Origin: Auricularia sp. M13
Taxonomy: Eukaryota; Basidiomycota; Agaricomycetes; Auriculariales; Auriculariaceae
Direction of reading: 5' to 3'
NCBI GenBank assembly: GCA_037042915.1
Contig: CM073199.1
Coordinates: forward strand, 1,736,001-1,800,000
DNA: 64,000 nucleotides
Both the position numbers and the translations under genes were made by a program. The notes beneath the pieces were generated by a model that was not told the origin of the DNA, did no database searches, and saw only the letters and a list, made by a program, of their open reading frames with translations. Shown here piece after piece: positions 1-64,000 of this stretch; position 1 is the first letter of the stretch, and every line of letters begins with the position of its first letter.

Positions 1-1090
1 CGGTGTGCTGCATACACTACCGACCAGGAGGTATAGCCGACCAGGAAGGGTACTCAGGAGGGGAAGGTTGAACACATAATGGACCAGATCCAACCTAGGG
101 TACATCCGAAGGCAATTGCCAGTACATATAGTCCGATCAGAGGCCGACCGGATCCCAGCGCCACAGATGACAGAGGAAGTCAACCAACACCAAAGGGAGG
201 TCCGGAAGCAATGGAGAAAGACATCAGGGAAGTCACCGAGGGTAATCGGGAGCCAGTGAAAGTAATGGGGGGTAAAGGGAGGCAAGGGAGGGTCAAGAAA
301 AAGTGAAGCGTTGTGCCGAAAGCGCAGAACAACACCAGACGAAGGTGATAAAGGATGTCCGTGCCTATGGAGGGTATCAGGTGGGTATCTGAGACAGACC
401 GAGGTGTCCTTGCATGTATGCACACACCGACACGGGAGAAAGGGGGCCGACGCAATGGCGAGCGCAGCAGTGAGTGCAACGCGTCAGCAAGCACGGTACA
501 AGCGCACCACCCAACAATCAAGACTCCCAATGTGTCCAGACATCCTCCGGACCATGGACAGTGCTGAGCGCGGACCGAGGAGAGTGTGGCAGCCGAGGTC
601 CGAGGTACCGGAGCGGTTGAGCGTCCATGGGACAGAGGGTGAAGGATGGACGTCGGCAAGATCGTTGCAGCTTTGCCTGTACTCCCAGCGCGCACCGGCA
701 ATGCAGGGCAATGCCTGAGGTGTGATGTGCTGCATATCCGAAGGTGTAGGCCGTAATGTGACACCAAGGAGACGGACCGACGAGCGGCTACATGCTGGTT
801 GAAAACCAACGCAGCAGTGGTCGACGACAATGGCAATGGCGTGTCGCATCCAAGGACCAAGGATGACAACGGTCCGGTGACGCCGAGAGAAGGTATCCGA
901 GGTGCCAGCAGTCCGGAGAGGCATGTGGGACGGGGTCAGATGGAGCGTGCAAAGCAGCAAAAGAGATCCAACAGAAGCGGCGTATGGGCGCGATTGCCGC
1001 ACACCGTAACAGTCTGGTCAATTGTACTGCTTGTCTGTTCTTCATTGTCCCTCTTTCCTCTCTCAGGCATCAGTGTCAGCAAGTGATGAG
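1..1090. other. GC-rich stretch without a recognised gene
   Basis: Several overlapping open frames exist on both strands. None has a recognisable domain, convincing splice sites or a consistent codon pattern. I see only short local repeats such as the octamer gaccagga occurring twice in the first 50 bases. It may be transposon-derived filler, but nothing in the sequence supports a family name. Confidence 0.4.
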
Positions 1091-1206
1091 CACTCTGCCA
1101 TGACACTATCACCCCCTAGTCGGATAGAGAACAGCAAGTAAATCATATTGAGAGCTGACCAGCCCAGGATGCACCCCTGGCACATGGTCTGAGGCAGGGA
1201 GATACG

Positions 1207-2003
1207 GTAGGGAAACTTGAGAATGCTGGTCCATAAATTGCATATACCACGTAATCTACTGCAGGGAGAACTACGGTGTATATATGGAACTTGTAGCTCT
1301 AAAGGAGCTCTATCAGGTGGTATATAGGTACTGGCAAAGGGGTGCAATCCGGGGGTGAGAGAGAGGATCCGATGAAGAGGTGGAAAATCACATTGCCAGA
1401 ATCAGGTCCTCCGGATAATTTGAGGTTTCTCTCTCAATCTATACGTAATTCTGAGGTGAGTTTACTATTTGAGCCAAAGTGGTTGGATGTCCGATTCTGG
1501 AGCCAGTGGACCCACAATTTCTGCTTGCTCAACCTCTCAACGAGGCAATGGCCTACCTAACTGCATACCCCTGGACTGAGACATGGTCTAGAGTACATGA
1601 TATGTAGTCTTATGCTCTGAGAAGGATTCTCTGACCCTTGGTTGGCCCTCAAGGTCATTCAATTCCCGGATATAGAAAGCATGGAATCCAGGTTAATTGA
1701 GAAATTGCTCCAGAACGGGACATCCAACCACTTTGGCTCAAATAGTAAACTCACCTCAGAATTACGTATAGATTGAGAGAGAAACCTCAAATTATCCGGA
1801 GGACCTGATTCTGGCAATGTGATTTTCCACCTCTTCATCGGATCCTCTCTCTCACCCCCGGATTGCACCCCTTTGCCAGTACCTATATACCACCTGATAG
1901 AGCTCCTTGAGAGCTACAAGTTCCATATATACACCGTAGTTCTCCCTGCAGTAGATTACGTGGTATATGCAATTTATGGACCAGCATTCTCAAGTTTCCC
2001 CAC
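1207..2003. repeat. Inverted repeat, two ~298-bp arms around a ~200-bp spacer
   Basis: Bases 1207-1504 are repeated in reverse complement at 1706-2003, with paired positions summing to 3210. The arms differ at only a few scattered sites, so the duplication is fairly young. Each arm carries a TATA-like tract (tccatatatacacc in the right arm). The spacer 1505-1705 is unrelated to the arms. No transposase or reverse transcriptase is visible inside. It could be a fold-back element or two copies of a small repeat inserted in opposite orientation. Confidence 0.8.
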
Positions 2004-2174
2004 TGTAGTGCCGAGATTCGCTATACCCACCAAAGGTGAAGATCAAGGGGAAAGACAATGCCCAAGGGCAAAAGGACATTGCTGAGGCACAGAGAATACG
2101 AGCCGGCACACTAAAGGTGTGTAGCAGAGCCTGCAATAACTAGGATGACTGCAACAGAGTATTAATTTTTACAC

Positions 2175-2300
2175 TCTCCATCGCATCCTTCCTGTCACCT
2201 CGAGCTGCACCTGTGCCTCTAGAAAAATATACTACATTATAGAGCCTAAAGAGGGCTTCCAGAATTATATATACACCATTATGTAATTCACAGTTGGTGA
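2175..2300 (+). repeat. Third, diverged copy of the 1.2-2.0 kb repeat arm
   Basis: This stretch aligns loosely with the right arm at 1840-1965, in the same orientation. Shared landmarks in the same order are a catcg-atcct start, a cacc-rich block, atagagc, and the TATA-like atatatacacc tract. It is much more decayed than the two arms, which suggests an older insertion of the same repeat family. Confidence 0.5.
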
Positions 2301-2379
2301 TACTTTATTTACAATTTATTCAACCAATCCTCGCTCACTGTCATTCTATGTAGTGAACGATAACAGCCTGATCGTTATT

Positions 2380-2450
2380 GGTATCCTGGCTTAGTGGTTA
2401 AGGTCCTGGTGGTAGAATAGTGGGTTGAGGGTTCAAGTCCTTGTTTATCC
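2380..2450 (+). repeat. tRNA-like Pol III promoter, probable SINE head
   Basis: An A-box-like tggcttagtgg (2387-2397) and a B-box-like ggttcaagtcc (2430-2440) lie 43 bp apart start to start, which is tRNA spacing. If numbered as a tRNA, most of the acceptor stem does not pair and the T stem pairs only partly, so this is not a working tRNA. A tRNA-derived SINE head is the most natural reading. I could not find a tail or target duplication. Confidence 0.5.
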
Positions 2451-2514
2451 ATCAGTATTTCTGTTTTGGTTTCTCGTGTGCCAAACTTGAACATCATATG
2501 GTATTGGTACACTA

Positions 2515-2655
2515 GTAGTAAACTCGGGACCTGCTAACAGACTTGGGACTGACCAGAATCTGGGACCTCTAGCTATGGCAGCACATGTGTGAATCTTGGG
2601 ACCCTGGAAACCTGGGACTTGGGGTCCCAGGTTTCTATACTGTGCAACTTGGGAC
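2515..2655 (+). repeat. tgggac-rich short repeat tract with a perfect 11-bp hairpin
   Basis: The hexamer tgggac, or a one-base variant of it, recurs several times in about 140 bp. Bases 2608-2618 pair perfectly with 2624-2634 around a 5-base loop. The tract is not coding and lies between the tRNA-like sequence and the KDZ gene. Confidence 0.6.
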
Positions 2656-3006
2656 CATTATACCAGATAATGAACACTTAACATAGCCCGCAAGGATCTG
2701 AGCACATCCTCAGGCACTCGCGCGCGCCGTCGAAAGAATCGCTTGCTGACGAGGGCGGCCGTCGTTAGTCGTCAAGCCGAGAATTTCCGTGGACCGTCGA
2801 GGCTGTGGGCTGCCCGCGGACGGTAATCAGCCGCTGAAAGGAGCGGAAACGGGCCAGAGGTGAAGTAGCGTGGTCGGCGCGCGATACCAGTCTGGGGTCG
2901 TGCAGGACAGTACGGAGCTGGGGCGACACGGCTTCAAAGTCCGCCGTCCTGCCCAGGATCTTATCTACGCGTTTTTGCGAGCTTGAACGCTGCATCGCTC
3001 GCCAAC

Positions 3007-6000
3007 ATGAGCTCGTCGCTACATACTGGTGCCGCGCGCCGAAGGAAGAAGAATCGTGATGCTGCTCTTCGAGCCACTGCTGCTCTATCTGCTCCCAGCG
3101 GCGAGCCTGCGCCCAATATCCCGGACGCGTCACGTTTCGACCTCATACAGCCCGCCGAAGTATCTAAGGCAAAACGGCAACCAGGTCAACCTCGATTGCC
3201 TGCGGCTGCGCGTAATCGTGTCGTTCTGAGACTACCGGGCGGCGAGAATTACTCGCAGCGACCGCATCTACCCCCCGCAATGCAACCAGGCAAGACCGCA
3301 CTTCAGACTTTCCTGTCGTCGAAGGGGCACGGTCTTACAGCCGAGATGGCGCAGCTTGTGACTGTTGGAGACGAGTGGAACGACTATCATGGCCCTGAAT
3401 TCCAGCCGCCGCCACCGGGTCTGTCGCGACATCATCGCCGACGTCTCGCTCAGCATCAAAGCTGGACGGATGTGATGAAATCCTCCCGCCTTCTCGACAT
3501 CTACCTCACCCAGAAGCATGCCAGAGACGACGAGGACGAGGCTTCCTTACAGATCGATTGTACCTGCTCACGAAAGCGTACAATCCCGCTGCTGCTGATA
3601 GACATTCTTGGTGCGCGCTTCGGATGGCTATGAGATTGCTTCCTAATGCTACTATTGGAGATACGAAGCACGCAGTAATGGAGATCTGTGGCTGTACATC
3701 GCCTGCAGAGCGCCTCCTCTGCATGGGTTACTTTCCCTGCGCACCCAAATTGCCGTCCATGGCATTCAGCACAGCGCTCCTGGACTTGATCTCTATACAC
3801 TCGCTGCATGTCTCACCGAATACGACCGCCTGGGCAGATACTCTCGAGAACTTCTGGTCGCGACGGGGTCGCTTCGAAAAGACAACGGTCAGTAACTTCT
3901 CTTGAGATAGCATCTTCTGACAAAATTCTGGCGCATGCCATAGGGTAATCTACGGAAACGTCTCGGGAAAGCGCTGACATGGTACCAAATCCTGGACAAT
4001 CGAGCGGAGAATTCAGTCAGCGAATTACTCTCGGGTAAGCGCATTGTAGTACGCGAGAACGGTGAACTCATAATAGTATTAGACTCGCCGAACAAGCGTG
4101 CGGCTGCAGGAGAGGAAGGCGACGCTCGGCCACGAAAGCGTGTACGAAGAGACGAAGGGCCGGTATCCGATGAAGGCTCGGAGATGGATACTCAGCATGC
4201 TGACCATGAGACGGTTGGGCATTTATCCGCCGCGCTGATTCACTTCTCTGACACACACGATTGTCAGGATGCCGCAGTTGAGCATGCAGCCGAGGTCAAC
4301 ATCCAAAACGAGCCAGAAGCACGAACTCGTCCGTCAGTCCGTCTCCGCCGGCTGTGCCCTCTCTGCTTTGGAGGAGAATCACCCGTTTTGCAGCACAGCA
4401 AGTACGTTTGAACTGAGACAGGATGGATTGCTGCTAATTATAACTCAGTGCTCACGTTATCGTGTGCCTGGATGCGAACTTCGCTCAGAAGAGGCGCAAG
4501 TCAGGCGAAACGGATGCTCCCATTTCTTTCTCAGGCGGCCGGTTTGTGTCCCAGGAGGCGATAAACAGTATGGAGACGGAGCTACTGCAGGCGCGCAAGC
4601 GGCCCGCGAAACGTCGTACTCGAGGAACATCGGCGAAAGTGGACGATGAAGTCCTGGACGACTGCGAACGATCTTTTATCGCAGCTCAGGAGCACGTCAC
4701 GAAGGCGTCAAAGAATTACTACGCTGACACGGGATTAATGGCTCTGCTTTGTCGCCACGACCGCGTTATACTCGTCGCGAACATGACTTCGCCCGGAGAA
4801 CGCCAACACTACGCGCTGGCTTTGATTCGCGATTTCGCTACGGAGATTCCTCGCGCGTGGACAATTGGTATTCTCTATGACATTGCCTGCCAGATTTCAA
4901 GGAGTATTGAGAAGGTCAGCTGCGTTTTGTTTTCCAGCAGCTTCGAAAATTGACCATGATCCCAGTGGCAGCTGATTCCCGAGGTGGCCGACCGTCTCAC
5001 ATTCGCCGTGTCCGTCTTTCACGCATACGGCCACCAATGGCCATGCCAAGTTGTCTTCCACCCACGCAAGCGAGAAGGATTCGGTCTGAGCGACGGTGAA
5101 GGCTGCGAACGATTTTGGAGCAGCATACGCCATTTGATCGCAGGGCTGCGAGTTTCTGGGGTTCGTGACTGGATTACATTTGGCATTCAAATGCTGACAG
5201 AGCTTCTACACAGTATTACCGCCGGCTTTTCGTGCTTGATCGCCAGATGCAGGCTTTCGACGCTGCTAGCATGTGGAAACTCGGCGCGTTTTTGCGCAAG
5301 CGCTACCTCAGTTCGCGACGGCGCTTACAGGAGGCAGAGGCCATCATCCTTCTCTGCGGAGAGACGGAAATGGAGTTGGAGAAGCAGTGGAAGGCGCAGA
5401 TCAAGGCGCAGATGGTCAAAACCCAACGTGTGTGCCTGGTTTTCTATTGTAGTCGTCGTCTAATGGGCTCGGTTCACACAGGCCAAGCGCAGAACGCAGC
5501 CGACAAGGTCATTGACCGGATACTAATAGCTCTCGGGACCATCGATGACTTGCAGCAGGGCATTAAGGACGATCGTAAAGCGCTTCGAAAGTCTCACAAG
5601 CTTTCCGCATCCGAGACCCGACGGCTCACGTCTCAAGTGGATTCAGCACTCGGCCAGATTGAAAGGACGCGGACCGAGATCGACGAGCTGCACGGGACAC
5701 TCGGCACGGAGCAGTGCAGACGATTGGAATCGATGCGTGGGAATGCGTACCTTCGCGCTCGCGTGAATGCGCGTGCCCTCAGGGCTAGCATCCGGCATAC
5801 GCTCGTTGCCCACAAATTTGAACGTCGCAAGTTGGAGCGTGCATACCGGCACCAGATACTTCGTACGTCCTATCCAGTGCTGGCGTGTTGAAGATCATCT
5901 GACGCTACTGACAGAGGCAAAAGATCATTCGCAAACCAAGGATCTCGTTCATAAACGCGAGCGCACCATCTCGGCGCAGGTGACCAAGTTCAATAAACTC

Positions 6001-7744
6001 GTCGACGATATGGCTCTCTTCGTGCGTCAAGGGAAGAAGCCCTCGGGTCGCATCGTCTTGCCACGCAAACTGGAGGCGAAGAGACTTTTCAAGCTTCACG
6101 TTGACGACGCGATTTGGCAGGAGGATCCTGGTCTCGGCCCGCAGGACGAGCAAGACCTGCCTCGCTACCTCATCGACGAGAACGTGCAGCGCGGTGTGAC
6201 CGCACTCCTCGAGAAACGGCGCTGCATGGAGGAGATGGAGCGAGTGGAAGGCGAGGCCAGAGCACTGCGTTCCTGGTGGGTGGAAGAACACTCCACTCTG
6301 CGCGCGCTGGAGCAAGATATATGTGGTGAGATGTTCGTTCGGATCGGGTGAGATCACGCTGACGATTCTCGTTGTCGCAGTGCCGACCAGTGCGCGTTTA
6401 TCGGTCAGACGGCGCATCGAGATTCACATGCGCCTGCGCGACGTTTGGACGCGCGATCTCCGGCAGAGTGGAGGGCTGGCGTACGGCTTTGGCAGCGGCG
6501 ACGCAGAATCCGGGGAAAATGCGGATGCCGTGGCGAGTCACGATCTGGCGGTGATGGACGACGTCGAAACGGCAGCCACTCAGTTGGCGAATGAAGATGG
6601 CGGTTCGGATGATGCGTCTGACGCATACACTGACCGGGAAGAGGAGGACGAACCGGAGGCCGATTGGCTCGACGAATTGCAAGGTGATTCGGGATCGGAA
6701 ACCGACGGTCGCGAGAGCACGCTGGTCGACGAAGGAGCTCACAGGGAGATTGAGGTTCTCGACGAGATTGTAGAAGGCGACGAGGTGGTGGTGGAAGAAA
6801 CGGTATGTGGATCAAGTCTCAACCGCCGACGGGAAATGATAAGAACTTGACGGCAGCCCGGAAATATCCAGCCGCGAAACAGCTCGGAGGCGAGCGCACC
6901 TCCTGTTCTCGCCAACGCGAAGAAGCGTCGACAGGTTCCCCTGTTCCGTTCCGGTTACTTCACGTGCCAGCAGGGAGACGTCGACAGGGTCGCTGGTCGC
7001 ACAGAGTGGCTCAGTGGAGATGGCTTGGCTACTTTCTTGGAAGGCGAACGGATGCAGCTCGATATTGACGACGTCGGCATTGTGCACTCAAGAACGCTGT
7101 GGCACGTGGCCAACTACAAGCGCTGTATCGCGGCGGGTGACTTGGCCGCCTCGGAGACACACAAAGCCATTCTCCTGAATACGCTGCAACGGGTACTGTG
7201 ACGCTTTTGTTGCTGAGACCTGGTCTGACACACGCGACAGCTACCGTACGCCCATTCCGCCAAAAAGTGGATCATTTTTGGCCACGTTGAGCAACCACAG
7301 CACTGGACGCTCATTGAGGTCCGCTGGTATGAACGGACAATCAGGTATTACGACAGTCTGTCGGAGAACAAGAAGTACGCCGTCCGACTCGAAGAGGACA
7401 CTCGCTTTTTGTTACAGCTGTATGAAGAGGCACTGGCGGACGGTTTGGACGTTGAGACGTTCACGTGGATTGGAGAGCAGGTGCGATAACATATCCCCTG
7501 AGTTATTGTCACTGAAGACTCTCTTTAGCGACCCTTGCGTCAGACGAACTCGTATGACTGCGGTGTTTTCTGCGCAGCCGATGCTGTGAGCCTACTTACA
7601 TCCGACTCGCCAAGCCAAGCTACGCAGCAGGATATGTCAGGTTGGCGGAGGTCTATGCACGCGAAGCTGACGGCTCGACGAGTCATCGGTGAAGATAACC
7701 CACCACCGAGTTTTGTACTCGCTACGATTGAAATATCAGATTGA
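3007..7744 (+). CDS. KDZ-family DNA transposase fused to Ulp1-type SUMO protease
   Basis: Thirteen exons join in frame to 1,370 aa: 3007-3610, 3676-3887, 3944-4034, 4077-4401, 4449-4914, 4966-5160, 5214-5427, 5482-5862, 5915-6325, 6381-6802, 6857-7192, 7241-7480, 7529-7744. Phases match at every junction. The N-terminus has the Cys-rich CxC region (IDCTCSRK, ICGCTSPAERL). The KDZ core follows, with VIVCLDANF, ADTGLMALLCRHDRV, LYDIACQ, FHAYGHQWPCQ, GLSDGEGCERFWS and LFVLDRQM, then a coiled-coil and acidic linker. The C-terminal 200 residues form a C48 peptidase with H in QHWTLIEV, D in RYYDSL and Q/C in LRQTNSYDCGVF. KDZ elements are cut-and-paste DNA transposons; their Ulp1 domains are thought to deSUMOylate. 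All key residues seem present, so the gene looks intact. I could not find the element's terminal repeats. The first ATG at 3007 was chosen over an upstream non-ATG frame. Confidence 0.9.
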
Positions 7745-7869
7745 GGTTTTCGCGCGCAGTCCCAGTCCGACCTGTACTCAACTTAAAACGTTACATATTC
7801 TCGAAAGCCTATTGCGCCTTAGTGCGGCTCGCTGCATTTCATCGTTGTCGCCCCGGCTCAGAACGGCAT

Positions 7870-8010
7870 TTGATGGCTGTCTCCCCAGCTGCCTGTACCG
7901 TTTGATGGCTGTCGCTCCAGCCAGGTCCAGGTCTCAGTTGTTATTTATCGCTGTCTCCCCAGGTTCTCACTGGGCCCCCTGCTTGCGAATAATCCGATCA
8001 CTGACGCCCC
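7870..8010. repeat. First cluster of short palindromes downstream of the KDZ gene
   Basis: Four variants of one motif occur here: gctgtctccccagc, gctgtcgctccagc, gctgtctccccagg and actgacgccccagc. They follow the KDZ stop codon at 7744 by about 130 bp. They are weaker palindromes than those after 9250 but share the CTG-n6-8-CAG frame. Two more lie near 8535 and 8580. Confidence 0.6.
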
Positions 8011-8058
8011 AGCTTGAGGAAGCTTAAGAATTGCATAACTGAAGCTCCGCAACCCCTA

Positions 8059-8352
8059 ATGCCCGTCCCAACCATGTCAAGCGCTTACGACGAACGCCCG
8101 CCGTCGGGTGCTCGCTTTGCAAGCGGGAACCAAGCGGAACTATGGCTTGCTAGTCATCGTATGGTCATGTCCGACGTATCCCAGTTCCTCAAGAACGCCG
8201 AGAACACCGCCAATGTTGCTCCGGAGGATGCTGCGCTGCGTTCGGAGGTCGCCAGGCTCGCCCGGATGTGCCGCAGGCTTGAAACGGAGCTTGCCTCTCT
8301 TCGGGCTGCAGTGGCAAGCATAGTGCGCGTTCCCATACATGGCGCGCGATGA
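8059..8352 (+). CDS. Small coiled-coil protein, 97 aa, uncertain
   Basis: An ATG-started frame encodes 97 aa. The second half (roughly residues 55-90) has a regular heptad-like pattern, with EDAALRSEVARLARMCRRL followed by a similar segment, so a coiled coil is likely. No domain is recognised. It lies in the palindrome-rich stretch between the KDZ gene and the main palindrome array, so it could be an accessory gene of that element. An unannotated host gene or a chance frame is also possible. No intron is needed. Confidence 0.35.
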   Translation: MPVPTMSSAYDERPPSGARFASGNQAELWLASHRMVMSDVSQFLKNAENTANVAPEDAALRSEVARLARMCRRLETELASLRAAVASIVRVPIHGAR

Positions 8353-9249
8353 GTAACTAATAGAGTGTCGTATAGCGGGTACCAAACTTCACGAGCAACC
8401 AGACGGTTTTTGGCTTCGTCCAGAACCTGGAGACCGGCGAGGATAACGGTCAAGCCGTGCACAACGGTTGAGACAAGTGTTCATGTACAATCGCCACGTC
8501 GTGCCTTTATGTGACCTCGAACAACGTGAGACTGCCGCCCCAGCTCATTCCCGACTTTGTTGCATTGATCTGTGTCACGCTGTCGCTCCAGCTTGTTGCT
8601 CATGTGCAATCTTCGAAAACCATGCGTCGTACACAAGAATGTGATATATTGCGACTGCAGAAACTATGGGCGATCTCAGAAATCTTCCACGAGACCAAAG
8701 GCTTCGAGCGCGGCGAGGCGACCTTTTAGCGCCAAAAACTCCTGACGGCCGAGGTGTCCCGCGGTCTCGAAGTACGCAACTCTAAGCCTATTGAGGTATT
8801 CAGACGGGGATTCTGGGAGCTTGCGATCAGCATGGCAACATAGAACACGAATCGATTGGCGGACTGACCGTCGTCTTCGCGCCCATGTCGGCGAACCCAG
8901 TAGCGTCGAAAGAGGTTCCAGAGTCCCAATCTCAGCGCATGTTCGAGCCTCCTGCGAAATGCATTGCGTTCCGACGTTGTCATGCCCCGTCTGATTTCAT
9001 GGAAATAATCGTTTCCGCGCGCGGCGTACGCGCCGATCGATTCTGCAGCTATGAGTTACATGTGTTTGATAAATGGCAAGGGCGGACTGACCTCCCGGTT
9101 TCTCGTCCCCTAGGTTGTGCCAATGCAGGCGGAAGAGGCTGTAGGTGCTGCGAACGTGGACGGACATATGTGCGCGGCGTGCAAAGGCGAGAATCAAGGA
9201 CTCCAGCGGATGATATCAAGGGCCTTTAAGTAGGCAGCGCGCGCGGGAA

Positions 9250-10945
9250 TGTGCTTTCTGGCGCCCCAGAAAGCACATCGGCTAATCGCAGGCTGTCGCG
9301 ACAGCTTGTAACAAATGATCTGCTGCTGGGGCCCCAGAACGAGTGAGATCATCAGCATCACGAGCTGTCGCGACAGCCTGCTCGAAGCAAAGGATTGCTG
9401 GGGCCCCAGAATGGGTCAGATATCGAGCATCATGAGCTAGCTAGACTGCGTACCGACGAGGCTGTCGCGACAGCTTGCGGTAATTGATGCGCTCCTGGGG
9501 CCCCACCACGTGTGAACTCCCGAGCGTCAAAAGCTGACGCGACAGCTTACGTCCAAAATGACTCTGCTGGGGCCCCAGAGTCGCATGGTCGACGAGGACG
9601 CGAAAGCTGGCGCGACAGACAATCAGAAATGACGAGAGCAATCTGCGGGAGAGAGTCGTGTTAATGAATGAGATTTATGGAGAATAGAGACGACGCTTCA
9701 GAACAGATGCAACGAAGCATAAAGAGCTCAAGATTGCGGTGTGAGGAGAGGAATCAGGCGAATATGTATTTTTTTGGTGGTTTGAATGAAGTTGTGTGCT
9801 GATGGAGTAAGGAACTGCGCTGGCGCGACAATTCCGTAACGCTGGGCCCCGAGACAGATCACGAGCAACTGTAGCTGGCGCGACAGCTTATAATTGGCTA
9901 GGGCGCTGGGGCCCCGGACCGGGGTTTGATCACGAGAGCTGGCGCGACAGCTTGTCGCGAGTACCCGCGCGCTGGGGCGCCAGAACAGAACCGGATCACG
10001 AGAGCTGGCGCGACAGCTCAGCAACTGTAGCTGGCGCGACAGCTTATAATTGGCTTGGGCGCTGGGGCCCCGGACCGGGGTTTGATCACGAGAGCTGGCG
10101 CGACAGCTTGTCGCGAGTACCCGTGCGCTGGGGCGCCAGAACAGAACCGGATCACGAGAGCTGGCGCGACAGCTTGTCGCGAGTACCGCGCGCTCGGGCG
10201 CCAGAACAGAGCCAGATCACGAGAAGGCTTGAGCTGGCGCGACAGCCATCGGTTGGACTGCGGGATACGGTCAAGGGAAGCAAGCAAAGGCCGAGCACAG
10301 GACAGTCAGGACTGACATGCCTCGCGGTCACAATACATATCCTGCTCTAATCCGGTTGCTGAGGCGCAGAAGGATGCAAAGGGGGTGCCAGTTTGCCGGC
10401 GGGTCGGATGATCCAAGTCGCACAGCCGCCGAAGAGCACGAGAATGCCTGATCTGGGGCTCCAGCTTGCGTCTGTGCGGAGCTGGGGCACCAGCCTGTGT
10501 CCGCGGGCAGCTGGGGCCCCAGCGGTTGACTGCAAGGACGCTCTGGGGCTCCAGCTGTCAGCTTTATACAGCTGGGGCGCCAGAGGTCAGGCTGGAGCGC
10601 CAGAATGCCAGTAGGACCGTGGATGCTACAGTCGGCCAGCATGATGCATATCGCCGTCAGGCGCGCTATACAGACTAAGAGAGCGCGGTCGGGCAGTCCG
10701 ACATTCGGCGCAAGCGATCATGGGACGGAGGCAAAGCAGATTTTAGCGCCCGACTCGTCTATATTATGAGCTGTGAGCGGAGACATGGAGGACTCGAGAA
10801 TTGTGGCACTCGGGTATGAATACATCAAATGTGACACAGGGAGCTGGGGCGACAGCCTTGAGTGCGCCACATGGACTTGTGATGGGCAATCCAAATGGGG
10901 GACAGAGCTGGGGAGACCTGGGGCCCCACATTCTGGCGGACCGTC
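9250..10945. repeat. Array of about 30 short GC-rich palindromes
   Basis: A 14-16 bp imperfect palindrome recurs roughly every 30-45 bp. Consensus by eye is AGCTGKSGCSMCAGCT. Two subtypes alternate: a TCGCGA/GCGCGA core (gctgtcgcgacagc at 9292, 9362 and 9460; gctggcgcgacagc from about 9604 to 10245) and a GGGGCCCC core (gctggggccccag at 9325, 9399 and 9567; gctggggcgccag from 9970; tctggggctccagc at 10456 and 10541). Spacers differ except in the tandem block at 9865-10176. The last copies (10841, 10902) lie just before the truncated helicase. No gene is supported inside. Confidence 0.85.
9865..10176 (+). repeat. 156-bp tandem repeat inside the palindrome array
   Basis: The unit starting gcaactgtagctggcg at 9865 repeats at 10021 with very few differences, and part of a third unit follows to about 10225. 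Each unit contains alternating copies of the two palindrome subtypes. This block seems to have grown by recent local duplication, unlike the rest of the array. Confidence 0.85.
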
Positions 10946-10989
10946 TTGGTCCATCTTCTGATAGGCAGAGTTGCACCGTAGCGGTGCAT

Positions 10990-12122
10990 TTTGGGGCAGC
11001 CTATGGTGGATAATGGGATGCGATAAACCCTTTGGCGGGATCAATGTTATATTTCTCGGAGACCTACGCCAATTACCTCCTGTATTAGACAACAATTTAT
11101 GGCTGGAGAGTAATACACTGACCGATGCCTATACACGAACGGCTGCTCCGAAGAAGAAGGGTCAGCAGAAAGCTCACGGTCAAGGATTATGGTCGTTTGT
11201 CACTCGAGTAATCAACCTTGTTGAGAATTTCAGGCAGCGTCTGGATCCACGATATGCCGGCTTAGTACAACGCGTTGGCGACGGTGTTGCCACTGTGGAT
11301 GATGTAAATATGTTAAACAGCCGTCTTTTAAAACGTTGTAACGCGCCTTCGGTTTTCCAAGATGCCCCGTTGATCACGGCCGATAAATGCGTGCGCGACG
11401 AATGGAACATGGAAGCCACGCGTAGATACGCCGCCCGAACTGGTCAGGCGCTCCACATGTACGTGGCTCGGGATTCTATCATGGGTCAGCCGGTGAGTCC
11501 TCGACTCGCGTTAGCTTTGCGTACCGTGAGCTCCTCCATCACGAAAGACCGTCTTGGTGTTATCCCTTTGGCAGCGGGAATGAAGGTTATGGTCCTGGAT
11601 AACATTGTCACTCGATCCGGAGTAGTTAACGGCGCAGAAGGCATATTGCGAGGAGTTACTTACGAAATGAATGAACAGGGCAGCCGCGTTGCCGTCTGCG
11701 CAATGGTCGAAATCCCAGGCTGTGAGTTACAATATCCTGGTTCTGAAGCTGGTCTTGTTCCCATATTTCCTCAAAAGCGATATTTCAAGATTGGAAAACG
11801 TGGAGAAGGGGTCGTTCGCACGCAGCTGCCACTGATTCCTGCATATGCGTTCACAGATTATAAAAGTCAAGGTCGTACAATGCAGTATGCCATTTTGGAC
11901 TTACAGAGTACGGGCCGCTGCATCCAATCCACCTATGTCATGTTGTCGCGAGTCGTGAAGTTGTCAAACGTCCTTATTCTTCGTCCGTTCCCCGCGCAAC
12001 ATGTTCGACGGTCGCCAGCCTCTAGTACGCGCCGTGAGATGCAGCGCTTACAAGGGCTGAGTGCGCGCACTATGCGAGAATGGCTCGCTTCAGAAAGCTA
12101 TTGTGAATCGCTTGCGAGGTAG
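10990..12122 (+). pseudogene. Pif1-type helicase, 5'-truncated fragment
   Basis: One open frame of about 375 aa holds the C-terminal half of a Pif1/RecD-like superfamily 1 helicase. Visible are FGGINVIFLGDLRQLPPV (motif III region), LVENFRQ, the 2B-like segment KVMVLDNIVTRSGVVNGAEG, AYAFTDYKSQGRTM (motif V) and YVMLSRVVKLSNVLIL (motif VI). The Walker A motif and the start of Walker B are missing. The recognisable domain begins where the palindrome array stops, so the 5' half has been lost or replaced. In fungi such fragments are commonly pieces of Helitron transposons. No Rep/HUH domain is seen, so a host Pif1 fragment is possible. No start codon fits the domain edge. Confidence 0.75.
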
Positions 12123-12521
12123 GTTACGTGAAGAGAGAGTAGCGAGCGCTTCGGTTTAGTCCGTTCGAGTCTGGCATATAGAGAAGAGAAGATTTTTTTG
12201 GGTTTTTTGGCGTAGAGACTATCGTACAGTATGGGTACAAGGCGTAGAACGGATACAACGGGTAGGGAGAGACTATACAGGCTAGAGATACACGAGTCTT
12301 GATACAATGGGCACATGGTTCGTATTGATACGTAGGGCAAAGAAACTGGACCTCACGTTAATAGTACAGAGAGAAAGCGTTCGCCGTTTACAGAAATGCA
12401 ACTACTCGCGTACCGGCGTCTAGGCGCGCATCGTCACGCGTCGGGCACGGCGCGCAACCCACGGATCCACGTGAGCTCGTCGACTTCTTCTTCGTCTGTC
12501 ATAGCGTCAACCACCGACTCG
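12123..12521. other. Intergenic region
   Basis: No supported gene. The region contains AT-rich and purine-rich tracts after the helicase fragment, then a GC-rich stretch that may hold extra 3' coding sequence of the minus-strand F-box gene. Confidence 0.4.
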
Positions 12522-13733
12522 TCATACTGTTTGCGTATCGCACGCACCATCGTGAATATGAGGGCAACCTATGACCCGGCACGTGGGGGTCACTCGCCAT
12601 CGCAGGTCGTGCTCGAACTCGATGGGAGTGCCCTTCGACGCGTAGTCCATCGGTAGGACGCAGACGCGGTCGGTCTTGTGGATAGTCCACCAGTCAGACA
12701 TGCACTTGGTACCGAAATCACCGTAAATCGTCGTATCGAAATGCTGAATGCCGCGCCTCTCGAACTTGTTCACAGTCGCGCTGTCGACGTCGCGAAAACC
12801 GTCTTGGCTCAAGGCGTTGTAGAGTGCCGTCTATGATAAGTCAGCATTCATTCTGCACGTAGCCCAGAATGGCGTACCTTCTGGTCCGTCAAATGCGGGA
12901 ACGGGATGACGAAGAAGCGCGCGGTCAACACGACCATGCTGGCAGTTGACCAGCCGTCGAGGACGGCATGCATCGCAGTCTGCGTGGTGCTTTCGATGAC
13001 GTTGATGCGGCGGCCGTTGAGCTTGAGGCAGACGACGGACTGCGTGTCCACGCGTTGCGCGAGGCGCGTACACGGGCCGTATGTCGGAACCTCGTCGAAC
13101 GGAATGATAATGCCGCCCCAGCTGACGATAAGATCTACGAATACCTGAGCCGTATTAGACGTAAGGAAATATTATCCAGTTCAGAACACGCACTTTGCCC
13201 ACGCCGCGAGGCGTAAAGAAGTCGAGATTGTCCGTGAGGTGCTTGAGTAGCTGTACGGCGTCGAGGGCCTCGCCTCCAGCGATGACGGACTGGGTGAGGT
13301 CCATGTGCTGCTGGATCTTCTTCGCGCGGTCCATGTTGCCGAAGTAGCGAACAAGCAGGTGAAGAAAGCGAGACGTGAGTTCCATGGGCACCATCCGGCT
13401 CAGGCTCTTGCAGACGGCGCGGATGGCGGCCAGGTCCGCGAAGGTCAGCTTGCAGAGGACGTCGAGCCAGACGTCGTCAGAGATGGACCCATTGTTGCCA
13501 CTGTGAAGACGTGAGTCAGACGGTGTCGCGAGCGCGAGACTGGTATAGGAGACGTACATGAATGATCCAAACCGTAACAAGCGCGCAGTCTCCGATCCGA
13601 CGTCGACGGAAGAGCGGAGGCCGGGGCTAGTGTCCACTGTTAGCGGCCGGAATGATGCGAGTACCGAAGAAGCTCACGACGATAAAACCAGTTGTCCTTG
13701 CTTCGCGGCGTTGCTGGTGGACGTCGACATCTT
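12522..13733 (-). CDS. F-box protein with degenerate nucleotidyltransferase-like domain
   Basis: Minus-strand gene with about five exons starting at ATG 13733. Residues ~46-90 form an F-box (ISDDVWLDVLCKLTFADLAA, then CKSLSRMV), the part that would bind Skp1 in an SCF ubiquitin ligase. Next comes a region with the layout of a polymerase-beta-type nucleotidyltransferase: VIAGGEALDAVQLL, then NLDFFTP, then RRINVIES. The following segments, WSTASMVVLTARFFVIPFP and VNKFERRGIQHFD, match the same order in the gene at 16755-17819 (FHSTLVMNVFTPTHIIIMFP, IDKYERRGFSFYS), so the two are related. Asn stands at two positions where the neighbour has Asp, so catalysis is unlikely. The 3' end is uncertain; an extra intron after ACDTQT could extend it. 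Confidence 0.7.
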
Positions 13734-14492
13734 GGACTGAGACATGGGTCGGACGTGATGGTACGGGGAATACCTCAAGGAGCAAGAGAGGGTCTCCTTG
13801 CTCGGGGTTTTATCACCCAATCTGGGAAGCCCGTGCGGATGCATGTCCGAGACCCAAGGCTTGCTAGACAGCCATCTATTAAGCTCCTTATTGTTCCGCT
13901 CGACCTCGCAGGCCTCCAGTATGGCTGCGGTACTTGCATGTGGACGAGGATTCGTTGACTTGCTTCTCGTGTGTGCTTCGGTCCACATTTTGTGTAATTT
14001 AAGCACTGTTTACTTTGCTATCATGCATCCGGAGGTATTTTTGCACACTCAATGACGATAGGTTATCGATGTGCTACGGCCATGTTACTTCTAACATTTT
14101 GCTCGCTCCGTGTCCGCAAATTTGAGGCGTCTTTAATTCTTGGCGACAGAAACGTCGAGCATTTGCTGGCACATTCTGCGAGCATGGCGTGCTGCTTGCA
14201 TGTTTATGACATCATCGCGCCAACCCGCCGGACTACACCGCCACAAGAAACTGTTTGCCGTGACCGCGATGAGCGTCAACCATTCTGCGCCCATGTACAA
14301 AGCGCGAGATGCGTACCACGTACTGCGTATGGTCCTTGTAGTCTTGACTTGTCCCCAGCCGCTCTTGAGATGCGTTTGCTCTATGAATAGTGGGCGAAAC
14401 TCCGCATAGAGGTTAATGGACAGGTCCGAGCCTGGTCTAGCCGCATCACTGCATGCTAAATTGCGAGTGCGTGCGTTCCTTGCTACGTTAAG
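13734..14492. other. Intergenic region between divergent genes
   Basis: No convincing gene on either strand. Short frames lack domains and clear splice signals. It separates the minus-strand F-box gene from the plus-strand gene at 14493 and so should contain both promoters. Confidence 0.4.
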
Positions 14493-15127
14493 ATGCCCCT
14501 CTTACCATCCCCCACCGCACCGCAGACCACGCGCGCGTTCGGAGAGCCCGAGCCCTTGGGACGACCGCCATCGCCTCCACCGTATGAACAGCATCACGAT
14601 TCCGCTCATAATGCGGGCCGGCTCAATATGATACGCCAAGTTTCCAACGTACGTTGCTTACCATTGATTGAAATTGGCTAACATTCGTGCAGAATCCGGA
14701 TTGTACTTTGATTGTTCGCCGCAATATGGACGCGATTTTCGTTCCCGTCAACGGAACTCCTCAACCTGTCACAGTCGCGGTCGACTTTGTGGTCACGTCT
14801 TCCCCGCCGTACGTGCGTGTCTTGGAGGAGCATGTATCGCCCGTGCTCCGTGGACCGTTTCTTCATACAGACATCATGCTTGAGCACGGCGGAACTTCGT
14901 TTGGAATTCGGGCCTTTCGTGCTGCCGGTTCGACTTTGCCTGTCAACCGCTGCATCCACCATGAAGGACAGCCTGCCGGAGCGTGGCGTGGCGACGTGCT
15001 GGTGATGGGACGTGGATACGATTTCTTCTTCGTCAACTTGAACATACGCTTGGCCTCTCTTATAATCTGTGCGCTCGCAGACTCTGGGGATCGTAGTGTA
15101 GCTCCGACTATGACCGTTCAGATGTAA
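14493..15127 (+). CDS. Unknown 196-aa protein with GDVLV motif
   Basis: Two exons (14493-14648, 14693-15127) join in phase 0 to 196 aa. The first 50 residues are Pro-rich and probably disordered. The rest is a compact alpha/beta-looking domain with PVTVAVDFVV, a short LPVN motif and AWRGDVLVMGRG near the end. The LPVN plus W-x-GDVLV pair recurs in the gene at 17996-18529, so the two belong to one loose family. A GDLVLV element also ends the five tandem paralogues nearby, but that similarity is too short to prove kinship. Function is unknown. The last 25 residues may instead be an unrecognised intron. Confidence 0.6.
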
Positions 15128-15383
15128 ACAAATTATTGGCGCCTTCTGCTATATGTACAGAACAACACGAATTTGATCTCCGGATGCCTCCGAATCTTCA
15201 CGTGGCCAAGATCGCAAACGACTAAGGACCGATAACGGCGTATGCCCATTTTGCTGGTCAATATTGGCTCAATGTTCGAAGATCATAGAGCATGCGTTTT
15301 TTTCCCATCCTCGACACCAGCGTGTAGACACGCGACGAGTTTGCGGTGATCCATCTGCATGTCGTGACGACTGCACATCGGCA

Positions 15384-15419
15384 GAGCCTCCCAGGACTAT
15401 TGAGCCTCCCAGGACTATC
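15384..15419. repeat. 18-bp tandem duplication
   Basis: The string gagcctcccaggactatt is present twice in direct succession (one base change at the end) in the gap between two genes. It is small and probably neutral. Confidence 0.8.
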
Positions 15420-15525
15420 TAACGGTCGTCGCGCGCTCTATGCTAGTGGCTTGGTCGCTTAGAGTTGCTGCCGGCCTTGGTTGCCTTTCACCATCCGCAT
15501 CTCGCTCGTTCAACCCCCGCGAACC

Positions 15526-16502
15526 ATGGACATAGGTCGCGTCCCAATACGATACAGCGTCCTCGACATCTATACTATGCTGCGGACGCGCATGACCAAC
15601 TCGAGCTTCATGGCGTTTCCTCCAAGGCGTCCTTTGGCGTGGTCGTCGTTCAACGACACCGTGCCGGAGGCCGACGAATCGCAGCCAGTGCAATATGTGA
15701 AGAACAACCCGGGCTTGAACGAGTACGCACATTACAACAAGGACATTTCGATTATATCTGAGCTCTTTACTGTCTGATCTAGCCGCATCCATTACATCCA
15801 TAATATCGCGGACGACGACACTCTCACCTTCACGCCTGCCTCGCTGCCAGCCGCTGTCACGCTCCGTTTCATCGAGCATCCTTATGGAGGCGATCCTCAA
15901 GTCAGCGTATTATGTGCTTCGACCCCGCGCGCTGTGTCTCGCCAACCGGTTACGCTCTGGATCTTCGGGCGCATTGTTCACTGCAGATACGTCCTTGACG
16001 CGAACGGTGCCCCGGAAAAGTGGATAGTTTGCATGCAGGCCATCGACCCTAATCTTCACCGGCTTGCGCTGGCGTTGCAGCTGCAATTCGGAGGGGTCCA
16101 AGATAGTATGTCGTCTAACCGGTACGTTCTGCACCTACTAACAGACTTGCAGTTATGCTCCCAGACCCGCTTCCACCTTTATTCCTCTTCGCGCCGCGCA
16201 TGGTATACAATAACGGTTCGACGGTGCATGACCGTTGCAGCCGTGCACGTCGCTGCACTGTATTGACTCTTGATCAGTCTCTCCTCACCAACTGTTGGGA
16301 CGCCTTCGCCGGCGTCACTTTTCCTCGCAGCAACATGCCTTCTATTCCACCGGATAATCTAGCTATGGATGACCTTGTGCTCGCAGAAGTTTGGATGGGC
16401 CGGCAGGTCGTTGTTAACAATCCGGAACGCGAGAAGTGTCACTTTCACGTTCGATCTGTCTGTGTCTTTGCGCGCGCTGGATCATACGAGCTCAATACTT
16501 GA
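15526..16502 (+). CDS. PITIW/GDLVLVE family member 1, 271 aa
   Basis: Four exons (15526-15722, 15783-16105, 16153-16223, 16278-16502) join in frame to 271 aa. Family landmarks in order are FMAFPPRRPLAW, VKNNPGLN, RIHYIH, QPVTLWIFGRIV, VTFPRSNM, DDLVLAEVW and FHVRSVCVF. The first intron follows the LN dipeptide in phase 2, as in all five copies. Exons 3 and 4 are 71 and 225 nt, exactly as in the member at 22854. The family is not one I recognise. No signal peptide or membrane segment is seen, so the product is probably cytosolic or nuclear. It is the most diverged copy at the GDLVLVE motif and stands apart from the others, with the nucleotidyltransferase gene next to it. Confidence 0.75.
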
Positions 16503-16754
16503 TCGTGTCTTCCTCATCTCCTAATTGCAGTCCTTTTTTTTCGCCCTTAACATGACACGTCTGCCTGACGATCTATGCGTGACACTTGGGCGTGTCTGTG
16601 GCTGGACCGCGAGGAGTGTTCTACAAGGTTCAACGTCCGCCGTATAAGAGCTGCCGTCGCTCCGCCCGTCCCGTCGCCTTCTTGCCAACCTGAACTCCCC
16701 TTCCTCCCGAGACATTCGACCGTTCTATCTGGCCCACTCTCGACCTACTCCGCC

Positions 16755-17819
16755 ATGTTTCAGTTTCGCCCTCGGTGGAATCCTATCTACACGCATATCA
16801 CGCACATGACCGCCAACCTGCGTCCAATGCCCCAACGCGATCCGAACTTCGACTTCTCCGGGTGAGTCCAGTTTATGCTTCGAGTTCCAAGTCTCCACTT
16901 ATAGATGATCTCGCCGCGTGCAGTACGACCAACCGCGAGCTCATTTTGGACATCTGCGCCGCTCGGGCGTTGACTACCGAGGTGTCCGACAGGCTGGCGG
17001 CAATGATCAACGAGCTACTCGTGCGCGCTTGCGAGAAGCTTCTTCGATTCTTCCCGTACCCGCCTGCCATTCTCGATGCACTCCGTGCCGCGAATGCCGC
17101 CATTACCGGGTCCTGGCTGGTGGCGTTCCTCCTCGACCCCGTCGAGTGGATTCCAAAGGATCTGGACATCGTCACGTGTGGCGGCGATGCAGCTACTGTA
17201 ATGCGGTCTGCAACGTCTCCATTTCCCTGCTGACAGACCGGTTTAGATTGTCGAGCAAGCTCTCAACGTTGCCGGTTACGTGCAAATCAACGAGTTCGGG
17301 CCCGCGCGCTACGACCACAACCCCTTGCGATATCTCGAGCGCGTGTCCTCGTGGTATAATCATCAGCTCAAGGCTCACGTCGACGTCTTGCTTAGCATCA
17401 CCAAACACGCTCTCGATCCCGTCCGCGGCTTCCATTCGACGCTCGTGATGAACGTCTTCACACCTACACATATCATCATCATGTTCCCGGACACGACGTT
17501 TGCGTTCGAGGCGTACACGCAGGCTGACACTCCGCAGCATATCATCGACAAGTACGAGCGCCGTGGTTTCTCGTTCTACAGCACCAATGCCGCCTTCACC
17601 GAGCCATGCCGGGCGGCGTGCCCGTCCTTGATCAGAAACACCGGTCAGCCCAAGACGTGCCTCTCTGTCCCGCTGGATACTCGATATGCCCTTCTCCCTC
17701 CCACATTCGTCCCTCCGTACAAATCTTGGTTCGCGCCCTTTCCGTGCACGAATATTTACTGTATTCGCAATGAATTCGTATGTACCAATCCGGTTTTCGC
17801 GCTCAGACCTCGACGATAA
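16755..17819 (+). CDS. Predicted nucleotidyltransferase-fold protein, 317 aa
   Basis: Three exons (16755-16861, 16924-17197, 17247-17819) join to 317 aa. The core shows the three marks of a polymerase-beta-type nucleotidyltransferase: a GS dipeptide (ITGSWLVAFLL), the DxD pair in KDLDIVTCGG, and a third acid on a later strand in AHVDVLLSI. After this come FHSTLVMNVFTPTHIIIMFP and IDKYERRGFSFYS, which are shared with the F-box protein at 12522-13733. Such proteins transfer nucleotides to RNA, protein or small molecules; the substrate here cannot be told. All three acidic positions are present, so it may be active, unlike its F-box relative. This family is common in agaricomycetes but has no established role that I know of. 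Confidence 0.65.
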
Positions 17820-17995
17820 CCTTTCTTCTAGTGCAAGATGGGTGGATTGGAGTAGCGTTGCCGGCGAGCCTCTTTGACTTTGGACTTGGCTGTTATAGTT
17901 CGTTTGTACCGTCCTTAGCGTAATGCGACTTGGTCTCCCCCCCTCTCAACTTGCTCTCCGCGTTGTCCTCTCTGAAAATTACCTTCCCCGTCGAC

Positions 17996-18529
17996 ATGGA
18001 TGACGACCGTGTCAATGACATTGACCGAGAGATCACTCGTCGCTCGCCTGTACGTGACGTTCGCCGTCGCTGTCCCGCTCGCTCACTTCGAACCAAGCCG
18101 TATCCCGCCCGTTATCGCGCATTCTTTGCGGGCGCAGCTTGTACCAAGGCTCACGCCGTCTCCGTCGCGGTAGATTTCGATGTCAAGGGTCGTATCACTG
18201 TGCACGACCTCCTCGTTCATCACTGGATGACGCCTACCACGTCGCACGACCGCGACCGTGTTTCACGTGGTACCTGGTCCCGCAACACCTACGCGCCCGT
18301 GCTCGACGGCAACTGCGATGACACCTGCACACACGCCTTCACCGTCTTCACTCAGCCTCAGTCAAACGACTTGCCCGTAAACGCCGTGTTATCTTCCAAG
18401 TCGGCGGGAAAATGCAACTGGAAAGGCGACGTACTCGTCCTCAAGCACCATGACCGCGACGCTACATCCGGATTCACGCATATGTGCAACTCTGACTACG
18501 AGCTCGTGTATAGTCTTCTCGTGACGTGA
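17996..18529 (+). CDS. Unknown 177-aa protein with W-K-GDVLV motif
   Basis: A single open frame from ATG 17996 gives 177 aa. The N-terminal 40 residues are charged and Arg-rich. Later come VSVAVDFDVKG, LPVNAVL and NWKGDVLVLKHHD, then SDYELVYSLL at the end. The order VAVDF, LPVN, W-x-GDVLV is the same as in the gene at 14493-15127. An ending with W-[KR]-G-[DN]-V-[LV]-V followed by an acidic helix is common in uncharacterised agaricomycete proteins. No enzyme motif is visible and the function is unknown. The true start could lie upstream in the same frame at a weaker position. Confidence 0.6.
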   Translation: MDDDRVNDIDREITRRSPVRDVRRRCPARSLRTKPYPARYRAFFAGAACTKAHAVSVAVDFDVKGRITVHDLLVHHWMTPTTSHDRDRVSRGTWSRNTYAPVLDGNCDDTCTHAFTVFTQPQSNDLPVNAVLSSKSAGKCNWKGDVLVLKHHDRDATSGFTHMCNSDYELVYSLLVT

Positions 18530-18719
18530 GTGCGTCGCTCGGTCATGGATTGGTATTTACTTCTTCCAGGGTTTTGCAGTGACTTGCGCCAGTGTTCTGA
18601 CCCAGCGTCGCGCGCCATGTAGATCATAACTCGTCGCATAAGGCTGTAACAATACTCGTACACGAACGCTTGACGTACTGAATACACAACGTCATGAGTA
18701 CAAAAAGCGCGGCTCGAAC

Positions 18720-20053
18720 TCACACATCCTCCATGTCCTCATCCTCTTCTCCACCAAGCTGCTCGTTCTGCTCGTCCGGCAATTCGACGCTAGGCACCTG
18801 TTGACCGTGGCCAGTCGCAGCCGGCCCGTCATGAGTGAACTGTTGAGCGTGGGATATGTCCGCGACGGCCGTGAGATCTTCCTCGTGCTGCTGAAACTTC
18901 GAGGCAGATGGCTCGAGAGATTGGGACGCGGACGCCTCGCCGTTCAGAAGCTGCTGGGTCTGAGCAGCAGCCTCGTCATAGAAGCTGGAGTGCTTCCTGT
19001 ATGGAGCCGGTCGCTTCATGATCTTCATAGAGGTGATAGCCTCGCGACGTCCCTATCAGATGGATTACTAAACAGAACATCAATGGAACGAAATGCGTAC
19101 CTTCCTCTGCCCTTCAGTGCTGATAAGCAGAACGCGCTCTGGTCGGAATTGCACTCTGATATAGCCGTTCTTGCTGACCACAACCTCCACGAAGGCGGTA
19201 ACGTCCACGAAATGTCCCGGTGCAAAGACGATGTGGGTGGCGTGCTTGACTTGACCGCTGCGCGTCAGTTCAGCGAATTCCATCTTGTCTTGGAGGTGCC
19301 ACGCGTGCTGAATCGCACGGAGTTGAGGCCCACGGAGCGCCGCATCCGAAGGGATATTGAATTCGGAGTCGGTGCCAGCCTGAAATACGTGAATGGAGGA
19401 ACATACTCCATGGCCATTACCCACCTTGACAAAGACCCTGCGCTGCATATACACGTTGCCGCCTTCTTCTGCATCGAACACGGCCTTCGGTTCTTGATCA
19501 GGCTTGATCATCTTGACTACGACCGCAGCGAGACGGTTAAGGGCGCGCAGCGTTGCGGTCCATTCTCTGCCGTAACCGCCTCCAGACAGCACAAGGGATT
19601 GAACTGCCTTCACGGCGCCGTGCTCCTTTCTGCGAACATCCATTAGTGTTCTCCAGTGGTAGAACGTACGCAGCCGTGCTTACCCATCCCAATTACCCAA
19701 AGATCCCAAATTGAAACGTTCGAGGAAACCGGTAAACCGGACGCCGAGTTCGTACAGTTCCACGCCGTCCTCCATGCCGTCTTCCACGTCTGGAACGTGG
19801 GTGACGATATAGGGCCGAGAACGGTCAGAAGACTGAGGGTTGGGAACAATTTGCAACCATTCGGAGAGCTCGACGTCGTTACATGGCACCGCCTGCCAAA
19901 ACTCGCAGCTGCCATAGTCTTCCGGGTCCTTCTCGACGCGCTTGAAGTGATTTGACCATAGGTTTCGAACGAGGTCGTTTGTGAGATCATCTGGCAATAA
20001 ATTAGACAAGACCAAATGCAGGGAAGAGGACACTCACCGACGAGGAAAGCCAT
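18720..20053 (-). CDS. Unknown 394-aa basidiomycete protein
   Basis: Four exons on the minus strand (20053-20038, 19990-19684, 19629-19101, 19052-18720) give 394 aa with consistent phases. The first 110 residues are acidic with aromatic residues. The middle third has beta-strand-like stretches (NVYMQRRVFVKVGNGHGV, HFVDVTAFVEVVVSKNGYI, RVQFRPERVLLIS). The tail is basic (MKIMKRPAPYRKHSS), then Gln-rich, then strongly acidic (GEEDEDMEDV at the C-terminus), which suggests a nuclear protein. I recognise no domain. The first exon holds only MAFLV and one base, which is unusual but fits a clean GT-AG intron. It points away from the tandem family that begins at 20870. Confidence 0.65.
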
Positions 20054-20820
20054 TGTGGATACTTCCAGACTTGTGGCGTTACGCGGCGCGGCAGCTTTTA
20101 TGCGGGCGCGAAGGCACCTTAATCGAAGGCTCGACGCTAGGACTCATTCTGCGTGCCTGGAAGCTGGGGATGGTGCAAAGCTGACGCACGGCCGCGGCTA
20201 AACCCGACGGTCTCTCTCCGGCTACCGACTCGCTCTTCTGCTTTATTACATCTCTTGCTCGCGTATGCATATATGCAACCGTTCTTCGTGCCCGTGTAAA
20301 CGTGCTCCTACACGCGTGGGCTGCTATTCGAGCCTTGTAGGGGCATTTTGCTCGTAGACTGTCTGGATCTGAAATTTCTACCGTGTTCCACGACCTTCCA
20401 GCAAAAGAAAAATGGCGTGCTCGTAGTTGTGGCGTTCCCCTCACACGCCAGGAACATCTCAACCTTCTGGACCCATCTCACACATTCCACGGTCTTCCAG
20501 CGACAAGGAATCGTGTGACAGACGTCATCGACGAATCGTAGTTGCTGCAGCGTCCTCACTCTCTCTGATTGCTTCGAGATTGAAATACACGGCTATGATA
20601 CCGGCATTCTGCACAACGTCGCACATTTTTTCACAGACCATATCGCTGCGAGGGCTCTAACAAAAGCTGGTTTCTCTGTGTTGGCTGTTGGGACACATGC
20701 CGGCTCCAGACCTGATGTCCAGCTTTGGCGAAAATGGCGAATCGATTCGTGCTCGGTGGCCCTTCAAACGCTTCTTGAGAGGAATAGTCTCGAATTTTCT
20801 GGAAGTACGCCTTCCCACAG
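20054..20820. other. Intergenic region
   Basis: No supported gene. It separates divergent genes (ATG 20053 minus, ATG 20870 plus) and should hold both promoters. Confidence 0.4.
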
Positions 20821-20828
20821 TATAAAAG
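20821..20828 (+). promoter_or_regulatory. TATA box of the gene at 20870
   Basis: tataaaag lies 49 bp upstream of the ATG. A similar tatataa lies 41 bp upstream of the next paralogue at 22854. Confidence 0.6.
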
Positions 20829-20869
20829 CGTATATTTTCCGTTCTCATCCTCGCTGTCCGACTTTCAGA

Positions 20870-22516
20870 ATGGGCAAACGCGGCAGGGCGACATCTACGA
20901 CAGCCGGTGCAGCCAAGAAATATTTGTCAGTACTTTGTTACCGCGACCGGTGATACTGTCTCTAATTCTTGCACTTAGAAAGCGCAATTCTGAAACCCGA
21001 CCACGCTCTTTGTTCATTGACGAGTGAGATTTCTGTTGAAGTCGCTTCACGGACTACGCTTATTCCTGTGCAGCGAAGCCGAGGAGGCCGCCGAATCCGA
21101 GGACGAAGGCGCTGAAGAGGGCGAAGAAGACGACGGCGCTCTCTCGGATCATTCAACATTTTCCATGCTTACAAGGACTCAGGTCTGTTTTAATCAAGCC
21201 CGCGTAAATCGAATTGGAGCAACTGATTGTCTGCAAGCCCACTGTCAAGGACAACGAAGTCGATAAGGAACATTCTCTCGCCGATGCGGTCAGTGTTATG
21301 AGTTTGACCCGGGCTCTGAGTAACAGTACTAATTGGCTGCAGAGCACCGCAACCGCAGGGCCTTCGAATGCCGAAGGTTCTGAGGCGACTGGAGACAGTG
21401 CTGAAGTGGACAAGGACCTTAACCCCGACCCGCTCTTGGGTCCGGATACGGTGACCGTGAATACGGGAGTCGATTCTGCGGTCGCCGACGTCGATCCCAG
21501 CAGCAAGCTTAAACCCGCGCCCGTCGCAAAGGTTAGTATCTGATTTCATGATATCGAGTCTGCCAAGAATTGACCCCTAGCGTAGCCCGAACCGAAGTCG
21601 TCGCCCGACGTTGTCACGAAATCTTCGCCCGATGCTGGTACCAAATGGGTGCCAGGACGGCCCCGACTAAACGGGTGCGATCTCATTCGATGAGTTCCAA
21701 TGCATGGCTGAGTTTTCTTAGCCGCATTGACCGCATGCACGACTTTGCCAACGATGCTGAATTGACCTACTCTGTGCTCCGAGTGCCGGCGGATGCACGC
21801 ATTGTGACTTGCGACGACGCCGCTCGTGACCGTGTTCATGTGCTCGGGCGTCCCCTTGCCAACCGCCCTCAGACCATGGCTCCAATTACGATATGGCTTG
21901 TTGGTCGTCTATCCCGCGTATATCTGCGGGATGGATCAGGCAACCTCCCTAAGAGCGTCTCGGTCAACGTTCGCCTCCTCAGCTCCCGCGCTTTTCATGC
22001 AGCCACGACACTTCTCCGTCGCTTCTCCACGGATACTGCCGGTGAGCTCTTCCCCTCACGTACATATGGTACTGTCTCATCGTTCCCCAGGTGTTGAACA
22101 GTATGACGACGTCAGGGCTTCTCGTTGGATGAACGTGCGCACTCCCGGAGAAATAATGGACAGGGTACGACTTTGGCTTTCAACTGCACCTTTCCACTGA
22201 TCAGCATTACCAGACTGACAGCTTCGACGCTATATGGGATGCTCGAAAGTCCTTGAAGTCGCCGCGTGACAAGATGGAGCCTGTCTTCGCCACCAACGTC
22301 AAGAAAGGCGATTTGGTTCTCGTCGAAACTACGCTGGCCAGGTATCGTGTCAGCGACAAATCTGCGGCCTCGGAGACTACGTCACCCAATAAGTCACGGA
22401 AGCGTCGTGATAACTGGGCCGCCTACTTTTCCTTGAAGTCCATTTGCATCTTGGACGACACCGAGGTACAGGAAGATCCCAGCTCCATTGTTCCCGTCCA
22501 GACCTGGGAGCTGTGA
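20870..22516 (+). CDS. PITIW/GDLVLVE family member 2 with acidic N-terminal extension, 417 aa
   Basis: Nine exons (20870-20925, 20979-21023, 21074-21182, 21220-21288, 21343-21531, 21586-21674, 21722-22041, 22091-22164, 22214-22516) give 417 aa with matching phases. Residues 1-150 replace the AFPP region of its siblings. That part starts basic (MGKRGRATS), turns strongly acidic (EEAAESEDEGAEEGEEDD) and then low-complexity. The family core follows: TKWVPGRPRLN, the phase-2 intron, RIDRMH, APITIWLVGRLS, DARKSLKSPRDKM, KKGDLVLVETTL and YFSLKSICIL. The extension looks nuclear or chromatin-like, but this is inference. A separate acidic gene fused by mis-annotation is possible; against it, the exon ending TKWVPGRPRLN belongs to the family and is in phase with both sides. 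Confidence 0.65.
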
Positions 22517-22812
22517 TCATTCGGTAACGTTTATCCTTCCCTTCCGCCTTCCCTTCCGAATACTTAGTACCTGACTCTTCCGCTCCGTCTGTATCGATTG
22601 TATACTTTTGCTGACTGTATTTTTGCTCCTCGGATTTCATCTGCCGTACCGTATATGCTCCAGCCTATCCTCTATACGCCTTCTATCGTGTATTATTAGT
22701 ACCCCCGGCCAAATCCAACTCGTTTGGTACGCCTATTTTTCCGGGAGTCGACGAGCACGCAATGACGAAGTTCTGTTTAGACGATGTCCCGCAAGGTTGC
22801 GCGCAAGCCACA

Positions 22813-22819
22813 TATATAA
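22813..22819 (+). promoter_or_regulatory. TATA box of the gene at 22854
   Basis: tatataa lies about 35-41 bp upstream of the start codon, a compact promoter like that of the preceding paralogue. Confidence 0.55.
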
Positions 22820-22853
22820 GTCCTTGCTCCCGTTTCTGAGCTAGTTTAAGCTC

Positions 22854-23844
22854 ATGCCTGAGGACGTGCGCCGCCTCGAACCTTCCTGCAGCGTCCTTGA
22901 CCCCCTCCACGTCTTCAACGTCCCATTGCTCTCCAGAGCGTGTTTTATAGCTTTTCCACCTACACGACAGCTCGCGTGGGATAGCATGAGCACTATACTG
23001 CCCGAAGCACTTGAACCTCGGGCTTACAAATGGTTCGAGAATAACCCCGAGCTCAACAGGTTTGTGTCGCTCGCCTTTGTATACGGCATGACTCTCACAG
23101 TTGACAGGCGTATCCATTTCATGCATCGCCAGTCGGACGCGACCTCGCTGACCTACTCGATGACTTGCATCCCATCGAGCGTCTCCTTGATGCCCATGCG
23201 CTTCCAGAACGACGAGGACTGGAGGATCAGCGTACTATCCTACCCTATGACTGGCTCGCGCATGCAGGCGCCTGTTACGCTCTGGCTTGTCGGTTGTATC
23301 ACTCGCGTTCATCTTCACGAAGACCGTGCCGGCGTGCCCCCAAAACGGTTCTTTGTTCACGTCAAGCCTCTCGACAAGCGCGCTCTCGAGGTTGCCTGCG
23401 GTTTAGAGCTCAACTACAACGGTCGCGTAACGTTCGGTGAGTGTTGCCTCCGCCATCCACGCTATGTGCGTCGATCTGTGCGCAGCTGAAAACGCTTGAA
23501 GATCGCACGCCTTTGGAACTACCCGACGTCATGGTTAATCGTACCTACGCTCCGCCTGTGGACGGCCAAGAGGTCCGTGAATCACGTACGACGCTGTCGC
23601 ATGATTAACATATCCGTAGTCTCTTGAGAATCGTATCTACGACGGAACTAAGGGCCTCGCGACTCCTCGCAATACCATGACTTCGCTTCCGCTCAGTCAC
23701 CTGAAAGAAGGAGACCTCGTCCTTGTAGAGACTTGGCTGACTTGCTTTACTAAGCTCGACCAACCGGGCCTGGAGGAAGCGTACTATAACCTTCGTGCGT
23801 TGTGTCTTCTGGCCGATGGCTCTGATTTGGTTGCTGTACCCTGA
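22854..23844 (+). CDS. PITIW/GDLVLVE family member 3, 276 aa
   Basis: Four exons (22854-23059, 23108-23436, 23502-23572, 23620-23844) give 276 aa. It is the clearest copy of the family: CFIAFPPTRQLAWDS, YKWFENNPELN, phase-2 intron, RIHFMH, APVTLWLVGCITRVHL, FFVHVKPLDKRALEVA, GLATPRNTM, KEGDLVLVETWL and NLRALCLL. Exon sizes 329, 71 and 225 nt recur exactly in siblings (329 at 24160; 71 and 225 at 15526), which shows descent by whole-gene tandem duplication. The fold and role are unknown. No transmembrane or signal segment is seen. The 3' neighbour in the family starts about 315 bp downstream. Confidence 0.75.
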
Positions 23845-24159
23845 ATCGTAGATGCTCCTCATTTGTTCTCCTGTATGCCGTGTACGTACGACGCTGTCCA
23901 TAGTAATTGTGTACTCGCAGACAGCAGTGGTCACTATCTCGCGCATGAGCGAATTTATACATTACTTCACGTCATCGGTACTGGAAAAGAAAAAAAACAC
24001 GCGTCGAGGGGCCGTCTTGAAGTCCATGGAACCTAAATCCGATACCGGGATTTACCGGTGTGAACGTTCCAGAACATTCTAGCTTTTTCTGCTCGTTACG
24101 CGAATTAAAGCTGATTCCATGCGTCTCAGCCGTTATTCCCCACTCTGATCCCTCCATTC

Positions 24160-25126
24160 ATGTCAATCGCCGTTTCCACGTCCGTCATTGATGCGGTTTC
24201 GCTACAACTGGATCCCTTGCCCACCGCTGTGACACTGGCATATCCGCCGTCGACTTCAAAGGCTCGAGCGGTGGTCACGGAGCTCTTTCCTGACGCAGAG
24301 GAGCCGGAAAAGGTGGAATGGGTGTCCAACAGCGAGCTAAACGCGTAAGATAGCCATCTCCGCGACCGCTCTTGCTCATTTTAAATTGCCAGGCGTCTTC
24401 AACGCATGCACGTTTTTTCAGATTACGATACAAACACTTTTTCTGTTGCCAACATTCCGTGCAGTGGTCAATTTACTGCTGTACGATCTCCTGGTCACGC
24501 GCGCACGCGAGTTCTCGGGTATCCCCGGAGGATCTCGTCCACGTCGGCCGCTATACCCATGCCCATCACCATATGGCTAATTGGAAGAGTTGCGGACGTC
24601 GTGATGGACGCATCTGACGTGCAAGCGGCGTCGAATATCGACCTCTCTCTCGATATTTTGGACGATACGTCGCATTGTGTTGCGCGAGCATTGTTGCATC
24701 GCTACAGCAATGGACTCATCGGTGAGATACTTTTATATTTCCAACATATGGTTCTGAACAATGTCAAGAAACCCTTCCGCGCGGCCGCATCCCTATCTCG
24801 TTCCAACCAGAGCGATTATTCGGGCAGACTGTAAAGTCTAATCGGGTGCGTTATGAAGCCTGCTTTATATTTTATTGATAACTGACTGTGATTTACAGGT
24901 CAAATTTTGTGATGCCCGCGTCAGATTGTCGTCTCCAAGGGGAGAAATGCCATTGGCAAACGTTGAGAAAGGCGATCTGGTGCTAGTCGAGGTCGACTTT
25001 GTGCTGTACGCTCCATCGTTATACGACGGCGCCAGCGGTGCCACCACAACCTGGCTCCCAATATTTCATATGAAATCTGTCTGCTTGTTGGAAGCTAGGT
25101 CTCCAGACGCGGACGGTCAATCATAA
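24160..25126 (+). CDS. PITIW/GDLVLVE family member 4, 272 aa
   Basis: Four exons (24160-24344, 24393-24721, 24769-24845, 24899-25126) give 272 aa. Motifs are LAYPPSTSKA, VEWVSNSELN, the phase-2 intron, RLQRMH, MPITIWLIGRVADVV, CDARVRLSSPRGEM, EKGDLVLVEVDF and FHMKSVCLL. Exon 2 is 329 nt, the same as in the copy at 22854. The sequence between motifs is poorly conserved, so the family diverges quickly while keeping its open frame. That pattern fits selection to vary, though relaxed constraint cannot be excluded. Confidence 0.75.
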
Positions 25127-25204
25127 CCATGTATTTCCCGCTGAGACTCGCGATTGTTATAACTCCACATCTGCATTGACTAAACAACATGACTCAAAAC
25201 TTTC

Positions 25205-26476
25205 ATGCAACGTATTGACATCAATTGGGTAGCCGCAATGTCCTCTGGTAACTTGCACGATGCTGTTCAGCCGACGTACTCGGTTAGGGTTTCGGTGCCG
25301 AGAGGATCGTTTCCGTATATTAACCTCTGTGGTCCCATCCAAACCTTCTCGTCGTCCCTCGGTATCCCCATGTCCTTCGAGCTCTCTGGTCCCCCAACTC
25401 CTCCGCCACTCGGCACCAGCCCTTACGTCCTGTACCCTATTCAGTCCCCCGCGATAGTGTGGTAAGCATTTCCTCGCGCCACACCTTCGAAGACACCATC
25501 TAATCTTTCTTACAGTACTGGCAGGCGTACAAGAATGTGATCCACGCGTTCTGGACGTGGGAGGACTTTGCACGCTTCCTACACTCAGATACTCTCTTCT
25601 CCGAGGCGCGGCTTGGCGGCCTCGTGGGCTTATTTCAAGTCCTCGACAACCACCTGGCCTATCTCAGCAGCTATCAAATTACGATCTCGCTTTCCGACAT
25701 GTGTAACGCGGAGCAGACTGCAACAGGTCGTGCACTCTACGGCGCCGTCATTGCCAGGTTCGTCACTGCGTTTGCTACCTTACTAGGCCCGATCTTATAT
25801 GTCTGCATAGATCATATCTGCACCTCGAAGCGTACAGTGCTCTCGCCAGGCTTCTACAAAGTCGTTGCGAGGCCCGGTCCGAGTCAGACACTTCGTGTAC
25901 CGCGATGGGAAAGCTCGACGAGCTTCGACTGCAGTTGCCGTGCCCACTATCTACTTACAATGTCGGCGCTGTTGCATTGACGTCCTACTTTATCTTCTCC
26001 CTAGGCGTGATTTCAGTGCTGCGAGTCCTCCATTCGGAGACGGGGAACAATTGTTTCTCGGTCTGGCACCACATTCTCGCCGACTACGCCTCTATCGCCC
26101 AGATCCACATGGCCAGCTTGCACGAAGTTGATACGTCTGCCACGGACCTTCTTGCTGCAGCCTTCAAGGTCGAAGAAAGCTGCACGTTGGGTACGCTTCA
26201 TATTCTGCATGCTCTTTCGACCCAATTAATCACGTCAAACATGCAGGCCTCGTACCGCGCGGCATGCGTCCTCAAGTCAAGGCGCACATGCAGGAGCTCT
26301 ACCGTAGTCTGTCAACTAGTAGCGTGTAACTGTTATATCATTCGCCAGCGTTCGTCGTATCCCCAATATCAAACTCCGCCAGTTCTCGCTTGTTCTGGAA
26401 TCTTCGCGATGGCCTTCCTGTCCTAAAAGACCTTGTCATGCGCGACGGCGTCCCGACATCTTGTTCCTCCCCATGA
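25205..26476 (+). CDS. Unknown multi-exon gene, structure uncertain
   Basis: Several exon-like blocks read in order: an 80-residue Pro-rich start (from ATG 25205), a block with VIHAFWTWEDFARFL and LFQVLDNHLAYLSSYQ, a block with EAYSALARLLQSRCEA and a hydrophobic FIFSLGVISVLRVL, a block with GMRPQVKAHMQELYRSL, and an end reading NLRDGLPVLKDLVMRDGV. The later junctions have good GT-AG introns, but I could not join the first exon to the second in phase. It does not carry the PITIW motif and is not a family member, although it lies inside the array. It may be partly decayed. Confidence 0.4.
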
Positions 26477-27021
26477 CCACCAAGGCGCTGAGTTCATTCC
26501 CTGGTCCTCCGATTTACGGGCACGTACTCGACACTGCTCAACCGGACACGGACGCGGACGCTCGTACCGAACCGGTCTCCATGTTGCATCGTTTTCTGGC
26601 CAACCTGACCTTTAAGACTGTCGTATGTGCTGTCTGTTCGTCTTTATTACATCCCTCGTCTGGTACCACTCGTATACTGACCGCCGACCAACTTCGACTA
26701 TTACGACCCGTCCACCCCTATCTACGTCCTTACCATATACGTATGACCGCGTCGCCTATTGCGACGCTCTGCTCGATAAACGCGGATTTATATCGTCGAC
26801 CGCGCGCTATGCATGTATGTCTCCCTTGCTTGCGCTGCCTGGCCCGTTCGGAAACCCCGCCACTGTCCCTTGCGAACGGAAATTATACGGGTAACGATTG
26901 CGTGCTTATGACCAAATTGTGACGCGTGTAATGTGCTAGACGGGCATGTCAATTAACCTCTTGGAGGCTCGTCGTGCGCTCGCAATTAACTCCGCTTCCC
27001 GGCTTTCTTTCCCACCCGTGC
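26477..27021. other. No supported gene
   Basis: Open stretches here include FDYYDPSTPIYVLTIY, reminiscent of loop regions of agaricomycete multi-pass membrane proteins, but frames are interrupted and no gene model holds. Possibly the remnant of such a gene. Confidence 0.3.
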
Positions 27022-27885
27022 ATGAACCACTATCTCTTGCTCGACCTCGAATATCTGGTGCCACGCGCTCCCCGCGAGATGCTTTCTGCCGCGTTTCCTC
27101 CTTCGTCTCAACGCGGAGCGACTATCATCAATGCTCTGATGACCGAAGTCTCGGAGCCAGTGGCAACAACGTGGATCCGTGACAACGACCAGCTGAACGA
27201 GTACGTGCCTCCGCACCCTTTCACAATCCTCCCTTGACAATTAGTCTAGTCGGGTCAATCGCATGATCCACTTTTCCGACCGAGAGTCGCGCACATATTA
27301 CATGTCGTCCCTGCCGGCGATGATCCGATGGATGGATCTCACCCATCGCGAGCGCCGTGTCATGGTCCTTTCACTCGCTAAGCAAGTCGGTCGCAACGTC
27401 GTTCGTCTGCCCGTCACCATATGGGCCGTGGGCGTCGTCCGCAATTTTACCCGCCAACTCGGCAACGTCAATTCCGTCTCGTCCGTGACCATCCAACCCT
27501 TGGACCAACGTGCCGCTGGTATTGCACACGGCTTGGGCGCACGCTTTGTGCATACGCGGCCGGCCACTCCAGTTCCACTCACGCTCTCTGCAACTACCGA
27601 TGGCGCCTATGAAATCGTGCGTGCAGTGATCTTTGAAATAATGGATAGCCGTTGATGACCTCGTTCTAGTGCACGGATCCTACTCAAGTCGGCAAGGTCT
27701 ACGACGCGCGCGCCTCATTGCAGACCCCGCGGTCTTCGATGAACGTCGTACCGCTGCAGGAAGGCAGCCTTGTACTGTTGGAGATGTATTTCGTCCGCAT
27801 TCAGCCGGGCTGGAATCAGAGCTTCACGAGCAATCTGGCTCTCAAGGATGTATGTGTACTTCATGATGGACCGTTTACGACTTGA
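27022..27885 (+). CDS. PITIW/GDLVLVE family member 5, 253 aa
   Basis: Three exons (27022-27200, 27250-27616, 27670-27885) give 253 aa. Motifs are LSAAFPPSSQ, TTWIRDNDQLN, the phase-2 intron, VNRMIHF, LPVTIWAVGVVRNF, YDARASLQTPRSSM, QEGSLVLLEMYF and LALKDVCVL. It has one intron fewer than most siblings: the second intron is missing and the coding stretch it would split is shortened, so intron loss is likely. The ATG at 27022 was chosen because the family's AFPP motif follows about 40 residues later, as in the other copies. Function unknown. Confidence 0.75.
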
Positions 27886-28258
27886 CGTTGTCTTTCATTT
27901 CGATTCCACCTACTGTAGTTTCCCGTGATACTCTGTGTTAGCGTTATGAAGCTCTTTCTTTATCATTACATTCATCCGTTCTTGGACTACATACGGCTTC
28001 AGGTCTCCGCGGAACAAACGCGGATGTACCAGGTTATTCGGGTTCGAGTTCTTTTCTAAAAACAATCTTTTTCCGTTCATCGCAACGAACGAGGTGTTTC
28101 AGGACTTACAACGAAAACTCACAAGGAATGCCATTTTGGGAAGGCCCGGGCCCAGATCGGGGGCAGCTTTGTTTGGTCGTTGTTTGTCGCGACTGAACCT
28201 CGTCCGTTCACGTTCCACACCGCGCGCAACACCCGCCGTCCCTCCGCCCTCTTCGAAC
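27886..28258. other. Intergenic region
   Basis: No gene seen. This marks the switch from the lineage-specific island to conserved housekeeping genes and should contain the UBE2S promoter. Confidence 0.4.
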
Positions 28259-29328
28259 ATGGTGCGTCCTAGTAGACATGTGCGCGACATGCTGCCATTG
28301 CTGACGCCGGTGCCGACAGTATATCAACCCGACCGTGCAGCGGCGCCTCATGCGCGAGATCGCCCAGCTCAAGTCCGACCCGCCCGAGGGCATTCGCGTC
28401 GTCACCGACGAGGAGAACGTGTTGAATCTCGTCGGGATTATTGCTGGCCCGGGTATGCGCGTTTCCTATTGCTGGGATTTTGCGCGTGACAGTTCTGACT
28501 GTCACGCTCTGCTGCAGAAAACACGCCGTACGAGGGCGGGTACTTCAGGGTCAAGTTCAGCTTCACCGACGAGTTCCCCACGGCGCCGCCCAAATGTGCG
28601 TCTGCATGCCGCGTGTCCCGGTGCATAGAAATCTGACCGTGCAACCGTGGTGGTCTCACAACGGGCAGGCTGGTTCTCGACCAAGATATTCCACCCGAAC
28701 GTGTCCAAGAGCGGCGAAATCTGCGTCAACACGCTCAAGAAGGACTGGAAGCCGACCTTCGGGCTCGCACACATTCTCGTGACAATCAAGTGTCTGCTGA
28801 TCTACCCGAACCCGGAGAGCGCGCTCGACGACGAGGCCGGCAAGCTGCTGCTGGAGAACTACGACGACTATTGCAGCCGCGCGCGCATCATCACCCAGGT
28901 GCACGCAACGCCCAAGGTGCGCAGACCCCCCTATCCGTGTGCGGTCATGTGACCGGGCAGAAAAGCTGAGCCTCTCCACGTGATAGACCCGTCCTCCGGA
29001 ATTCGACGAGCCGCGGAAAGACGCTCAGGCTCCCGCGCCCGAGGCGACCGCTTCGGCGTCCTCGTCCTCGTCTGCTGCAACAGCATCGCGCCTGTCGCCC
29101 GCGCCATCTGATCTATCGCCGGAGGTTGCGTCCATTCTCGCGGCCATAACGGGCACCGAGAATGTCGGCACGCCGACCCCGCGCAGCGTCTCGTCCTCCA
29201 CCAACCCGCTGCAGCCGTCTAACGCCAGCCAACCGGCTGCGGAGGCGCCTGTGAAGCAGACATCGGGCGTGAAGCGCCCCGCGACGAGCGCCATCGACAA
29301 GCGGAAGAAGGCGCTCAAACGCCTGTGA
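28259..29328 (+). CDS. UBE2S: Ubiquitin-conjugating enzyme E2 S
   Basis: Five exons (28259-28261, 28320-28452, 28518-28595, 28669-28916, 28987-29328) give 267 aa. The UBC fold shows [47 protein letters not shown] with the catalytic Cys, and [20 protein letters not shown] long Ser/Ala/Pro-rich tail ends in KKALKRL, matching the Lys-rich, Leu-Arg-Arg-Leu-type end by which animal UBE2S docks on the anaphase-promoting complex. UBE2S extends K11-linked ubiquitin chains on APC/C substrates in mitosis. The first exon seems to be the start codon alone: the ATG is followed at once by a 58-bp intron, and the protein then reads [11 protein letters not shown]. An alternative without that intron would add 20 unrelated residues. 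Confidence 0.93.
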
Positions 29329-29734
29329 TCGCGTCGAGGCGCCCGGCACGCACCCTTTATTCGAGCTCGAAATGTCCTGCGTACACTGCGTTGTTGCTGC
29401 CATCTTGCGCATCCATATGTCCTTTGCTCTCTTCATTGCTGTTTTCCCTACCCACCCCTGCGTCTGTCTGTCGTCACTGTCCTCCCTCACACCTACATGT
29501 CCCCCTTTGCATCGCCCCCACGCCGCCGTGTAAGTATCTTGTGCGTCAGATCTATTGCAATTCATCGTCTATGTTCAGTCGTACTGCTTGAAACTTCTGC
29601 TGACTCGGAGCATCCCAGCTTTAAATGAAGACGGCCCCCGTAGTGCTGAGCAAGTCCAAGCTGAAAAAACCGCACCATGTAATATTATGGAGACGGAGCG
29701 TGCTTTCCAATGTTTCTCTGAATGATCCCACTGA

Positions 29735-30898
29735 CTACTCAAAAGTAACGGGTGCAATCGCCTTCAGGCTCTGGTCCAGATGTTCCCTGAGAGGGCCTGC
29801 ATCTCTGATGACGACGCGTTGGAGGTTAGACATACCGGCGAAGATGTCGCGCAGTTCTGAAATGACGTCTGGGCTGGCGATCGACGTGGCGGAAAAGGTG
29901 ACGGTCTTCAGCGTCGGCGAAGCGGTCGTCAAGAAGCGCAATAGCCCTTCCTCTTCAATTTCGAGGATTTCGAGTGTCTCCAACGAGGTAAAACGCCTCA
30001 GGCTAGACAGTGTGAGGGACGGCTTATGGAGAGAGAGGTGGCGGATCGCAACGGGCAGCTCGACAACAGCGCTTGCGCGGACACAGAATCTGAGAGTCGT
30101 GGGATGGTCCGAAATCTGAATCTTGTCTGGCATTTTGTATGCATGGAGCGTCTGCAGTTTTGGGAGCGAGAAGACCCCGTGAACGCCTCGGAGAGATAGT
30201 TGAGGGTCAACGCCGTAAGCTCCGCTTGGAACGCTCTGATGAGCTGGGCCCCGAGGTTGAAGGACGGAAGAAAGCGACGACCCATGAGTAGTGGGAGAAG
30301 CCGGTCGAAGGTTGCCTCGTGGGCGAGGTTGAAGAGTGAGAGCTCGCGCAAGTGACGGAGATGCGAGATCCCCGCAAGGTCCGACGGGGTAAAGACGACA
30401 GAGGGGTATTCAAAGGGCCTGCCGATATAGAGGCTGAGATGCTGCAAGCCCGTGCAGAGAGAAATGGTGCGGGCGACTAGCGCAAGGTGGGACACGACGC
30501 CGTCCACAGGCGCACGCTCTCTATCTGGGACGTCATCGTCGTATGACAACCTGACAGGACCCCAGACCTCGCCGAACCCGATGTGTAGCGTCCTAACGTT
30601 CTGCCGGCGTTGGTCAGAGCTCTCGAGTGCCCGAATCAGACTGGGTAGCTCGATACGGCTTTGCACAACTGGCTGAAATGGTACGGCCCGGGTGCCTCGA
30701 ACTTCCGCGGTATATGTGGCGGAAGAGTGCGATTTGCGCGGGCGCGGTCCAAGACCTGCAGACGAGCGCACACGCCGCCAACCTGGCATTGTGCTCACCG
30801 TCGCCAGGGGGGCGGGTGGGGTCCGCCACTGCATTAGACGGACCCGGAGAGATCAACTCGAAGATGAGCAGTAAGATGTCCTCTGGTACCTGCGCCAT
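29735..30898 (-). pseudogene. F-box/leucine-rich-repeat protein, probably broken
   Basis: The minus strand reads MAQVPEDILLLIFELISPG, a typical F-box start, then CALVCRSWTAPAQIALFRH. It continues as a leucine-rich protein of about 390 aa (RTLHIGFGEVWG, LQHLSLYIGRPF, LRHLRELSLFNLAHEATF, SLETLEILEIEEEGLLRFL). The frame must shift twice without an intron, near 30700 and near 30180, to keep the reading. Either this is a recent pseudogene or the assembly has two small indels. Such F-box/LRR proteins are numerous in agaricomycetes and usually recruit substrates to SCF ligases. A short relative lies just upstream at 31082-31258. Confidence 0.65.
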
Positions 30899-31081
30899 CA
30901 GCACTGTTACTGACAGCAAGCCGAGAAGCAGCTATGCGGCAAGAAGCTGAAGACAAGGAGAAGAAAGGTACTGAGCTCCACAAAACAAACAACTTGGAGT
31001 TCAGCGCAGTCTGATCATGAGCCGCTGCACCTCATTCTCCGAGGATTCTGAAGGTGATTTTCTTTCTAGTGCTTTGACGTT

Positions 31082-31258
31082 CTAGTCCCTTACGGACACC
31101 ATGCCTCCGGTCCAAGTTGCATCTGCAGCGAGAAAACCAAAAAACGCCGCAAGTCGGCCTGGACGCGCCGGACGCTGAGCGGGGTCCGTCGTGAACGAAA
31201 GGCTGCGTGAAACTTCGTCAAAAATAAGCCGTAAGACGTTCTCTGGCACGTTAGCCAT
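31082..31258 (-). pseudogene. Remnant of a second F-box gene
   Basis: A 58-aa minus-strand frame starts MANVPENVLRLIFDEVSRS, close to the start of the neighbouring F-box gene (MAQVPEDILLLIFELISPG). A diluted match follows (TDPAQRPARPGRLAA against ADPTRPPGDGEHNARLAA). It ends before the leucine-rich part. It lies less than 200 bp downstream in reading direction of nothing else and is best seen as the stump of a tandem duplicate. Confidence 0.6.
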
Positions 31259-31377
31259 TGCTGAACTTAAGACCTGGTTGGATAGGTAGGCAGGGAGTAG
31301 AGGACAAGTTGCAGTTCGGCGACCGGTCCGAGCCGACTCATCTTGTCCTCGGAGTCAGTCACTCTCCAAAGCATGCG

Positions 31378-34300
31378 ATGACTTCAGACTCGTCCTCAAC
31401 GCCGCAGTCCGTCGAGGTAGAGCGTGTTTATATCCTAGTTATCATCGCTCATATCTTGGCAGGACAAATGGCTGCTGCTCCCAGCATTTTTACGCGTCAA
31501 GGGACTGGTGAAGCAGCACATCGACTCGTTCAACTATTTCGTGGACGTCGACCTGAACAACATCCTCAAGGCCAACAACAAGGTCACCTCGGACGTCGAC
31601 CCGCGTTTCTGGCTCAAGTACACGGACATACGCGTCGGTAGGCCCGACCGCACCGACGCGGACGCCATCGACCGCAGCATCACGCCGCACGAGTGCAGGC
31701 TGCGCGACACGACCTACAGCGCGCCCATTCTTGTCACAGTCCAGTACACGCGCGGGAAATATGTCGTAAAGAAGCAGAACGTGACCATCGGCCGCATGCC
31801 CATTATGCTCCGGAGCAACAAATGCGTGCTCACCGGCATGAACGAAGCCCAGCTCGCCCGCGCCGTCGAGTGTCCGCTTGATCCTGGCGGATATTTCATC
31901 GTCAAGGGCACCGAGAAGGTCATCCTCGTCCAGGAGCAGCTCAGCAAGAACAGAATCATCGTCGAGCGCGATCCCACGAAGGGCATCGTCCAAGCGAGCG
32001 TCACGTCCTCCACGCATGGCGGCATGAAAACCAAGACTTACGTCGTCACGAAGAAGGGCAACATCTACCTTCGTCACAACTCGATTCACGAGGACGTCCC
32101 CATTGTCATCGCGCTCAAAGCACTCGGTATTCAGTCCGACAAGGAAATTCTCATGGTCACAGCCGGTGGCAACGAGGCTTTCCGCTCGATATTCTCGCCC
32201 AACCTGGAAGAAGCATCCAAGCTGGGAGTCTTTACGCGGCAGCAAGCACTTGACTACATTGGCGCGCGTGTCAAGATCAACCGTCGCGTCATCGGGCCTC
32301 GTCGACCGCCTTGGGAAGACGCGTTGGAGGCCCTCGCAACCGTCATCCTTGCGCACCTCCCGGTGGAGAACTTTGACTTCCGGCCGAAAGCTGTCTTCGT
32401 CGCCACCATGGCGCGGCGCGTGCTTATGGCCGTGCAGGACGAGAAGCTCGTCGATGACCGCGACTACGTGGGCAACAAGCGGCTCGAGCTCGCTGGCCAG
32501 CTGCTCGCGCTGCTCTTCGAGGACCTCTTCAAGCGGTTCAACACGGAGCTCAAGTCGAGCATCGACAAGGTGCTCAAGAAGCCGTCGCGGACTTCCGAGT
32601 TCGACGCCGGCCAGACACTGCAGTTCATGGGCGACCACATTACCGCTGGCTTCGTGCGCGCCATCAGTACGGGCAACTGGTCGCTCAAGCGCTTCAAGAT
32701 GGAGCGTGCGGGCGTGACGCACGTCCTCAGCCGTCTGAGCTTCATCGCCGCGCTGGGCATGATGACGCGCATCACCAGTCAGTTCGAGAAGACCCGCAAG
32801 GTGTCTGGACCGCGTGCGCTGCAGCCCAGTCAGTGGGGCATGTTGTGCCCGAGTGACACGCCCGAAGGCGAGGCGTGCGGCCTCGTCAAGAATCTTGCTC
32901 TCATGACGCACATCACCACCGACGTGGAGGAAGAACCCATCATCCGACTCGCCTTCATGCTCGGTGTCGAGGGTATCTACTCTCCCAGATATCAAAACGG
33001 GCATTTCTGACTTTTTGACAGATGTATGTCTGGCGACGGGCGCCGAGATGTACGAGCACAACAACTTCATGGTGCACGTAAACGGCCTCATCATCGGGCT
33101 CACACGCACGCCTCTGCGCTTCGTCGCCCAACTGCGCAAGCTTCGGCGCGCGGGGCGCATCAGCGAGTTCGTCAGCGTGTACATCAACCACCACCACCGC
33201 GCAGTCTACATCGCGGGCGACGGCGGGCGCATCTGCCGCCCCCTCATCATCGTCGAGCGCGGGCAGCCGCTCGTCACGCCCGAGCACGTCGCGCTGCTCA
33301 AGGCGGGCAAGATGAACTTCGACTCGTTCCTCAAGCTCGGCCTCGTCGAGTACCTCGATGTGAACGAGGAGAACGACTCGCGCATAGCGCTGTACGAGCG
33401 CGACATTGTCCTCACTGGACCCGGGCGCACGACGCATTTGGAGATCGAACCATTCACCATCCTCGGCGCCGTCGCTGGCCTCATCCCGTACCCGCATCAC
33501 AACCAGTCGCCGCGCAATACGTACCAATGCGCCATGGGCAAGCAGGCAATTGGCGCTATTGCGTACAATCAGCTTAACCGCATCGACACGTTGCTTTATC
33601 TGCTTGTCTACCCGCAGAAGCCCATGGTCAAGACGCGCACGATCGAGCTCGTCGGCTATGAACGTCTACCTGCTGGACAGAATGCCACTGTGGCGGTCAT
33701 GAGTTATTCCGGGTACGATATCGAGGACGCGTTGATTCTGAACAAGGTCAGGAGCTTCGGCGTTTCATTGTGGTGATAGACTGACAGTCGCTCGTAGGCC
33801 AGCTTGGACAGAGGATACGGGCGGTGTCAGGTCATGCGCAAGAACGTGACGATGATACGAAAGTACCCAAACGGCACACACGACCGGCTCGCGGACGCGC
33901 CGAAGGACGAGAACGGGAACGTGCAGAAGCGGTACGACATCATCCAGCTCGACGGCATCGCCGGCGTGGGCGAACGCGTCGACCCGGGCGACATCTACGT
34001 CAACAAGCAGACGCCGACGAACGCGAACGACAACTCGACGGGCATGGACGGCGCCGTCGCCGCGAGCTACCGCAACACGCCCATGTCGTACAAGTCGCCC
34101 GTCGCGGGCTACATCGACAAGGTCATGCTCAGCGAGACGGAGAACGACAACACGCTCGTCAAGGTGCTCATCCGCCAGACGCGGCGCCCGGAGCTTGGTG
34201 ACAAGTTCTCGTCGCGGCATGGGCAGAAGGGCGTCTGCGGGTTAATTGTTAACCAGGAAGACATGCCGTTCAATGACCAGGGTGTTTGTCCCGGTATGTG

Positions 34301-35120
34301 GCATGCTATAGTTTCTGCTTGCGTGTGAAGCTGAAGCGCGTCAGACTCCATCATGAACCCTCACGGTTTCCCTTCGCGAATGACCGTTGGGAAGATGATT
34401 GAGCTCATCTCGGGCAAGGCAGGGGTATTGACAGGAAAACTGCGCTATGGAACAGCATTCGGTGGTTCAAAGGTACAGTTGAACTGACCAGCCGCCTTGT
34501 GCATTTCAAAGAGCTTACGCGCACGAAGGTGGAAGACATGTCCAAAATTCTTATTGAGCACGGCTTCAGCTACTCTGGCAAAGACATGCTTACCAGCGGC
34601 ATCACGGGCGAATCTCTGGAAGCGTTTGTATTTTTTGGACCTATTTATTATCAGAAACTCAGTACGTTTAATGGTGTTCATTTCCCTTGGCTCGCATTCT
34701 TATCGTCCTCAGAGCATATGGTCATGGATAAAATGCATGCTCGCGCCCGCGGGCCTCGCGCAACTCTGACACGACAACCAACTGAAGGTCGCTCCCGGGA
34801 CGGTGGTCTCCGTCTGGGCGAGATGGAGCGTGATTGTCTCATCGGGTAAATACCACTGCTACATTTCTGCGCAATCTTCCTCATGCTGCTTCAGCTACGG
34901 CGCAACGCAGCTGCTCCTCGAGCGCCTAATGATCTCGAGCGACAAGTTCGAGGTCTGTGCGTGCGAAACGTGCGGCATCATGGGTTACAACGGCTGGTGC
35001 CCGTATTGCAAGACGAGTCAGAAGGTCGCCAAACTGACCATTCCTTATGCCGCGAAGCTGCTATTCCAGGAGCTCATGGCCATGAACGTGATGCCTCGCA
35101 TGGTATTAGAGGATGTATAA
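31378..35120 (+). CDS. RPC2: DNA-directed RNA polymerase III subunit RPC2
   Basis: Eight exons (31378-31416, 31463-32972, 33022-33746, 33798-34293, 34345-34472, 34529-34661, 34713-34845, 34895-35120) give 1,129 aa, against 1,133 in human POLR3B. Diagnostic segments are [114 protein letters not shown] and the zinc-binding end [19 protein letters not shown]. The ANEK-like loop and the PHECRLRD segment match the Pol III rather than the Pol II homologue. The protein forms half of the active-site cleft that makes tRNA, 5S and U6 RNA. All introns are 46-56 bp. The short N-terminus depends on a 39-nt first exon. Confidence 0.96.
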
Positions 35121-35738
35121 TGCATCGACTGTATCTCTAGACCTCTGATAATCAGATTGAAGGACGACGAGTCAATCGTGGGAATCAACAGGCACTTCAG
35201 CATGGCTGCTGCCAGATTCTGACTCGGTTTCAGGTGACTTCCTTCTGACCGATGGTCACTCTATGGCCAATCCTCTCCGCATCGACCATCGACGACCTAC
35301 TGGCCATTGCGGCCAGCCTGCGCAACTAAGCAACTGCCTTCCATGCCTTTGCCTTAGCACTAGTAATAGTTGGTTCGAACTTCGAAGTGAGTGCTCTGTG
35401 CTGAAGTGATGGGAGTGGGAAGAGCACTGGCAAATGTCAAGTGAGGCAGTTGACACGTGACCACGAGAATCAGAGAGGCGCGAGATCAGAGGAGCCCCGC
35501 CGTTGACAGCGATGGTGCGGTTGGTGGCAAAGGTGCTACGTGCAGTGATTTTTTGTCCGGTCGGATAAGGAGTCCTGCATTGAGTTAAGCTGCATTGTGA
35601 TGGAGGAGCCACAGGCTGCACGACTGCAGAGTTACAATATGTCCTCGGAGACTAACGTCGACTTGGACGTTACGCAAACCTCCGCAAACAGAAGATGCGA
35701 CTGGTTGGGTTCGACCCCGGGTATTGGAAAATTCTATT
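35121..35738. other. Intergenic region
   Basis: No supported gene between the RPC2 stop codon and the left edge of the palindrome. Confidence 0.4.
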
Positions 35739-35765
35739 CAGAAACCCCTTTTTCTGGGGTTTCTG
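35739..35765. repeat. 10-bp hairpin at the left edge of the large palindrome
   Basis: cagaaacccc (35739-35748) pairs perfectly with ggggtttctg (35756-35765) around a 7-base T-rich loop. It ends about 10 bp outside the start of the 1.9-kb arm. It could act as a terminator-like structure or mark the duplication breakpoint. Confidence 0.75.
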
Positions 35766-36406
35766 CGTAGATAAAATACCTTTACCTGCGGCAGCTTCGG
35801 ATGTGACGGCCCTGATGCAGCTCCCAGTCCACGCATGCTGCATCCCCAAGACAGTGGTGATGTGTGGGCGCTGTGTAGCATTCAGGGAGCATAGTCCCTG
35901 CCAACCCGTCAGCACACCGATCGAACTCAAGAGAAAAATTTGTATATAAAGCAAATGACAAAGGAAAAGCTAGTAGCTTTGTGTCCGAGGCGGAAACTGG
36001 GGTATAGATTAACGAGGGCATGGGAGTACGGGACGCCGGGGACAAAGGTCACCACGAGGGCAGAGACAGCGTTGGGGTAGAGATTATACAAGGATGTATA
36101 ATGTCCTTGTGTACGACGCTCTCCGCCGATTCCGGGGCGCACACAGTGCGCGAACGTCGCGAAAGGGAGAGGCGGCAGGCATGAGAATGCCCGCGCTTCA
36201 GGGATGGGACGACGAGTGGCATCCGGGTAACGGCTGGGTAGCGTCGCGACCAGCGCGTCGTCACAAACAATGGGCAAAGAAATGGTGGCGCCGAACGGGC
36301 ATTCGAGGTCCTTTTCATGAAAGTTAGTTTTGGTAACTCCATAGTGGTTAGGAATCGAATCTTACTAGATTTACGAATTGCCGCCATCGCATAAGTGATG
36401 ATAGTG

Positions 36407-37175
36407 TCATCCCCTTTGCGCCTGAGGTCCTGGGAGTTTGTTCGGCTCGGGCTGCAGGAGATGGCACATCTTTCGGAAGGCCGTCTGCGGGAGCATGCAA
36501 ACCGTTTCGAACCCCATACTCAGCCACCCTCCGATGGCTTGTCGCCGTTCGACAACGATGTTGAGAACCCAGAGCACAATCAGAATAGGAATGACCGCAT
36601 AGAACAACTTGTAGTGCAGGATGTAGTTGGCGACAAGCAGCGGTGCAGCAACTCCGATTAAGGCTTGATTTGCCATCCTAGCCTGCACATATCGACATCA
36701 GCGAATGGAGCGATATCAGTCGCATGACGACGGACGGGCATTTCCTCGGCTTTAGGTGCTGCACCCTTGCGAATGACGAATGCGACGTGGTAGAGCACGA
36801 GGATGATGTAGATGAACGCGAACGCTTGGGAGCCGTAGAAGAGATATTCAACGGCACTGCTTGGGGCCGGGTCCATCTTTGTAGCTGCCGCAGACACCAG
36901 CGTGAAAAAGGGCCTATGGCACGGTCAAGTACGGCGCGGATTGCGAGCAGGAAGGATACAAACCCGAAGAAACTAATGACCTACACATTCATGTTAACGT
37001 CTGCACGGTGTGGGTTAGACATGGAGGCGAACCTTAAATCCATCGATCATGATCGGCGCAACGGGAGGAGGAGGAGTTGAAGGTGACGTGGTAGGCTGAG
37101 AGGAAGCGCCTTTGCGTCAACGGTTATACGATGTAGATTGGACCGAAGACAAACCTGAGCTGCGTCGTTTTCCAT
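36407..37175 (-). CDS. Multi-pass membrane protein, left palindrome copy, 188 aa
   Basis: Mirror image of the gene at 38284-39052. Exons on the minus strand are 37175-37155, 37095-37033, 36980-36923, 36884-36736 and 36682-36407. It encodes the same 188 residues with about four hydrophobic segments. Because the arms are identical I cannot tell which copy is ancestral. The two copies are transcribed away from each other with about 1.1 kb, including the loop, between their start codons, so they share a symmetrical bidirectional promoter region. Confidence 0.65.
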
Positions 37176-38283
37176 GTGTTGCACTCTTAGCAGCGGAGGA
37201 AATAGCACTTGTGCATCAGCGGATACACACTATAAGCCTCGCCTGAAGGCTGACCTCGACTGATTTATTCTTCGCGTCTAGCACGATGGAATGAGAGCTG
37301 AGGACGTCGTCGCAGTAAGCGAAAGGCTGCAGGACTGGGCTACAGAACTGGGGTCACTGGGTCTACGGGCCTGTTGACTTTATACCGTCCATGGAGCACC
37401 GTTCCTGGGTCCTGGGCGGTGGTGCACCACATCGCAGCGCAGTGGAAAGGATCTGGTTGTTCTTGCCTTGCATCGCGACGGCAGGTAGGTAAGGTGACGG
37501 CGCTCCGCTGCCTCGGTAACCGACGGCTATTGGACCCATATCGGACCGCATTTTGAGGCTCCCCGTCCTTGTAGACACACTATGAAAATTTGGCTTACAA
37601 AAATTTCTGCATGCAGCCCATCCGATACAGAGATTTCAGAAATCAATGCAAACGGCGACCGGCAAGTTGGAGAACCCCAAGCAGCATGTTATTACGGAAA
37701 GAACATAATCCTGCGAGTGACTCCAACTGAACAGAGTCAGTCGTACGCAGACACGCATTCACGGCGTTAACATGCTGCTTGGGGTTCTCCAACTTGCCGG
37801 TCGCCGTTTGCATTGATTTCTGAAATCTCTGTATCGGATGGGCTGCATGCAGAAATTTTTGTAAGCCAAATTTTCATAGTGTGTCTACAAGGACGGGGAG
37901 CCTCAAAATGCGGTCCGATATGGGTCCAATAGCCGTCGGTTACCGAGGCAGCGGAGCGCCGTCACCTTACCTACCTGCCGTCGCGATGCAAGGCAAGAAC
38001 AACCAGATCCTTTCCACTGCGCTGCGATGTGGTGCACCACCGCCCAGGACCCAGGAACGGTGCTCCATGGACGGTATAAAGTCAACAGGCCCGTAGACCC
38101 AGTGACCCCAGTTCTGTAGCCCAGTCCTGCAGCCTTTCGCTTACTGCGACGACGTCCTCAGCTCTCATTCCATCGTGCTAGACGCGAAGAATAAATCAGT
38201 CGAGGTCAGCCTTCAGGCGAGGCTTATAGTGTGTATCCGCTGATGCACAAGTGCTATTTCCTCCGCTGCTAAGAGTGCAACAC

Positions 38284-39052
38284 ATGGAAAACGACGCAGC
38301 TCAGGTTTGTCTTCGGTCCAATCTACATCGTATAACCGTTGACGCAAAGGCGCTTCCTCTCAGCCTACCACGTCACCTTCAACTCCTCCTCCTCCCGTTG
38401 CGCCGATCATGATCGATGGATTTAAGGTTCGCCTCCATGTCTAACCCACACCGTGCAGACGTTAACATGAATGTGTAGGTCATTAGTTTCTTCGGGTTTG
38501 TATCCTTCCTGCTCGCAATCCGCGCCGTACTTGACCGTGCCATAGGCCCTTTTTCACGCTGGTGTCTGCGGCAGCTACAAAGATGGACCCGGCCCCAAGC
38601 AGTGCCGTTGAATATCTCTTCTACGGCTCCCAAGCGTTCGCGTTCATCTACATCATCCTCGTGCTCTACCACGTCGCATTCGTCATTCGCAAGGGTGCAG
38701 CACCTAAAGCCGAGGAAATGCCCGTCCGTCGTCATGCGACTGATATCGCTCCATTCGCTGATGTCGATATGTGCAGGCTAGGATGGCAAATCAAGCCTTA
38801 ATCGGAGTTGCTGCACCGCTGCTTGTCGCCAACTACATCCTGCACTACAAGTTGTTCTATGCGGTCATTCCTATTCTGATTGTGCTCTGGGTTCTCAACA
38901 TCGTTGTCGAACGGCGACAAGCCATCGGAGGGTGGCTGAGTATGGGGTTCGAAACGGTTTGCATGCTCCCGCAGACGGCCTTCCGAAAGATGTGCCATCT
39001 CCTGCAGCCCGAGCCGAACAAACTCCCAGGACCTCAGGCGCAAAGGGGATGA
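38284..39052 (+). CDS. Multi-pass membrane protein, right palindrome copy, 188 aa
   Basis: Five exons (38284-38304, 38364-38426, 38479-38536, 38575-38723, 38777-39052) give 188 aa with consistent phases. A Pro/Thr-rich N-terminus (SPSTPPPPVAPIMIDGFK) is followed by four likely membrane helices: VISFFGFVSFLLAIRAVL, AFAFIYIILVLYHVAFVI, ALIGVAAPLLVANYIL and AVIPILIVLWVLNIVV. The C-terminus is polar and ends GPQAQRG. The intron at 38537-38574 is only 38 bp, shorter than usual, so that junction is the least certain. I do not recognise the family; a small endomembrane protein is a fair guess. Both palindrome arms keep the frame open. Confidence 0.65.
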
Positions 39053-39684
39053 CACTATCATCACTTATGCGATGGCGGCAATTCGTAAATCTAGTAAGAT
39101 TCGATTCCTAACCACTATGGAGTTACCAAAACTAACTTTCATGAAAAGGACCTCGAATGCCCGTTCGGCGCCACCATTTCTTTGCCCATTGTTTGTGACG
39201 ACGCGCTGGTCGCGACGCTACCCAGCCGTTACCCGGATGCCACTCGTCGTCCCATCCCTGAAGCGCGGGCATTCTCATGCCTGCCGCCTCTCCCTTTCGC
39301 GACGTTCGCGCACTGTGTGCGCCCCGGAATCGGCGGAGAGCGTCGTACACAAGGACATTATACATCCTTGTATAATCTCTACCCCAACGCTGTCTCTGCC
39401 CTCGTGGTGACCTTTGTCCCCGGCGTCCCGTACTCCCATGCCCTCGTTAATCTATACCCCAGTTTCCGCCTCGGACACAAAGCTACTAGCTTTTCCTTTG
39501 TCATTTGCTTTATATACAAATTTTTCTCTTGAGTTCGATCGGTGTGCTGACGGGTTGGCAGGGACTATGCTCCCTGAATGCTACACAGCGCCCACACATC
39601 ACCACTGTCTTGGGGATGCAGCATGCGTGGACTGGGAGCTGCATCAGGGCCGCTACATCCGAAGCTGCCGCAGGTATAGGTATA

Positions 39685-40519
39685 TATTGGGTCCGCTCCC
39701 GAATGGCTCCACTGTGTCTGCACGTCTCCCAGGGCCAATTCAGACGAATGTACAATCGGGCGGAAATATCGAAATTCACCGGTTTTTGGAGCTCGCGGAT
39801 ATACCGCCCGAGTCGCAGAATGCGATGAGAAGCTTCAGCGAATGGGCTCCATAGTGTGCGGAACTGGATTGGTCGAGTCCAAACGGAAATTTACTCTTCG
39901 ACATTCACCTGATCGTTCGCCGCCACCACGCTGCTCTCACGTTAGTCTGGGTGTAAGCACACGGAAAGAATTCATACAATAGCGCTGCAAATGCACTTGC
40001 CAAAATTGGTGCACTGAAAGACCCGTGCAACGGCAACCCTAGAAGTGCTCTGAGCTTCCAGGCGCTAGTGATTCAAAAGCTCTGCTATGTCAACAAATAA
40101 AATCCTGTTTTCCGCGATGACAATCCGACTCGGACTAATCGCTGCGCGGGCTATTGTTTTTTTCATGCGGGGCATTGTTAACGCGGGCCAGTTGTCGCAA
40201 AGCGCCTGGGGACAGTTTTTTGGATCTCGCGGAAGCAGCTCAAGAGATCACCATCCTCTGGGCTGCATGTTGCTGAAGGTGGTGAATGCAGTGCAGAGAG
40301 GAAGAGACTGGGTGAGGAAACTTCCGGTCCCAGTCAACCAGCCGCATGCGTACGCGACGGGATTACCTGGCCGCGTCGTCCCTCTCGCCAACCCAAGGAG
40401 CGCAACACTGTGAGATCGACAACGCCAGAAGAATGCGACGGTAAAAGGTCGGTGCGAAACAGACAGTCGGCAGACGCCCTAGAGTGTGCGCTCGTCGCGT
40501 CCGTACGACGCGCCAAAGC
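39685..40519. other. Intergenic region
   Basis: No gene seen. Sequence just beyond the right arm is unrelated to that beyond the left arm. Confidence 0.4.
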
Positions 40520-42565
40520 TCATTGAAGGGAGGCGTGCCAACTCCAAATGTCGAGCACGACGGTCGTCTGTACAGTAGGGACGCGGCAATTAGAAAGCTG
40601 CTCAAGAGCCCGAATGATGATACTTGCTCACCGACTCGGCGGCCTGCCGCTCCATCCGGCGCATTTTCAAAATCTCGAGTTTCCGTTTCATCCGACGCAG
40701 GCGCCGCTCGCGCCTGAGCCGGGCCTCCTCGATCTCGGCCTAAAGGCGGCGTCAGCACCCTGCCATGGAGAGAAAATACACAGCGCTAGTTCACTCACGT
40801 CCGATACCGACGACTGTTCGGCGGCGATGTCGGTGAATACGTGCCAGCGATTGGCACTCGGGACGCGCTGCTTAGGTCAATCAGCCGGCTGCCCAGAAAA
40901 CACAACATGTAGAGGGACACATACCGCAGCAAGTCCCCAGGAAAGCGAGAATGCTGAGCGACTGAGCATGTGGTAGTGCGCAAAGAGGGCAAATCGAAGT
41001 AACAATGCCGTTGGAAGTCCATGAAGTGCTTTTCTGATGCCTTTTCCAGGCGACGGCGAGCGTTTCTCCTTCATGTTTGGGCTTGAAGCGGTCGAAAAAG
41101 GTGTAATGTGGAAGACATCCGCGAGCCATCATGGTCACCTGCAGTTGCAGCTGGACGACGGCGTTTTGGATGCTCTCGTCGCGGGTGCAAGGTGAACAAT
41201 CACTAACCTGGCGCTAGCTCCGTGAGGAGAGCCGGGGTCGGGGTGCGATGGCCTTGCGTGCTCTGCTTTCCTGATCTCTTTGCCGGGCTTCCCGGCCGCG
41301 TTGCGCGCCGCCTTCTCGGCCGCATTGCGTGCAGCTTTCTCGGCCGCCCTACGCGCAGCTCTGGCGCTCTCCAACCGATCAAGCTCACGCTCGATTTCGT
41401 CCAGTTGCAGGTTTATGACCACGAGCGGGTCGCGCTGGGGGAATACGAACCCCCCGTCCCGAATGAATTTACTGCGCCCAGGCAGCTGTGACGCGGATAT
41501 CCGAACCGCGAGAGCCGGGCTGGTGCTTGGGCATGGGCTGTAAGTATTGGGTGGAGTCAGTACTCGAGCAAGAGGACGGATTGTTTACACTTACGAAGGG
41601 CGCGTAATCCGCCGCGCGGAGAAGAGCGTTCAAGCGGACAAGCCTCGGTGGGCGGGCTGCGGGGACGTACTACTATGGAGCGTCAGCAGCCTGCCAGGAG
41701 TAAGGCCAGACACCATGAAGGAGCATGCACCTCTTGCTGTCCCGCAATTGACGCGAAGTCATGGAGGCGCGAGGTACCTCGGAAGACGCGTCAATTCCTG
41801 ACGCGTGTTGAGTGGCGGACATAGTTCTTACCCTGGGAAGCGCTCTCCGCCGACGAAATCTGGGTAGTCGAGGAGGGCATGGGGTGCGGGGTTTGGGCAA
41901 GGACCCGACTCTACCACGGCCGTCTGGCCAGACAATGCCAGTAGGGCTTGTGCGGCGTCTTCCTCCGGGCTCGCATTGGCGGAGGATGTGTTGGCGGCCC
42001 GCGCATGCGGGGCGGACGCTGGGAGCGTCCACTTGATGGCAGCGCCGGCGTCCAACCTGACTCGTATTTTCGCCGTTGATTTCAGCAATTGGCTTTCGAA
42101 CAATGGGCTGACGTCTACGGCGGCGGTCGCCGCGCTCGGGACTGGCGACGGGGTCTCCTCGTCGGCGTCGCCGGCCTTCATGGCCAGCAGCAAAAGCGCG
42201 TTTCTGATTAGCCTTTACTCACATTGCGGCAGCTCAAGCTTACCGTGACCCCCTTGTCGAGGGGGAAAGCGGCGAGGTATGTTTCGTTCATTCGGCGGCC
42301 TGGCACATATTCAGCATCCTGTTCACGGAATTTGAGTAGTCGAAGGGTTACTTACGGCGCAATGTTCCGATTCGGTCTCCCTCCACCTCGGAAGCCAGCT
42401 CTGCATGGCGCCTGACCCCAGACGGCTGAAAGGCCTCGTGTAGTAGCTGAAGACGCGCCTGCAGCACAGCCTGGAAGATGTTTGGATTCAAGTGAGCACC
42501 GTGACGACGCGGAGTGGCAGGCGGACACCGGACTCGGAGAGCACGAACGTCTTTTGAGCTAGCAT
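40520..42565 (-). CDS. Unknown protein with Lys/Arg-rich coiled coils
   Basis: A minus-strand multi-exon gene starting at ATG 42565. The N-terminal exons read MLAQKTFVLSESGVRLPLRV and AVLQARLQLLHEAFQPSGV. A middle exon (about 41840-42175) carries SPLFESQLLKSTAKIRVRL and SPEEDAAQALLALSGQTAV. Later exons carry FVFPQRDPLVVINLQLDEIE with an Ala/Arg-rich helix (ERELDRLESARAARRAAEKA), and EIEEARLRRERRLRRMKRK, both strong coiled coils. It ends TTVVLDIWSWHASLQ. One early intron would be only 29 bp, and one internal junction I could not phase, so exact exons are uncertain. The middle exon is duplicated in the separate gene at 50678-51194. Function unknown; the composition suggests a nuclear or structural role. 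Confidence 0.55.
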
Positions 42566-43044
42566 ATCCGATGACCATTGAGGACGTTGGAGCCTGCGAA
42601 TTGTGGCGTGGGGCGCGTATAGCGGATTCGAAGTGAGGGTCCTGCCAGTGTTTCCGCATTGGAAGGAGTCGGAAGAGAGCACACGGGTAATGAGGCGGTT
42701 AGATGTCAATGCAGCGACGAAAAAAGGCAGGAGACTCAGAGCAGCCCGGTCCTTATAGCGCGACAGCGATGAAGGTGCCACACGCCACCGGCACAAGAAT
42801 TTTTTGTGAGGCTGATCATGAGAACACGCCAGAAGCGAGCGGGTTGGTCGAACAAAGAGTCTTTTTGTTGAGCTCCATTATGCTGGAGGAGAAGCCTCAG
42901 CCGGCGCGCTTCGTTGAGTGCCGCCCGTAGGATTCTAACGCTGGCGGGACGGTCGCTCCTCAACATAGTGGCGCTAGATAGATTGGGACAAAGGTATGAG
43001 TACAGCGCAGCAGATAATACATACAGTACACCAATATACCCATG

Positions 43045-44356
43045 CTACAACGGGCTCGACCGGGCAGGCTCGCCCATGAATCCGTATTCCTCCAGAAAAT
43101 CGAGCAGCGCGGCGGTCGAGACGAGCGAGTTGAGGTATTTCATCCCTGGGCGACTCAGTCTGCTCTCGAGCATAAATGCACTGGGATCATCCGTTTGAGA
43201 TTATCGAGCAGGCGCGCGAGATGCGGTGCGTACATTTGTCGATGTATAAGGCCGAACTGCAGGCCGTAGCCGATGGCGAGGTTCATAAACCGCTTGAGTC
43301 GAGTCAGCTTTTATTCCATATCCCAGACGATGCGCAGGGCAAAGGAGGCGCTAGACGCACCTGAACGGCCTCGTCAGGCGCGTGCGCGTCCCCGCGGAAC
43401 AGCGCGGGGTTCGCAAGCAGGCCGCGTGCGGCCATGACGCCTTGCACGCCTGTTTCCTGTCGTATTCGTTGGGCATCGGAGAGCGACCAGCAGTCGCCAT
43501 TCGCGACGACGGGGATCTGGCCCTTGGCGAACTCCACGGCGAAGCGAATGCTCTCGAGCGAGACGGGCACAGTGGACGCTTGGTGGCGCGTGCGGCCGTG
43601 TACTGTTATGTGCGATGCGCCCGCGTGGATTGCTTCGACGAAAGCTTAAGCACAGATATCCAGACTAAAATCAGAAAGTGCGAACCAGTTTCCACAAGCT
43701 GCTGCGTCCTGCTCAGGTCACTGTCGACGCGAATTTTTATCGACACGGGGAAGTCTTGCTCGCCGATGCGCGCTTTGGCGGTGCGAATGAGGTCCTGCAC
43801 GCGTTCTGGCTGGCGCAGGAGCCACGATCCTACGTGCTCGGCATACGCCCAAGGTTGCGGGCATCCTATCCTGCCAGCAGCGCGTCAGCCACCGCAGTTA
43901 AGGGCACGACAGAGGACTGACCACAATTGAGATCGATGCCGTCGACATAGGGCCGTATGAGCTCGCACGCATCGGCGAACGTCCGCCCGTCCGTCGCAGC
44001 AAACTGCGCGACGAGCGCCCCGCGCACAGTGATTGGACTTCGAGTCTGGCGGTCGGTGAGGCTGAAGATGCCGCGCTCGCGGAGGCCGGAGGTCGTGAAG
44101 TCTGCCGCGCGCGCGTTGGCCGACCGCGAGAATTCGGCGGCGAGCATCATGGGCGTATGCGTAATGTGGCAATCGTAGTGCGCGACCAGCTCTCTGAATG
44201 GCACTGGCGGGCAAGTCAACACGTGCTGCAGTCTGCTCGTCGTTACGCACGTTTTGAATAGCGGACCATCGGTGCAGCGACGTTGACGCCCTCAAATCTG
44301 GTCAGCATCTGGTCTGGCGGTAGGACCAGCGGCTGGTCCGTAGAGTCCGAGTCCAT
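43045..44356 (-). CDS. DUS4: tRNA-dihydrouridine synthase 4 (U20a/U20b)
   Basis: Six exons (44356-44251, 44203-43922, 43865-43686, 43644-43361, 43292-43234, 43180-43045) give 348 aa. Conserved Dus features are VAAPMVRYSKLPFRELVAHY, the FMN-domain TPMMLAAEF, YVDGIDLNCGCPQPWA with the catalytic Cys, VSIKIRVDSDLSRT, HITVHGRTRHQA, IPVVANGDCWSL and GVMAARGLLANPALFRG. The order and spacing match the DUS4/DUS4L subgroup, not DUS1-3. There is no zinc finger. The enzyme reduces uridines in the D-loop of tRNAs using FMN and NADPH. It is transcribed away from SRP9, with only 77 bp between the two start codons. Confidence 0.93.
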
Positions 44357-44433
44357 AGGTATTGCAAGTTCGGTTGAGAGTCTGAGCTCAAGTTGCGGAA
44401 CGGGCCGAACAACGTTGTCCTCACGCTTCCAGG
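44357..44433. promoter_or_regulatory. 77-bp divergent promoter between DUS4 and SRP9
   Basis: Start codons of the two opposed genes are 77 bp apart, so both 5' UTRs and core promoters must overlap or extend into each other. No TATA box is visible. Both products act in RNA biology (tRNA modification, signal recognition particle). Confidence 0.6.
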
Positions 44434-44982
44434 ATGGTGACGCTGACGAGCTGGCAAGAGTATCAGGACGCGGCGGAAGCGCTCTATACTGCGTCTCCGA
44501 ATAAGGTTCGTCGATTTTACGCGTTTCAAGACTGGCTATAGCGCTGACGGCGGTGTACTACGATTCAGACGCGATACGTGGTCAAGTGGAAGGTCGCGCG
44601 CGACGGCGCGAACAAGGGCCGCGGCGAGCTTGTGCTCAAGATCACCGACGACGTGACAGTGAGTGCGCTGTGCTACATGCGACAACAGCGGCGGCGGCCA
44701 TGTCGCGTGCCGCGGGCTGCTTTACCTCGTCACTCCAGCTGACGCGCCCTTCAGTGTTTGAAATACAAAACGCAATCATCCATCCTGCTTAACCGCTTCG
44801 AGCAGCTCAACCTGACGCTCGCAAAACGCATCCGCAATCGCACGGCACCGCCGCCAGCGCCCGCACGAGCCGACACGCCCATGGACACCGACGCCGATCG
44901 CGCTGCGGCCTCGACGCCCGTGCAGAGCGGCGTGGCGGGCGGCGGCGTGGCCAAGAAGAAGAAGAACAAGAAGAAGAAGTAG
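44434..44982 (+). CDS. SRP9: Signal recognition particle 9-kDa subunit (SRP9/Srp21)
   Basis: Three exons (44434-44505, 44569-44658, 44755-44982) give 129 aa. The fold of SRP9 is recognisable: TSWQEYQDAAEALYTASPNK, then RYVVKWKVARDG, then GELVLKITDDVTCLKYKTQS and a helix ILLNRFEQLNLTLAKRI. SRP9 pairs with SRP14 on the Alu end of 7SL RNA and pauses translation of secretory proteins. Human SRP9 has 86 residues; this protein adds a disordered tail ending in a poly-Lys run (KKKKNKKKK), as in longer fungal Srp21 proteins. That tail probably contacts RNA. Confidence 0.88.
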
Positions 44983-45356
44983 CGCGACGTTTGCGAGCGA
45001 CTTTCGGGATATCTGCATTTGTATACACTATTCACTCTGCTTTTTTCAGTTGCAAAACAACCTCGGTTGACTCTCGAGCTACACTGAATCATGGACGGTC
45101 CTGGCTATGCGTGCTGGCCAATCATGCAGCTTCCTGCTCCCTAGTCTTGTCAAACGGTCGATGACATCCATTGGTGAACGCAGCGCCACTCATATTCAGA
45201 CTGTACTTGGTCGCTTGGCGGGCTGCCATTTCTTGTTATCAATTCCGCGTCAAGACCCGCAAGGCGAGTTGGCTGAAGAAAGGCTGTGGTGCGCTGAATG
45301 CCTGGCGCTACCGCTTCCTCGTGGAAAGATTCTGGCTCTCATCTGAACTGAATGTC

Positions 45357-46719
45357 ACTCAGAGTGGGGGTGGGCAATGCCGGTCAGACCGTTCTGCCCG
45401 GCGATAGCCGATTTTCGACACCTCTTGTGTAAGTGACTCTGCCACGAAACAGCGGAAGGGTTTCCTACCGCAATTCAATTTTATACGTTGAGGTAACATG
45501 TATTTCAAGCCCACCAGGACGTATCGAAGAGTTTCATTAAGGAATACCTCCAGTAAAATCCAAGCAAGCCGGAAATGTGCACCATCAAAGCGAGAACATC
45601 ACTCATTCTGTGCCTGCAGGTCACATATACCTTTCTGGAATAGTAATAATGCCTTGAAATACCATATAACCTAACTCTCAGCCCCCAGGTGGGCGAGACA
45701 TTGGGATTTTAGTCCCTGCCTGGTCTACTTGCCTCAAACCCCTGACAGCTCACATCTGTCAGCATTCAGAATTTATTGTGCTGACAATAGTCCTCATGGG
45801 TACTATATAGCTATTAGCACCATATCTCACCCTTATCTCCGACAGAGAAATGTCTCCTTGGGCGAATACCGTAGTCCCCCGGGTAATGAACACTTTTGCG
45901 CTATCTCACGAACGACGTCTTCCCTTCCCTTCGGACCTTCACCATCGCTCTCGCAGGCATTGGTTACCCCCGGTTCGACATGAATCTTAGCCAAGCTTGC
46001 TTGCCGTTGGTGTCCGATGCTGACCACCACGTAGTGAACACTTTGGCCGAATACCTTCTTTTGGCCGCTACAACACTTCCCTTCACATTTACATCCGCTC
46101 TTAAGCGCCGTTTCCGACGATGTTTTGTCTACCGCGACCGTCCACCGTGGCATTTCCCACTATAAAACACACAGACCTATGGGGAATAGCATATGGCATT
46201 GGGCTCTAACGTCACATTGGCCTAGGATGGCCTTGTAGCGACGGGGAAACAGAAAAAGCAAAAACGTTCACTACGTGGGGGACCGCTCACTACCGGGTGG
46301 AGTACGGTACAGTGTGTTGAGGCTCTTCCGGGCCAATCCGGGAATCTCCGATAGGTGACCCAATGCTTTTCAGTACTCGGTCATTTCTTAACAGAATCAC
46401 ATCAAACTTCGTCCTCGGCCTTTTGAAACTATTATACGTCTTTTATTAAAGCAGAATGTTGAGGGCAGCTCTCGTTCAGCCACAATGTACTCATCAGTAC
46501 CTCCGGAGATACTGTTGGACGCCTAGTTCAATAGTGAGAGCATGGATCCCAAAACCGTTTAACAGAAGTTTATAAAACATTATTACAAAGCCTTTTGGCT
46601 ACTTGTTTGAGGTATTGGAGAGAAAAAATGTTCGTGCCAGCAATCGGACAGTCGGTCTCATACGGAACTTGCCGATCCCGGATAACTGTTTGGCTGGTGA
46701 TGCCCACCCCCACTCAGAG
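45357..46719. mobile_element. Non-autonomous hAT-like element with 8-bp target duplication
   Basis: The direct repeat actcagag at 45357-45364 and 46712-46719 flanks a 1,347-bp segment (45365-46711). The segment begins tgggggtgggcaatgcc and ends gatgcccaccccc, giving short terminal inverted repeats with the GGGGTGGGCA core common in hAT elements. An 8-bp target duplication is the hAT hallmark. No transposase motif is visible in the AT-richer interior, so it must rely on an enzyme supplied elsewhere. The intact target duplication suggests a fairly recent insertion. If the final A is counted in the element, the duplication is 7 bp. Confidence 0.75.
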
Positions 46720-46910
46720 GCTTCGTGTTCCCCGTTTGCTTAATAAATTGGCTCATTTCTACCGATTCAGGGTCATCAAGCAGTCAAATTGCCCACCCGC
46801 ACATGGATTTGCCTCAGTACACAGTGCTTCAAGTCGGTGTCGCGCCTTATGTACCTGGAGGCTTGTGTACCTGACCTCTTGATTGTGCTCTCATTCCCTC
46901 ACTCATCATC

Positions 46911-47778
46911 ATGCTGGCGAGGACGGTTTTCTTTATGGCCGTGACGCCTCGTTTCTATCCTCTCGAGAGGGCGTCCTATGCGTGTAGACCCTTCTGCAGG
47001 CTCAAGCACACAGCACCAGAGAAGCTGATCGAGACCTCCGAGTCCTCGACTGGCGTACGTGCTTCTCATATCGCTCTGCAGCACATGCTCACGGGATCAC
47101 GATAAGCAGGCAGATACCACTGGTACCAAGCCCGCTACTACTGGCAGTGCCAGCGGCCCGGCGCCACAGAACATCGCTGCATTCTTCGCGGCGTACCCGG
47201 CGTTCGACTACGATCCCAAGGCAGACGCCATGCAGGAGTGCCAGCGTCTTTTCCGCTCTCTCGGGGTTGAAAAGCTCTCCAAGGCCAACCCACTTCGGGG
47301 TGATCACCAAGAAGTTCGGCGGCGCGGGGACGTTCGTGGACGGATGAAGGTCGAGCTGCGCGCTGCTATCGCAGGGCAGTTCGGACAGAGCGCCTTCGAT
47401 CTCAAGGACTGGCAGCACCTTTGTCGTGACCTGGCCATCCCCACGCCTGACACGCTCAAAGGATGCCAAAAAGTGCGGTGGTATACGTGATTCTTTTGTC
47501 GCATCGACTGATCTCTCCTCATCCCCTCTCAGGTCGTGAGCCTCACGCACGTCAACCTTAAGGACTTCGATGAGGCGCTCAAAAAGGGAGAGGCAGTCAC
47601 GAAGTATGCTACGGAGGTCGGGCTATCTGAGTACACAAAGAGCACCAAGAAGTACTACCCGAGCAAGTGTCTCAAGGCCGGAAACGTCCGCAGGGCACTT
47701 CTTCGCCAGATTCTGAATCCACGACCGGAGTGGAAGGTTCGCGAGGACGCGGAGTCTGCGTACAACAAAACGCCGTAG
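46911..47778 (+). CDS. Unknown 250-aa agaricomycete protein, possibly mitochondrial
   Basis: Three exons (46911-47054, 47110-47472, 47533-47778) give 250 aa. The first 40 residues are Arg-rich without acids in the first 18 (MLARTVFFMAVTPRFYPLER), like a mitochondrial targeting peptide. A Thr/Ser-rich linker follows. The body has AAFFAAYPAFDYDPKADAMQ, GQSAFDLKDWQHLCRDLAI, SLTHVNLKDFDEAL and KYYPSKCLKAGNVRRALLRQ. Proteins with an FFA-[AS]-YP-x-FDYDP block and an aspartate/tryptophan-rich middle are common in agaricomycetes, but I know no function for them. The second intron boundary could shift by one codon. Confidence 0.65.
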
Positions 47779-48016
47779 ACATCGAATGGACCTTGAAAGA
47801 GATGATGATGTAACCCGACACGCTGCCTGAACATACTTTGACCGTATACCGCGACAGTGATCTCAGCTATGCCATTTACTCGTTGATGCTCGAGGATTTT
47901 GCGTTTCCCACCGGCAGCAGAGTGTCCACGCCCTCGACCATCGCGGCCGCGAAATCGCCGCCGTCACGACCTGACATCTATGTATCTCACGCCCACAGCG
48001 GATCTGTCATTATACA

Positions 48017-48024
48017 TATAAAAA
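48017..48024 (+). promoter_or_regulatory. TATA box of the secreted-peptide gene
   Basis: tataaaaa lies 60 bp before the ATG at 48084, a strong and well-placed TATA element that fits a regulated, highly expressed gene. Confidence 0.65.
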
Positions 48025-48083
48025 GGGACGTATCCTTTAAAGGCCCCTCCCCTTTGAGCACCCGTAATACTCCCACAAGCATC

Positions 48084-48266
48084 ATGAACGTCCTCGCAAT
48101 CATCGCTGGCGTCCTCGCCCTTGCCGCCAGCGGAGCTCTGGCCAATCAAGGCAAGGAGGTGGAACCCTGCGCTGGTACACCTGAGAGTGAGCAGGCCGCT
48201 CTTCGCTTGCTCGAGAGGTTGATGAGATAATTATTTGCAGATTGTCCGCCCACGGGGTCGAAGTGA
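48084..48266 (+). CDS. 42-aa secreted peptide with two cysteines
   Basis: Two exons (48084-48186, 48241-48266) encode 42 aa. The first 20 residues are a textbook signal peptide (MNVLAIIAGVLALAASGALA), with cleavage expected after ALA. The mature part would be about 22 residues, with Cys in VEPCAG and PENCPP, and ends PTGSK. The intron is 54 bp with good GTGAGC and TTGCAG ends. Without splicing the frame runs on to a stop inside the intron and loses the second Cys, which favours the spliced form. It has no CaaX box, so it is not a mating pheromone precursor of the usual type. A small effector-like or cell-wall peptide is possible. Confidence 0.6.
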
Positions 48267-49547
48267 AGCTGCTTCAGGCTGTACTGGGACATCGCTGGGT
48301 TACAGTAGGAAGCCATGCGCCGCTTGCTGTTCTTGAATATATCGTTCATCGCAATGCGAGGATGAGATGTTCAAGGCTTCAAGAATCAGCTCCGTGCATA
48401 GTCTACGGGACGCAGCCGCTACTACAGTGCTCCCTCATACATGCGGAGCGGACACGAGCACCGTCAGTCTTCTCGTTTGGGGCAAACCGATCTACAACTC
48501 TTCATCCCCTATACCTCACTCACTCCAAAGTACTTGATAAAACAGTTTCAGTGTTCCTCAACCTGGTTGAATGTCGAAACTAAACGTACATTGGTTCGTT
48601 CGGCGGCAGCCCGAGAATCAACGCCCCAACCACCTGAAGTCATCCTCAGCGACCGATTATGCGAAACACCTTCGGAATCATTTATTATTACGCATTAATG
48701 TTTGTCCTAATGCAGCACGAAAGCGTAGAAATGCTGGGAGAGAGCTGGGAAGGCGTTCGGAAGCATTTGATTGCGACCGGCCCTGAAGTCGGCGGGGGAT
48801 AAGGCAATCGCCGTACGGCGTAATAGTAGACTATTCAGTGTAATGAAAATCAAGAAACGCATTGCGCTCGACCGTTTGATACAGTATATTCATCCCAGAC
48901 AGCAAGTTCCGATACCTACATATGTGAGGTCGCTGTAAAATACAGTAGTCGCAATTTCGCACCGCGACAATTGCTTCCGGCGCTACCACATCAGTGATGC
49001 CACCGACTCGAATAAGATTTACCGGATGCAAACTTTGCGTCTCCTCTTTCTCTCCTCCGAGTCCTGGCTCACTGCAGCCAGTCGGACGCCTCGACTCCTC
49101 CCAGCGATGCCTCGCAATTTTTTTCCAGGCCAATCTGCTTCGTAGAGGCTCGCTCAGTGCTCGAATTTGCTGGATCTTGCTATGCGACTACACCGTCTTG
49201 CTCGGTCGTCTGCCTTTCCGCCTTCCGGACGACGTGTTGGACATCTTAAATTCTTCTGGAGGCTGGAGCGGTCTCGCTGTCGGCGTGGTGTACGCTGTGG
49301 TCGTCGTGGACGGCTGTGATTGCGCTTCGTCATCGCCTTCGGCAAGCGCACGCCAGCCCGTCGGTCCCATCAATCTTGCACCAAGCTCCTGGGGCTGCGC
49401 CGCCCTGTATCCCGATGCATGGAATATGGACGGCGCAGTCGAAATGGAGGTGGCTGGAAGCCTGCAGCCTTCTGCTTGGCAAATTCCTCCTGGTTACCGA
49501 TGCTGGTCCGTGAACGAGGTACTTGGCGTCTTTGCTGAACACCATAC
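48267..49547. other. No supported gene
   Basis: Open frames exist on both strands around 49000-49690, including a 189-codon plus frame and Ser/Thr-rich minus frames, but none has a domain or a coherent exon chain. A minus-strand gene between 49188 and 50325 remains possible. Confidence 0.3.
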
Positions 49548-49611
49548 CATGACGAGGCGCTAGCATATCTGGGTACCTGCCGCATGTCCAGCATGCTAGC
49601 GCCTCGCCATG
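49548..49611. repeat. 19-bp stem hairpin
   Basis: catgacgaggcgctagcat (49548-49566) pairs with 49593-49611 at 18 of 19 positions around a 26-base loop. It is outside any supported gene and could be the core of a small inverted-repeat element or a transcript hairpin. Confidence 0.75.
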
Positions 49612-50677
49612 GGTGGCGTTCACAGTGCAGACAAGCTGTCCCAACTATCAACAGTCTTTCCTCCGGCAATGGTGCGTCCTCTGGCCTTGTCATTCGACCA
49701 GTCAGCGGGCGGGATCCAGTCTGCAGAGCTCATCGAGATTGTAGGCCATGGGCGCGCGCGTGATACGAGAGCTACCTTGGCGCAGGGGCTGCGGGGTCGA
49801 GGGGGATGTCGAGGGTTCGCGTGTAGACAGGACCTGCTCGATGAATATAGCCGCTTCTCCAGTATCGCATGAGCCATACGTTCGGTGGTCGCAAGAGCCT
49901 TTAATCGAGCAGTAATCCTCGTTGAGTTCGCGAGTCAATGCGGACGTTCCTGGATGCACAGCGGTGCCCACCATCTGGGGTGTCTTGAAAATATGGGCGT
50001 ACGTCCTGTCCGTCGTCGTGTTCATCTCGCAACCTAACATCGAGAGGTGTGTGCAAGGGCGTAACCAGCGCGCGCTAGAGTCAACTGAGCCGTTCCCAGA
50101 CGTCCCAAGAGGCAATGTCCTATCTGAGTCGCGATGTCGCTCGCCGGTCACCGCTTTGCGCTGGTAATCAAGCAGTTGAAGGGACTCGATTTCCTGCGGC
50201 CTGCGCAATGGCTGTAGGTTGTGCGTCGGGCTTGGCAGTGGGTTGCATACACTGCGCCTGTCAGTAGCGGCAAGTGTATCGCCGTCCTGCAGCTTTTCAG
50301 GCCTTTGATAATATTTCCAGGACATATTTTCAGCAGCGCGTGGAAACGAACATGATGCTCACAAACCGTCCTGTCAAGACGTGCGGGAAGTATCCCATCG
50401 TTGCCGCGCTCGCGATGCTAGCTCTATCCTCGAGTTCGATCGTCGGGCGCCCCAGGGGCAAATTCGTCGACGCGGCCTGCGGCGTACTCATGGTAAGGAC
50501 GATGGGGAGTGTGCCAGATGGAGGCAGCTGCCCGGCCCACTGTACAGCGACGGCGCCGCTCAATCCCGACTCGAACCTTGTCTTCTCTCGTCCTCCACGG
50601 TCGACTCAACACTCGGTTCTGTCCTCACGCAAGCGCACCAAACCATTCTCTACGCAACACGAGGACCAGGACCTATT
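49612..50677. other. No supported gene
   Basis: Long overlapping frames on both strands but no recognisable domain. A minus frame of about 200 codons (49702-50325) is Ser/Thr/Pro-rich and lacks a start or splice context I trust. Confidence 0.3.
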
Positions 50678-51194
50678 ATGTCAAATAACGACCGAAGAAA
50701 CCTGAAGGAGACACTGGACCGTAAGTAACATTCGACTACTTGAAAAATCTCAACAGGATGCTGAATATGTGCCAGGCGGCGCCGACGAGGAGACCCCGTC
50801 GCCAGTCCCGAGCGCGGCGACCGCCGCCGTAGACGGCAGCCCATTGTTCGAAAGCCAATTGCCGAAATCAACGGCGAAAATACGAGTCAGGTTGGACGCC
50901 GGCGCTGCCATCAAGTGGACGATCCCAGCGTCCACCCCGTCTGCGCGGGCCGCCAACACATCCTCCGCCAATGCGAGCCCGGAGGAAGACGCCGCACAAG
51001 CCCTACTGGCCTTGTCTGGCCAGACGGCCGTGGTCGGGGCTGCTGCGGCCCCACAGGCTGCGGCGACGAGCGGGCGGAAGCGCAAGCGCGAGGTCGCTGA
51101 GCCCGAGCCCGAACCGGAGCAGGGACTTCAGCGCGGGGGGAGCAGGAGGTCGCTGCGCATTCAGGCGCAGGGGCCGAAGAAGTATGGGAAGTGA
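50678..51194 (+). CDS. Small basic-tailed protein sharing an exon with the gene at 40520-42565
   Basis: Two exons (50678-50720, 50776-51194) give 153 aa. After 15 N-terminal residues (MSNNDRRNLKETLD), residues ~16-95 match the middle exon of the minus-strand gene near 41.9-42.2 kb almost word for word (ADEETPSPVPSAATAAVD, KSTAKIRVRLDAGAAIKW, SANASPEEDAAQALLALSG). The intron before it is also homologous (both end ggatgctgaatatgtgccag). The C-terminus differs: a bipartite basic stretch GRKRKREVAEPEPEPE then RRSLRIQAQGPKKYGK, a likely nuclear localisation signal. A duplicated exon block seems to have been captured into a new short gene. Function unknown. Confidence 0.6.
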
Positions 51195-51466
51195 AGGGCT
51201 GGATCTCTACGATGAGCACTCAGTACTCAGGCTCTGTTCGCTATCGCGCTGTCTCTGTTGTCGGTCTGCTGTGCGGTTTTGCACGATTGTAAATTATGGC
51301 GTGTATATTTTCCTATCGTCTCTTATCGTTCCCGGTCAATGTTATTCGCATACGCGTCGTTGGACCCCTCGCTCAGGGAGAAAGAGTCCGGCGGGATACT
51401 CGGCGGCAAACGCGCATCGGAACTTCCGCGACGAACCTCCGAGCTCTGGCTCATTCCACGACGATT

Positions 51467-52264
51467 ATGACGACGTTCACGTTCTCCGACCTTGTCGACG
51501 TCCGCCAGCCCTCGTTCTGGCTCTCGCTGGCCAGCATAACGTTCAATCCACTCGCGTGGAACATCGTCGCTCGCAATGGTACTGTCCCAAACGCTTTTTT
51601 CGCCCAAGTCTGACTATCCCTGGCCGGCAGAGTACCACAACCACACTATAACGCGCCTCGTCGGCGGCCCACGCGCGGGTACCTACCTGCTGGCCGTTCT
51701 GATTTTCTCGTTCGGCATCCTGCGCGACTCGCTGTACTCGAAAGCGCTACTCGACCAGCCACGCGTCCCGCTGCTCCCGTCAGAGCTCGCCGTGCCCGTC
51801 CCCGCGCTGCTCTTCCTGGTCGGCCAGACGCTCGTAATAACGAGCACGTACGCTCTTGGAATTACTGGCACGTTCCTTGGCGACTACTTCGGCATTCTGC
51901 TCGATGCTAAGGTCGAGGGCTTCCCTTTCAACGTCGTCAACGACCCCATGTACACCGGGAGCACACTGTGCTTCATTGCGGGCGCTCTTTGGTACGTGTT
52001 GCACTGCGTAAGAGACGCGCGGGTGTGCTGAATGTGATGCCTGCTAGGTACGAGCGCCCCGCTGGGCTGCTCATCTCAATTTACGTCTGGCTGGCGTACC
52101 AAATTGCCCTGAGCTACGAAGGGTGCGTGCAGCGCTCTTCGTGCACCCTGCCTTTCAAAAACTGACTGGGAGATTGCAGGCCTTTCACAGACGCCATCTA
52201 CCGTAACCGCGCAACCGCGTCCAAGTCATACGCAGCCGCGACCAAGGCGAAGAAAGAGCTCTAA
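51467..52264 (+). CDS. OPI3: Phosphatidyl-N-methylethanolamine N-methyltransferase
   Basis: Four exons (51467-51578, 51631-51991, 52048-52122, 52180-52264) give 210 aa; yeast Opi3 has 206. Family landmarks are FNPLAWNIVARNEYHNHTIT, FSFGILRDSLYSKAL, LGDYFGILLDAKVEGFPFN, DPMYTGSTLCFIAGALW and the SAM/ER end YQIALSYEGPFTDAIYRNR. It is a multi-pass ER membrane enzyme that uses S-adenosylmethionine for the last two methylations from phosphatidylethanolamine to phosphatidylcholine. All key segments are present and spliced cleanly, so the gene looks functional. The C-terminal KAKKEL resembles an ER retrieval signal. Confidence 0.93.
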
Positions 52265-52787
52265 ACGGACATCAGGAAACCACCACCCTATCCACGTTCT
52301 TGCTCATGTATAATAGCGGGTATGCTTCAACAGCACTAATTCTAGATTCATCTTGGAGTTTGATATGGATCCATGCAGGATCTAGCAATGGCAAGACATC
52401 TTGGCCCTCAAGAGACGTACAATCATGATTGACGACCTCAGACGATGTCATCCAATCTGTTCGAAGATTCGAGCTTCGTGTGCCGTGAAAAACCTAGAAC
52501 TACAGTGGCCTGCCACTGGCAGTAATATGACTCGACCTTGACGTGCTCGGCCTGATTTTTTCCGCTCTGTAGACATCCAAATCATTTAGTTCGTAGGCCA
52601 GCAAGTTGTCCATGATACTCGAGCTGATTCGTTGAATTTCCTTCCAACACGTTCCAACCGCCAATGTATTCTTCAATAAATTTATGGGAATACATAATCA
52701 TCGAGGTCATGTCGTTAAATGAAGATGGCCTGATAGCTTCGTTCTTCCAATCGTAAAATACCAAGCCTTATGGTCGCAACCAACGAA
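52265..52787. other. Intergenic region
   Basis: No supported gene; AT-richer than its surroundings. Confidence 0.4.
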
Positions 52788-53800
52788 TTATTTACCAGGA
52801 GAAAGCCTCGACCTCAAGCTCAAACAGCACCTTACCCTCGCGACCAACGGCGGCGACAACGGCTCGGACATCGTCGCACAGCCCACCAGGCCCGCACACA
52901 ACGAAGCCGATCTTGGACCATCCAGCAGCGACCTCCTCGCGCACGAGCGCCTCGACGTCGAAGCGTTCGCCGATCCTAACGTCCTTGTCAAAGTGCACAA
53001 GAGCCACCTCGAGGGAGTGAGCGAGACACTCGGCCGACGTCTTGACGCTCCTATACAATTTGGCGTTGGCGTGGGTCGGCGGGCCCACGGCAGGACGCCT
53101 GTGACGCCGATGCCGCCGCTGATGAGGAGCAGACGCAGCAGGACGGACGAGACGACGCCGCTGCAGTACGGCCCGTTGAGAAGAGCGAGCAGGCGGTCGT
53201 GCTCCTTGAGATGCCTGGTCAGACCCGTCGACCGCTTGACGAGAAGCATCACGCCCGCCCCGGTGTGCAAGACCTCCGAGTCACCGTGGACCGAGGTTTT
53301 CTCCACGTCCTTGTCGACTGACGCTGTGGCTTCCTTCATACCGTTTGGAGCCAGTGTGCGCAACATTGCTGTAGGAACGATCGAGAACGGACGGTTCTCG
53401 AACGCGCTGAGCAGCGTCAGCGTGGGGAAGTGCACATAGGCATGCTGGCCGGGCACAGCAGCCCAGCCGACGCCGTCGATGTCCACGCGGATGATTTCGC
53501 TCCGATGTCGACCACTCTCGCGCCACGGGCGCCGTTCCCGACGACGCGCATGAGGCGGTCGGCGAACCAGACGGCGCATGCGGCATAGATCCACTGCACG
53601 AAGCTCCACAAGGTGCCGAACTCGAGGTAAATGTGGTACCAGCACCCCAACAACGACAATGACCGCAAGAACGATGTGCGAGAGCAGGAAAAACTCGTAC
53701 GACCACCGGCGGACGTACAGCGGGCCGCTGGCGACGGCCATGATGGACGGCGCGACGGACGCCACGGTGCCCAGATCCAGAACGGCATCTTATGCTTCGC
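52788..53800 (-). pseudogene. Ferric/cupric reductase (FRE family), decayed fragment
   Basis: The minus strand encodes the C-terminal half of a ferric reductase. One membrane helix (YEFFLLSHIVLAVIVVVGV) is followed by WYHIYLEFGTLWSFVQWIY, the FAD-binding PGQHAYVHFPTL and NRPFSIVP, the NADPH-binding LLISGGIGVTGVLPW and VVCGPGGLCDDVRA, and ends FELEVEAFSW. The helices with the haem-binding His residues are absent upstream. Three frame changes without introns are needed (near 53640, 53490 and 53080). A truncated pseudogene is the best reading; sequencing indels could explain the shifts but not the missing N-terminus. Confidence 0.75.
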
Positions 53801-54777
53801 GGCGAACGTGCCCTGGTCGAAGTAGAGCGCTTTACTGGGGAGAGAGCACTGTGTACTGTAGATCTGCCAGCAGAGCAATTGGCTGAAGGCCGCGCAACTG
53901 TAGAATCCGTCATGAATAACAGCGACCCCGAGGCTGACCCATACGCAAAGAAGACAAAGCAGCGTGATTGGGCTTGTTCAGAAGCCAAGGGGGTGTCTGG
54001 AAGGGCGCGCCTCAGTAGCGTAGCCAGCACAGAGAGCCTTCCAGTAAACCAGGTCCACAGACGGAGCTGAAGAGCACCAAAGAGCACACTGTCCTTCCAG
54101 AAAACACGGCAAGAAAGATGGTCCGACTGTTCTTGTGTTACAGGCCTGTAACCACCCCCACACAGTCTGAGCCTGTCAGTCGAAGAGTCTGGACACAAGC
54201 CAGAGGCTCAAGAAAGAATGAACGAGCAGTACCCGCTAAGCATAGAAGATCGGCTTGCTGTCAGGAAGCACGACCAGCCATCGGTAAGGCGAATGTCGAG
54301 GGCGACGGTCGACGGAGACTCGGAGATAACGAGCTGGTTGGGATTCATGGTCTATGGAGGCGGGCTACGTGCGCAGCAAACGCGTGGTGACGAGCAGTTG
54401 GCTGTCGGCAACACCGCGTTCTGCGGGCCATGCATCGACGAGGAAGAAGGCCGCTCATTATGGTCTGGGGGAAAGGTACTTTGCCGGTGGCTGCGCAAGC
54501 GGATGCAACGAGCAAATTTGTGCCGATGCGCCATTTTCGCAGACACTCTCCCTCAAGCCTCAGCGCTGAGCGCAAAGCCGCCTCTCAATCTGGACATGGC
54601 TAGCTGTTAGCTGACACTCCACGAGCTGAGAAATAAACAATAAGTATACCTACCTACCTTAGTTGTTGAAACAAATCCACTAGAAGACAACATTTGGAGA
54701 AACGAACTCAGACTGTTGCACCGTAGCAGAGTGGTGTATTATTCTACAAGTTTAGCTCTAAGTATGTTTATGCGAGA
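53801..54777. other. No supported gene
   Basis: Open frames on the plus strand (for example from 54218) lack domains. The region separates the reductase relic from the COQ8 3' end. Confidence 0.35.
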
Positions 54778-56628
54778 TCATTTTTCGCCATCTGCGAAAG
54801 CATAACCATCCGTGACCTTATGCCACAGAGCTCTACAGTCGACGCGCGCATCGAGCCGCGCAGCCAACAAGAATGCGCCGCTGAGTTTCCTTTCATTCAC
54901 AGTCAGCTAGAACCGACATCTGGATGACCAATGGAGGACTGCAAGCGCACCTGTTCAGGCTGAGCGTCTCGCGCGGCGGGGGTGCGAGCCGCCGCTGGAG
55001 CATCGTGGGGATGTACGAGCGAATCTCGGCGGCGATGTCGGGCCAGGTCCCGTCCTCGCGCGCGAAGGAGAACCCGTTGGGCGCGCGGAAGGGCTCGCCG
55101 AGGAGGATCATGGAGCGGATGTGGGCGGCACGCATGACCTGCAGCAGGCAGTCAGCACCAAAGGGAAAGCAAATATGCAAAATGAAAATCACCTCGTCCT
55201 CGCCGCCCGTCAGGTAGCCAAGCCGAACGCTCAGTCGCACGCACTCGTCTTCGTCCTGCGCGATGGCAGCGCGCAGGAGCCGGAGCCAGTCGTCGATGAA
55301 CGGCCGCCCGTAGTCGCGCGTCGCGCCGAAGTCGACCAGGCCGAGCTCCCGCGTAGACGCGTTGTAGAGGAAGTTGGTCCAGTTTGGGTCGGTCTGCATC
55401 GCGCGGAAGACGAAGAGCTCGTGCAGACATAGGGAAATCACCGTGGTTGCAATCTTCAAAAGAATTAAGAGGTGTATCAGCACAGCGGCGAAAGGAAGAT
55501 AAAGACGAAGGGCGAAACGACGTACGCGGTCCTTCTCCTCTTGCGGCAGCCGTTGCGCAGTTTCTCCGCCGACACTGACTCCATCCACAAACTCCATAAC
55601 GAGCACGCGCTTGGTGCTCCCCTCCCAGACCCAGGGCACGACGACCTTCAGCGCACTGCCGCCGACATCCGCGCCCTCCTCCATCGTCCACCGTCGAAAT
55701 CTGCGCGCCCACTCCGCTTCACGCAGGTAATCGCACTCCTCCTCCAGCTCCTGACCAAGGATGCGCAGATTGCGCTCAAGAAAGAGCCCGCGCGGCAGCA
55801 GGCGCGCGGCGGGCAGCAGCAGGCCGATGGCTGCGAGGTCCGCGCCGATGCTCTTCGCGACGTTGGGAAACTGGATCTTGACGGCGACCTTCTGTCCGGA
55901 GGCGCGCAGGACGGCGGTGTGTACCTGGCCGATGGACGCGCTGGCGAATGGAATGCGGTCGAAGGAGGAGAAATGCTGCTGCCAGTCTGCGCCTAGGTCT
56001 TCGCGCATTACTTGCTGGCAAAGAGCGTGTGCGTGAATAAAGGCCGTGAATGTTGCATGCTGTGATATGATGTACCTCCATTTGCCAGTTGGGCATGTAA
56101 TGCGCTCTGTCCTGCACGCGGCGGAAGATGCGTTCAACCTCGGGTGGTAATACGTGCGCGTCTGGAGGTCGCGTAAATGGCTAGATGAAAGTGGAAGAGG
56201 AACGCTGTGACGCGCCTTGTATGGAAAGAAACTGGCCGAGCTTGAGTGCCGCGCCGCGCATTTGCGAGAGCTTTTCGACGAGGCGGTTGACATTGGCTTC
56301 CGTCAGCAGCAGCCCAGGCGCGGCTTGCTGACTGGATGAAGCAGAGGGGCCAGCAGAGGTGTTGCGCCGCACGAATTCGGCAGCCACGCCGCCAGCAAGA
56401 GATGCCGCCAGGTCTACGTGATATCTCGATGAATACGACTTGCGAGCAACGGCTGAGCAGGAGCGACTGACTTCCATAATGAAATAGGCGGCCAATATTC
56501 GACGAAGGTATTTGGGAAGCAGTCATGTGCGGGCGTGGACTGGGGCTTGGGGTGCTAGAAGCTCTTGTCGCGTGAGCGAAGTGGTTGGTTAACACGTAAA
56601 GGCCTACAAGAAGCATCAAGTTTCTCAT
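54778..56628 (-). CDS. COQ8: Atypical kinase COQ8 (ABC1/ADCK family)
   Basis: The minus-strand gene carries every mark of the ABC1/UbiB atypical kinases: the KxGQ motif in RGAALKLGQFLSIQ, the Ala-rich loop in FASASIGQVH, the ATP-site Lys in KVAVKIQFP, the acidic EEECDYLREA, the catalytic-loop-like DPNWTNFLYN and LVDFGATRDYG. COQ8 acts in mitochondria as an ATPase that holds together the coenzyme Q biosynthesis complex. Spliced segments join as GRLFHYGNLAASLAGGV and as SIQDAHVLPPEVERIFRRV. The latter requires a GC-AG intron (56215-56162). The last exon ends KVTDGYAFADGEK. The N-terminus is uncertain; ATG 56628 or an upstream exon could supply the mitochondrial presequence. Confidence 0.9.
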
Positions 56629-57224
56629 TGTTGGAACCAGATCCTGAGCCAGAGCGTGAGCTAAAAAGTCGTATGGTCGTCGAGAGTCGACAGGGTCGCC
56701 GAAGGGCGACAAGCATGTCGCGTGTGCGGTGACGGGTTAGCTGAGTTTCAATGTCGTGTTGTCATTCTCCGAGTCCCAATTTATGCTTGACATCTCTTTC
56801 CTTCAATCTCGAGTCGAATCCTATCTACTATGCACTTTCAGAGTGTGCATAATAATCCTCTGCAACTCAGAGTTCGTCAAAATGAATGTATAAAAAGTAC
56901 CGATCCCTGCTCTTTTCCTTGATGCATGACAGTCAGAGTCCAATAAATAGATGCGACCTGAGCTCAGTTCACCTGTAATACATCTGGTTACGCCACAAGG
57001 ACACACCGTACCAAGGGGCCACATCAAATCACGTGCAGCACGTGATCAGACCGGTTCATCTTCCTGTATATCCACCAAGTCTTGCTCCATTCTTTTCCAG
57101 AGCATATCTGCTTATGAATTTTGCCTCATTGACTCTAATAGGTGGCTCAGTCGGCGGCGGGGACAGTTCATATACTTAGCCGGCCCGCAAATGGCGGAGA
57201 CAGGCGCTTCTTGCTCTGCTTGCA

Positions 57225-58424
57225 ATGACGCCAGGAGCTCGTTGCGTGGCTATCGTGGGCGGCACAGGCTTTCTGGGTCAGGAAAACCACCGTTCAACTA
57301 TCCTAGTACTCAATCCAATGCACAGGGCGTCACATAGTCGCGCACTTGCGCTCAGCCAAAGGCCCCTATACCATCCGCGTGGGCACGCGCAACCCGGCTC
57401 GCGCGAGAACCGTGCACGGCGAGCAGGACCAACTGCAGCTAGTCCAGGCGGACGTGACGCAGCCGGACACGCTGGCGCGCGCGTTCAGCGGCGCGGATGT
57501 CGTCGTGTCGCTCGCGGGCTACCTGCAGGCGTCCGACGTCCAGTTCGACCTCGTCCAGCGCCGCGGCGCGGGCAACGTCGCTGCCGCCGCGCGCAACGCC
57601 GGCGCCGCGCTCGTGCACGTCAGTGCCATTGGCGCGGACGCGCAGAGCGGCGTGACGTACTGGAGAACGAAGGCGCTCGGCGAGCTCGAGGTGCTGAAAG
57701 AGCTCCCGCAGGCGACGATCGTACGGCCCAGCCTCGTCTTTGGCCCTGGAGATGAGTTTTTTGGAGTGCGTACCATTTTTTGTAGCCCGAAATCATTCTC
57801 GCTGAAGGTATGAAACGTATCATAGCGCTTCGCCAAGTTGGCTAAAGTGATGCCATTCCTTCCCGTCTTCGAAGGAGGAACGAGTCGATTCCAACCGGTA
57901 TACGTCGGCGACATCGCTCGATTCGTCGAACTTTGCTCTCGTGGGTCACCCGAAATCATGACCGCGGTAACGGGCAAAATCGTCGAAGCAGGCGGTCCTG
58001 AAGGCAAGTAACAGTTAGTGTCAACCAGAGGTCCGGCTCTCATTCTCCCACGTCGACAGTGTTCACATATCGAGAGCTCATGGAGCTCGTTCTCAAGTAC
58101 AGCAACCGCCGCCGTCCCATCCTCTCGCTCCCTTCAGCTATCGGAAAGTTTCAAGCGTTTTTCTTGGAACGACTACCTCCCAATTTGTTTTCCCTTACAC
58201 GAGATCAGGTCCGAGTTGATTTCACGCCCCTGCCCCATTGTCCATGCAACTGACTTCTTTCTTTCATCATACTGTAGATCGAGCAGCTCAAGTACGACAA
58301 CGTCGTGACTGCCGACTCGAGATTTCAGCCCCAGTGTCTCGAGTTCGACGACTTCCTCATACGTTTCTCCGAGAACCCGAAGCTCACGTCCGTGCATGAG
58401 ATCCTGCCCCAGTACCTTCGATAG
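57225..58424 (+). CDS. NDUFA9/Coq11-like atypical short-chain dehydrogenase
   Basis: Five exons (57225-57276, 57326-57765, 57826-58003, 58060-58208, 58278-58424) give 321 aa. The Rossmann start VAIVGGTGFLGRHIVAHL binds NAD(P). The rest follows the atypical SDR layout of complex I subunit NDUFA9 and of yeast Coq11: DVVVSLAGYLQ, LVHVSAIGADAQSGVTYWRT, ATIVRPSLVFGPGDEFF, FQPVYVGDIARFVELC and FTYRELMELVLKYSN. The active-site YxxxK is replaced by YWRTK, so reductase activity is doubtful. Intron 3 (58004-58059) is GC-AG. I cannot separate NDUFA9 from Coq11 by eye; the divergent neighbour COQ8 gently favours a coenzyme Q role, and the length (NDUFA9 is usually longer) agrees. Confidence 0.8.
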
Positions 58425-59104
58425 CCGCGTGCTTTATTCCTGCTTTCTGGTTCTTACAGTGTACGCTGTACTTGTTCAAATGTGTTATATGCCACTCTGA
58501 AGATGCAATACTTGATAGAATTCGTCGCAAACGGTCTGGATCCTCTTGTGAGCATCATCCGAGTCGTGGTGCCACCGTGGTACCGCCGTTGCCGGTCGCC
58601 CATTCACGCAGTGGCAGTGTCTCCAGCGACGGGCGCAACGTTTGACATTGGGCACGGTCTTGAACGCAGATGGCTTCAGCCCCCCTGCAACGGAGCCCGC
58701 GGCAAAGAAGCCCGCGTGCTAGTGATCGCAAACCGCGAACCACGGTAGATGCCGCGGCGCTGACACGCGTGAGCCCAACGGTCCATGCGCTTTCCACCAC
58801 GCTCATATCTCAAACCAACACAGAACCGTGAAGAACCGCCTGATCATATTGCTAGCGCGCTCGGCTAGTCGTTCTCACGCCCTGAACACGAAATTACCCG
58901 CACATCGCGCAGATGCACCACGCTTGCGACGACGACACACGTGCTGACAAACGCGGTTGCCTTCCAGACAATACGGGTACGCCATCAATTTTGCCAATCT
59001 CGTCGTTTCATTTAAACACTCATCAACGGTTATCGGTCAGACGTGGTGGGGAGCATTGGATTGGATTGGATTCCGCATGACACACGTAAGGGCTCGCGCT
59101 GGGG

Positions 59105-59110
59105 TATAAA
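59105..59110 (+). promoter_or_regulatory. TATA box of the gene at 59206
   Basis: tataaa lies 96 bp upstream of the ATG at 59206. The stretch 58425-59100 before it holds no supported gene. Confidence 0.55.
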
Positions 59111-59205
59111 GAGGACCTGCGAGCCGCACTGCTGCTGATCCCCATCCCCCGCTTGCCCACTTGCCTTTACTTTTGCCCGTCCTCCCCTCCGTGACATTTC
59201 GCGAG

Positions 59206-60256
59206 CATGCCATCTACCAACCCACGCAACACGTCCAGCAAGGCGGCGGCCAAAGGTCCCACTATCGAGGCCGCTGATCCTACTGCCAACAAGGAAAACG
59301 ATGCTCCCACCAGGCAGGATTCGCAGCTCGCGGCCGGTGGGGCGACGATAACTGTACGTCCTCGACGGAATTGATCTCCGAGTCCCTTGCTCACTTCCCA
59401 TCTTCAGCCGAAGCAGGCCGGCTTCAACGGTGCAAAGGGCGCTGGAGTCAGGACGCGGTGGTTTGCGAACCGCCGGGGTGACCCCCCGCCTGGAGCGGGG
59501 GAAGTCATCGTGCAGCGCATGCCGTTGCCGCCCCCGTCGCCGACGCCGCAGCCAAGGCCAAGGCAACCGAAGCAGCGGGCGCCCCCAGCGCCATCGACAC
59601 ATCCCATGAGGACCCGGGGCTCGCGCGCACCAGCCGCCGCCTCGACAACCGCCGCCCCCACCGGAGGAAACGCAACCGCTGCGGCGCCCTCGACCGTGCC
59701 GATTGCTGTGGCGTCTGCTCCTGCCGTCACACCCGCTGCTCCCGCTGTCACCAGGCGCACTGTCCCTGCCGGTCATCCGAAGGCCAAGGCGGCGACGAAG
59801 GGTCCGAACGGCGCGTCGAGGACGCGAGTTACTGCCGCCGCCGCCGTGCCGGCCGTCGCCCCCGCCGGTGCCAGTACCGTGCTCACTGACGATGCCGCCA
59901 GCGCCGCCCCCACAAGCGCATTTACTTTCACTGCAGCGCCCGCAGGAAACAACAGGGGCGATGTATCCAACACGACGAGCATCACCTCTGCGGACCCACA
60001 GGACCTCGTGCCGTCGTCTGCGTCTGCGGGAGAGACTTCATCGTCCCCGTCCGCAGGCTCAAGTAAAGGCATCCCCACCGGCGCTTTCACCTTTACTGCG
60101 ACGCACGTTGAGGGTAATACGGACGGCGCCTCTGCATCGACGAGCGCAGCCGCCACTACCGCCGCGCCTGCGAATGATGTGAAATCCTGCTTGCTCATTA
60201 GGCTGCCTGCGAGGCCTCCGAGACGGCGCACCCGTTCATCTGCTGCAGCTGCTTGA
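59206..60256 (+). CDS. Disordered Ala/Pro/Thr-rich protein
   Basis: Two exons (59206-59354, 59409-60256) join in frame, giving about 330 aa. Almost the whole protein is low-complexity: Ala, Pro, Thr and Ser dominate, with basic patches. A short repeat, [AT]SAFTFTAAPAGNN and TGAFTFTATHVEGN, occurs twice near the C-terminus. There is no signal peptide or membrane helix. In the middle (about 59520-59700) a second frame has a more host-like codon pattern, so an indel or a missed intron is possible. I recognise no family; a disordered nuclear or stress protein would fit. Confidence 0.5.
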
Positions 60257-60541
60257 TTCCTTTTCTCCAGCGACCCCTTACGACTTTCTAAACCCGAATT
60301 CTCTGTAAAGTATGACGGACACATGATCAGACTGTCTATGTAGATATTCTGGTAGCAGCAGGATGGCGTAGCCAATGCATTTTCGGATCGTTTATCTTCT
60401 CATATCGACTGCATGATGCTTCGCTGCAACTGGACTCATGTGAAGAAACTGGCAAGGTGTTCATTGGCGAGTTGATTACAGTATACAGGATGTCCATGAG
60501 GTCGTGAGGTCGTGTATGTAGGCAAGCTCCCAATTCTCTCT
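60257..60541. other. Intergenic region between convergent genes
   Basis: No gene seen; should contain both 3' ends. Confidence 0.4.
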
Positions 60542-61559
60542 TCACATGACTGTGCACTGAGATTCCTTCTTCATCTTCGCGTATGGGTCGGCGTCGGTCG
60601 CGCCCTTCGGCGGAGACGGGTCGTTCTCGACCTTGGGCGGCGGGCCATCTCCCTGCTTCCCGATCTTCTCGGCCTTCTCACGCGCCTCCGGAGTCGCCTG
60701 GCGCTCGAGTTCGGCGGCGTCAACCTCCTCGACAACGGCCTCTACGCCGTCGAGTGGAACGTCTGGCATGGCCGCAAGGATCTTGGTCAGGCCGAGACTG
60801 GCGAGACGCAGCAGGGCGTCGGCGTGCGGAATGCCCTTGGACGCGGCGAACTTGGTGATGCCGGTGACGACAATGGGGTGCTTGAGTGCCTTGTCGAGGA
60901 TGATGACCACGTCGCGCGAGTTCTTCGTCACCGCCTTCTTGAGCTGTGGCGAGAGCTCCTTGTGCGCATTTAGCTCTTCCTGGACCTTCTCCAGGGACGT
61001 CGTCACGACTAGCAGCGCGTTCTCGCTGTTGAATGCTGCATGAGCGACCCTAGCATTTGAAGAGCGTGGCATACTGCTCACCCCGCAGCCTTGATGACTT
61101 CGGACGCCTTTGCGAGCTCAGTGACGCCAGTCTTGGTCTCTTGCACGCGCTCGTCGATGATGACCACAATATCCTTTGCACTTCAAGTCCAGTTCGCGTC
61201 AACTGTAATAGGCCACAAGTTGGGAGAGCGTACCTCGTGGACACAGCGCGCTGCACGTCGACGGCAGCAGAGCGCAGGTTGTGCGTACCGCGCTTGAACA
61301 TGCTGCCGACTTTCTGGCCGGGGACGACGGCCTCGCCCATGAGCCACAGCGGGCTCATGCCCACCCACGTCTGTGCGTACGCGCTCAGAAAGCGCTTGGC
61401 CGTCCGCCAGTTCTCGCTCGCCGACTTCTGCGAGCCGGCCGTGCTGGGCCGCGACGCCGCCTCTGGACGCAGCTTGGAGCTTGCGTTGGCTATGTCGGGG
61501 TGCTGCGGTGGAGGCGGCGGCGCTGTCGACGTCGTTGGCGGCACCTTGGAATCTGCCAT
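60542..61559 (-). CDS. 310-aa protein with C-terminal CaaX box
   Basis: Three exons (61559-61234, 61180-61082, 61049-60542) give 310 aa. A Pro-rich disordered start (TTSTAPPPPPQHPD) leads into a helical body: WRTAKRFLSAYAQTWVGMSP, DIVVIIDERVQETKTGVTEL, ALLVVTTSLEKVQEELNAHK and KHPIVVTGITKFAASKGIPH. The acidic tail ends KKESQCTVM, a classic CaaX box; the final Met predicts farnesylation and membrane attachment. I do not recognise the helical domain. The second intron would be only 32 bp as drawn, so its acceptor may lie up to 14 bp further on with a compensating change. The lipid anchor and helices hint at a peripheral membrane adaptor. Confidence 0.65.
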
Positions 61560-62093
61560 TGTCAGTGTGGATGTGGTCGAAAAGATGAGGTCATCCGGAC
61601 CCGACCGACCGATATCCGCTTGTGGCGCCGGCGCTTATCTCCGTCTATCTTTGGGTGCCTGCATCGCGGGATCAGAATATGTTCTCTCATGAAACGTGGA
61701 ATGCACGAATGAAGCCTGGCTCTGGAGACGGGTGGGGTTACTGGAAGACTCTCAGAGTGAAAGCGCGCATTGTGGTTCAGTTTTACTTGCATTGGAGTGC
61801 TGCGTCCCCCCAACCCCCAGATTATGAACGACCTTTAGGCTGTTTCAAAAATCAAAATAGGGTTCTGGTCATGGTTACATCCAGGAACACGAGTAATTAC
61901 AGAGACGGTCCGGTATATCACGCCAAGTACACAGACTGTGTTAAGAAGCATTCCTGGGCAACCGAATCAAGAGCTTCAGGATGCTCCGGGTCGGCACCTC
62001 TTGGGCATCTCGCGAATGACACGCTCTGACTGAGACGCCTGCGTATCCACAGAAGCAGCTTCGGTCTCCGAGCCCGCATCGTCAGAGTCCTCG

Positions 62094-62896
62094 CTAGTAT
62101 CGGCCGCGTATTAGTACTAGGGCCTCAGACGCCACAGATCGACCAAGCGCACGACGCGGCAACTGTCTGATAACGCGCTGATGCTGAGCCGCCTGCAGGG
62201 CATCTGCAGCATCTAACAGCATCTTGACTTGAGCACTGCCGGAGTCGCTGATAGTGGTGGTCGCAGAGGCGGGTGCCACAGACGTCGCACACGGGCCAGG
62301 CAGGAGATCCGCTGGAACAATGGAGTGTTCTGGCTCGTGCGACCCGCTATCCTCGGCTTCGGCAGCGAGCAGCGCGTCAAGCAGGTCCACGACAGTAAAA
62401 GCTTCTGCAGTGGACTGAACAATGCTGTCCGTGGCACCGTGTTGGGGAGTTTGAGCCGAAGACACGGTGTCGGTGTAGGAGACGCCGGTGATCCTTGCTG
62501 TAGTGGACAAGACCTCTGCGTCAAGAAAGGGCGCAAAGGGGGTGCGCTTCGGTTTGAGAGGCTGAGGACGCGCTGCAATGAGAGCCCCTGGCTCTCCATC
62601 GGGTTTCTTTTTCCTCTCACGGTTGGTCCACCAGGTCACCTTGCTACTTTTTGGGGCATTTCTTCCCAGATTACCGGTCTGTTTATGCGTGAGTGTGCGT
62701 GTAGGGGCGAGAAATGAGCAAGCTTGCACACATCGAGCTCCTCGGCGGCCGTTGGCTCGCCAGAGTCACTAAACGGCGACGAGTTTTGTGCCCTCTCACG
62801 CGCATCGTAGCCCGCAACGACAGGAGTTGCTGCTGTCCGTGCATTACCGAGGAGCTCGTCGGTTCTGGGTGGCTCGGTATCCTGCTCTGAAGCCAT
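62094..62896 (-). CDS. Unknown acidic, disordered protein
   Basis: Two exons on the minus strand: ATG 62896 to about 62733 (MASEQDTEPPRTDELLG and on), then from about 62640 (VTWWTNRERKKKPDGEP) to the stop at 62094. The product of about 235 aa is rich in Ser, Ala and acids and ends near HQRVIRQLPRRALGRS. Just past the stop the same strand reads SERVIREMPKRCRPG in open frame, a near copy of that ending, so an extra exon or a tail duplication exists. A TATA box (tataaag, 62980-62974 on the minus strand) lies about 80 bp upstream. Function unknown; probably nuclear. Confidence 0.55.
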
Positions 62897-63277
62897 GTGC
62901 GAGGTCGCCAATGAATGAATGGACGAGTGTGGAGGCCAGGAGATGGTGATGAGGTACAGGAAGGACGACCACCCTTTATACCTCGCCGATTCTAGTGATT
63001 TTTTCTCCACCACGCCCGATATTTGCAGGGGGTGGCACCTGTACAGCTTCGCTGGGAGCGGATAATCTCAATTTGGGGCATGAGACCAACTATCTGGAGA
63101 TGATAGCAGGATCCTCAAGGCCGCTAAGGAAGAGATTGTGCGTCTTTCGTACTTACACAGAAGTGCGTGGGTCAGATGCCACCGCGAAGCGCCGGAGGGC
63201 CGGCGGCGTGGGCCGTGGTTCGCCGTCTCTCGGCACGCGCTCTTCTTTCCGCTCCCATTCGCCGTCGCTTGCACGCC

Positions 63278-64000
63278 ATGGAGCCCGTTGCAGGCAACTA
63301 CAGTCATCTGCGCGCAGAGGCGCTCTACAACGTCACTGGACGCGTCGCGCTCGTCACGGGCGGCGGCACCGGAATGTACGTTGTCTGGATCGTGTGCGTG
63401 CTGTGGCTGATCAGGCTGACTGCCCGCCGCCAGCGGGCTCATGATCGCGCAGGGCCTGGCTATCAACGGCGCGCGCGTGTACATCGCCGGGCGGCGCAAG
63501 GACGTGCTGGAGCGTGCCATCGTCGACGTCGGCAAGGGCCCGGGCGAGCTCATCCCGTACGTGTGGCATACAATTCTGCTATTGTGGACTGATCAACCCG
63601 CTTGCTCTCAGGCTCGTACTCGATGTGACAGACAAGGCCAGTATCACCAACGCCGTCAACGAGATCGAGGCGCGCGAGGGCCGCCTGCACATCCTCGTCA
63701 ACAAGTGCGCGCTGTCGTCCGAGACGCGCCCGTCCCGCTGACATGACGTCGTGCCTCGTGTTCTCAGCGCCGGACAGACAGGACCCGTCTCCGAGTTCTT
63801 CGAAAAACCGACTTCGGACCCTCCCCAGCTTGGCCCGAAGCTCTTCGAGAATGAAACATTCGAGCAATGGGGGCAGTTGTTCCAAGTCAACGTCTTCTCC
63901 GCGTTCTTCGTGACCACCGCGTTTCTCGCATTGCTGGACAAGGGCTCGGACGACGGTGTCAGTTCTGGATACTCGAGCGTCGTGATCAACGTCAGCTCCA
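63278..64000 (+). CDS. Short-chain dehydrogenase/reductase, partial at window end
   Basis: Four exons are visible (63278-63375, 63434-63556, 63612-63704, 63768-64000, continuing beyond the window). Spliced together they give a classical SDR: VTGRVALVTGGGTGIGLMIA with the TGxxxGIG cofactor loop, ARVYIAGRRKDVLERA, LVLDVTDKASI, ILVNNAGQTGPV with the NNAG motif, and the start of the catalytic strand VVINVSS. The active-site YxxxK lies beyond the window. An Arg in AGRRKDVL suggests NADPH preference. The combination resembles fungal reductases often labelled RhlG-like, but the substrate cannot be told from the sequence. Confidence 0.88.

Follow-up and report, generated by a model that had tools for sequence, protein, structure and literature searches.

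A giant Helitron of Auricularia with five paralogous genes among its cargo

Helitrons of several lineages carry genes beyond RepHel. HELPO1 of the basidiomycete Pleurotus ostreatus is described as combining RepHel with one to four downstream cap genes of unassigned function, with T[C/G] and CTRR ends and a largest form of 13.7 kb that includes a Gypsy insertion, and capB adjoins RepHel in most of the other basidiomycetes in which capB was reported (Castanera et al. 2014, PMC4289320). The Helitron2 elements of Fusarium oxysporum (FoHeli, about 5–11 kb) have terminal inverted repeats that are asymmetric, and an extra ORF containing no known domain is mentioned; FoHeli1 and 2 start with TC and form hairpins at both ends, and the account of them reports no RPA-like genes (PMC5148889). 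Plant Helitrons contain RPA-like single-strand-binding genes, argued to have been acquired independently at least three times (PMC4683698). Maize Helitrons reach 39 kb and hold captured gene fragments, full-length host gene capture being described as exceptionally rare in a review (PMC6431247), and Helentrons encode AP endonuclease, OTU or VTD domains (PMC6431247, PMC9741609).

Here, we describe an element of Auricularia sp. M13 that, judged from its sequence, is a giant Helitron, a rolling-circle DNA transposon that is Helitron2-like by its ends. Like HELPO1 it is a basidiomycete Helitron in which RepHel is accompanied by extra genes of no assigned function, but it is 24.2–24.3 kb long, holds about 12 cargo genes including an array of five paralogs (A–E) and has asymmetric inverted repeats (the cap genes being compared by their published description). 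It shares such repeats and a hairpin at each end with the described FoHeli elements, which are much shorter. In keeping an additional family of diverged genes, the element recalls the plant RPA Helitrons, although here there are five paralogs and no detectable RPA homology, and a long element with accessory proteins recalls the published maize Helitrons and Helentrons. Unlike the gene fragments of maize, however, A–E keep their frames, and unlike Helentrons, no Pfam match to AP endonuclease or OTU was found in the three RepHel pieces scanned (two further N-terminal pieces lay outside the scan). We infer, at a probability of about 0.85, that A–E are paralogous Helitron cargo serving the element. 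Here a dozen or so genes keep their order in three recent copies of 24 kb that are nearly identical, and five of these genes have retained their frames for long enough that synonymous sites are saturated. What a large rolling-circle transposon requires besides RepHel becomes testable in this way, and one set of unannotated, diverged fungal gene clusters is explained as mobile-element cargo.

Three copies of this length lie outside the window, one on contig C5 and two on C6 (C6a and C6b, one nested inside the other). By substitutions they are 99.5–99.8% identical, and their ends coincide exactly. They carry RepHel, terminal hairpins and asymmetric terminal inverted repeats, of which CTGAAGCCGTTAA stands at the 5' end and TTAACGGCTTCAG some 35 bp in from the 3' end. 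The 5' hairpin (-8.3 kcal/mol) was equalled by 0 of 200 shuffles; the 3' hairpin, CCGCG...CGCGG in the C5, C6, window and C2 copies, is only modestly better than shuffles, which were as good in 13/200 (C5) and 7/200 (window). The element ends in ...CAGATTATTC, and the canonical Helitron1 3' end CTRR is absent. RepHel pieces of the C6b copy match Helitron_like_N (8.9e-32) and PIF1 (1.1e-17) in Pfam, and the motif HCHMFIW is present by eye. Each of the three insertions (C5 and two on C6) has ATTC on both flanks, as a 4 bp duplication or as part of one end. Transposition is preferred to segmental duplication, which is rejected given the same end bases, ATTC at all three insertions and the nesting, the outer copy being seen in unoccupied form in C5. 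A 156 bp 'terminal inverted repeat' in C6 proved to be a 5' end that one copy had severed from the other.

The 64,000-nucleotide stretch that was analysed (the window, on contig C7) holds a diverged copy (Table 1) that, with its RepHel split, probably cannot move by itself. RepHel residues 6–682 match C7:1720064–1722088, in an N-terminal part 25 kb upstream and beyond the window, and residues 680–769 match C7:1747004–1747273 (window 11004 onward); the helicase end reaches PIF1 at 1.2e-5, just below the curated cut-off. The 3' terminus is 88–91% identical to the C5 and C6 ends over 47–50 bp, and the C2 end keeps core and hairpin with different last bases. The F-box cargo is colinear with the C6 copy, its best minus-strand pieces reaching 57–72% protein identity, and cargo gene Y shows by eye a GSW...DLDIV pattern that we take to suggest a nucleotidyltransferase-like fold. 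R1, to which the RepHel-N-like gene is similar, is the N-terminal RepHel piece directly before the stretch matching DUF6570.

Table 1 Features of the Helitron copy and its insertion, in window positions
Feature	Positions	Strand	Details
Insertion, right-hand part	1–11003	.	Whole insertion ~24.9 kb, C7:1722089–1747003; splits RepHel
RepHel C-terminal helicase part	11004–12119	+	75–78% protein identity to C6 copy
F-box cargo gene (or genes)	12525–13673	-	F-box 7.4e-5, above curated cut-off
Cargo gene X1 (5' exon by eye)	14493–15127	+	72% identity to C5 and C6b, 70% to C2
Array gene A	15526–16502	+	4 exons, 197/323/71/225
Cargo gene Y (limits approximate)	16757–17819	+	20 genome matches at 11 places
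Cargo gene X2	17996–18529	+	Weakly similar to X1, BLASTP E 2e-4
Cargo gene Z (limits approximate)	18720–20053	-	15 genome matches at 10 places
Array gene B, domain part	21586–22516	+	4 exons, 89/320/74/312
Array gene C	22854–23844	+	4 exons, 206/329/71/225
Array gene D	24160–25126	+	4 exons, 185/329/77/228
Cargo gene V (homology span only)	25493–26195	+	Span taken from homology
RepHel-N-like gene (homology span only)	26611–26904	+	33% identity to R1, E 4e-7
Array gene E	27022–27885	+	3 exons, 179/367/216
Helitron 3' terminus	27994–28039	+	Core CGGCTTCAGG, hairpin CCGCG...CGCGG, last bases ...GTTATTC

An earlier note on this DNA had reported A–E as a five-member tandem array, and the array of look-alike genes is real. 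A search confined to the stretches where gene order predicts each gene matched exon 2 and the last exon of A–E in the C2, C5 and C6b copies in 30 of 30 cases, which places the homology of all five beyond chance; no match has an internal stop, in agreement with the claim that frames are kept open. The array is not uninterrupted, as at least seven other genes (the F-box gene, X1, Y, X2, Z, V and the RepHel-N-like gene) lie among or before A–E in the Helitron unit. The phase-2 intron directly after LN stands at the same place in all five gene models, and the common exon lengths were confirmed (71 and 225 in A and C, 329 in C and D). That all five splice to open frames holds in full for four, B being open over its domain, with acidic, low-complexity 5' exons (from about 20870) whose model is uncertain. 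P-[VI]-T-[LI]-W and PR-x2-M are found in 5/5 proteins, as is LN, with W/Y at 5–6 residues upstream, but several other quoted motifs are looser than stated: AFPP is exact in three rather than four (D has AYPP, B lacks it); and of the motifs given as common to all, R-x3-MH (IH in A, M-IH in E) and GDLVLVE (DDLVLAE in A, GSLVLLE in E) are each exact in three, and the final [LM]-K-S-[IV]-C in two. The five-protein alignment has 22–31% identity to A and 23 invariant columns. An array-family pattern gave five forward and five reverse matches, against two forward and none reverse for its backward-read control.

A tree sorts the A–E sequences of the window, C2, C5 and C6b into five groups of orthologs, which makes the array older than these copies; gene order is the same among them. 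Between window and C2, pN over A–E is 0.11–0.32 against a saturated pS of 0.72–0.78 (the pN/pS comparison leaves out the A rows for C6b and C5, where the exon 2 match is paralog C). Nonsynonymous change this far below saturated synonymous change shows, at the level of sequence comparison, purifying selection on A–E over long times. Selection for rapid change, as the earlier note had proposed, is thus not supported; the apparent speed of A–E reflects the age of the element copies under comparison. B is slowest, with 90% (exon 2) and 79% (exon 4) identity between window and C2 despite saturated synonymous sites. At short range, constraint is weak or absent: synonymous and nonsynonymous changes over A–E number 8:8 for C6b–C5 (ratio 0.32), 7:12 for C6a–C5 (0.55) and 1:5 for C6a–C6b (1.59), and gene C alone has 1:6 between C6b and C5.

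The earlier note did not recognise the family, and it does lack a name: 0/5 proteins have a Pfam match above cut-off, and profiles of the five or of 13 family members have no match in the PDB. With 13 members, Pfam returned seven weak families, three of them OB (sub-threshold) and four not OB. Because these sub-threshold matches hint at it, A–E are perhaps single-strand DNA-binding OB-fold proteins. The structure predicted for exon 2 of B only is poor (pLDDT 51.8), with four strands and a helix. RPA homology of A–E is unsupported: the RPA family is absent among the weak Pfam matches of the 13 members, and hhalign against host RPA70 DBD-A and DBD-B gave probabilities of 0.6% and 0.2%, at the level of seven controls (0.1–0.3%), with 54% for the positive comparison of DBD-A with DBD-B. 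In a genome search, REPA_OB_2 matched a C4 gene and, weakly, a site at C7:2005324, with nothing inside the elements, and no viral relatives of protein B were confirmed in viral_contigs.

Genome-wide, the array family occurs at 16 places, 11 of which have a same-strand RepHel 14–48 kb upstream and five no RepHel within 50 kb upstream. Within this assembly, Y and Z are found only beside the array family: all 11 Y places (20 matches) adjoin an array-family place, one of them (on C3) without RepHel, and each of the ten Z places (15 matches) has a RepHel on one side and an array-family place on the other. Distant RepHel relatives, too, have Y, Z and one or more array-family members nearby, with best matches 38–48% identical.

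The earlier note had seen in A–E recognition, conflict or mating genes, and a fast-evolving host cluster beside which a Helitron landed would fit genes that are unnamed, diverged and in tandem. We regard this as very improbable, since the whole cluster lies between RepHel and the Helitron 3' end, inside copies with common end points; four contigs carry orthologous arrays, and synonymous divergence between window, C2 and C5/C6b is saturated; and the proteins are constrained, not diversified. Homeodomain, pheromone receptor, HET and NLR are known domains of mating-type or fungal recognition genes, and 0/5 proteins matched any of them in Pfam up to E 1. Most likely, then, A–E are neither mating nor recognition genes of the host, and that role is rejected for what is cargo contained in Helitron copies.

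Host genes could also hitch-hike and contribute nothing to transposition, which may be true of the Pleurotus cap genes. Gene uptake by Helitrons is known, no function of A–E could be shown, and constraint between recent copies is weak (five nonsynonymous to one synonymous change between C6a and C6b). Such passive capture is nevertheless improbable, as it leaves unexplained why the matched exons are open in the window, C2, C5 and C6b although synonymous sites between window and others are saturated, why copies have the same gene order, why even distant RepHel relatives have Y, Z and at least one family member close by, and why the family is found at only five places away from RepHel neighbourhoods. 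Somewhat unlikely, though well short of negligible, is that the cargo proteins protect the element from the host, for instance via silencing or ubiquitin pathways, rather than bind transposition intermediates; an F-box cargo gene adjoins the array, and TET/JBP are described in other fungal Helitrons and deubiquitinases in animal ones (PMC12730594, PMC9741609), but 0/5 of A–E have an above-cut-off Pfam match to an enzyme or anti-silencing protein.

A–E are carried by the giant Helitron as standing cargo in kept order and, as we favour, serve the element. RepHel would nick and then peel off a 24 kb single strand, which the small, beta-rich, perhaps OB-fold paralogs would coat or guide, a mechanism that we hold tentatively, at somewhat below even odds. 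B may be the ancestral copy and A, C, D and E specialised partners, which is a guess. It is doubtful, but conceivable, that the element belongs to a distinct class of giant Helitrons acting like an autonomous replicon, with RepHel and a co-inherited kit of A–E paralogs, Y, Z and the F-box protein, in which, as an equally doubtful part of the same reading, the paralogs would be single-strand-binding proteins unrelated to RPA and Y nucleotidyltransferase-like. If true, rolling-circle transposons would have invented private machinery for single-strand DNA independently once more, and the intact movement of such long elements would be accounted for.

The right-hand part of the insertion that splits the window RepHel holds a KDZ transposase at 4444–4950 (4.9e-31) and, by self-matches, tandem repeats of ~160 bp near 9850–10250.

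The five-gene array belongs to a larger unit. When the genome (52.1 Mb in 14 contigs) was searched with array genes C and B, paralogs of this set turned up at other sites, the counts being lower bounds. A 23.6-kb stretch of contig C5 shows 99% alignment to each of two stretches of C6, and window positions 11026-23293 share 66–71% DNA identity, in conserved order, with parts of these stretches, a colinearity that protein-level matches extend up to gene E (27825). The element ends were located by copy-to-copy comparison. The C6b copy lies in two parts because the C6a copy sits inverted 150 bp inside it, and the C5 copy shows the uninterrupted form of the C6b site that C6a occupies. The unit is mobile and carries RepHel, a Helitron gene with Rep (HUH) and Pif1-type helicase parts, together with a standing gene kit. 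At C10:1801854-1844383 there is a recent, broken-up copy, with RepHel at 98% identity over 431 residues and, 32 kb downstream, a 1.7-kb array piece that is 99% identical. Short fragments of RepHel (82 and 95% identity) and of the companion gene X1 (65 and 68%) at C7:2287900-2298020 are relics of another copy.

Coordinates of the array genes, element copies and short repeats (bare numbers are window positions)
Feature	Coordinates	Basis or remark
Array gene A	15526-16502	Hand-spliced model
Array gene B, domain part	21586-22516	Hand-spliced model; 5' exons unsettled
Array gene C	22854-23844	Hand-spliced model
Array gene D	24160-25126	Hand-spliced model
Array gene E	27022-27885	Hand-spliced model
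C5 copy	C5:3451880-3476107	Ends from copy comparison
C6a copy	C6:1102605-1126827	Ends from copy comparison
C6b copy	C6:1102455-1102604 + 1126828-1150933	Ends from copy comparison
Repeats of ~1.4 kb, 96–98% identical	C9:1984980-1986374, C10:164963-166356, C11:3006338-3008508	3' part of family gene

The unit is a Helitron. Pieces of one large gene in C6b match Helitron_like_N (8.9e-32), DUF6570 (5.9e-17) and PIF1 (1.1e-17) and contain HCHMFIW, a motif linked to HUH nucleases. ATTC flanks both sides of the C5, C6a and C6b insertions, which is compatible with insertion with or without a 4-base duplication. The 5' end starts (AT)TCCTGAAGCCGTTAAGG and has a hairpin that none of 200 shuffles folds as well; its terminal sequence recurs inverted ~35 bp inside the 3' end, followed by a CCGCG...CGCGG hairpin that is modest relative to shuffles (as good in 13/200 for C5 and 7/200 for the window). 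The inverted-repeat core and the hairpin lie 3' of gene E at 27994-28039 of the window; the C2 copy has them there as well, with different last bases. Asymmetric terminal inverted repeats are common to the element and Helitron2, of which they are the published hallmark (PMC5148889).

Across the genome, 51 Helitron_like_N matches reduce to 43 RepHel places once eight pieces of the same loci are merged, and the array gene family occupies at least 16 places (E up to 1; C3:457k rests on E 0.1). Using one match per place, 11 of the 16 have a same-strand RepHel 14–48 kb upstream, and 32 of the 43 RepHel places are without the family within 50 kb downstream; by our arithmetic chance would link ~0.3 of 16, a figure to be read with the copies not being independent. 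The five family places without RepHel are C9:1985k, C10:165k, C11:3007k, C2:1449k and C3:457k. The ~1.4-kb repeats on C9, C10 and C11, the last bearing a ~750-bp insertion, have no RepHel within 50 kb and are possibly small non-autonomous elements.

The cargo accompanies a single group of RepHel genes. The places that carry both RepHel and cargo, 11 in all, score highest against the C6b RepHel piece (365–1775 bits), and the best cargo-free place reaches 232 bits and 33% identity, with short helicase matches of up to 43% identity at such places. Gene Y (20 matches, 11 places) has a family place no more than 10 kb away at all 11, by the match used per place, with RepHel also at 10; two further Y matches (C1, C10) are 11–14 kb away. 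Gene Z (15 matches) lies between RepHel and the family at 10/10 places, and the eight X1 matches all fall in five copies (window, C5, C6a, C6b, C2) or in the relic region near C7:2297k. Gene Y (window 16757-17819) carries GSWLVAFLL...DLDIV, a nucleotidyltransferase-like pattern; the piece 17247-17816, which excludes it, matches no Pfam family above cut-off. Three distant loci that were read (~3.3–3.7 kb each) hold one family gene apiece, with a B-like third exon in two, and join B and D weakly in the tree (65/47); our guess is that B may be the ancestral type. Pleurotus Helitrons with cap genes reach 13.7 kb (PMC4289320). At the level of titles and abstract openings, the matches listed, a scope outside which fall most subscription papers and all bioRxiv preprints, include no multi-gene Helitron of this kind and no mention of this gene family.

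The earlier note, which had described five homologous genes of an unnamed family, was right in the main, as hand splicing and alignment confirm. The phase-2 intron immediately after LN is present in all five, exon lengths of 71 and 225 recur in A and C and 329 in C and D, and no array protein reaches a Pfam cut-off. Some of its motifs are looser than quoted: AFPP, R-x3-MH and GDLVLVE are each exact in three of five genes and [LM]-K-S-[IV]-C in two. The alignment has 23 invariant columns, with 22–31% identity to A, and family profiles built from 5 or 13 members match no PDB sequence.

The array predates its copies. A tree of 23 rows (exon 2 and last exon; C5 and C6b are near-copies) has five groups, one per gene, each with window, C2, C5 and C6b members (support 98/94, 99/99, 87/91, 100/99 and 100/99), and the gene labels need four changes, the minimum possible, a value reached in 0/200 shuffles. 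Long-term constraint is shown by window–C2 values of pN 0.11–0.32 and pS 0.72–0.78, although pS is saturated and the ratio is therefore known only to be low; 30 exon matches contain no internal stops. The recent copies carry little information, partly opposite to this constraint: synonymous:nonsynonymous counts for A–E are 8:8 (C6b–C5, ratio 0.32), 7:12 (C6a–C5, 0.55) and 1:5 (C6a–C6b, 1.59), and for RepHel 15:10, 16:12 and 1:2, with multi-change codons scored nonsynonymous and approximate exon limits. The selection for change proposed earlier finds no sign that so few counts could bear.

We infer that the array proteins help the element. As the leading mechanism, they would bind the long single strand produced in rolling-circle transposition, a tentative reading with a probability of roughly 0.4. 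In our reading, the pattern around P-V-T-I-W-x-V-G and G-D-L-V-L-V-E resembles the strands of an OB barrel. Of seven families weakly matched in Pfam by 13 family members, three are OB families. Against it count hhalign values of 0.6% (RPA70 DBD-A) and 0.2% (DBD-B), with seven controls at 0.1–0.3%, and the sole structure model (one exon, five sequences), with a pLDDT of 51.8. Short introns, the KDZ transposon and the genome's own RPA70 piece, which best matches PDB entry 4gnx from Ustilago, suggest a basidiomycete host. RPA relatives are present in Helitrons of plants, fish and cnidarians (PMC6431247, PMC4683698). A single-strand-binding role would therefore have precedent, although no descent link between those proteins and A–E is detectable. 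Outside the described elements, a 297-aa open frame matches REPA_OB_2 weakly at C7:2005324-2005518 (0.0115, below cut-off).

In the window copy, which is diverged and damaged, RepHel is split: query residues 6-682 match C7:1720064-1722088, a stretch that precedes the window, and residues 680-769 match from window 11004 onward. We read the intervening 24.9 kb as an insertion, the right part of which holds a KDZ transposase (4444-4950, 4.9e-31). Unlike this RepHel, the array is open. Downstream of the KDZ gene, an ORF at 7529-7741 with NSYDCGVFCA resembles, by eye, an Ulp1-type protease and has no Pfam match up to E 0.001. A separate gene at 26611-26904 is similar to the RepHel N-terminal region just before DUF6570 (33% identity, E 4e-7). 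A ubiquitin-conjugating enzyme gene (28259-29328; UQ_con 2.3e-19 for 28677-28949) starts, by our reading, ~220 bp past the Helitron 3' end.
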